From assembly GCA_013329045.1 (NCBI GenBank), contig DUKZ01000036.1, positions 1-32,579 on the forward strand: a DNA stretch of 32,579 nucleotides, given 5' to 3'. The stretch is from Candidatus Woesearchaeota archaeon (GTDB taxonomy: Archaea > Nanobdellota > Nanobdellia > Woesearchaeales > UBA9989). Below are positions 1 through 32,579 of the stretch, piece by piece (the stretch's first letter is position 1; each line of letters starts with the position of its first letter). The translations under genes and the position numbers were made by a program. Below the pieces are notes generated by a model. It saw nothing but the letters and a program-made list of their open reading frames with translations, had not been told where the DNA came from and did no database searches.

Positions 1-35
1 ATTGATGATAAATAAACAGTGTCCTAAATGATAAT

Positions 36-46
36 CTTTATAAACC
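36..46 (+). promoter_or_regulatory. TATA-like promoter of MNT-HEPN gene
   Basis: CTTTATAAACC lies about 35-45 bp upstream of the ATG at 80, and GAGGTGA (71-77) sits just before that ATG. This gives an archaeal promoter, a short leader and a good ribosome site. The ribosome site favours ATG 80 over the in-frame GTG at 74, which lies inside it. Confidence 0.5.
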
Positions 47-79
47 TTTAAAGCTGAAAGAAGAGAAAAAGAGGTGACG

Positions 80-892
80 ATGGACTTTCGCATTGAGAGG
101 AGGATTAGTCCTCATATCAACAAGTACGAAGAGAAAGCATTAGAGAAAGCGTTCGAGTTTGCAAAGGATGTCCATAAGGAGTTTGGGAACTTTACCCGGG
201 CAGTGGTGTTATTTGGGGCGACTGCAAGGAAAGAGAAAAACCAAGTTGGCGATATCGATATCCTTGTTGTCGTTGATGATACAGCGATCCAGATGACCCC
301 TGAACTCATCGAAGCGTACCGGGTCATTGTTGCAAAAATCGTCACCCGAATCTCTCCCCAGCTGCATATAATCACCCTGAAATTCACCAGCTTCTGGGAA
401 TATGCCCGGGTGGCTGATCCAGTTGTTGTCAATATCCTTAGGGATGGGGTTGCTCTCATCGATTCTGGCTTTATCGAGCCATTACAGGCACTCCTTCGGC
501 AGGGAAGAATTCGGCCAACACGCGAGAGCGTGATCACGTATTTTTCGCGGGCGCCTGTGACACTGCGAAATTCCAGGTGGCACCTCCTGCAGGCAACAGT
601 TGACCTGTATTGGTCAGTCATTGATGCGGCGCATGCTGCTTTAATGCATCATCATGAAGTGCCGCCAAGTCCAAAACATCTCTCGGAGCTTTTTGCGGAG
701 CGGTTTGTGAAGACTGGGATGCTAGAGAAGAAGTATGCGGAACGAGTAGGAAAGTTCTATGATCTCATGAAAAAAATCGAGCATCGGGAGATTCGGAATA
801 TCACCGGACCAGAATTTGAACGGTACTATAAGGAAGCAGAAGAATTCGTGAATAAGATAGAAGTTTTCATTAGGATGAAGAAAGTAAAATAA
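80..892 (+). CDS. MNT-HEPN single-chain nucleotidyltransferase
   Basis: This 270-aa protein has an N-terminal minimal nucleotidyltransferase domain (residues about 35-110). The active-site signature is GATAR (46-50), then GDID (57-60), then an acidic pair at 66-67, matching the family pattern GS-x-GD-x-D. The C-terminal part (about 140-268) is all-helical and resembles HEPN. In known MntA/HepT pairs the nucleotidyltransferase AMPylates and silences a HEPN ribonuclease encoded by a separate gene; here both parts are in one chain. The usual HEPN RNase motif R-x4-6-H is not evident; the nearest sequence is KKIEHREIR near residue 235. The HEPN part may therefore be inactive as an RNase. Family assignment is good, biological role unknown. 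It stands alone, with its own TATA box and ribosome site. Confidence 0.75.
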   Translation: MDFRIERRISPHINKYEEKALEKAFEFAKDVHKEFGNFTRAVVLFGATARKEKNQVGDIDILVVVDDTAIQMTPELIEAYRVIVAKIVTRISPQLHIITLKFTSFWEYARVADPVVVNILRDGVALIDSGFIEPLQALLRQGRIRPTRESVITYFSRAPVTLRNSRWHLLQATVDLYWSVIDAAHAALMHHHEVPPSPKHLSELFAERFVKTGMLEKKYAERVGKFYDLMKKIEHREIRNITGPEFERYYKEAEEFVNKIEVFIRMKKVK

Positions 893-1019
893 TAACGTGT
901 AAATTAAATAAATTGTAAATTAATAAATTAAATGATTATATTCTATAGGGGTTATCTCTAGTGTTGTTTAGATTATCTCTAGTGTTGTTTATTGGTGGCT
1001 GATATTCATCAAGAGAATT
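893..1019. other. AT-rich intergenic spacer
   Basis: This low-complexity stretch of TAAATTAAATAAATTG-like sequence follows the MNT-HEPN gene and leads into a 19-bp direct repeat. No gene is seen in it. Confidence 0.6.
952..991. repeat. two direct repeats of 19 bp
   Basis: TTATCTCTAGTGTTGTTTA occurs at 952-970 and again, identically, at 973-991, so the period is 21 bp (two helical turns). It lies in the spacer between the MNT-HEPN gene and the decayed kinase. It could be a protein-binding site or a small tandem duplication. Confidence 0.85.
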
Positions 1020-1259
1020 ATGGTGGCCAAGGTTGTACATCGGACGAATTGTTGCCCTGCCAGGGTCAATAGCGCTGATCTACGCGGTCAAATAAACCCA
1101 TGGTATATGGGCTTCTTTTCTCATATCCATGAGTTCAAAGTTGTTGCGCGGTTGCATGCTCTGTTAAAAGAAGGATACATTAATAACCTTTCTGTGCTCT
1201 TTTCTGAAATATTTCCGGCCCACCGATCTTCAGGATGGTCAGGACAACTTAACCTTTAA
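1020..1259 (+). pseudogene. possible N-terminal remnant of GHMP kinase
   Basis: A 79-codon frame includes CPARVNSADLRGQINPWYMG, which loosely resembles the N-terminal GHMP-kinase motif of the galactokinase type (P-G-R-x-N-L-x-G-x-H-x-D-x-x-G). It ends at TAA 1257-1259. The next kinase-like sequence starts at 1313 in another frame, and the central ATP loop (PxxxGLSSSA) is missing between them. I read it as a relic of the same gene as 1313-2026, but the match is weak and the frame could be chance. Confidence 0.3.
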
Positions 1260-1312
1260 TCAGCCCATCAATATCCTGGCCTTTTCCCATCAAAAAATCA
1301 TATTCTGCCGAA

Positions 1313-2026
1313 ATGGCATCTACTCACTGTCCTGAATATGCCCTCCTCCTTGAACATCCAACGGGGCTAGCGTCCCAGTACCCTGAACTCTTTCACCCTG
1401 ACGAGGATCATTATCCGCCTTACCTTAAAAGCTCATATTTTGCTCTCTCTCGGCTCAATGCCCTTGGCATCCCCATCACCTCTTCTGATCTCTCTTCGCT
1501 TATCGATATGCTTCCGCCTGCTGCAACAAAAGAGCAGCTCATCTGCCAGTTTGACCCGCTTGGGCTGACCCGAGAGCATTTTGAGCACCTTTCGGCCAGA
1601 TGCCAGATGGTAGAGGATCCAGATGCGGTGATCTATTCCCTCCAAGGAAACACACGATTCGTCCTCTCTGAAAACAAGCGAGCGCTTGCCAGCGCGAACG
1701 CATTGAAGGAAGGGGACATGGCAACATTCTTCTTATTACAATATCAGACTGGAGGGGGCCTTCGGGAAGAGTATGGCATCGGCAATCCGGATGCAGAGGC
1801 TATGGTATCAGCGCTTAAGAAAACACCCTTTGTTCAGTCTGCCCGAATCCTTGGGCCAGGCGATGCTGCAAACATTTCGGTGTGGGTGAGAGAAAGCGAC
1901 CAGGAACAGCTCTCTGCCTGGGTTATGGGATATATTGACAAGCATCTCCCTGATTATCCTGATAACCTATCCCGCGCACTCTTGCCGATCACTTCAGGGA
2001 AAGGGGCATCGATCATCCACTATTAG
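1313..2026 (+). pseudogene. C-terminal half of galactokinase-like GHMP kinase
   Basis: This 237-codon frame aligns by eye with the C-terminal half of galactokinases. NTRFVLSENKRALASANALK matches the R-H-x-x-x-E-N-x-R helix. GLREEYGIGNPDAEAMV matches the S-L-R-D-x-Y-E-x-S-x-P-E-x-D stretch. ITSGKGASI matches the end of the family. The glycine-rich motif 3, normally G-G-G-F-G-G, reads GPGDAA here. The N-terminal substrate motif and the ATP-binding GLSSS loop are absent, so it cannot be a complete kinase. No good ribosome site precedes ATG 1313, and the frame is closed just upstream by TAA 1250-1252. I infer a gene that has lost its middle; the alternative is a stand-alone GHMP C-terminal domain. 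Substrate cannot be told. Confidence 0.6.
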
Positions 2027-2123
2027 ATCAGTGTGGATGGATATTGCATTTTGCCAACAAGATGCACTTTCCCACTAGTCTGCTGCGTATCTTGGGATAT
2101 CTTTCTTATTCTGGGCATCATTC

Positions 2124-3335
2124 TTATTCATATCTTAACGCATCAACCGGCTTTAATCTTGCTGCATTCATCGCCGGGATAATTCCTGCAATAGCTCCGA
2201 CGGTGAATGAGAAGAGAAGCGCTCCGAGAATTAGGTACCAGGGGAAGAATGCCTTGATGAAGCCAAGGCCCGCAGCATTTGCTGCAAGGGAGACTAATTG
2301 GCTCAGCCCCACGCCAAAAATGATGCCAATACTCCCACCGACTAGGCCAAGGATTCCTGCCTCCATCATGAATAATGCGAGAATATCGCCATTGCGGGCG
2401 CCAATTGCCTTCATCACCCCAATATCCCCTGTCCTCTCAATAACAGACGTGTACATGGTGTTCGTGATATTAATACCGCCAACAAGGAGGGAAATGAATG
2501 CGATGCCAATGACAATTATCTGAACGATGAGAAGGACAGCATTGAATGACTGGATCAGGTCCTCTGAGGTGCTGACATTAAAATTTTCCTCACCCTCCTC
2601 TAAATTCCTCGAGCCGCGCATCTTCTTCTTGATTGCCTCCGCTACTACTGCCGGCTCTGCCCCTTCGCTTGCCTGCGCAATCACATAATCAAAGCTGTCC
2701 GGCTGATCAAACAAGTCCTTTGCCGTATCATACGGGATCATGACCAGGCTGTCATCATCAGGATTGCCAAGCGACTCAAAAAAACCAACGACGCGAAATG
2801 TCTTATTCTCCACTTCCAGCCGGGAGCCAACACCAATGCCCTTTGGAAGGATATCCTTGTCCTTTGCCCAGCGCGGTCCAACGAATGCAGCGTACCGGTC
2901 ACCAGATTTTAGTTCCCTGCCTTTCATCACCTTTAGCTTAAACGCAGATTCTGTCACTTTCCTTGTCTGATCAAGAGGCGTGCCAAGGACATTGTTATAG
3001 ACTAAGGTATCGCCCACCTTTACCCTGCCAATCTTGAAGATATTCCCTGCAACTTCCTGCACACCCTTACTATTGCGTATATCCTTTAGGTCCTTGTCAG
3101 TGATTGCGACCCCCTTTGCACTCGTCTCAAAAAAGCCAGACCCTGGAAGGATGAATATCTTGTCAGTCCCCAGCTGAGCGAACTGGTCAGAGATAGACTT
3201 CTGGAGTCCTTGCCCCAAGGAGACAAGGGAGACTAGCGCAGCGATGCCAATGAAGATGCCAATGAGCGTGAGAAAGGTTCTTTTCTTCTGATGAGAAAAG
3301 TTCTTTAGTGTCAAGCTCAAATAGTCTTCTATCAT
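2124..3335 (-). CDS. MacB/FtsX-type ABC transporter permease (copy 2)
   Basis: This 403-aa integral membrane protein has the MacB_PCD + FtsX layout. There is one N-terminal membrane segment (about 18-42, containing LIGIFIGIAALVSLVSLGQG), a large extracytoplasmic domain (about 45-270), then three membrane segments (about 272-395). The FtsX-typical loop ERTGDIGVMKAIGARNGDI follows the second segment. Such permeases pair with a LolD/MacB-type ATPase to export or move lipoproteins and peptides, or to drive mechanotransmission; no ATPase gene is in the window. Its start overlaps the end of the upstream paralogue by 4 bp (ATGA), so the two are translationally coupled and probably form a heterodimer. 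Close paralogy shows a tandem duplication. Substrate unknown. Confidence 0.85.
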   Translation of the reverse strand: MIEDYLSLTLKNFSHQKKRTFLTLIGIFIGIAALVSLVSLGQGLQKSISDQFAQLGTDKIFILPGSGFFETSAKGVAITDKDLKDIRNSKGVQEVAGNIFKIGRVKVGDTLVYNNVLGTPLDQTRKVTESAFKLKVMKGRELKSGDRYAAFVGPRWAKDKDILPKGIGVGSRLEVENKTFRVVGFFESLGNPDDDSLVMIPYDTAKDLFDQPDSFDYVIAQASEGAEPAVVAEAIKKKMRGSRNLEEGEENFNVSTSEDLIQSFNAVLLIVQIIVIGIAFISLLVGGINITNTMYTSVIERTGDIGVMKAIGARNGDILALFMMEAGILGLVGGSIGIIFGVGLSQLVSLAANAAGLGFIKAFFPWYLILGALLFSFTVGAIAGIIPAMNAARLKPVDALRYE

Positions 3336-4546
3336 TTTTTTAATGCATCAACTGGTCTTAATCTTGAGGCTTCCAGGGCAGGAAGGAAACCTGAGAGCGC
3401 TCCAATAATTGCCGAAAATGCTATTGCCCCAAAAATGAGGTAGGGCGATGTGTTAATGTCAAGGAGCATGAACCCGGATAACGTGGCGATGAGCTGGACC
3501 ATCCCGCTGATGCTCATGCCAACAATGACGCCAATGATCCCCCCAACAATGCCAAGGGCGCAAGACTCAATCAGGAACACGAGCAGGATATCGCTATTCC
3601 TCGCCCCGATAGATTTCATGATGCCAATCTCGTCCATCCTCTCCATGACAGAAGTATACATCGTGTTCATGATGCCAATGCCCCCGACGAGCAATGAGAT
3701 TGCAGCAATCCCGACGAGGATTGCCTTGACAAGGTTTAAGATGGCATTGAAAATAGCGATGCTTTGTGCTGATGTCTGAACGGTAAAATCCTCTTCGCCC
3801 TCCTTTACATTCCGCGACCTTCGCAGCTCTTTTTTTACTTTCTCTGCCACCTGCAATGGATCTTTGCCTATTTGAGTGGACGCGAATATTGAAGTGATCT
3901 TCTCATCTTCCTTAAACAGCGTCCTTGCCTCATCCAAGGGAATCCTGATGATGACATCATGAACCCCAGTACCCGCATTCTTCTGCAGCCCTACAACATC
4001 GAATGTTGCATTATTGATAGCAATCTTTGACCCCAAAACGATGTCCCTGCTGAAACGGTCATGGGCAATCCGGTAGCCAACAACAGCGCTCTTTGCGTCA
4101 CTGGACTTGAAGCTGCGGCCTTTTTCCACCTCAAAAAAACTGATGCCATCGAAATATCTGAGCGACTCTCCGTCTGTTGGGATGCCCCACACAGAGATAT
4201 ATTTTGCCTCATCTTTATACTCGACCCGCGCATTCTCCGTCAGTAACCCTGCCGCAAAATCCACCTCTTTTACCCTCTTTATCGCCTTAATATCCTTATC
4301 AGTCAACGTGGCCGTTGACAAATCGCCTCCCGTTGGACCCATGAACCTGCCGCCAGGAACGATGATAAGCCGGTTTTGCCCAATCTTGTTGAACTGGGCA
4401 TTGATGGCATCTTGCATCCCCTGACTAAGTGAGATGAGAGCAACGACTGCTGCAATGCCAATGAAGATGCCAATCAAGGTGATAACAGACCTTGCCCTTC
4501 TTCTTTCAATGTTCCGAAGAGCCATCACAATATAATCCCTTAGCAT
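3332..4546 (-). CDS. MacB/FtsX-type ABC transporter permease (copy 1)
   Basis: This 404-aa protein is the first gene of the permease pair. The layout is the same: N-terminal membrane segment (about 18-42), periplasm-like MacB_PCD domain (about 45-270) and three C-terminal membrane segments. It has the FtsX loop ERMDEIGIMKSIGARNSDI. The N-terminal segment LITLIGIFIGIAA-type sequence is nearly the same as in its partner. The ATG at 4546 is preceded by AAAGGGG, a fair ribosome site. A CCCTTTTAAC TATA-like element lies about 35-45 bp upstream. In MacB-type transporters the single N-terminal helix precedes a large extracellular domain that moves with ATP hydrolysis. The ATPase must be encoded elsewhere if the system is active. 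Confidence 0.85.
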   Translation of the reverse strand: MLRDYIVMALRNIERRRARSVITLIGIFIGIAAVVALISLSQGMQDAINAQFNKIGQNRLIIVPGGRFMGPTGGDLSTATLTDKDIKAIKRVKEVDFAAGLLTENARVEYKDEAKYISVWGIPTDGESLRYFDGISFFEVEKGRSFKSSDAKSAVVGYRIAHDRFSRDIVLGSKIAINNATFDVVGLQKNAGTGVHDVIIRIPLDEARTLFKEDEKITSIFASTQIGKDPLQVAEKVKKELRRSRNVKEGEEDFTVQTSAQSIAIFNAILNLVKAILVGIAAISLLVGGIGIMNTMYTSVMERMDEIGIMKSIGARNSDILLVFLIESCALGIVGGIIGVIVGMSISGMVQLIATLSGFMLLDINTSPYLIFGAIAFSAIIGALSGFLPALEASRLRPVDALKK

Positions 4547-4580
4547 GCCAACCCCTTTAGAACATTTGAGATTTTCTGAG

Positions 4581-4590
4581 GTTAAAAGGG
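4581..4590 (-). promoter_or_regulatory. TATA-like element of permease operon
   Basis: Read on the minus strand, CCCTTTTAAC lies 35-44 bp before the ATG at 4546. This fits a short leader carrying the GGGG ribosome site. Confidence 0.35.
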
Positions 4591-4672
4591 TTTTGGTTTA
4601 AGGGAAAGGGTACTCGTGAGTATGCTGTCTTCCTTTAATCTTCCTGAGAATCATTTGATCTGTCGATTTGTC

Positions 4673-4770
4673 AGTCAACACCACTGGCACAGACACGCGA
4701 AGGCTCTGAGCGTGAGATTTTTTAACTGAAAGGAGAAAAATCGTTCTGTCTGCCAGTAGTGCTGTTGACT
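4673..4770 (-). ncRNA. candidate structured RNA in intergenic gap
   Basis: This lies in the 258-bp gap between the PEP-domain gene and the permease gene, both on the minus strand. Distant segments pair: AGTCAACA (4673-4680) with TGTTGACT (4763-4770); ACTGGCA (4683-4689) with TGCCAGT (4751-4757); GACA (4692-4695) with TGTC (4747-4750). Inside lie two hairpins: ACGC/GCGT (4695-4698 with 4710-4713) and GATTTTT/AAAAATC (4716-4722 with 4736-4742). The layout is a long closing stem leading to a branched interior. It does not fit a tRNA, because no T-loop motif was seen. It could be a small RNA, a leader of the permease operon, or a miniature inverted-repeat element. Strand is assumed from the neighbours. 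Confidence 0.4.
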
Positions 4771-4804
4771 AACTTTATCATCTTATCCCTCGTAAAAATT
4801 TCCC

Positions 4805-6340
4805 TCAAATGAATGTATCTTCTTCTTCATCTAGGATAGTTATCTTTCCCTCACTGGCATTTAGCTCAATTATATCTCCCGTCCTCAGATTCCTTGTTGC
4901 AATGGTCGTACCAACAATGCATGGCAAGCCAAATTCCCTTGAAATAATTGCGGCATGAGAGCTCAGTCCTCCCTCATCTGTGATAATCCCTGCTGCTTTT
5001 CCAAAGAGTGGGGTAAATTCCATTGTGGTCATATAAGTGACCAGGATCTCTCCATCCTTAAACTCAGACATTCGCTCTGGATCATCGATAACACGCACCC
5101 TCCCCTTCACTTTCCCCCGACTCGCCACAACCCCTTTAAATGACCTTACCCTTGTTACTGGAGAAAAATTCTTTTCAATCTCCTCATTAGCAATAAACAT
5201 CTCCAGTTCTTCTGATCCAACGATGTTCATATCACCATTCTTTGATACGAGGGCAAAACCATTTTTTCTCTCCTCTACAGATATTGCTTGCATCGTTTTC
5301 AACGCATCAAGGAGCTCTTCAGCTTCCATATGAAGGATATCTCCTTTAGAAACATAAAGCCTCTTTGCAATTTCTTCCAACAACAAATCATAGATCGACA
5401 GGGCATAACAAAATTTTCCTTTAGCCCAGTCTCTTTCAGATACAAATTCGTTAAGAGCTATAATAACGTGCCTTGCAGAATCACTTAGCTTAAGATTCAC
5501 TATTATTTCCTGCTTCTCACCAAGCGCATTGGTATACTGTTCATGAATCTTCTGCAGCCTGCTTTTTACATCATCGTTCAATTCATTCTTTATCATTTGC
5601 ATCCATCTCTGGAAGTCCCATTTCTCACTTACATATTCGCTATTCACCCATTCAAAATTTTTGATATGCTCTTGAATAGAGGAGTTAATGCCGGGATATA
5701 CTTCCAGGATCCTAGAAATTTCATCGGCAGTTCCTTCCTTGAATTTTTTTAGCACCCCTGGAATTTTCTCAATCTCCATACACACTTTCAGGAATGACTC
5801 TTTCTCAGAAAGAGCTACGCTTTTTCCGGTGCTCTGAGATAACCTGCCTTTTATAACAGGGAATTCTTTATCAGACACTTTGGAGCTTATCTCTTTTGAC
5901 AAAGAATACTCTTCATCCCAACATGCTTCTATCCCCCATAATTGCACCGTAATGAGGGGTCCTGCTGTTATTTTCTCCTTAAACTCCACAAGAAGCTGAC
6001 ATATGCCCTCATTTGAAGCAGTGCTCAGATCAGTTTCTTTTATTTTTTTACAAACAGCAAACAGATCTGCAAATAACTGATCGCTTCTTGCCTTAAAGTC
6101 CTTGGCAAAATTCTTATTTCTTTCAATACTCCTCTGAACATCCTTGTATTTCTTATTTAGCTCATCGCGATCATAAAATATGTACACTCCTCTGCCTGGC
6201 TTTCCAACAAAGATCTGATTATGAAAATGGAAATCAACCACGGGCAAAAAGCCCCTGCTATGAAACCCTCTTGCAATCAAACTCATGTGGTGCAGTGAAG
6301 AATTCCTTCTATGAGCCCAAAACCAATTTATTTTTTCCAT
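4805..6340 (-). CDS. PEP-utilising phosphohistidine-domain protein, no ATP-grasp
   Basis: In this 511-aa protein the last 110 residues are a clear PEP-utilising enzyme mobile (swivelling) domain. It contains GVVASRGKVKGRVRVIDDP and then TDEGGLSSHAAIISREFG, with the phospho-accepting histidine at about 462. In PEP synthase, PPDK and enzyme I this histidine shuttles phosphate between an ATP-grasp and a TIM-barrel domain; neither is present here. The first 390 residues are helical and not recognised. They may bind a substrate or a partner kinase. The ATG is preceded by GAGGGAGAAT, a good ribosome site, and lies 10 bp after the phosphoesterase stop, so the two form an operon. Confidence 0.75.
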   Translation of the reverse strand: MEKINWFWAHRRNSSLHHMSLIARGFHSRGFLPVVDFHFHNQIFVGKPGRGVYIFYDRDELNKKYKDVQRSIERNKNFAKDFKARSDQLFADLFAVCKKIKETDLSTASNEGICQLLVEFKEKITAGPLITVQLWGIEACWDEEYSLSKEISSKVSDKEFPVIKGRLSQSTGKSVALSEKESFLKVCMEIEKIPGVLKKFKEGTADEISRILEVYPGINSSIQEHIKNFEWVNSEYVSEKWDFQRWMQMIKNELNDDVKSRLQKIHEQYTNALGEKQEIIVNLKLSDSARHVIIALNEFVSERDWAKGKFCYALSIYDLLLEEIAKRLYVSKGDILHMEAEELLDALKTMQAISVEERKNGFALVSKNGDMNIVGSEELEMFIANEEIEKNFSPVTRVRSFKGVVASRGKVKGRVRVIDDPERMSEFKDGEILVTYMTTMEFTPLFGKAAGIITDEGGLSSHAAIISREFGLPCIVGTTIATRNLRTGDIIELNASEGKITILDEEEDTFI

Positions 6341-6350
6341 ATTCTCCCTC

Positions 6351-7175
6351 TTACAACTCTATCCTAAGTAAACTTCCTCCTTTTTCATCTGTATGGTAAG
6401 CGGTCATTTCTCTTCTTCCATGCCTAAACCTTACTTCAGCAGGGCCGTACTCAAAACCAATATGTCCATAACAAACAACAATATCACAATCCCTTTGAGC
6501 AAGATAATCAAGTGCACCAACTGCCAATTCCCCGCTTTGCATTGGTTTTACTTCCCTTTGCCATTCTGGCTTTAATGAGGCTCCTGTAAGGTAATCATGG
6601 GATAAAACGACAATTTTTGCTGGGTCATACCCATCTAATTCAGAAAGAGCTGCTCTTAGTGTTTCACTGGAAGCTCCCCATGGCAAATACAGCACTATTG
6701 AGCCATTAACCTGTTCCATTGCACACTCTCTTATCACATCAAATTCATCATCAAATCCATCAAAATACTCACGCAACCTTCTTTGCTGATCTGGACTGGC
6801 AATAGCCCTAAAAATTTCTGTCCAAGCAGCTGCGGCATTTCCTGCTATCCCCCTATAACAAAATCCTTTCTCTCCATCATCTCTTAGATGATGCTTCATA
6901 TCGTTTATAGATGTTAATACCCCTTGGACAGTTTCTTTGGCAATATCTGTTAGCCCGCCCTCACTCCTGATTGCGTTTCTCATAATCACATCAATGGTCC
7001 TTTCACCTTTTGATTGCCCATGGCGCAATGGATGATCCCGGTCAATATGCATAGCCTCAACATCCCCAAGGTCAAATAAACCTGCATAAGCACTTGCCTG
7101 TTCAAACTGTCTTCTACTTAGATCAACACGACCGTGAACATCGCTTCGCACTGCATAAGGGATTCCTGCTACCAT
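6351..7175 (-). CDS. calcineurin-like metallophosphoesterase
   Basis: This 274-aa protein carries the ordered metal-binding motifs of the calcineurin-like fold. They are SDVHGR (11-16), LGDVEAMH (36-43), a degenerate GN motif (GNAAAAW, near 113), VVLSHD (about 187-192) and CYGHIGFEYG (about 232-241). The usual GNHE/GNHD is replaced by GNAAA, so metal coordination may differ. Substrates of this superfamily range from nucleotides to phosphoproteins; none can be named here. It is the first gene of a two-gene minus-strand unit with the phosphohistidine-domain protein, and is transcribed away from the trmB-type gene. An AT-rich TATA-like element lies about 30 bp upstream of the ATG, so the mRNA may be leaderless. 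Confidence 0.7.
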   Translation of the reverse strand: MVAGIPYAVRSDVHGRVDLSRRQFEQASAYAGLFDLGDVEAMHIDRDHPLRHGQSKGERTIDVIMRNAIRSEGGLTDIAKETVQGVLTSINDMKHHLRDDGEKGFCYRGIAGNAAAAWTEIFRAIASPDQQRRLREYFDGFDDEFDVIRECAMEQVNGSIVLYLPWGASSETLRAALSELDGYDPAKIVVLSHDYLTGASLKPEWQREVKPMQSGELAVGALDYLAQRDCDIVVCYGHIGFEYGPAEVRFRHGRREMTAYHTDEKGGSLLRIEL

Positions 7176-7200
7176 ATGACACTAGATAGTAGTAATTCCT

Positions 7201-7210
7201 TATTAATATT
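7201..7210 (-). promoter_or_regulatory. TATA-like element of phosphoesterase operon
   Basis: AATATTAATA on the minus strand is centred about 30 bp before the ATG at 7175. No ribosome site is seen, which is consistent with a leaderless transcript. Confidence 0.4.
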
Positions 7211-7214
7211 TGTC

Positions 7215-7228
7215 CTCCCAAATGGGAG
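7215..7228. promoter_or_regulatory. palindromic operator candidate between divergent genes
   Basis: CTCCC-AAAT-GGGAG is an inverted repeat placed between the two divergent TATA-like elements. It is well placed for the adjacent TrmB-family regulator to control itself and the phosphoesterase/phosphohistidine genes. This is inference from position and symmetry. Confidence 0.4.
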
Positions 7229-7240
7229 CATAAAAGAAAA

Positions 7241-7250
7241 CTTTATATAG
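7241..7250 (+). promoter_or_regulatory. TATA box of TrmB-family gene
   Basis: CTTTATATAG ends 23 bp before the ATG at 7273. This is the spacing expected for a leaderless archaeal transcript, and no ribosome site is present. Confidence 0.6.
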
Positions 7251-7272
7251 ATCACTATTTTGTCTCTTAGCT

Positions 7273-8001
7273 ATGGATACTACCATATTAGAAGACCTGG
7301 GACTCACGCGGGCAGAAATTGGGGTGTATGTCTCCTTATTGGAACTTGGCTCTGCTCATGCAGGAGAGATCCTTCATGCGTGCAGGCTTCAAAATTCTGT
7401 TCTGCACCGCGCCCTTAACTCCCTTTCAGATAAAGGCCTTATTAACTCAATATTTGAGGGCAAGAGAAAAATCTACCAGGCAACAGACCCGGAGAACTTC
7501 TTTAGTTTTATTGATAATAAAAAAGACCGGTTTTTGCACCTGCTGCCTGAATTGAAGGCAAAGCAGCAGCTATCGCGGACACCTGAAAATGCTACAGTAT
7601 ATAGGGGGATAAGGGGAATAAACGAGGTGTATCGCCAACTAAGGGAAGAAAAAGGAAAAGAATACCTCTCATTTGGCGGGGGGAGGCAATGCGAGGAGCG
7701 GATGGGAACTCCCTGGTGGAGAAATCATCATATAAAACGAATCAAGAATAAGCTTCCATCAAGGCAGGTGTTCGATGAGACCGTCAGGGCCTCTGGTGAT
7801 TTTTTAAACAAAAAACCCCTGTCAAAAGTTAAGTATCTTCCTGCAGAATTTGCACAGTTTCAGGAGACTGTCATCGTAGGAGACCTGGTGGCAATCACGT
7901 TATTTACTGAAAATGCGTATAGCATCCTCATACGAGATAAGCTTGTTGCTGATGGATACAAGATGCATTTTGAAATCCTTTGGCGATCAACAAAGGGATA
8001 A
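7273..8001 (+). CDS. TrmB-family transcriptional regulator
   Basis: This 242-aa protein has an N-terminal winged helix (about 5-75: LEDLGLTRAEIGVYVSLLEL, then a recognition helix with VLHRALNSLSDKGLI and the wing KRKIYQATDP). That is the standard TrmB start. The C-terminal part (about 105-240) resembles the PLD-like effector domain of short TrmB proteins and lacks the extended sugar-binding domain of full TrmB. Archaeal TrmB proteins usually control sugar uptake and central carbon genes. It is divergent from the phosphoesterase/PEP-domain unit and shares its promoter region and a palindrome, so those genes are its likely targets. Confidence 0.8.
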   Translation: MDTTILEDLGLTRAEIGVYVSLLELGSAHAGEILHACRLQNSVLHRALNSLSDKGLINSIFEGKRKIYQATDPENFFSFIDNKKDRFLHLLPELKAKQQLSRTPENATVYRGIRGINEVYRQLREEKGKEYLSFGGGRQCEERMGTPWWRNHHIKRIKNKLPSRQVFDETVRASGDFLNKKPLSKVKYLPAEFAQFQETVIVGDLVAITLFTENAYSILIRDKLVADGYKMHFEILWRSTKG

Positions 8002-8026
8002 TACTGGTTTTCTCTATGTGTTTTCT

Positions 8027-8695
8027 CTACATATGCTCCTGGATTGTTCTTCTCAGTGCAGCATGGGATCTCATGAGGTCATCATCATGCACAAGGAACG
8101 TGAGCTCTGTCATTGTGGAGATGAGCTCGACAATGCTGATACTCTCCCAGGCCAGTGCACGGGTGAGAAGATAGAAGAACCCTGGCTTTTCAAACACTTT
8201 CTGTGATATTGTTATTGTAATTCCGGCAAGGTCATCAATAGTAACAATAACATCATCCTTTCGAAACTTTTTAAGGATGCTCTCCTTATGACGCTTGCTC
8301 GCTATAATATTTATCTGGTCAATGCCAGAAACGATTGAAAACATCCCCTTATTCATTACATCCAATTCAAGGCTTTGGATGATCCTACTCTGGATGATCC
8401 TATCTACCCGAAGAGTCTTTTTCAGGACTATCTCACAAAGGTCAGACTTTGTGGTAATCTCTGTTTCCCGATCAAATTTTAGCTTTGTTTCAAACTGAGC
8501 TTCCAGGCGATCATGCAGCCTTCGCAGTGCCATCATGATTGCCGGCGTCTTGACATCCTTTCTGAGAATCTTTTTTACTTCCGGCTGGAGGGACTCTGCC
8601 AATGCGGCGTAATTGATGATGCCGCTTGCCAATGCCTCCTGCAGGAAAGGCTTTTGCCGGATGATCTCCTCTGTTACATATGCGACATTGACCAT
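8027..8695 (-). CDS. ACT-domain regulatory protein
   Basis: In this 222-aa protein the C-terminal half (about 135-220) reads like an ACT domain: VTIDDLAGITITISQ, then KPGFFYLLTRALAWESISIVELIST, where the residues around PGFF and the ISI-E strand are typical of amino-acid-binding ACT units. The N-terminal part (about 15-65, FLQEALASGIINYAALAESL and KTPAIMMALRRLHDRLE) looks like a helical, possibly winged-helix DNA-binding module. This architecture is known from archaeal predicted regulators of amino-acid metabolism. It faces away from dapA-dapB, and the two promoters share a double inverted repeat. It probably senses an amino acid, perhaps lysine, and represses dapAB. Sensing and target are inferred. 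Confidence 0.65.
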   Translation of the reverse strand: MVNVAYVTEEIIRQKPFLQEALASGIINYAALAESLQPEVKKILRKDVKTPAIMMALRRLHDRLEAQFETKLKFDRETEITTKSDLCEIVLKKTLRVDRIIQSRIIQSLELDVMNKGMFSIVSGIDQINIIASKRHKESILKKFRKDDVIVTIDDLAGITITISQKVFEKPGFFYLLTRALAWESISIVELISTMTELTFLVHDDDLMRSHAALRRTIQEHM

Positions 8696-8706
8696 TTTTC
8701 GGATTT

Positions 8707-8743
8707 GTTAATTATTTAACAGAAAGTTAATATGCTATTTAAC
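8707..8743. promoter_or_regulatory. double inverted-repeat operator upstream of dapA
   Basis: Two copies of the same half-site pair occur in the divergent promoter region: GTTAAT-T-ATTTAAC (8707-8720) and GTTAAT-ATGCT-ATTTAAC (8726-8743). Repeats of this kind fit a dimeric regulator, most simply the ACT protein encoded next door. They also overlap the AT-rich promoter sequence of dapA. A strong ribosome site, GGAGGTGG (8756-8763), follows before ATG 8770. Confidence 0.55.
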
Positions 8744-8769
8744 TTTTATGGTCATGGAGGTGGGTTGTT

Positions 8770-9765
8770 ATGGGAATGAATGAACCGTTAACTGCAGAGG
8801 AACTTTCTGGGGTATATGTGCCGGTGATCACACCGATGCTGACTGATGGGTATCCAAGAAACAGGATTGATTATCCGAAGCTCGAGATGCTGCTTGATGA
8901 GCTCATTAGTGCCCGGGTTGATGGCATTGTGCCGTGTGCAACAACAGGACAGGATTGTACGCTGGGGCATGAGGAACATGTGCAGCTTGCCGTCCATGTT
9001 TTTTCGTATGTTGCAGGAAGGACAAGGGTGATTCCTTCAGCAGGGTCAAACTGCACATGGGAATCTAATGAACTAATGAACGCCATTGAGGCTGCCATCG
9101 GGCCCTCTACGTTTTTGCATGTTACCGGCTATAAAAATAATCCTCCGCAAACAGGATTAATTGAACATTTTGAATATCTTGCTGATACCATGTGTTCTGC
9201 TGGGAGCAACCTTATCATGTACAATGTTCCTTCAAGGACAGGCTCAAACATGCTGCCAAAAACAACAATCAGGCTTGCACAACACCCCAGAATTATTGGA
9301 ACAAAAGAAGCATCAGGAAATTTGGAGCAAGTAAGAGCGATTATTGAAGGAACTGATCCTGATTCTTTTAGAGTGGTTTCTGGTGAAGATAACATTGTGG
9401 CAGATATTGTTGAGATGGGAGGGTATGGCGTTATTTCTGCGTCGGCAAATATTGCTCCTTTGCCTTTCATAAGAATTGTTTATGCAGGCCTTGTTGGTGA
9501 TCATCCAATTGCACAGCAACTTCAAGAACACATCAATCCGCTTGTCGGGGCTGTTTTTTCAGTTAAAAACCCAATACCCCTTGCATATATGTTTGCAACA
9601 GAGGTAAGACCACCGCTGGTGGGTGTTACAAAAGAACAAGGGGCAGAAATAGATAGGATTCTCTTGGGGTATACTGATGGTGAACTTGGGATCAGAAGGG
9701 AACATTATTGCCATCTCAATGAGGCACGAATAGGTGATCCGGGACGTTTAGGGCTTACCAGGTGA
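8770..9765 (+). CDS. dapA: 4-hydroxy-tetrahydrodipicolinate synthase
   Basis: DapA condenses pyruvate with aspartate semialdehyde, the first committed step to diaminopimelate and lysine. The 331-aa sequence has the DHDPS/NAL TIM-barrel layout. It shows GVYVPVITPML at the start, CATTGQ with the Thr-Thr pair at 58-59, the catalytic tyrosine Y151 in YNVPSRTG, and the Schiff-base lysine K179 in IIGTKEASG. The family's usual GTTGE reads ATTGQ here. The C-terminus is some 35 residues longer than bacterial DapA. The start is fixed by GGAGGTGG six bases upstream. dapB follows 4 bp after the stop. Other members of this superfamily use other aldehydes, but the adjacent dapB makes the lysine/DAP role likely. 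Confidence 0.85.
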   Translation: MGMNEPLTAEELSGVYVPVITPMLTDGYPRNRIDYPKLEMLLDELISARVDGIVPCATTGQDCTLGHEEHVQLAVHVFSYVAGRTRVIPSAGSNCTWESNELMNAIEAAIGPSTFLHVTGYKNNPPQTGLIEHFEYLADTMCSAGSNLIMYNVPSRTGSNMLPKTTIRLAQHPRIIGTKEASGNLEQVRAIIEGTDPDSFRVVSGEDNIVADIVEMGGYGVISASANIAPLPFIRIVYAGLVGDHPIAQQLQEHINPLVGAVFSVKNPIPLAYMFATEVRPPLVGVTKEQGAEIDRILLGYTDGELGIRREHYCHLNEARIGDPGRLGLTR

Positions 9766-9769
9766 GACA

Positions 9770-10582
9770 ATGGCATGGATGATCAACGGGATGCCAGGAA
9801 AAATGGCAACAGAAGTGTATCTGCTTGCTCAGGAACGGGGTGTAGATGTTGTTCCTTACTCCCTCACTGGTCCGGATATCTCAGAGCGCATCTGTTTTGC
9901 AGGAAACATAGGAATAACACTTATCAAACCACAGGAAAGGTTCTGTTGGGTGCCAGAACTGCGGAGATTGTATCCCGACTTGGCATGTGTCGATTTTACC
10001 CATCCCGATGCGAGGAAGGAGAATGTTGAAAGGTATTGCGAGTATGGTTTTCCTTTCGTTATGGGAACAACAGGAAAAGATGGCGAAGTTCTTGAACAAA
10101 TAGTCAGGGACTCGGGAAATATTGCGGTGATCGCGCCTAACATGGCAAAGCAAATTGTTGCCTTTATGGACATGATGGGGTATGCAGCAGAACAGTTCCC
10201 TTTGGCTTTTTCCGGATATACACTCGAGATTGTTGAGAGCCATCAGAATAGAAAAGCCGATACCTCAGGAACAGCGCGGGCAATGGCCCGGTATTTCAAT
10301 GATCTTGGAGTGCCTTTTACTGTAGACCAGATTGAGATGATTCGTGATCCAGCAGTTCAGGAAGAAATGGGCATCCCTCATGAGTTTTTACCTGGGCATG
10401 CATGGCACACCTATAGGTTACTCTCAGAAGATGGTTCTGTGCTGTTTTCTTTTACCCACAATGTCAATGGAAGAAGGATTTATGCAGAAGGGACGCTTGA
10501 TGCGATGGCTTTTTTGGAGAAAAAAGTTGCCGAAGGTGCTCAGGGAAAGGTGTTTACGATGATGGATGTGCTGAGGGGATAA
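9770..10582 (+). CDS. dapB: dihydrodipicolinate reductase, plant-like type
   Basis: DapB reduces the DapA product with NAD(P)H. The 270-aa sequence opens with the nucleotide-binding MINGMPGKMATE and has FVMGTTGKDG (the family G-T-T-G) and IAPNMAKQ. The active-site stretch is ESHQNRKADTSGTARA, with H158 and K162. Classic bacterial DapB has E-x-H-H-x-x-K-x-D-A-P-S-G-T-A. The SHQ...DTSGTA form is that of plant and related DapB, so this is the divergent branch. The ribosome site AGGTGA overlaps the dapA stop codon (CCAGG-TGA), giving tight coupling. The first glycine loop, N-G-M-P-G-K-M, is slightly altered from N-G-x-x-G-R-M. Confidence 0.85.
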   Translation: MAWMINGMPGKMATEVYLLAQERGVDVVPYSLTGPDISERICFAGNIGITLIKPQERFCWVPELRRLYPDLACVDFTHPDARKENVERYCEYGFPFVMGTTGKDGEVLEQIVRDSGNIAVIAPNMAKQIVAFMDMMGYAAEQFPLAFSGYTLEIVESHQNRKADTSGTARAMARYFNDLGVPFTVDQIEMIRDPAVQEEMGIPHEFLPGHAWHTYRLLSEDGSVLFSFTHNVNGRRIYAEGTLDAMAFLEKKVAEGAQGKVFTMMDVLRG

Positions 10583-10594
10583 GTTTTTTCTTTT
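10583..10594 (+). terminator. oligo-T terminator after dapB
   Basis: GTTTTTTCTTTT follows the dapB stop directly. Oligo-U runs without a strong hairpin are sufficient for archaeal termination. Confidence 0.45.
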
Positions 10595-10676
10595 ACAAAG
10601 AAATTGCGCTGGGTTTAAAGCCCTGCTCTTTAGCATTCTTCACAACGTCTTTCGATGAACAAAAAATGTATTTCAT
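10593..10676 (-). CDS. possible 27-aa ORF or gene remnant
   Basis: On the minus strand a 27-codon frame (MKYIFCSSKDVVKNAKEQGF and seven more residues) begins at ATG 10676, preceded at 4 bp by GGTGA, a good ribosome site. The open frame extends upstream to a TAA at 10737-10739, with plausible protein sequence (HNTYRLNTSPNQFFGEI). This suggests the tail of a decayed longer gene. It lies downstream of the Bro-N gene, with a CTTTATAAAG TATA-like site at 10758-10767. Not recognised as a family, and it may be spurious. The rest of the 10583-10768 gap shows nothing else. Confidence 0.25.
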   Translation of the reverse strand: MKYIFCSSKDVVKNAKEQGFKPSAISL

Positions 10677-10768
10677 GATCTCACCAAAAAATTGATTTGG
10701 AGATGTATTCAACCTGTAGGTGTTATGTGTTTGCTGTTAAGAGTTTGGCCGTTTTCTTTATAAAGAGC

Positions 10769-11614
10769 TTATTTTTCCTTATTTTTGTGGCTTAGTCTCT
10801 TTTGTCCCTCTGATTTCTCTAAGAAATTATCGCTTGAAACTACACTTTTGCCAAGCTTTTGTTCGATGTCTTTTCGTGTTGATCCAGCAACGTCTCCGCC
10901 GTCTTTTGCGTCTTTTTTGAGTCTTGGAAACTCTTTTGAGTCGCGTTCCCTTGTGAATCTGGTGGTTGTCGCTTCTCCAAGCATGGTGAGAATGATCTCT
11001 ATATCATCCATGTGATCTCTGAGGTTTTCTTTCTGCAACCCTTTGAATTTCTTGTATTCGTTTGGACCCATGCCAAAAGTTGCTTTTGATATCTCGGCTG
11101 TCAGGATTGCGTACTCTTTTTCTGTTTTAAGGCCTCTTTTACCCCATTCATTTGTGAGCTCATCTCGTATAGCTATCCCTCTAACCCTCTTCTCTATCCA
11201 TTCTTCAGAATATCCTTTGGACTTAAACAACCCTTTCATACGTTTTTGGGCTAATTCTGGATTTTCAATCTCTTTTACCCTATCATAGCCAACTTTTGCT
11301 AACCATAGCTTGAATGGCTCTGCTTTTGGAGATGGAATAGATTGAATAATCCTAAATGCGCCTTCTGTATTGACACAGTTTGTCTCTCTTTTTTTGCCAT
11401 CTGGTGCCAGAAGTTCAAGGGGGGTACAAATTGTACCCCAGTTGGCATTAAGTACAGGATCACGGCTTCGCATCTTCTTGACATATTGCTTAGGGTCAGC
11501 ACTGTCTGTTAGAACTGAGACTATGTCAAATACAGAGAACCACCACTCGTTATTGTGCCATGTCCTCCTGATGTTCTTTCCCTGAAAAACCACGATTGCG
11601 TTATTTGCGTCCAT
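10769..11614 (-). CDS. Bro-N domain protein, DinD-like
   Basis: This 281-aa protein begins with a Bro-N domain (about 5-110): IVVFQGKNIRRTWHNNEWWF, then VFDIVSVLTDSADPKQYVKK, CVNTEGAFRIIQSIPSPKAE and FKLWLAKVGYDRVKEIE. The C-terminal half (about 155-265) contains EISKATFGMGPNEYKKFKGL, RDHMDDIEIILTMLGEATTT and KDGGDVAGSTRKDIEQK, the DinD-like tail seen in chromosomal copies. Bro-N proteins are known from phages, baculoviruses and mobile elements as DNA-binding antirepressor-like proteins; DinD inhibits RecA in E. coli. It is the last gene of a tightly packed minus-strand unit, starting 2 bp after the 81-aa gene. Role here unknown; probable mobile or defence origin. Confidence 0.75.
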   Translation of the reverse strand: MDANNAIVVFQGKNIRRTWHNNEWWFSVFDIVSVLTDSADPKQYVKKMRSRDPVLNANWGTICTPLELLAPDGKKRETNCVNTEGAFRIIQSIPSPKAEPFKLWLAKVGYDRVKEIENPELAQKRMKGLFKSKGYSEEWIEKRVRGIAIRDELTNEWGKRGLKTEKEYAILTAEISKATFGMGPNEYKKFKGLQKENLRDHMDDIEIILTMLGEATTTRFTRERDSKEFPRLKKDAKDGGDVAGSTRKDIEQKLGKSVVSSDNFLEKSEGQKRLSHKNKEK

Positions 11615-11616
11615 AT

Positions 11617-11862
11617 TTAATCCTCTGTGAAAAACTGCTTATTGAAGCAAGTATCACACATTCCGTTGTGCCAGTCCTTATTATGTGCTGAAATCTTAGT
11701 TTTGCATGTTGAGCAGTTAAAATTCATTTCTTCATCATGTTTTATATGAAAAGTACGCATTTTAGCTTTCATGTCATTTGGACCTAAAGTTTCAGCGAAA
11801 GAGCCACCCGACCAAATGCTTGGCTCTTCTACATCTTTTCCATCGAGTGTTTTTTGGGTCAT
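11617..11862 (-). CDS. 81-aa CxxC zinc-ribbon-like protein
   Basis: This 81-aa protein has two CxxC pairs in its C-terminal part: CSTC (about 50-53) and, after a H-N-K-D-W-H-N-G-M stretch, CDTC (about 69-72). This is the usual zinc-ribbon spacing. The N-terminal 45 residues are charged and not recognised. Its ATG overlaps the stop of the preceding 34-aa frame (ATGA at 11862-11859), and its own stop lies 2 bp before the Bro-N gene, so all are translationally linked. Likely a DNA- or protein-binding accessory of the Bro-N gene; function not known. Confidence 0.6.
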   Translation of the reverse strand: MTQKTLDGKDVEEPSIWSGGSFAETLGPNDMKAKMRTFHIKHDEEMNFNCSTCKTKISAHNKDWHNGMCDTCFNKQFFTED

Positions 11863-11963
11863 TTTGGTTTGCCTTCATTCGGTTTTAATGTATTAGTTCT
11901 AGCATATTTGATATTTTTAAGTTCAACTTTTGCCTGTTCTTTAGTTAATTGCCTTAAAATCAT
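11859..11963 (-). CDS. 34-aa microprotein in Bro-N operon
   Basis: This 34-codon frame (MILRQLTKEQAKVELKNIKY and 14 more residues) exactly fills the gap between the 57-aa and 81-aa genes. It shares ATGA overlaps at both ends: its ATG (11963-11961) overlaps the upstream TGA, and its TGA (11861-11859) overlaps the downstream ATG. Such exact packing on both sides is unlikely by chance and argues for real translation. The peptide is basic and probably helical. No family recognised. Confidence 0.5.
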   Translation of the reverse strand: MILRQLTKEQAKVELKNIKYARTNTLKPNEGKPK

Positions 11964-12133
11964 TTTTCAGCTTTGGAGGTCATTTTTCTTTTTTTCTTCT
12001 TCGGTATGTCCCAGTAAGGGCTTTTGCAACTAGGGCAGATTATCGGATTCAATTTCTTTTTTGAGCGAGGCATCCACTCATGCGTGCATCGCTCGCACTT
12101 ATACCCATCAACAACTATCTTAATTCTCCCCAT
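11960..12133 (-). CDS. 57-aa zinc-ribbon protein
   Basis: This 57-aa protein begins MGRIKIVVDGYKCERC and has a second pair in IICPSCKSPYWDIPKKKKRK. The knuckles C13-x2-C16 and C34-x2-C37 form a classic treble-cysteine-pair zinc ribbon, followed by a lysine-rich tail, as in small archaeal nucleic-acid-binding zinc ribbons. It is the first gene of the Bro-N unit. A CTTTAAATAG TATA box ends 22 bp upstream of the ATG and no ribosome site is seen, so the operon mRNA is probably leaderless. Its stop overlaps the start of the 34-aa frame. The SPYWD segment after the last knuckle resembles many archaeal small zinc-ribbon proteins. Function unknown. Confidence 0.65.
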   Translation of the reverse strand: MGRIKIVVDGYKCERCTHEWMPRSKKKLNPIICPSCKSPYWDIPKKKKRKMTSKAEK

Positions 12134-12154
12134 AGACTGAATATAACACAGCCC

Positions 12155-12164
12155 CTATTTAAAG
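12155..12164 (-). promoter_or_regulatory. TATA box of Bro-N operon
   Basis: CTTTAAATAG on the minus strand, centred 27 bp upstream of ATG 12133, fits a leaderless archaeal transcript. The rest of the 12134-12343 gap holds only this, a TTATATAG-like motif near 12223 and the palindrome at 12293-12311. Confidence 0.55.
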
Positions 12165-12292
12165 TTTCTTAGAAATCATCTTCACGATACTATACTTTAT
12201 GACGTAAGAAACGACAAGAGTTATATAGTAAATAGCTTCTTAGGGATGTACTTATATGAGCAAGTGATATGGTCAAGAAACCAAGTTTTAAA

Positions 12293-12311
12293 TATTAATA
12301 CTGTATTAATA
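12293..12311. promoter_or_regulatory. perfect 19-bp palindromic operator of antitoxin gene
   Basis: TATTAATAC-T-GTATTAATA is a perfect inverted repeat with 9-bp arms, 33 bp upstream of ATG 12344, overlapping a TTTTAAATATTAATA promoter-like stretch. Antitoxins of RHH/RelB type repress their own promoters through such sites. It also overlaps the in-frame ATG at 12311, which makes that start unlikely. Confidence 0.65.
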
Positions 12312-12343
12312 TGCTGTTAACTCCTTATGGGGCCGGTGAAAAC

Positions 12344-12592
12344 ATGGTACAAGCAATTATAGATATTGATGATCACACCAATAGGGTGCTGAATGTTGTT
12401 AAGGCAAAATATGGTCTGAGAGACAAAAGCGAAGCTATTGATATTATGGCCAAACAATATGAAGATGCTCTTCTAGAACCGCAACTGCGGCCTGAATATG
12501 TTGAGAAACTTAAAGAAATCAAAAAACAGAAAGGGATTCAGTTCAAAGGCATTGACGACCTTCGAAAACGGATAGGCAATGCGCGCGTATGA
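12344..12592 (+). CDS. antitoxin of RelB/RHH-like DUF2683 type
   Basis: This 82-aa protein from ATG 12344 is chosen because GGTGA lies four bases before it; an in-frame ATG at 12311 sits in the operator. The N-terminus reads MVQAIIDIDDHTNRVLNVVK, then LRDKSEAIDIMAKQYEDALL. This is a beta strand followed by two helices, as in ribbon-helix-helix antitoxins and archaeal DUF2683 proteins. The C-terminus (about 45-80, LRPEYVEKLKEIKKQKGIQF) is the toxin-wrapping tail. The toxin gene overlaps the stop (ATG at 12579) but is truncated after 22 codons. So this is an antitoxin left without a working toxin in cis. A perfect palindrome upstream suggests it still represses itself. Confidence 0.7.
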   Translation: MVQAIIDIDDHTNRVLNVVKAKYGLRDKSEAIDIMAKQYEDALLEPQLRPEYVEKLKEIKKQKGIQFKGIDDLRKRIGNARV

Positions 12593-12647
12593 GATAAAGC
12601 CTGGACTCCTCAAAAAGCTCGCTAAGCTCTCCAGGAGAGATAAGTGA
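12579..12647 (+). pseudogene. truncated RelE/YafQ-like toxin stump
   Basis: Starting inside the antitoxin gene, the frame MRAYEIKPGLLKKLAKLSRRDK ends at TGA 12645-12647. It matches the N-terminal beta strand and first helix of RelE-family toxins (Y-x-I-x-x-x-x-x-K-x-L-x-K-L-x-K-x-D). A full toxin is about 85-90 residues. The following T-rich sequence to 12735 does not continue it in any frame, so the remainder is deleted, not just frameshifted. The catalytic residues of the toxin would lie in the lost part. Confidence 0.6.
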
Positions 12648-12703
12648 GATGTTATATCCTTCCTTTGCTTATTTTGTTTCCTTCTCTCCTCCCTTTTGGG
12701 GAT

Positions 12704-12714
12704 AAGTTTTTATT
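12704..12714 (+). promoter_or_regulatory. TATA-like element of taw3
   Basis: AAGTTTTTATT lies 22-32 bp before ATG 12736, with a pyrimidine-rich stretch and no ribosome site between. This is consistent with a leaderless start. Confidence 0.35.
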
Positions 12715-12735
12715 CTCTCTTTTCTTCTTTTCCTC

Positions 12736-13296
12736 ATGACCTTTGACCTTCGAAAAAAACAGGTTCTTGCGAAGATTGACAAATCAAAAAAAGGAAGTGT
12801 TGATGAACATATCAAGCCAGTCCTTGATTACCTGAATAAACAGCCAGATTATTATACTACAAGCAGCTGCTCTGGAAGGATTCTTGTGATGAGCATCCCT
12901 CGCGGCGGAAAGAAAAATGAGGTGGAATGGCTGTTTGTCAGCCATGATCCTGTGAAGGCAGAAGAGGTCAGGGCAGCATTCAAGAGCCTGCCAAAACATC
13001 CCGTGTGGTTCCAGCAGGAACCCATGATTTTGCATGTGTGCTGCAAAACAACAACTGCTGCTGAGAGACTCTTGCAAACGGCAAAGAAATCTGGCTTTAA
13101 GCATTCAGGCATTACGGGGCTGAAACGAATCATCGTGGAGCTGGTTGGGTGCGATGAGATGGCAACAATCATTGCAGACGATGGAGGCCTTGTGATTGAT
13201 GCTGCATACCTTGAAATCCTCGTCCACGAAGCAAATGAGCGGCTTTCTAACAATCTTCGAAGAATAAAACGCCTTTATGCCTTGTTGAAAGGGTGA
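12736..13296 (+). CDS. taw3: tRNA wybutosine-type methyltransferase Taw3/Tyw3
   Basis: Tyw3/Taw3 methylates the 4-demethylwyosine-derived base at G37 of tRNA-Phe, in the wyosine pathway of archaea and eukaryotes. The 186-aa sequence is of normal archaeal length. It starts with FDLRKKQVLAKID, then has HIKPVLDYLNKQPDYYTTSS and the invariant SSCSGR (residues 43-48). Later come MILHVCCKTTTAAERLLQTA, GFKHSGI and KRIIVELVGCDEMATII. The C-terminus YLEILVHEANERLSNNLRRI is also conserved. The gene converges on the NUDIX gene, with a 22-bp overlap of coding 3' ends. This is strong support for archaeal origin. Confidence 0.9.
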   Translation: MTFDLRKKQVLAKIDKSKKGSVDEHIKPVLDYLNKQPDYYTTSSCSGRILVMSIPRGGKKNEVEWLFVSHDPVKAEEVRAAFKSLPKHPVWFQQEPMILHVCCKTTTAAERLLQTAKKSGFKHSGITGLKRIIVELVGCDEMATIIADDGGLVIDAAYLEILVHEANERLSNNLRRIKRLYALLKG

Positions 13297-13760
13297 ACCA
13301 GCAGGAATTTTTCCAAAACAACACCCTCCTCATTTTTTCTCATGACACAATCATAATACCCCCGCCTTTTTGCTTGGATGATATCCGTGATCATCCTAAG
13401 GTCGCTTGGGATGATGGGAAGCGAGCCAATGTCTGATAAAGGCACCCATGATGCCAATTCTTCTCCCCCAAGAGACCTTGTCAAGGGTTTTAGCCTGCAC
13501 AGATGGAGAAGGAAATGCTTTCGCTCTTCCCCGGAAATGACCACTTCTGAAATGACACTGATCAATTCTTCAAACTTCGCATCAATGTTTGTCTCTTCCT
13601 TAACCTCCCTGATTATCGCTTCCTGCAAGTGCTCATGATGCTCGATCTTTCCTCCTGGCAGGCCATAAAATCCAGCAAGGCTCCCCTCCCTTCGCTTGAT
13701 GATAATCAGATTTCCCTCCTGTACAATTGCTGCGAGCACCACAGAAATAGGATGGCTCAT
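13275..13760 (-). CDS. NUDIX hydrolase
   Basis: This 161-aa protein from ATG 13760 contains a complete Nudix box, G-x5-E-x7-REVKEETN-I, in GKIEHHEHLQEAIIREVKEE. It hydrolyses a nucleoside diphosphate linked to another moiety. The sequence before the box (IIIKRREGSLAGFYGLPGGK) and after it resembles the small MutT-like housecleaning or ADP-ribose types, but substrate cannot be fixed. A GTG nine bases upstream is possible, but ATG 13760 gives the standard ATGA overlap with the hydrolase stop, so I choose it. The 3' end overlaps taw3 in the opposite direction. Confidence 0.85.
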   Translation of the reverse strand: MSHPISVVLAAIVQEGNLIIIKRREGSLAGFYGLPGGKIEHHEHLQEAIIREVKEETNIDAKFEELISVISEVVISGEERKHFLLHLCRLKPLTRSLGGEELASWVPLSDIGSLPIIPSDLRMITDIIQAKRRGYYDCVMRKNEEGVVLEKFLLVHPFNKA

Positions 13761-14482
13761 GGTGCACACGAGATGATGAACTCGCTCAACAGTCTGATCA
13801 TCTCATCAAAGTCCTCCTTTTTTGAATAGCGATGGTTCGCACCATCAATCACTCTCAATGTTGCCGCTGGGATGATCTGCTGGAGCTTGATGCTTTGTGC
13901 CAGAGGAACACTCTCATCTGCCGACCCATGAATAATAATCGTTGGGCATGCAATATTCTTTGCGGATTCATAGCTTCTCGTCCTTAGTCCATCCTCACAG
14001 AATGAATAGCCCAGCGGGTGAACACCCCTATACAGATGGTAACCTTTCTTTTTCCATTCCTCCAGCCCGCCGGGGTCTGCCATGAGCTTTGAGATACAAT
14101 CTGATACGGGAGATTTCAAGCCAAGGCCAAAGAGCCCTTTTGTCCTGCCAGCGGCAATGATCGCTGCCAGGCCCCCAAAACTAGCGCCAATGAGGCCAAT
14201 GCTGGAGAACCCTTGGGACCTGCAATATTCAAGCGCATTGCCTATATCATCCACTGCATGAGTTATCGTGAGATTCGTAAAATGCCCATCAGATTCTCCA
14301 TGCCCAAAGAAATCAAACCGGAATGTGGAGAGATGATGGTCATTGAATATCTTTTCTAGTATGGTATAGGTATCCCTGTCCTTGTTCGAGCCAAGGCCAT
14401 GGCACATGATGACAATACTTTTCCCTGCCTTCTCTATGACTCCTGCCCGAAGGCCAGGATTACTTTCAAAAAATACTTTCAT
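13757..14482 (-). CDS. alpha/beta hydrolase (serine esterase/lipase-like)
   Basis: This 241-aa protein has the alpha/beta hydrolase fold. The oxyanion-side HG is in IVIMCHGLGSNKD (about 24-36). FRFDFFGHGESDG (about 54-66) follows, with the nucleophile elbow G-A-S-F-G-G around Ser100. The acid is in HGSADESVPLAQ and the catalytic histidine in DGANHRY near the C-terminus. Length and order match small cytosolic esterases and acylaminopeptidase-like hydrolases; substrate unknown. It is the first gene of a pair with the NUDIX gene (4-bp overlap). CCTTTTAAAGG about 25 bp before the ATG is its likely TATA box, giving a leaderless mRNA. Confidence 0.8.
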   Translation of the reverse strand: MKVFFESNPGLRAGVIEKAGKSIVIMCHGLGSNKDRDTYTILEKIFNDHHLSTFRFDFFGHGESDGHFTNLTITHAVDDIGNALEYCRSQGFSSIGLIGASFGGLAAIIAAGRTKGLFGLGLKSPVSDCISKLMADPGGLEEWKKKGYHLYRGVHPLGYSFCEDGLRTRSYESAKNIACPTIIIHGSADESVPLAQSIKLQQIIPAATLRVIDGANHRYSKKEDFDEMIRLLSEFIISCAP

Positions 14483-14500
14483 AAAATAAGAAAAATGAAG

Positions 14501-14517
14501 AATCCTTTAAAAGGATT
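14501..14517 (-). terminator. palindrome serving as terminator and TATA box
   Basis: AATCCTTTTAAAGGATT on the minus strand overlaps the giant gene's stop and is followed by CTTCATTTTTCTTATTTT. It can fold as a 7-bp hairpin before a U-rich tract, and its TTTTAAAG core is at the TATA position (about -25) for the hydrolase gene at 14482. A dual role is inferred from position. Confidence 0.5.
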
Positions 14518-17500
14518 ACTTCGTCACAATAATATCCCTGTGGATCACTCTTCTGAGGGCATCATCGCTCACGGTGATCCTGATTGTGTACTGGCCTGGC
14601 GGCACTCCCCTTGGAATAGCTATCTTGAGGGGCACTGTCTGCTCGTGGTTCTCCTTAATATTCACCCTTTCTGTATGAGCTTTTGTGCCCAGTTCCATGA
14701 TGACCGCCGAAAAGTGGACATTTTTACTATCCATCGTCCCAAAGTTCTCAGCGGTAATAAAAGTCACAAAGCCCTCTCCTGCCTTGACATATTCTTTTGT
14801 CTGGGCAGTTCTCGTTATCCTCAAGTCTTCTGATGGCCTTTCAAGGACAATGATCAATATTTCCTTGACGATGGTGTGAACTCCATCAGTTGCAGTGACG
14901 AGCACTTCGTGCCTTCCAATGTTCGCATCAGTTGTCACCCATATACCATCATCACCGACAGGCTCGGAGATATGGACTGTTAAGGGGTCCCCATCCTGAT
15001 CGAGAACATCAACTGGTATTGTGACTGTCTCGCCTGCAGTAACAATGATGAGCTCTCTCATTGGGCCAAACTGCGGAATGGTGTTCTCGCCGATGACTGT
15101 TACTATGACCAATTGGGAATCAGTAAATATCCCGTCTGTCACACTCACCGTCACGTTGAAGACGCCCTTATCTGTCAGGAGTGTTTGCCATTCCCCCTGC
15201 TGGTTGAATGGAGCAGTGTAATGGAACGTCAATAGGTCATTATCCGGATCAGTTGCGGTTGCATTGATCTTGATGAACGTGCCAGCCCTTACGGTTATAT
15301 TATCAATCGGGCCGAGGATTGGCGGGTCATTGAGGTTGCCAACACTAATTGTATATGCCTGGAGGGCGGATGCGCCATGATTATCATCTGCCTCAACAGT
15401 CACCCCATGGAGCCCAACATCTGCATTTGTGGGTGTCCAGGTAATAACACCTGTTATACTGCCGATTACCATGCCTGCTGGCTTGTTTACCAAGCTGTAC
15501 GTGATCGGGTCATTTTCCACGTCTGTTGCATTGACATCATACACATATAAAACGCCCTGAGATGCGGTTGTTAGCGGCGCTGTGATGATGACTGGCGGAT
15601 CATTGACCGGCAGCACTGTTATTGTGACAAGGTTGGAAAATGCGGTATACTGGCTATCACTTGCGCTGAATGTTACCTGGTTTTCTCCATTAAAGTCCTG
15701 GTCTGGTGAGATTGTTGCAATGCTTCCCGCAAATGTTATTGTCATGTCTGTTTCGCCTGTTGAGGCAAATGTCAAGGTGTCATTATCAGGATCGCGGAAG
15801 TATGGCGCCAAGTCAAGGGTGAATGGGGTGTCTTCCAGCGTTGTCTGGTTTGGTATTGGGTTGCTGGCATTGAACATTGGAGGCCTGTTGACAGGGTGGA
15901 CAATCAAGGCAAATGATTGGTTATCAGATCCCCCGTCATTATCATCGACTAGAACCTGGACTGAGTTTGTGCCAATATCACTGTCTCCTGGAGTCCAGGA
16001 AATGATGCCTGTCACCGGATTGATCGTCATTCCCCCCGGAGATACTGGCAGGCTGAATGTTAGGACTGGGCTATCAACGTCAGTTGCGTTGACATCATAA
16101 ACGAAGGAATGGCCAACACTCACATCATCTGCTGGAGGCTGCGTTGTAATATTAGGCAGGTCATTGACTGGGAGCACTGTCACAGTAACATTGTTTGAAT
16201 CAGCGCTCAGACCAGATGGGTCATGAGCCGTGAAGATCAAATAATCCACTCCAAAGAAGTCTTGCTCTGGGGTAACTGTTGCTGTTGCTCCATTGAATGT
16301 TACTGTGAGATGCGCTGCATTGTTTGCTGTGTATGTCAATGGGTCATTGTCTGGATCATAAAAATGATGGTCGAGGTGTATTTCGAATGGAGTATCCTCA
16401 AATGTGGTGTGATTTGGTATTGGATGGCTTGCATTAAAGACTGGTGCATCATTCACATTCTGGACAGTGATCGTGTAGTCCTGAGTATCTGCGAGGAAGC
16501 CATCGCTCACAACAATCTCCACCTGGTGCTGGCCGATTTGCTGCTCAGTTGGGGTCCATGAGATGATACCTGTTGCTGAGTTGATGATGAGCCCTGTTGG
16601 GCCAACTGTCCTTGAATAGGTGAGGACTGGGCTGTCAACATCAGTTGCATTGACATCATACGTATAGAGCTGGCTCTGTGTTGCGGTGGTAATTGGTGCT
16701 GTGATGATCACCGGCGCGTCATTGACTGGATTGACTGTAACAGTGATGTTGTTTGAGTCAGCGCTCAGACCAGATGGGTCATGAGCTGTGAAGATGAGGT
16801 AGTCTACTCCAAAGAAGTCCTGTTCTGGGGTGATTGTTGCGATGTTGCCGTTGATGGATACTGTCAGGTGCGCTGCGTTGTTTGCTGTGAATGTCAATGG
16901 GTCATTGTCTGGATCGCTGAAGTGCCCTGCCAGATTGATGGTGAATGGTGTGTCTTCATCAGTTGTCTGATTAGGGATCGGATTGCTTGCATTGAAGACT
17001 GGAGCATCGTTTATATTGCTGACTGTTATCTGGAAACTGTCCACTGTGCTGTTGAGCTGACCATCATCTGCAACAATACTGCAAGCTGTCGCGCCATGGA
17101 AATCCAGGGCAGGAGTCATTGTCAAGATATCCCCTGCGATGGTGCAGTCAACTTTCGCCGCATTGGTTGCTGTGATGATGAACATTAATGGATCATTATC
17201 CTGATCAAATGCTGACTGGGAGATATTTATTGATAATGGAGTGTCCTCAGTGAGCTGCTGGTCTGGCACATCAATCGTCGGGCGGTCATTTGTGTTTATG
17301 ACTGTCAACGTGAAGCTTGCAAGTGATTGCGCCCTGCCATCTGAGACAGTGATCTTTATATCATGCGGTCCCACATCATCTTGGGTGGGAGTGAATGAAA
17401 AGACGCCTGTTTGCTGGTTGATCGCAAACAATGAGGTGTTGTCACTAAAGGTGAGGCTATCTCCATCAGGGTCAGTTGCATTCACATCATACATGAAGAG

Positions 17501-20500
17501 GAAATCCTCAGGTATTGTCATATCAGGAATTGGCTGGATGATTGGCGCATCATTTACCGGATTGATATGGATATTGAAGCTTGCCGGGAGAGAATCTGCC
17601 TGGCCATCATGCGCGAGGATAGTGCAGGACGAGGAACCAAAGAAGTTCTGGGCAGTGATCATCAAGAGGTTTGGCTGGATAATCTCACAATCCACCTTTG
17701 CCGGATCATCATTGACAACACTATATGTCAGAAAATCCCCATCCTCATCAAAAGAATAGAGGTCAAGATTGATCGTCTTGTTCATGTCCTCATCAAAGTA
17801 CTGGTCTGGGATGCTCAAGGTTGGAACATCATTCGTGTTCGTGATGGTCAACGTGAACACTGTCGATGAAGAGAGCTGGCCATCAGAAGCGCTGATCCTT
17901 ATATCATGGCTTCCAATGTCTGGCTGCCTGGGAGTAAAAGAGATAACACCCGTTACCGGGTTGATTGCGAATAACGAGGTGTTATCTGCATATGTTACCG
18001 AGTCTCCATCCACATCAGTGGCATTGACCCTCAATGTGAAAGGAGCGTCCTCTGGGATTGTGGTGTTAGGTATTGGCTGGATGATTGGCGCATCATTCAC
18101 CGGAAATATTGTTATCATGAATGAATCGGCAGACGAATTGTCTGACCCATCATGAGCGATGATGGTGCAGCTGGAGATGCCAAAGAAATTTTGTGCACCG
18201 GTAATTGTCAAGGTGCTTCCTGCGACCGTGCACTCAGCTTTGCTCATGTCCTTTGCTGTTATCTCATATGTCAGCAGGTCATTCTCCACATCACTGGAGT
18301 ATGCCGTAAGATTGACCATGATAGTGTCATCCTCATTGATGACCTGGTTTGGCACATCGATAATCGGCTTATCGTTCACGGGGTTTACTGTGACGGTGAC
18401 ATTGTTTGAGTCAGCGCTCAGGCCAGCTGGATCGTGCGCCGTGAAGATGAGATAGTCGATACCGTTGAAGTTGAGGTTTGGCGTTATGGTTGCCAAGGCT
18501 CCATTTATGGTGATAGTGAGATGCGCTGCATTGTTTGCTGTGTATGTCAATGGGTCATTGTCTGGATCGCTGAAGTGCCCTGCCAGATTGATGGTGAATG
18601 GTGTGTCTTCATCAGTTGTCTGGTCTGGTATCGGATTGCTTGCGTTGAAGACTGGAGCATCGTTTACGTTCTGGACAATTAGTGTATATGCCTGGGTTGC
18701 ATTCAACAGTCCATCAGTGACTATGATCCCTATAGTGTGCTGGCCAACATCTGCATTTGTTGGTGTCCATGAGATAAGTCCAGTGCCATTGTCGATGGTC
18801 ATCCCCGCTGGCGCCTGGGTCAGGAGATATGTCAAGAGCACAGAGTCGATGTCTGTTGCATCAATATCATACGTGTAGAGCAGGTCTTGTGTTGCGGTAG
18901 TGATCGGCACAGAGGTGATGATCGGCGCGTCATTGACTGGATTGACTGTAACAGTGACGTTGTTTGAGTCGGCTGTGAGTCCTGCTGGGTCATGAGCTGT
19001 GAACAACAGGTAGTCTACTCCAAAGAAGTCCTGTTCTGGGGTGATTGTTGCGATGTTGCCATTGATGGATACTGTGAGATGCGCTGCATTGTTTGCTGTG
19101 TATGTCAATGGGTCATTGTCTGGATCGCTGAAGTGCCCTGCCAGATTGATGGTGAATGGTGTGTCTTCATCAGTTGTCTGGTCTGGTATCGGATTGCTTG
19201 CATTGAAGACTGGAGCATCGTTTACGTTCTGGACAGTGATCGTGTAGCCCTGGGTGTCTGTGAGGAATCCATCACTCACGACAATTTCCACCTGATGCTG
19301 GCCAACGTCTGTATTTGCCGGTGTCCAAGTAATAATTCCTGTCAGGCTGTCTATTGCCATTCCTGCCGGCTGCTGTGTGAGAGTATAGACGAGGACTGCA
19401 TTGTCGACGTCTGTTGCATCAACATCATATGTGTAGAGCAGGTCTTGTGTTGCGATAGTGATCGGCACAGAGATGATGATCGGCGCATCATTGACCGGCG
19501 TGACTGTAATTTGGACAGTATTGCTATCAGTTGAGAGCTGGCCGTCTGAAGCGGTGAAAACAACTGAGGAATCACCAAAGAAATCAGGATTTGGCGTGAA
19601 TGTCGCACTGCTCCCCGCGATGGTGATAGTGATGTTCTCTGCTGCTGTATGGGTGAATGTCAATGGATCATTCTCCGGATCACTAAAGAAATTCGACAAA
19701 TTCTGCGTTATTGTTGTATCCTCAGAGAGAATAATTGGTGGAATGAGGGTTGCCCTTGGCGCATCATTTACCGGAGTGATAATGATTGCTATTGTTTCCA
19801 CGAGAGTATTCTCCGGATCATTGATCTGGAGGCTGCACTCGCCTGTCCCGCTAAAGTCTAGCGGCGGGGTGACTGTGAGCAAGGAGCCATTCAATGAGCA
19901 TGTTGCATTTTCCTCGCCGGTCACTGTGTACGTGATAGGGTCATTTTCCACATCAGATGTGTAGTCATCAAGGTCGACTGCCACAGGCGTGTCTTCTTGT
20001 GTTGTTATCGTCGTAAGATTGAAGATTGGCGCATCATTGACTGCTGTCACATTATACACTACCACATTTGAGGGAGTAAACCCTCCTCTTGTGTCATTCG
20101 CAAAGTATGTCACGGTAAATGTGCCAAAAAAGTCCTGTGCCGGTGTTACTGAAACGCTGCTGCCAATGATGGTGATTGTTGCAGAGGCTGTATCAGTGCT
20201 CGTATAAACAAGAACCGGATCATCGACATCAATAAAATGGTTGTTGAGATCCAACAATGACGTTGTGTCTTCATCCATCACCTGGTCTGGGATTGGCTGG
20301 ACGAGGACTGGCGGATCATTGATCTCATTGACATGGATGGGGACTGTTGCCTGGACAGAATCTGCCCCGTCAATGATTGAAATACTGCAGGCAGCATTCC
20401 CAAAGTAATCCTGCGCTGGACTAAGCAAGATGAGTTCTCCTACAATAGAACAATCCACCTGGCTTATGTTCTCCTGAACAATGCCATAGATAAATGAAGA

Positions 20501-23500
20501 GCTGTCCGGATCAATGATATCCTGGGTGATGTTGAATGATTCGGGAGTGTCCTCATCAATCTCATAGCGGGCCGTCCTATTATATATCGGCGGATCATTG
20601 ACATTGATGATGGTCAGGGTGAATGAGTCAGAGTCATTCAGCTCGCCGTCAGAGACAGTGATAATGATGCTATGGACCCCAACATCAGCATCATCTGGCG
20701 TAAAAGAAATGATGCCTGCCTCCTGGTCGATTGCGAAAAATGGGCTATCATCGCTGAACGTCAACACCGGGCTATCAATATCTGATGCATTGACATCATA
20801 AAGATACGCTTGATCCTCAAAGATGGTCTGATCAGGGATATCCTGCATGATTGGAGCGTCATTTACCGGGGTGACTGTGATGATAATGACCTCTGGCGGG
20901 CTGGTGGTTTCCGGGTCAGACACGGTGATTGTGCAAGAGCCCTCACCGTTGAAGTCATCCCCCGGATCTATCGATAGGATATCACCAGCAATGGTGCAAT
21001 TGACTCCTGGGGTCTGCTGCGTCACATTAAATATTAATGAGTCATTATCAGGATCTTGCGCATGGTCTGTCAAGTTAATGGTTGTGTTTGTGTCTTCTGG
21101 CAAAGTGACGTTATCAAGAGTTAGGATTGGCTGGTCATTGATATGGACAGATGCGGAATGGTTCGCTGAGCCCTCAACACCTGCTAAAGTGATACAGGAC
21201 ACACCCCAAATAAAATTGATATTGTCCGGAATATCCTGCCGGGTAAATGATCCTTCAGTGCTGTTTATGCCAAGGAGGAGGATTGTTTGCTCCTTCATGA
21301 AAGTGCCAGTAATAGATGTATATAATGAGCAGTTGGAGAGGCCGGCAGAAGCCGTTGCATTAAATGTGAAAGTCTCTGCTGGCAATGGGATAATTGCTCC
21401 ATCAGGAGGCGAGATCAACGTTACTTTTGGGGGATTCATATCAAGATTGTTGCTTTTGCCTTGCGTGCAAGCGCGCTTGATCCAATCATCCTTGTCGACA
21501 CCGGTGTCCTTGCCGTTTGGAAACCTGGCCTCGCATTCATCCTCGAGCCCGGTGGCATTCCCAAAAGGAGCATTGTCTGAAATGTTTCCATCAAACCAGG
21601 TGCCATATGTCACTTGGTCGACCACAAAACCAGTATCTGAAACTAACTGCATCTGGCCGGAGGTTGCAGCCTGGGCTCCAACTGGGTTTTGGATGATAAT
21701 ATACCCCTCTGGAGCAATGCTTCCGGAGAGAGTTTCTGTGCCAGGGGATGGATCGATCAATTCTACTTTCCATCCTTCAATACTGATCGGGAATGAGTTG
21801 TTGTTGTAAATCTCGATCCATTGATCATCTGCATTGATGATACTGTCATTATCCCAATCCTGCTGAGGGTCGACGACAAACTCATTGAGGACGATCTTTG
21901 GCGTGAGCGTTAAAGTGAAAGATTTTGAAACAACAGAGTGAGCGTCTGTGACTGAAACGGTGATCTGCCAGGTGCCAGACTCTTGCGGCTGGCTCTGGTA
22001 CGTGAAAGTATCATTGCTTACGCTGAACCTGGCATCGCTGATAGAAAAGGTCAAAGGATCGTTGTCGGCATCAAACGCGCTTGCATGAATTGTGACCAGG
22101 CTTCCTGCAGGCTGGGTGATATTTGGCAGCGGCTGGAGGATTGGCACATCATCGACTGGTGTCACGATGACCTGGAAAAAATTTGATGTTGCGCTGAGCG
22201 TGCCATCGGATGCGGTGATCCTGACTGCTTCGCTTCCGGAGAAATCCTGGTCTGCGCTCAATGTGGCGGTGTTGCCAGCAAAAATGAAATGGACATGGAC
22301 ATTGCCCTGGACTGTATAAGCGAGGATTGGATTGTCAATATCACTGAAATATGGCGTCAAATCAAGATTCTTTGTCGTATCCTCCGGGAATGTTTGGTCT
22401 GGAATATTCTGATTGAGGATTGGCCCGTCATTTACTGGTGTGATGGTGATATTCAATAGGCCATCTGCAAATGCCATCCCATCAGAAGCACGGATGGTGC
22501 ACCCCGCTGGACCATTATACTCTGGTGCTGGCGTTATTGTGAGAGATGAACCAGCTGCCTGGCATGCTGCCTTTGCTATGTCCTGAGCTATGACTGAAAA
22601 AGTGATTGGGTCATGCTCTACATCAAATGTGTACAAGAGCAGGTCAATTGTCTTTGGTGTGTCTTCAGGGGTTGTGACTGCCGGCAGGCTTATCGTCGGC
22701 GCGTCATTTACTGGTGTGACACTGAGCCCCACCAGGTTGCTTTGCACCTGGCCGCCATGATTGTCATTCGCAAGGAACCTGACTGTCCGATCACCAAAGA
22801 AATTTAGTCCTGGAGCAAAGGTGACAATGCTCCCAGTGATTGTCACGGTGATGTTCTGAGGCATCGCACCAACGACGCTATACACCAATGGATCCTGGTC
22901 CTGGTCACTGAAATAATTGCTGAGATTGATGCTTCTCAAGGTATCCTCTGGCCAGGTCTGGTTTGGGATGCTCTGATTGAGCGTTGGAATATCATTCACA
23001 TTCTGGATTGTGAGCTGGAAGATGCCGGTCGTTTGATTCGCGCCATCAGCGCAGCTAACAGCAACTGTATGAATACCAACATCACTATTTGTCGGCGTGA
23101 AAGATATCTGGCCTGTTGCGGGATTGATAGTGAAGAGTGGTGAAGCGTCGCTGTATGTGATGGGCTGTTGTTCCTTGTCATCACAATGGATGCTGTAAGT
23201 AAACAATGTGTCTTCTGTTGCTGTCTTTGCCGCCAATGGCGGACTGAAGAAAGGAACATCATTTACCGGCAGGACGGTTATTGTGAAATTCTGGCTTGTT
23301 GCATTCTTATGATCAGACACAGTTACCCTTCCCTGCTGGACCCCAAAATAATCCGCTGCCGGGAACACGTCAAGAAAAGGAGCATTGACTGCGAAAGACA
23401 GATTTGTCACCGGCTGGAATGACCAGGTCATGTTCGCTTCGACATCATCAACATCATTGACATATGGCAGCAGGTTCCTGTTTCTTATTGGAATGTCTTC

Positions 23501-24346
23501 TTCTAGCGTGAGGTCTGGAAAGGTGAGGATTGGGGGATCATTGACACAGTTCTGGTCAATATTATCATCCAGCTCTGTTGCATTTGGATGGATCGTGGCA
23601 TTGTTATCATTACAATCTACATCCTCCCTGAACCCATCACCATCCTTGTCATCACCAAATACTGCATAGCCGATGCAGTTCCTGATCAGGATCTCAGATG
23701 CTGGCGTCCAGAAATCGCTGTCCTGGATGCCATAGAAACATGCCCTGGCGTTTTCCTTTTTTCCGCCAATCAAGGTCGAACCTTTTGGAAAATGGCTGAC
23801 AAACGCATCGAAAGGGCCGAAATTATTGACTGCAACAGAAATATCAATGACTTCACTTGACGGCCGGTTGAGCCGATAGATATAGAATCCCTGAATGTTG
23901 ATCCCATAAGAGTCCTTGGCAGCGGTATATACATCAAAGGTGTCAAACAAGTTGAGGCCTGTTGTGATAGAATTGTTCTTTTCTACCCTTCCCCTGAGGG
24001 CCTGGCTGCTTGTGACAACGCTGATAGAATCGGCATAACCCCACACAGGGGCATCATACCTATTGGTTAAGATCAGGTTAAAATCATTCGCAGGGATCTG
24101 ATCATGGTTTGGAAAGTTCTCTGATCCAACGAAGATTGCTTCATACTGAGAAAAATCCGTCGATGGGACAGCGCTATAGATGATTGGCACAACACTCAAG
24201 CCCTGGTCCTCGAAGGCTTGCACGATATTCGGATCGATCCGAGAAAATTGGACATACAGATATGCAATCTGGCCAGGTGCTGCCGCTGCCATCAGAGGCA
24301 GCATGATGCTTGCGAGAAGCAAGATCAATAGTATGTGCTTTTTCAT
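14516..24346 (-). CDS. giant secreted cadherin-like repeat protein (3276 aa)
   Basis: A signal peptide (1-23, MKKHILLILLLASIMLPLMA then AAA) is followed by an unrecognised alpha/beta domain (about 25-230). Next is a MopE/thrombospondin-3-like calcium motif (232-267: DKDGDGFREDVDCND, then DDNIDQNC). About 29 cadherin-like repeats of 85-95 residues follow, each ending in V-N-D-A-P or similar and many with D-P-D-N-D-P calcium-type motifs. They alternate between an E-D-T-P (Big_9-like) form and a form with G-I-I-S-W-T-P (He_PIG-like). A lamin-tail domain interrupts the array at about 812-970 (VLNEFVVDP, QWIEIYNNN, IEGWKVELID). The C-terminal 110 residues resemble a CARDB-type domain. There is no C-terminal membrane anchor. 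N-x-S/T sites are frequent. It is probably an adhesin or a surface-layer stalk. Its ATG overlaps the stop of the membrane-anchored neighbour by 4 bp. Confidence 0.9.
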   Translation of the reverse strand: MKKHILLILLLASIMLPLMAAAAPGQIAYLYVQFSRIDPNIVQAFEDQGLSVVPIIYSAVPSTDFSQYEAIFVGSENFPNHDQIPANDFNLILTNRYDAPVWGYADSISVVTSSQALRGRVEKNNSITTGLNLFDTFDVYTAAKDSYGINIQGFYIYRLNRPSSEVIDISVAVNNFGPFDAFVSHFPKGSTLIGGKKENARACFYGIQDSDFWTPASEILIRNCIGYAVFGDDKDGDGFREDVDCNDNNATIHPNATELDDNIDQNCVNDPPILTFPDLTLEEDIPIRNRNLLPYVNDVDDVEANMTWSFQPVTNLSFAVNAPFLDVFPAADYFGVQQGRVTVSDHKNATSQNFTITVLPVNDVPFFSPPLAAKTATEDTLFTYSIHCDDKEQQPITYSDASPLFTINPATGQISFTPTNSDVGIHTVAVSCADGANQTTGIFQLTIQNVNDIPTLNQSIPNQTWPEDTLRSINLSNYFSDQDQDPLVYSVVGAMPQNITVTITGSIVTFAPGLNFFGDRTVRFLANDNHGGQVQSNLVGLSVTPVNDAPTISLPAVTTPEDTPKTIDLLLYTFDVEHDPITFSVIAQDIAKAACQAAGSSLTITPAPEYNGPAGCTIRASDGMAFADGLLNITITPVNDGPILNQNIPDQTFPEDTTKNLDLTPYFSDIDNPILAYTVQGNVHVHFIFAGNTATLSADQDFSGSEAVRITASDGTLSATSNFFQVIVTPVDDVPILQPLPNITQPAGSLVTIHASAFDADNDPLTFSISDARFSVSNDTFTYQSQPQESGTWQITVSVTDAHSVVSKSFTLTLTPKIVLNEFVVDPQQDWDNDSIINADDQWIEIYNNNSFPISIEGWKVELIDPSPGTETLSGSIAPEGYIIIQNPVGAQAATSGQMQLVSDTGFVVDQVTYGTWFDGNISDNAPFGNATGLEDECEARFPNGKDTGVDKDDWIKRACTQGKSNNLDMNPPKVTLISPPDGAIIPLPAETFTFNATASAGLSNCSLYTSITGTFMKEQTILLLGINSTEGSFTRQDIPDNINFIWGVSCITLAGVEGSANHSASVHINDQPILTLDNVTLPEDTNTTINLTDHAQDPDNDSLIFNVTQQTPGVNCTIAGDILSIDPGDDFNGEGSCTITVSDPETTSPPEVIIITVTPVNDAPIMQDIPDQTIFEDQAYLYDVNASDIDSPVLTFSDDSPFFAIDQEAGIISFTPDDADVGVHSIIITVSDGELNDSDSFTLTIINVNDPPIYNRTARYEIDEDTPESFNITQDIIDPDSSSFIYGIVQENISQVDCSIVGELILLSPAQDYFGNAACSISIIDGADSVQATVPIHVNEINDPPVLVQPIPDQVMDEDTTSLLDLNNHFIDVDDPVLVYTSTDTASATITIIGSSVSVTPAQDFFGTFTVTYFANDTRGGFTPSNVVVYNVTAVNDAPIFNLTTITTQEDTPVAVDLDDYTSDVENDPITYTVTGEENATCSLNGSLLTVTPPLDFSGTGECSLQINDPENTLVETIAIIITPVNDAPRATLIPPIILSEDTTITQNLSNFFSDPENDPLTFTHTAAENITITIAGSSATFTPNPDFFGDSSVVFTASDGQLSTDSNTVQITVTPVNDAPIIISVPITIATQDLLYTYDVDATDVDNAVLVYTLTQQPAGMAIDSLTGIITWTPANTDVGQHQVEIVVSDGFLTDTQGYTITVQNVNDAPVFNASNPIPDQTTDEDTPFTINLAGHFSDPDNDPLTYTANNAAHLTVSINGNIATITPEQDFFGVDYLLFTAHDPAGLTADSNNVTVTVNPVNDAPIITSVPITTATQDLLYTYDIDATDIDSVLLTYLLTQAPAGMTIDNGTGLISWTPTNADVGQHTIGIIVTDGLLNATQAYTLIVQNVNDAPVFNASNPIPDQTTDEDTPFTINLAGHFSDPDNDPLTYTANNAAHLTITINGALATITPNLNFNGIDYLIFTAHDPAGLSADSNNVTVTVNPVNDKPIIDVPNQVINEDDTIMVNLTAYSSDVENDLLTYEITAKDMSKAECTVAGSTLTITGAQNFFGISSCTIIAHDGSDNSSADSFMITIFPVNDAPIIQPIPNTTIPEDAPFTLRVNATDVDGDSVTYADNTSLFAINPVTGVISFTPRQPDIGSHDIRISASDGQLSSSTVFTLTITNTNDVPTLSIPDQYFDEDMNKTINLDLYSFDEDGDFLTYSVVNDDPAKVDCEIIQPNLLMITAQNFFGSSSCTILAHDGQADSLPASFNIHINPVNDAPIIQPIPDMTIPEDFLFMYDVNATDPDGDSLTFSDNTSLFAINQQTGVFSFTPTQDDVGPHDIKITVSDGRAQSLASFTLTVINTNDRPTIDVPDQQLTEDTPLSINISQSAFDQDNDPLMFIITATNAAKVDCTIAGDILTMTPALDFHGATACSIVADDGQLNSTVDSFQITVSNINDAPVFNASNPIPNQTTDEDTPFTINLAGHFSDPDNDPLTFTANNAAHLTVSINGNIATITPEQDFFGVDYLIFTAHDPSGLSADSNNITVTVNPVNDAPVIITAPITTATQSQLYTYDVNATDVDSPVLTYSRTVGPTGLIINSATGIISWTPTEQQIGQHQVEIVVSDGFLADTQDYTITVQNVNDAPVFNASHPIPNHTTFEDTPFEIHLDHHFYDPDNDPLTYTANNAAHLTVTFNGATATVTPEQDFFGVDYLIFTAHDPSGLSADSNNVTVTVLPVNDLPNITTQPPADDVSVGHSFVYDVNATDVDSPVLTFSLPVSPGGMTINPVTGIISWTPGDSDIGTNSVQVLVDDNDGGSDNQSFALIVHPVNRPPMFNASNPIPNQTTLEDTPFTLDLAPYFRDPDNDTLTFASTGETDMTITFAGSIATISPDQDFNGENQVTFSASDSQYTAFSNLVTITVLPVNDPPVIITAPLTTASQGVLYVYDVNATDVENDPITYSLVNKPAGMVIGSITGVITWTPTNADVGLHGVTVEADDNHGASALQAYTISVGNLNDPPILGPIDNITVRAGTFIKINATATDPDNDLLTFHYTAPFNQQGEWQTLLTDKGVFNVTVSVTDGIFTDSQLVIVTVIGENTIPQFGPMRELIIVTAGETVTIPVDVLDQDGDPLTVHISEPVGDDGIWVTTDANIGRHEVLVTATDGVHTIVKEILIIVLERPSEDLRITRTAQTKEYVKAGEGFVTFITAENFGTMDSKNVHFSAVIMELGTKAHTERVNIKENHEQTVPLKIAIPRGVPPGQYTIRITVSDDALRRVIHRDIIVTK
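16156..16453 (-). repeat. internal repeat copy, encodes NNAAHLT-type domain
   Basis: This is one of four roughly 300-bp sequence-similar copies within the giant gene (with 16713-17010, 18371-18677 and 18922-19235). All encode a domain with TANNAAHLT and DYLIFTAHDP or close variants. This is the most diverged of the four at DNA level. Confidence 0.75.
16713..17010 (-). repeat. internal repeat copy, encodes NNAAHLT-type domain
   Basis: This second copy of the family is closer to the 18922-19235 copy than to 16156-16453. It shares long stretches such as CTACTCCAAAGAAGTCCTG (plus-strand reading). Confidence 0.75.
18516..18677 (-). repeat. 162-bp block nearly identical to 19074-19235
   Basis: By direct comparison this block and 19074-19235 differ at a single base, a G/A within GC(G/A)TTGAAGACTGG, over 162 bp. 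Offset is 558 bp, exactly two protein domains. Both encode the same 54 residues from the NVNDAPVFNASNP linker through TANNAAHLT. Confidence 0.9.
19074..19235 (-). repeat. 162-bp block nearly identical to 18516-18677
   Basis: This is the partner copy. Sequence on either side diverges much more, so the identity is confined to this block, as expected after recent gene conversion or slippage. Confidence 0.9.
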
Positions 24347-25053
24347 AGTCTCATCATCAACCAGATAAGGATGCCGATAATGATTGCAATGATTCCGATA
24401 ACGAGAGCAATCAAGGGGCCCTTATTGGATCTTTTTGGTGCAGTTGCGGTAGCGGGAGCATCATCTCCCGCAATTCTAAATCCAAATTTGTTGGCAAGCT
24501 TGCCAATAGCAGAATCACCCTTTTGTTCTTCCTCTTGAACATTATCCTCTTGAACATTATTTTGCGTCTCTATGTCTTTTGGGAGGTATTGGCCAATTTC
24601 CTCTTCATACCAGTCTGGTATCGCTGTCTTGTCCGGGTTTTCCGGGCCTGTTGCAAAGATAATGATATGGGATGAGAGGCCAACGCCAGCACCGCCAAAT
24701 GTCTGCTCTCCTGGGACAAAGCCGATATTGATCATACCATCATAATTCCCGCCATAGTCCAGACGGACGCGAAATCGCGCCAGCTTCTTTTCTCCCGGCT
24801 GGAGAATGAAATCATTGTCGATTATCCTGGTAATATACTCTAGATCGTTGATCGCATTCATGTGGACTTTTACTGCAATATCATTGACATTATTGATGAT
24901 GAGCTCCTTTTCGACGTATGTTGGCGTGCCTTCTATGACATCAGCATTGAGGATCATCTTTGCATTGCCGATGGATGCGGTGAGAGCGAATGCGCTTGTT
25001 GCACAGAAGAGTATTGTGATGAAAAACAAAACCGGCGTAATCGATCTTTTCAT
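24343..25053 (-). CDS. membrane-anchored exported protein coupled to giant gene
   Basis: This 236-aa protein is read from ATG 25053 (MKRSITPVLFFITILFCATS), which follows a GGGGGGG ribosome site; an in-frame ATG 51 bp further upstream is less likely. A signal peptide (1-23) is followed by an Ig-like beta domain (about 25-135: VEKELIINNVNDIAVKVHMN, ILQPGEKKLARFRVRLDY), a type often seen as archaeal surface-assembly or chaperone-like domains. Then come an acidic Q/N/E linker with an internal duplication (NNVQEDNVQEEE) and one C-terminal membrane helix (about 212-234, LIALVIGIIAIIIGILIWLM). The stop overlaps the ATG of the giant gene (ATGA). It may tether or assemble the giant protein at the membrane; this is inferred. 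Confidence 0.7.
   Translation of the reverse strand: MKRSITPVLFFITILFCATSAFALTASIGNAKMILNADVIEGTPTYVEKELIINNVNDIAVKVHMNAINDLEYITRIIDNDFILQPGEKKLARFRVRLDYGGNYDGMINIGFVPGEQTFGGAGVGLSSHIIIFATGPENPDKTAIPDWYEEEIGQYLPKDIETQNNVQEDNVQEEEQKGDSAIGKLANKFGFRIAGDDAPATATAPKRSNKGPLIALVIGIIAIIIGILIWLMMRL
24531..24560. repeat. 15-bp perfect tandem duplication
   Basis: CCTCTTGAACATTAT occurs twice in tandem (24531-24545 and 24546-24560). On the minus strand it encodes the doubled NVQE(D/E) of the acidic linker. In-frame expansion of a linker is the simplest reading. Confidence 0.9.
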
Positions 25054-25082
25054 GCAACCCCCCCACAATGATGTTATTATAT

Positions 25083-25140
25083 AGTGAATACTTACTAGTA
25101 TCACTACTGAATAAGGAAATAACTGTGAGAGCTATTTAAA
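25083..25140 (-). promoter_or_regulatory. promoter and inverted repeat of giant-protein operon
   Basis: TTTAAATAG at 25132-25140 is a TATA-like site for the two-gene unit starting at 25053. Between it and the gene lies AGTGAATAC...GTATCACT (25083-25091 with 25098-25105), an 8-bp inverted repeat with one extra base, which may be an operator or leader hairpin. A second TATA-like CTATATAAT (about 25077-25085) overlaps its edge, so the start site is uncertain. The 25141-25286 part of the gap shows no gene. Confidence 0.4.
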
Positions 25141-25237
25141 CATTATTATGCTTTATCTGCACAATGCTTTTAAAAGAAAACAGGGGCGATCTGTTACCTT
25201 ATCATAGTTACAAACTTTGGTGTGATTTATATCGACG

Positions 25238-25256
25238 AAAAAAATGGCTTTTTCCT
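25238..25256 (-). terminator. oligo-T terminator after 1054-aa gene
   Basis: On the minus strand GAGGAAAAAGCCATTTTTTT ends in seven T about 45 bp after the stop at 25287. This is a plausible archaeal oligo-U terminator, with weak A/T pairing before it. Confidence 0.4.
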
Positions 25257-25286
25257 CTTTTGTCACCTCATCGTTACACCATAATC

Positions 25287-28200
25287 CTACTGCACGGTAA
25301 ACGCGATTTGGCTTTGGACACTATTCCCCACCTTATCTTCTGCTGTGAAGATGATTGTGTGGTTGCCAAGGGAGAATGTCCTCTTCGCATTATACGTATC
25401 ACAAGATGAGCAGAGCTTCTTTGCCGCATCTGCGTCCACTGCCATTGTTACCATTGCCTTCTCATCAAGCAGGAAACTTATCGGGACACTTGTTCCATTT
25501 ACCGCTGAAGCGTTTATGGGTGAAAACAAGGTAAAAATCGGCGGCATGTTATCGATGGTCAATGTTTGGATCTTTGATTGAGCAGTTGAGGGGACATCCC
25601 CCAGCTCGAACTGGTAATTCACCGTGATGCCATGGAACGCTGAGAGATCAACGAGCAGGGAACATGATTGTTTTGTTCCACTCTGGCAGACCATAGGCAT
25701 TGTCACCAGGTTTGATTGGTTCCAAATCTTCAACAGGGCTGATTGAAGATTGTTTTCGGTGTAGATAACAGTGAAATTGACGATGCCCTGCGTGGCTGCT
25801 TTGTCACGGGGGAACATCTTTATAATGTTTGGCGGGGTGGAATCTACTGATAATGGGATGAGTGCTCCAGTGGAAAATCCTGAAGGATCTGTTGCCTCTA
25901 GGGTGATATTATACTCCCCATCCCTCAAGGAGAGGGACTTATTGTACGCACCACATTTTGTGCACAGAACTCTTTGCCTCGCACCATTGACAGATGCTTT
26001 CAAGGTTACTGGCTCTGAAAGGGTGAGGATGATTGGCACATTTCTAGTGCCATAGACCATCATTGTTGGCTCCAGGATCGAAAGGAATATTGGTGCTGAT
26101 GCATCGACGGAAAATGTTGTTATTTTTGAGATATCCATTGATCCTGCACTGTCTTCTATAGTGAAAAAGTATTCAACATTGTTGTTATTCAATACTGAAA
26201 GGTCCTGAACAATTGAGCACTTCATGTTCGTGCCTGAAGGACAGATAAGGGGAACAGTCAGAGCTGTCAATGGGTCAGAGGCATTTAGCCCATACGTCAA
26301 GGTTACCTGCTGAACGTTTTCTTCCTTATAGGTAACGGTGAAATTGACAAGTGATTGTTCTTTGCTGTCCTTTGCCGGGGATGTCTTTGTGATCTTTGGA
26401 GGGTTTGCGTCAATGCTAAACGCGATGGTATTGTTTGAACGATGGCCTGCTCCATCTTCAGCGATGAAGGTCATATTGTAATTGCCATCGTTGAGGGTGA
26501 CTATTCGTGATTCTGCATCGCAGGATGAACAGAGTCTTTGTTCTCTTCCCTCGTTGATGATCATTGAGAGGAGAACATTTTCTGAGACTACCACATCTAA
26601 AGGAATTCTCCTGCTGTTGTAGATGATGTTTTGCGGCTGATTTACTGTGATGACTGGCGTTGATGTGTCAACTGAGAGTGTTGTTATGTCAGACCATGCC
26701 TGGTTGCCGGCGATATCTTCAATGAAGAACTGGAACTCTACCTCTTGACCTGCAAATGCAGTCAAGTCTGTCTCCTGGCCGCAGAATTGGTTTTTTCCAC
26801 TAAGACAGGAAAGGGAAGAACTGAGCCTTGTAGCATTGTCAGAAACATTTACTCCATAATAGAGGGTTACTATCTGAACATTTTCTTCTGAATACTTCAT
26901 GCTGAGATTTGTTCCTGTGACAATTGTTCCATCTGCTGGCATGAGGAGGTGGATGATCGGATCGGTTGCGTCAACGAAGAAATTGATTATTTGCGTTTCT
27001 GTATTGCCTATGCCGTTTCTCGCAGTGATGTTGAGAGAATGGGAACCATCGGCAAATGTAATCGTTCTGTTGAGGAACATGCACTCACTGCAATATAAAA
27101 CCGGGCTTTTTGCGTCAATGCTTGCATATAATGAAACATTCTTTTGTGTTGTGACAAGAAGAGAGATTTTTGGGGTATTATAATTCATGTTTTGCGGTTT
27201 TTGCACAATCATGTTTATTGGTGTTGTTGTCTCGACGGTAAAGGTCCAGGAGAACGTATTAGCATTCCCGCACTCATCGATAAGAGATATGTTGACTGCA
27301 TGGACACCATCACTTAGGTTTGAGGAAGGATAAAAGTATATCAGGTTGTTCTTCCTTCCTGTGAATGCGGTGATATCCACACCATTGAAAAACATCCTTA
27401 CCATTGACCAATTAACACCAGAACCAAAATTGTTGATATCAGTTAATTCAACGGAGATATTTGGCCGGGCATTTGCTATTGTGCTCTGGTTTGCCGGATA
27501 CAAATTTGTTCCGATTGGCCTTGTCGTGTCAACGAATAAGGTGATATTCTGGCTTGGCTCGAGCAGCGATGTCGAGGCATTGAATGTTATGTTTAAGAAC
27601 CAATGAAGGTATGTATTCATGTCTGTGACGTTAAAAGCTCCTGAATATATTTGGTTAGGGTGACTGTTTGTTCTATAATACACTTGTCCCGAGCTTCCAG
27701 GGTCAGGAGTGAAAATGATGAAGGGGCTGGAATTATAGCAGTGATCCAGTCCTGTTGGCGCTGGAGGAATAAGCTGAATCTGGGTTCTGAAGGTTGTGGA
27801 AAAGTTTTGTGCTCCTGAGTTGGCAAGGTTTCCTGCACGGTCAGATGCATACCATGTCCATGAAACTGATTCACCATCATTAATGAAATCATGACTCATC
27901 TCATAGTACCATTCACTGGTGTGATTTTGCGGAGTAAAATTTTGCAGTGAGCCATTCCAGCTGCCGATAACAATAATTGTTGAAGGGTCAAGGAAGGAAT
28001 CGTTAATCGTGGCATTGATTATGGCATCAGTCACATTGAAGATGAGATGGGGTGTGTGGTCTAAGTTGGAAAAAACCGGAGCAACATTATCCAGAGTAAC
28101 ATTGAATTCCTGGACAACACTCAATCCAGAACCAGTCTCTGCGGCAATGATACGTATTGTCTTGTTGCCATCAGCAGCTGAAAGGACGATAGTATAGTTT

Positions 28201-28451
28201 AATGTGTACGTGCCATCACCATTATTGAGCATTGCGACAGGCGCTACGACACCAGCCTCAATTTCTGTTACATTTCCTGCAACGGTGTAATTATTCTGGT
28301 TCCAGCGCGACAGGATGTGGACCCCGGGGTCATTGTTCCCATACATGGTGTCGCTGTCGTATGTTTGAACAGAAACAGGAACAGGAAGAGCATTGATAGC
28401 TGCTGCTAAGAGCACGATAACCATTGCTAGCAAAATAATCTTTCTTTTCAT
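25287..28451 (-). CDS. secreted Ig-like protein with ABABABA cysteine modules
   Basis: This 1054-aa protein is read from ATG 28451 (MKRKIILLAMVIVLLAAAIN), preceded by GAGGGG with 7-base spacing; an in-frame ATG at 28466 would give an ATGA overlap with the upstream gene. A signal peptide is followed by about 400 residues of Ig/Ig-like domains rich in N-x-S/T sites. Then comes an array of seven modules in strict alternation. Module A has a CxxC (CSEC, LCSSC, LCTKC, LCSSC) followed by a D-G-x-H/Y-x-I/M strand and D-x-x-G-x. Module B has a spaced cysteine pair (CLSGKNQFC, CPSGTNMKC, CQSGTKQSC) followed by D-L-S-x-x. There is no C-terminal membrane segment. It is closely linked to the 175-aa exported protein. 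Likely a cell-surface structural or adhesion protein; family not named. Confidence 0.8.
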   Translation of the reverse strand: MKRKIILLAMVIVLLAAAINALPVPVSVQTYDSDTMYGNNDPGVHILSRWNQNNYTVAGNVTEIEAGVVAPVAMLNNGDGTYTLNYTIVLSAADGNKTIRIIAAETGSGLSVVQEFNVTLDNVAPVFSNLDHTPHLIFNVTDAIINATINDSFLDPSTIIVIGSWNGSLQNFTPQNHTSEWYYEMSHDFINDGESVSWTWYASDRAGNLANSGAQNFSTTFRTQIQLIPPAPTGLDHCYNSSPFIIFTPDPGSSGQVYYRTNSHPNQIYSGAFNVTDMNTYLHWFLNITFNASTSLLEPSQNITLFVDTTRPIGTNLYPANQSTIANARPNISVELTDINNFGSGVNWSMVRMFFNGVDITAFTGRKNNLIYFYPSSNLSDGVHAVNISLIDECGNANTFSWTFTVETTTPINMIVQKPQNMNYNTPKISLLVTTQKNVSLYASIDAKSPVLYCSECMFLNRTITFADGSHSLNITARNGIGNTETQIINFFVDATDPIIHLLMPADGTIVTGTNLSMKYSEENVQIVTLYYGVNVSDNATRLSSSLSCLSGKNQFCGQETDLTAFAGQEVEFQFFIEDIAGNQAWSDITTLSVDTSTPVITVNQPQNIIYNSRRIPLDVVVSENVLLSMIINEGREQRLCSSCDAESRIVTLNDGNYNMTFIAEDGAGHRSNNTIAFSIDANPPKITKTSPAKDSKEQSLVNFTVTYKEENVQQVTLTYGLNASDPLTALTVPLICPSGTNMKCSIVQDLSVLNNNNVEYFFTIEDSAGSMDISKITTFSVDASAPIFLSILEPTMMVYGTRNVPIILTLSEPVTLKASVNGARQRVLCTKCGAYNKSLSLRDGEYNITLEATDPSGFSTGALIPLSVDSTPPNIIKMFPRDKAATQGIVNFTVIYTENNLQSALLKIWNQSNLVTMPMVCQSGTKQSCSLLVDLSAFHGITVNYQFELGDVPSTAQSKIQTLTIDNMPPIFTLFSPINASAVNGTSVPISFLLDEKAMVTMAVDADAAKKLCSSCDTYNAKRTFSLGNHTIIFTAEDKVGNSVQSQIAFTVQ

Positions 28452-28462
28452 TCTTTGACCCC

Positions 28463-28990
28463 TCATTGAACCTTAAACGAATCTATGACCATATCTTCAA
28501 TAAACACCTCATCGACAGCAACATCGATCTTATTGTTGTCGAGCGTGATCGTGAAATCTGTTTTCTGCCTAACATTGACTGGCGCCATGCTGTTTGAAAA
28601 GCCCCAAATATGCTCGCCATTCTCATCTACTCCAAGGATGATCCTTTTTCTCACCGGGCTGAGCTGATATGACAAGGTGGCCTGTCCAGTGACACTTGGC
28701 TGGTCAATCTCGCAAGGCATGTTGAGCTTTCCCTGCATCTTGAGCTTAGCCTTATTGCCATCCATGTCGCGCGCCTCCTTGACATTGACGAGAACATACC
28801 CATAACAAGTATCCCCCTGCTTTCGGACATCTATCCTCATTAGAGCATCCCTGGACTCGTATGTTCTGTCCTGAAAATGAAGCGTCCCGCCAGAGCCGGT
28901 AATCATTGCCTTTGACGGAATGTTTGCTGCTGCTACCATCAGCAGAAATAAGCTTAATAGATATAAAGTCAGTACCCTCTTTTTCACCAC
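28463..28990 (-). CDS. small exported protein of 175 aa
   Basis: The start is GTG 28990, with GGAGGT six bases upstream (28998-29003). A signal peptide (about 1-22, KKRVLTLYLLSLFLLMVAAA) precedes about 150 residues that look beta-rich (TGSGGTLHFQDRTYES, DTCYGYVLVNVKEARD, VTGQATLSYQLSPVRKRIIL, IDVAVDEVFIEDM). Two cysteines (near 62 and 93) could form a disulfide. No family recognised. It precedes the 1054-aa Ig-like protein by 11 bp (or overlaps it by 4 bp with the alternative start), so the two are co-translated. The same layout, small exported protein then large repeat protein, is seen in the giant-protein operon. Confidence 0.7.
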   Translation of the reverse strand: MVKKRVLTLYLLSLFLLMVAAANIPSKAMITGSGGTLHFQDRTYESRDALMRIDVRKQGDTCYGYVLVNVKEARDMDGNKAKLKMQGKLNMPCEIDQPSVTGQATLSYQLSPVRKRIILGVDENGEHIWGFSNSMAPVNVRQKTDFTITLDNNKIDVAVDEVFIEDMVIDSFKVQ

Positions 28991-29047
28991 TTTTATACCT
29001 CCACCTAGGGAGTGATCCCTCTTTTTGGGTACTCTTTAGTGGAGACG

Positions 29048-29056
29048 CTATAAAAG
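29048..29056 (-). promoter_or_regulatory. TATA-like element of 175-aa/1054-aa operon
   Basis: CTTTTATAG on the minus strand lies about 60 bp before GTG 28990. This leaves a leader of some 35 nt that contains the GGAGGT ribosome site and a small AGGGA-TCAC-TCCCT hairpin (about 29007-29020). Confidence 0.45.
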
Positions 29057-29111
29057 TATTATGTTTTGTTTTTAAAGCTGTAGCTAGTTGTCCCATGGTG
29101 GTTACAGAGGT

Positions 29112-29165
29112 AAAAAGTCCAATGGGTGGTAGCCTTTCGCCACCAATCCGCCACCGGGCTACCAC
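29112..29165 (-). terminator. hairpin terminator after 718-aa gene
   Basis: On the minus strand a perfect 9-bp stem, GTGGTAGCC with GGCTACCAC (29157-29165 with 29126-29134), is followed by TTTTT at 29116-29112. The loop carries a doubled GGTGGCG-type motif. It is 17 bp after the stop of the 718-aa gene. Confidence 0.6.
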
Positions 29166-29181
29166 GAGGACTCTTCACCAT

Positions 29182-31338
29182 TTAGGAAACGGTGAATGTG
29201 ATGTCTCGGGTTATCTCATTTCCTCCCTTATCGATTGCATGAACGGTAATATGCTGCGGGCCAGCCCTGAACACGATCGTTTTTGAAACGGTATTACAGC
29301 TGGTGCACAGCCTTGTTTCCCTGCCTTTAACAAAGTCATAATAGGAAACTTCTGAGTTTTCTGACAATGTGAGGCTGAGGGGGACCCTCATGCTGTAGGA
29401 CTCGCCTGAGACTGGACTTGCAAATGAGGTGAACTCTGGAGGAATCTGGTCTATACCATACGTGACTGGTCTTGATATTGCGCTATCACCAAACCTGTCT
29501 TTTATTTCTACACTCGCAGTGATGCTGGTCTGGCCAGCTATCCTTGAACTAACATCTAACGCGCAGGACTGCTTTTGGCCTGCAGGACAGGAGGTGAATG
29601 AGTAATCGCCTATATTGCTGATATGGACAATCGCTTCAGTTAACGTGTCTTCATCATATTCCACAGTGAAGATGCCGTTTGTCTCACCCCTCCTTGGCTC
29701 GACTGATTTGATCTTTGGCTTCTTTGTATCAACAATGAAGTCAGCCGGCATCGTCATCTTGTTGCCTGCCTTGTCTTCTGCAATAATTGTTAATTGGTGA
29801 TGGCCATCAATGAAGGTGACAACCTTGTTGTATTCAGTGCACCTAGTGCAGAGGCGCTTTTCCTTCCCATCCTCCAGGTAGTACATCGTTGATTCCTCAT
29901 CTACTTTGATGAAGACAGGAATGCGCTTATCCTGATAGTATGAAGAGAATGGGGTGTAATCGATCAACGTTGGAGCGGTTGTGTCAACAATGACTGTCTG
30001 GGGCCTTGACGCGCTGGAACTGACATGGTCCCTGATTTCGAAGTAGTATGAGATAGTCTGGCCTTCAAATGCGGAAAGGTCAGCTGCCAACGTGCATTCC
30101 TGGTTTCCCTTGCCGATCGGGCAGGATGATGACTCGAGCTGGTTGGTGTATGAAGATACGCCGAACTTGAGGAAAACATCAGCCGCCTGCTCTTCCTGGT
30201 ATGCGACAAGGAAGCTTGCGCCATCAGTGTAAGAGCCATCCCTTGGGAAAGCAGACCTGATCTTTGGAGGCTTTGTATCAACGGAAAAGGACTGCAATGC
30301 AGTTGCCACAACCTGGCCGCTAGTTACAGATTGGACAGTGACTGTATGCCCGCCATCCTGGACGGAGAGTGTTTTTGTTCCTTCAGCACAGTTACTGCAC
30401 AGGCTTCTGAAAGGAGCGTCATCAAGAGCGTAATTGATCTGGTCAACAATGGTGTTTGCCAATACTTCCAGACTGATAGATTTTGTGTCATACCACTGGT
30501 TTTTAGGGTTGATTATTGTTAAAGGTGAAGTTGCTTTTTCGACATCAATTGTTGCTGAGTAGAAGTCTGATTGAATTTCACTTGCACCGTCTGAAATGGA
30601 AAAGTAAAATTCGATGTTTGACTTGTCCGGGAAAGGCAAATCGACAACCTGGGAACAGGATACTTCGCTGCCCCTTGGGCAGTTTTGAAGGGTGACTGTG
30701 GTAGTTGCGCCGCCAACCTGCCTATAATAGAGCTTGATTGCTGTAGGATTGGTTTCCGTGTATGTTAAGGTGAACTTATCATTTGTGCCGTTGAGGTATG
30801 CGCCATTCCTTGGTGAGATACCCAAGATTACAGGCACTTTGGTGTCTATATAGAATGTGATGTTGGCATATCCAACGTTAAGGGAACGATCAGTTCCTTT
30901 GAGAAGGATATTCTGGGTGCCATCACCCATGTTGAAGAATTGGCGTTCATAATTCTTGCAGCTTTGGCAAAACTTCCTATAGGTGCCGCCGTTGACTGAA
31001 TATAAAAGTTCTGCTACTGTCTCAGACATTCTTACACTGACGGTGACGTCATCGTTTGCGAGGACTGCGCCTTGTGCTGGCTGGGTGATATTGATTTGTG
31101 GGGGCAGTTGGTCAACAGTGCCGCCATTTCCTTGGCACCCATTTGAAGGAGAACATAACGGAGTGTCTAAACATTCCCTAAATGTGCAGATATCAAGGTT
31201 GCAGGTTGATGTACATGTTGTTCCAGATTGGGTGCATGTCCAGCACGGTTTTGGTGGAACGACCGCGTTTGATATGAGTGACAAACTCGTGATACTGATG
31301 ATAACTATGAGCATGAATACTGCTAATTTTGGTTTCAT
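29182..31338 (-). CDS. secreted cysteine-rich Ig-like protein, ABABABA array
   Basis: This 718-aa protein has a good start: ATG 31338 after GGGGGGA. A signal peptide (about 1-25) is followed at 32-70 by a cysteine-rich segment with eight cysteines (CWTC, TTC, STC, DIC, REC, PLC, NGC). The rest is seven Ig-like modules in the order A-B-A-B-A-B-A, the same order as in the 1054-aa protein. The A modules have FCQSC, LCSNC, LCTRC and LCTSC. The B modules have CPRGSEVSC, CPIGKGNQEC and CPAGQKQSC. The A motifs are followed by D/A-G-x-H/Q-x-I/V and then D-x-x-G-N. There is no transmembrane anchor. It has its own hairpin terminator. Likely secreted or surface-bound; function unknown. Confidence 0.75.
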   Translation of the reverse strand: MKPKLAVFMLIVIISITSLSLISNAVVPPKPCWTCTQSGTTCTSTCNLDICTFRECLDTPLCSPSNGCQGNGGTVDQLPPQINITQPAQGAVLANDDVTVSVRMSETVAELLYSVNGGTYRKFCQSCKNYERQFFNMGDGTQNILLKGTDRSLNVGYANITFYIDTKVPVILGISPRNGAYLNGTNDKFTLTYTETNPTAIKLYYRQVGGATTTVTLQNCPRGSEVSCSQVVDLPFPDKSNIEFYFSISDGASEIQSDFYSATIDVEKATSPLTIINPKNQWYDTKSISLEVLANTIVDQINYALDDAPFRSLCSNCAEGTKTLSVQDGGHTVTVQSVTSGQVVATALQSFSVDTKPPKIRSAFPRDGSYTDGASFLVAYQEEQAADVFLKFGVSSYTNQLESSSCPIGKGNQECTLAADLSAFEGQTISYYFEIRDHVSSSASRPQTVIVDTTAPTLIDYTPFSSYYQDKRIPVFIKVDEESTMYYLEDGKEKRLCTRCTEYNKVVTFIDGHHQLTIIAEDKAGNKMTMPADFIVDTKKPKIKSVEPRRGETNGIFTVEYDEDTLTEAIVHISNIGDYSFTSCPAGQKQSCALDVSSRIAGQTSITASVEIKDRFGDSAISRPVTYGIDQIPPEFTSFASPVSGESYSMRVPLSLTLSENSEVSYYDFVKGRETRLCTSCNTVSKTIVFRAGPQHITVHAIDKGGNEITRDITFTVS

Positions 31339-31423
31339 TCAAATCCCCCCTAATTGAACTTCTGTTTTTCGTTTCGGCAACAACTGCCTCCACTTAAGTC
31401 ACCCCTCTATTTGTTTTAAAAAA

Positions 31424-31460
31424 AGTTAAAATAAAAAGAAAAAAAGAAGGTTGCCCTTCT
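31424..31460 (-). terminator. GNRA-tetraloop terminator of S-layer-like gene
   Basis: On the minus strand AGAAGG-GCAA-CCTTCT (31460-31445) is a perfect 6-bp stem with a GNRA loop that begins at the stop codon, followed by TTTTTTT-C-TTTTT. It looks like a strong intrinsic terminator and suggests high expression of the gene before it. The remaining gap to 31338 holds the leader of the 718-aa gene. Confidence 0.75.
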
Positions 31461-32579
31461 TAGATTGCTTCGCCCCAGAAGAACAAGCTACCGTCGCTGA
31501 AATCGCCGTTGCATGGTTCTGGCAATGCCAACTTGAAGGTCAAGCTGATATCTGCGCCAGGTGTCAAGACGTTTCCTGCGAAGTATTCTGTACCGCCGAG
31601 GTTAATTTCTCCAGCATCTGGTGTAGCATCTCCTAAAGTTCCAGCACTCGTTGAAATGATAGGTGCTCTGTCTTCTGGTGTTCCAGTCTCATATGGAATA
31701 CCGACATATCCTTCAGCATCGTCCCTGTCATCATCGTTTCCAGTCTGATATGCACCATTTGTTGCGAAATAACAGAGGTGGTCAACACCAGTTGCTCCAT
31801 CAGTACCATCAACAGCAAGGTCACCATCCTGGTCGCAGACAAACTGATCGCCTATGGTCATAGTTCCAAGGTCACCTGCAGGGAAATCATGTTCATAAAC
31901 ACCTTCCGTTCCACCGTTGTTCAACCTGAGCACGTTGCTCACTGGGCATTTGCTTCCCTGTGATGCTGGGTCGAAGAAATCTGTTCCAGAGATCATCATG
32001 TCCAAAAGGACACCAGATCCAGCTTCAACGTCGTTGGTGATTCTTAAGGTGTCAGAGTAGGAAACTGTTCCTGGCCTGACTTCGTCACCGAAATCGACAG
32101 TGCCATCAATGGAGATAGCCACTTCAGGGTTGAAGAACCAGTATTCGTTCTCGTCGAAAGTTGCGAGGAGGCCGTCAAGGTCTTCTACTTCAGCAACAAC
32201 CCAGTATTCACCTTGCATGCTGAGTGGGGTTTCAACTGTTAAAGTGCACGTATATGTTGCCATGGTATCTGCATCAAACTCTTCGATGACTTCCTCATCA
32301 ATTCGAGCATTCCAGAATGTATCAAGTGCATCACCATCTGCATAGATCGCTGTAAGGTCACAATTTGCTTCGACATCATTGCCTTCGCCCTGTGTTACGC
32401 CAAGGGTGACACGAACATCTGAGATTTTCTCGATGCCGTTTTTGTCCCAGACAAGGACATCCCAGACAATCTGCTCTCCTTCGAAAGCGTAGTTGTTCAC
32501 TCGCTCAACTGCTTCGGCAGAGCCGTCCTGAGGATTCCTGGTTAGAATCCGAGACTCTGGATTCATCCAAATCCTTGGG
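31460..32579 (-). CDS. acidic S-layer-like secreted protein, N-terminus cut off
   Basis: At least 373 codons are open to the window edge. The first ATG (32566) is probably internal, because the sequence before it (PRIW) reads on as protein. The product is strongly acidic, with Asp/Glu-rich stretches such as DQDGDLAVDGTDG and NDDDRDDAEG. It has beta-type repeats (ERVNNYAFEGEQIVWDVLVW, then DKNGIEKISDVRVTLG; VSYSDTLRITND). Archaeal proteins with the motif NYAFEGEQI-x-W-x-V-L-V-x-D-K-N-G are familiar to me from DPANN genomes as abundant surface-layer-like proteins. That is recall, not checked. It may bind calcium. It ends in a strong terminator. Confidence 0.6.
   Translation of the reverse strand, partial: PRIWMNPESRILTRNPQDGSAEAVERVNNYAFEGEQIVWDVLVWDKNGIEKISDVRVTLGVTQGEGNDVEANCDLTAIYADGDALDTFWNARIDEEVIEEFDADTMATYTCTLTVETPLSMQGEYWVVAEVEDLDGLLATFDENEYWFFNPEVAISIDGTVDFGDEVRPGTVSYSDTLRITNDVEAGSGVLLDMMISGTDFFDPASQGSKCPVSNVLRLNNGGTEGVYEHDFPAGDLGTMTIGDQFVCDQDGDLAVDGTDGATGVDHLCYFATNGAYQTGNDDDRDDAEGYVGIPYETGTPEDRAPIISTSAGTLGDATPDAGEINLGGTEYFAGNVLTPGADISLTFKLALPEPCNGDFSDGSLFFWGEAI

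Follow-up and report, generated by a model that had tools for sequence, protein, structure and literature searches.

Alternating Ig-like modules at the C-termini of secreted DPANN proteins, and the conserved secreted protein encoded beside them

Described surface-layer and sorting systems

The S-layer of the Sulfolobales has two components, SlaA and SlaB, and is built of a canopy and a stalk or anchor. Several S-layer proteins consist of Ig-like domains in a row, of which there are six in the M. hungatei protein (PMC11641113), seven in the Deinococcus HPI protein (PMC12175726) and ten in the N. maritimus protein (PMC11153153). In the Bacteroidetes, the CTD of type IX secretion (T9SS) is a C-terminal Ig-like sorting domain (PMC4804311). 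A 2024 cryo-ET study states that the DPANN archaea are still without a solved S-layer structure (PMC11329633).

The DNA analysed here, all 32,579 nucleotides of which we call the window, comes from an uncultured archaeon and encodes two secreted proteins, P1 and P2, both of which end in modules in the order A-B-A-B-A-B-A, with the final module running up to the stop codon (Table 1). Like the tandem-Ig S-layer proteins (H. volcanii csg, NmSLP, Mhun_2263 and D. radiodurans HPI), the array proteins are exported Ig-like rows of the envelope, with an N-terminal hydrophobic signal and an Ig row. They differ from these in having two alternating module types, each with a cysteine pair, at the C-terminus of varied proteins, in lacking a terminal membrane helix and in being linked to a separate conserved protein, S. 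By hydropathy, the only hydrophobic stretch is the N-terminal one in 68 of the 72 array proteins with a complete N-terminus, and these lack the terminal membrane-helix anchor seen in several archaeal S-layer proteins. The arrays resemble the T9SS CTD in that a C-terminal Ig-fold module is found on varied, unrelated secreted passengers (lipase-like, beta-helix, LTD and MopE-like), here too presumably for surface placement; the array would work like a CTD without being a member of that family, since the CTD is a single, PorU-cleaved domain of outer-membrane export, whereas the array has three to seven modules and belongs to an archaeal lineage. By analogy, P2 with S would work as SlaA and SlaB do, that is, as an abundant lattice protein and its spacing or anchoring partner, but no sequence relation to SlaA/SlaB was detected, and P2 has no C-terminal membrane anchor.

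Modules and genes of the P1-P2 locus

Open reading frames and profiles bore out the earlier note's description of two exported proteins with the same seven modules in the same order, eight A and six B in total. The length of 1054 aa used there for P1 corresponds to a second ATG at codon 6. Profiles first built with the P1 and P2 modules themselves included scored these modules at 86-103 bits (A) and 99-121 bits (B); with profiles rebuilt on all relatives the scores were 68-89 bits. Mean pairwise identity among the P1 and P2 modules was 25% for A and 31% for B, indicating old repeats rather than recent copies. The N-terminal part of P1 is homologous to a 688-aa protein of genome G005 (residues 39-673), and P1 orthologues differ both in length and in array, the latter having n = 1-3 AB units. 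P2 orthologues in other genomes have 3, 5 or 7 modules and are encoded just downstream of the S gene.

Table 1. Features of the array locus in the window
Feature	Residues	Coordinates	Strand	Basis or remark
Giant secreted protein, 3276 aa		14516..24346	-	Pfam: LTD, Big_9, cadherin-like, He_PIG; 4-base overlap with 253-aa gene
253-aa protein		24343..25104	-	Hydropathy: signal peptide, predicted extracellular domain, C-terminal membrane helix
P1, secreted, 1059 aa		25287..28466	-	ORF; signal peptide, Ig-like N-terminal part, C-terminal ABABABA
P1 A1	416-502	26961..27221	-	Profile match
P1 B1	503-603	26658..26960	-	Profile match
P1 A2	604-689	26400..26657	-	Profile match
P1 B2	690-791	26094..26399	-	Profile match
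P1 A3	792-878	25833..26093	-	Profile match
P1 B3	879-975	25542..25832	-	Profile match
P1 A4, C-terminal	976-1059	25290..25541	-	Profile match up to stop codon
175-aa secreted protein, between P2 and P1		28463..28990	-	4-base overlap with P1 start
P2, secreted, 718 aa		29182..31338	-	ORF; signal peptide, short Cys-rich segment (aa ~26-75), ABABABA to stop
P2 A1	80-168	30835..31101	-	Profile match
P2 B1	169-271	30526..30834	-	Profile match
P2 A2	272-357	30268..30525	-	Profile match
P2 B2	358-455	29974..30267	-	Profile match; AF2 model of B2-A3
P2 A3	456-540	29719..29973	-	Profile match; AF2 model of B2-A3
P2 B3	541-633	29440..29718	-	Profile match
P2 A4, C-terminal	634-718	29185..29439	-	Profile match up to stop codon
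S gene, secreted protein ending FWGEA[IV]		31463..32578	-	5' end lost at contig end 32579

The other genes of the cluster also have relatives elsewhere. The family of the 175-aa protein recurs in the clusters of G003, G096 and G241, that of the 253-aa protein is found in at least 10 genomes of the cluster set, and in G003, G005 and G055 the 253-aa gene is followed by partial relatives of the 3276-aa protein. Judged from its sequence, the 253-aa protein is a candidate for the cluster's membrane anchor.

Structure prediction, suggested in the earlier note, was carried out with AlphaFold2 on P2 B2-A3 (pLDDT 96.6), and both modules were predicted to be Ig/FN3-like β-sandwiches with one close cysteine pair per module. 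Foldseek matched the B-A model to FN3 and Ig tandems and to the BIg rows of the SiiE adhesin, and a PDB sequence search with B-A gave only weak BIg matches. The earlier note could assign the modules to no named domain. That stands for B, which is unmatched in Pfam; the C-terminal part of A matches the bacterial Ig-like families Big_13 (PF19077) and Glucodextran_B (PF09136), whose C-terminal hairpin, D-G-x-(H/Y)-x-I-T-x-x-A-x-D-x-A-G-N, it has along with the Ig fold. These matches extend over about the last third to half of the profile and cover neither B nor the A-B alternation. Big_13 scored 73.5 bits in P1 and 29.8 bits in P2 (gathering cut-off 27), the best stretches taking in only positions 51-102 and 70-102 of the model; in P1 the best one (363-413) comes ahead of the array. 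The NCBIfam model Ca_tandemer (NF033510) scored 20.7 and 17.5 bits, under its 50-bit cut-off.

The motifs reported for the modules proved looser than first described. In A, C-x-x-C is present in all eight modules, the preceding Leu in six (Tyr or Phe otherwise), and the strict D-G-x-H in only three; the latter is an ordinary Ig hairpin motif whose His is not conserved. In B, C-x-x-G-x(4-5)-C is present in all six modules, with the Pro in four and D-L-S in three.

The array family and its association with S

A search of archaeal genomes with profiles of A and B, as the earlier note had advised, found the array in other genomes of the same class: 81 array proteins with 285 modules in two orders, four of the proteins being in the source genome. 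Their modules are arranged as (AB)nA, with n = 1-3, and B is never next to B in any of the 81 proteins, so that the strict alternation claimed from P1 and P2 extends to the family, and this recurrence indicates that the array is not due to chance. Of the arrays with both ends complete, most are ABA (42), ABABABA (9) or ABABA (8); three array proteins end in B. Where the C-terminus is intact, the terminal module is an A lying 0-6 residues from it in 71 of 74 proteins. The passengers ahead of the tail include lipase-like, right-handed beta-helix, LTD, PA14 and MopE-like domains, and some array proteins are hardly more than a signal peptide plus ABA. The array proteins carry a signal peptide, and the exported surface-module family that had been suggested is supported. 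Similarity within proteins points to repeated duplication of AB units in some lineages. A specialised terminal A was considered and is unsupported, because position-specific orthology of the modules is weak: the best match came from the same position in 95 of 224 A comparisons (chance 0.25) and 56 of 168 B comparisons (chance 0.33). A contig scan with P2 as the single query found only distant Lachnospiraceae Ig repeats, and viral contigs held no relatives of S or P2.

S belongs to a previously undescribed family of highly conserved secreted proteins of about 350 aa. The window's S is 57-66% identical to complete relatives, which begin with a signal peptide. Among 371 genomes, array and S were both present in 26, the array only in 2, S only in 1 and neither in 342; for the source order (353 genomes), 11 had both, 2 the array only and 2 S only. 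A large part of the co-occurrence stems from a single group of relatives (f92, f102 and f106), so that Fisher p-values for it overstate independence. In 27 of the 34 genomes with S, an array gene lies downstream of it, no more than 1 kb away and on the same strand. The near-constant co-occurrence in the sampled related genomes suggests a shared tail for cell-surface display. The use of the tail on many passengers and its tie to a neighbouring conserved secreted protein at 31460-32566 of the window go beyond the earlier note, which read the window only.

In 27 of 31 genomes S has a stronger codon bias, a weak proxy for abundance, than the ORFs around it (Wilcoxon p 4.5e-5); the same comparison gave no stronger bias for array genes, as expected if S is abundant and the arrays are not. 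For S, AF2 gave a model of moderate confidence (pLDDT 77.5), which matches no known S-layer protein; nothing convincing came from a fold search of viral and PDB libraries, and a PDB sequence search found no relative of S. A likeness of S to TasA/camelysin-type fibre proteins was considered and dropped, that family not being among the Pfam matches listed for 17 S members.

A proposed role for the array

We consider it an evenly balanced proposition that (AB)nA is a C-terminal surface-display or anchoring tail, binding a layer likely formed by the co-encoded S. More tentatively, S may be an abundant secreted protein that forms the surface layer in a DPANN envelope system not described before, and (AB)nA a dedicated, modular docking tail for that layer, displaying enzymes and adhesins without a membrane anchor. 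Tailed proteins would leave the cell by way of a Sec signal peptide. The tail would fold into 3, 5 or 7 successive Ig/FN3-like sandwiches, each with one short-range disulfide, and, having no membrane anchor, would keep its passenger in the envelope by binding to the S layer, which the membrane-anchored 253-aa protein might link to the membrane. P2, a tail with little else, would be a core stalk or linker produced with S, and P1 and the tailed lipase-like, beta-helix, LTD and MopE-like proteins would be clients. Reach would depend on the number of AB units and could be tuned two Ig modules at a time. The computations show the fold, the alternation, the place at the C-terminus, the variety of passengers, the lack of further membrane helices, the gain and loss of cysteines in pairs, and the co-occurrence and adjacency with S; a role of S as surface-layer subunit and its binding by the tail are inferred.

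P2 and P1 might instead be the lattice subunits themselves, as the tandem-Ig S-layer proteins are, with S in an accessory role or as a second component. Known S-layer proteins are built from such Ig-like rows, and P2 has up to seven such modules, is co-encoded with S and is found in nearly all genomes with S. We think this unlikely, given that relatives have arrays of anything from 3 to 7 modules whereas S is well conserved, that array genes do not share the stronger codon bias of S, that tails are attached to unrelated enzymes, and that P2 lacks both a membrane anchor and any recognised anchoring domain.

Stalk adhesins usually carry their repeat row between the anchor and the tip. That the arrays are adhesin stalks by which an ectosymbiotic archaeon contacts its host, the alternation giving only length and stiffness, seems to us less probable again. 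The tandem Ig rows of DPANN giant proteins have been proposed as host-binding (PMC10266531), the BIg rows of SiiE are among the fold matches, and a giant adhesin-like protein is encoded in the same cluster; but the array is at the extreme C-terminus with no anchor after it, unlike the usual stalk adhesin, and a stalk would leave the tie to S and the enzyme passengers unexplained.

The cysteines had been read as forming either disulfides or metal sites. In all the array proteins found, cysteine number is even in 172 of 177 A and 107 of 108 B modules. The motif cysteines of A are both present or both absent (the f102 genomes examined, G373, G377 and G404, have A modules with neither), and their spacing is x2, x3, x5, x7 or x8. 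The pairs do recur in homologues and are gained and lost as pairs; this and the variable spacing favour disulfides over metal, and the cysteines of each module probably form one disulfide. Zinc or iron binding, or an extracellular redox role for CxxC, is improbable: CxxC often marks zinc knuckles and thiol-redox sites, and sub-threshold zinc-finger matches were seen in Pfam (zf-C17orf113, 24.0 bits against a cut-off of 29.5), but each module has two cysteines and no conserved third ligand, where a CxxC zinc domain has four conserved ligands at fixed spacing, and the predicted fold is an Ig sandwich, neither thioredoxin nor treble clef. In the AF2 model both A cysteines lie within one predicted strand (residues 135-151), so that a CxxC disulfide would need a local bulge. 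The source genome encodes a DsbA-like Thioredoxin_4 protein, and VKOR was looked for there and not found; Dsb-like proteins are absent or weak in several array genomes, and the presence of VKOR or Thioredoxin_4 does not separate array from non-array genomes.

Least probable is that these are ordinary bacterial-type Ig repeats, duplicated and with no common specific function, as the partial match of A to Big_13 and the duplication of AB units might suggest, since generic repeats are not expected to show strict alternation, a fixed C-terminal place, an odd module number or near one-to-one co-occurrence with S over 371 genomes.

For the question of how small, mostly uncultured and often ectosymbiotic DPANN cells build and decorate their surfaces, a layer of S with docked (AB)nA tails would be a concrete, testable candidate. 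The tail marks probable surface clients across two orders, and can serve as a sequence tag for listing the surface proteins of these genomes.

Distribution and architecture of the module arrays

Both ORFs named in the earlier note, encoding the secreted proteins P1 and P2, were present in the window. As claimed there, each protein ends in seven modules in the order A-B-A-B-A-B-A, for a total of 8 A and 6 B modules; the final A reaches the stop codon. The motifs proposed for the two module types were borne out in their cysteines, C-x-x-C being found in 8/8 A and C-x-x-G-x(4-5)-C in 6/6 B modules, but the L before C and the D-G-x-H of A, like the C-P and D-L-S of B, hold in part only. Mean module-module identity was 25% for A and 31% for B, means that take in two further proteins of the genome. 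This genome (G000; 1.74 Mb, 90% complete, 55 contigs) encodes two array proteins besides P1 and P2, open frames of 1375 aa (contig C5) and 826 aa (C52), each with a terminal ABA. Judged by size and gene content, it would belong to a DPANN archaeon of a large order, resembling Woesearchaeales in genome size and family number.

When 353 genomes from the organism's own order and a 371-genome sample of its phylum were searched with profiles, strong array matches (E < 1e-20, a cut-off chosen after a gap in the scores was seen) came up in 13 and 28 genomes, respectively; weaker matches were mostly A-like Ig domains. At the loci of the strong matches, profiles for the two modules, rebuilt from the related sequences, counted 177 A and 108 B modules in 81 array proteins, none of which had two B modules as neighbours. 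Where the C-terminal end was intact, A was the last module in 71/74 proteins, 0-6 residues from the stop. The exceptions were a 651-aa protein of genome G003 with B last and no A in any frame beyond, a fragment in G055, and one G513 protein with 81 unassigned residues behind B. Arrays complete at both ends were mostly ABA (42), ABABABA (9) or ABABA (8). Some P1-type proteins have an additional, weakly A-like Ig domain ahead of the array, its cysteine pair often missing. The P2 gene of G005 (locus L041, G005:C67, 2536-4139) has two overlapping frames between A1 and B1, reflecting a frame change or an assembly error, and was kept uncorrected.

Fold and cysteines of the modules

Pfam matches to A were partial (Big_13, Glucodextran_B, Big_7), nothing in Pfam matched B, and NCBIfam matches were all under their cut-offs. 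Module A borders on a named Ig family, and B is without a Pfam family of its own. The AlphaFold2 model of the B2-A3 unit of P2, built on an alignment of 26 related units, consists of two all-beta sandwiches (mean pLDDT 96.6), for which Foldseek found FN3 pairs (CbhA, 3pdd), many Ig tandems and the SiiE adhesin. Because of the predicted sandwiches and these matches, A and B are modelled as two Ig/FN3-type modules.

The cysteines had been proposed to serve either disulfide cross-links or metal binding outside the cell. An even number of cysteines was counted in 172/177 A modules and in 107/108 B modules, and the extra cysteines of some A modules likewise make a second pair. In the genomes of family f102 that were examined (G373, G377, G404), the A modules have lost both cysteines rather than one. 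Spacing of the A pair was 2 in most modules, otherwise 3, 5, 7 or 8, and A modules behind a B outside the own order were mostly x7. The His of D-G-x-H was not conserved. A zinc site is expected to keep a constant spacing and to need further ligands. Because the cysteines behave pairwise, with variable spacing, and the His varies, the sequences favour one short disulfide per module and speak against the metal part of the proposal. The CxxC of the CD3 epsilon stalk is a comparable case, with an intrachain disulfide as the favoured hypothesis (PMC2776832). G000 has a DsbA-like protein (Thioredoxin_4, E 1e-38) and no match to VKOR; among 40 genomes compared, neither separates array carriers from the others.

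The partner protein S and the gene cluster

Features of the window
Feature	Position	Strand	Remarks
DapA/DapB-like genes	8770-10582	+	adjoining genes resembling dihydrodipicolinate synthase and reductase
Antirepressor-like gene	10769-11614	-	looks BRO-N/KilA-type; amid housekeeping genes; perhaps a mobile-element remnant
Giant secreted protein	14516-24346	-	3276 aa; Lamin Tail domain, ~28 Big_9/cadherin-like and several He_PIG repeats
P1 ORF	25287-28466	-	1059 aa; codon 6 is a second Met
P2 ORF	29182-31338	-	718 aa
S gene	31463-32578	-	directly upstream of P2; truncated by contig end

The minus-strand row comprises the genes for S, P2, a 175-aa secreted protein, P1, a 253-aa protein and the giant multi-Ig protein, with 4-base overlaps between the 175-aa gene and P1 and between the 253-aa and giant genes. 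The same order was found in G096 and on two G003 contigs; G005 and some genomes not of the own order show part of it. The obvious candidate for linking to the membrane is the 253-aa protein, which has a membrane helix at its C-terminus; in the giant protein no membrane helix was seen beyond the N-terminus.

Complete relatives of S are secreted proteins of ~345-400 aa with a C-terminal FWGEA[IV] or similar. The window's S is 57-66% identical to its nearest relatives, and the family has no Pfam, NCBIfam or PDB relative. S was found in 27 genomes of the phylum sample, 26 of them with strong arrays, and in 13 of the own order, 11 with arrays (Fisher p 1.6e-36 and 2.7e-17, shared ancestry ignored). 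Three families that do not belong to the own order account for most positives of the phylum sample, and the positives of the order were spread over many families. Genomes with one partner include incomplete ones (G303, 66%; G262, 77%; G231 and G470, 85%). An array gene lies <1 kb downstream of S on the same strand in 27/34 genomes with S, and S matches per genome sometimes number up to five (G230, G237). Codon bias of S was stronger than that of other ORFs of the same loci in 27/31 genomes (Wilcoxon p 4.5e-5), a proxy suggesting high S expression; array genes displayed no stronger bias (14/28). The AlphaFold2 model of S is beta-rich with a moderate pLDDT (77.5), and it matched no known S-layer fold.

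Passengers and a possible working of the tail

Ahead of the tail, array proteins carry segments of lipase-like alpha/beta-hydrolase, right-handed beta-helix, Lamin Tail, PA14-like, thrombospondin-3 or MopE-like type, and several proteins are hardly more than a signal peptide plus ABA. In 68 of the 72 proteins whose N-terminus is complete, the sole hydrophobic stretch is N-terminal. Thus the tail alone is shared by a set of otherwise different exported proteins without a membrane anchor. Lipase-like alpha/beta-hydrolases with a C-terminal A-B-A (or B-A) tail are encoded at L042 (G005:C65), L200 (G419:C72) and L196 (G469:C14); these are possible surface lipases of small-genome archaea.

We infer that S may be the subunit of a surface layer to which the tails bind. 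The chief rival explanation is that the array proteins themselves would form the lattice, by analogy with known tandem-Ig S-layers (PMC12175726, PMC11153153, PMC11641113). In the favoured reading, tailed proteins are probably exported by Sec, and the tail folds into a stiff row of modules that would bind the layer made of S. P2, nearly all tail, would be a stalk or linker of the S layer, and P1 and the other tailed proteins would be its clients. High module similarity within proteins of some lineages is read as addition of AB units, each of which would alter the reach by two modules while keeping A at both ends.
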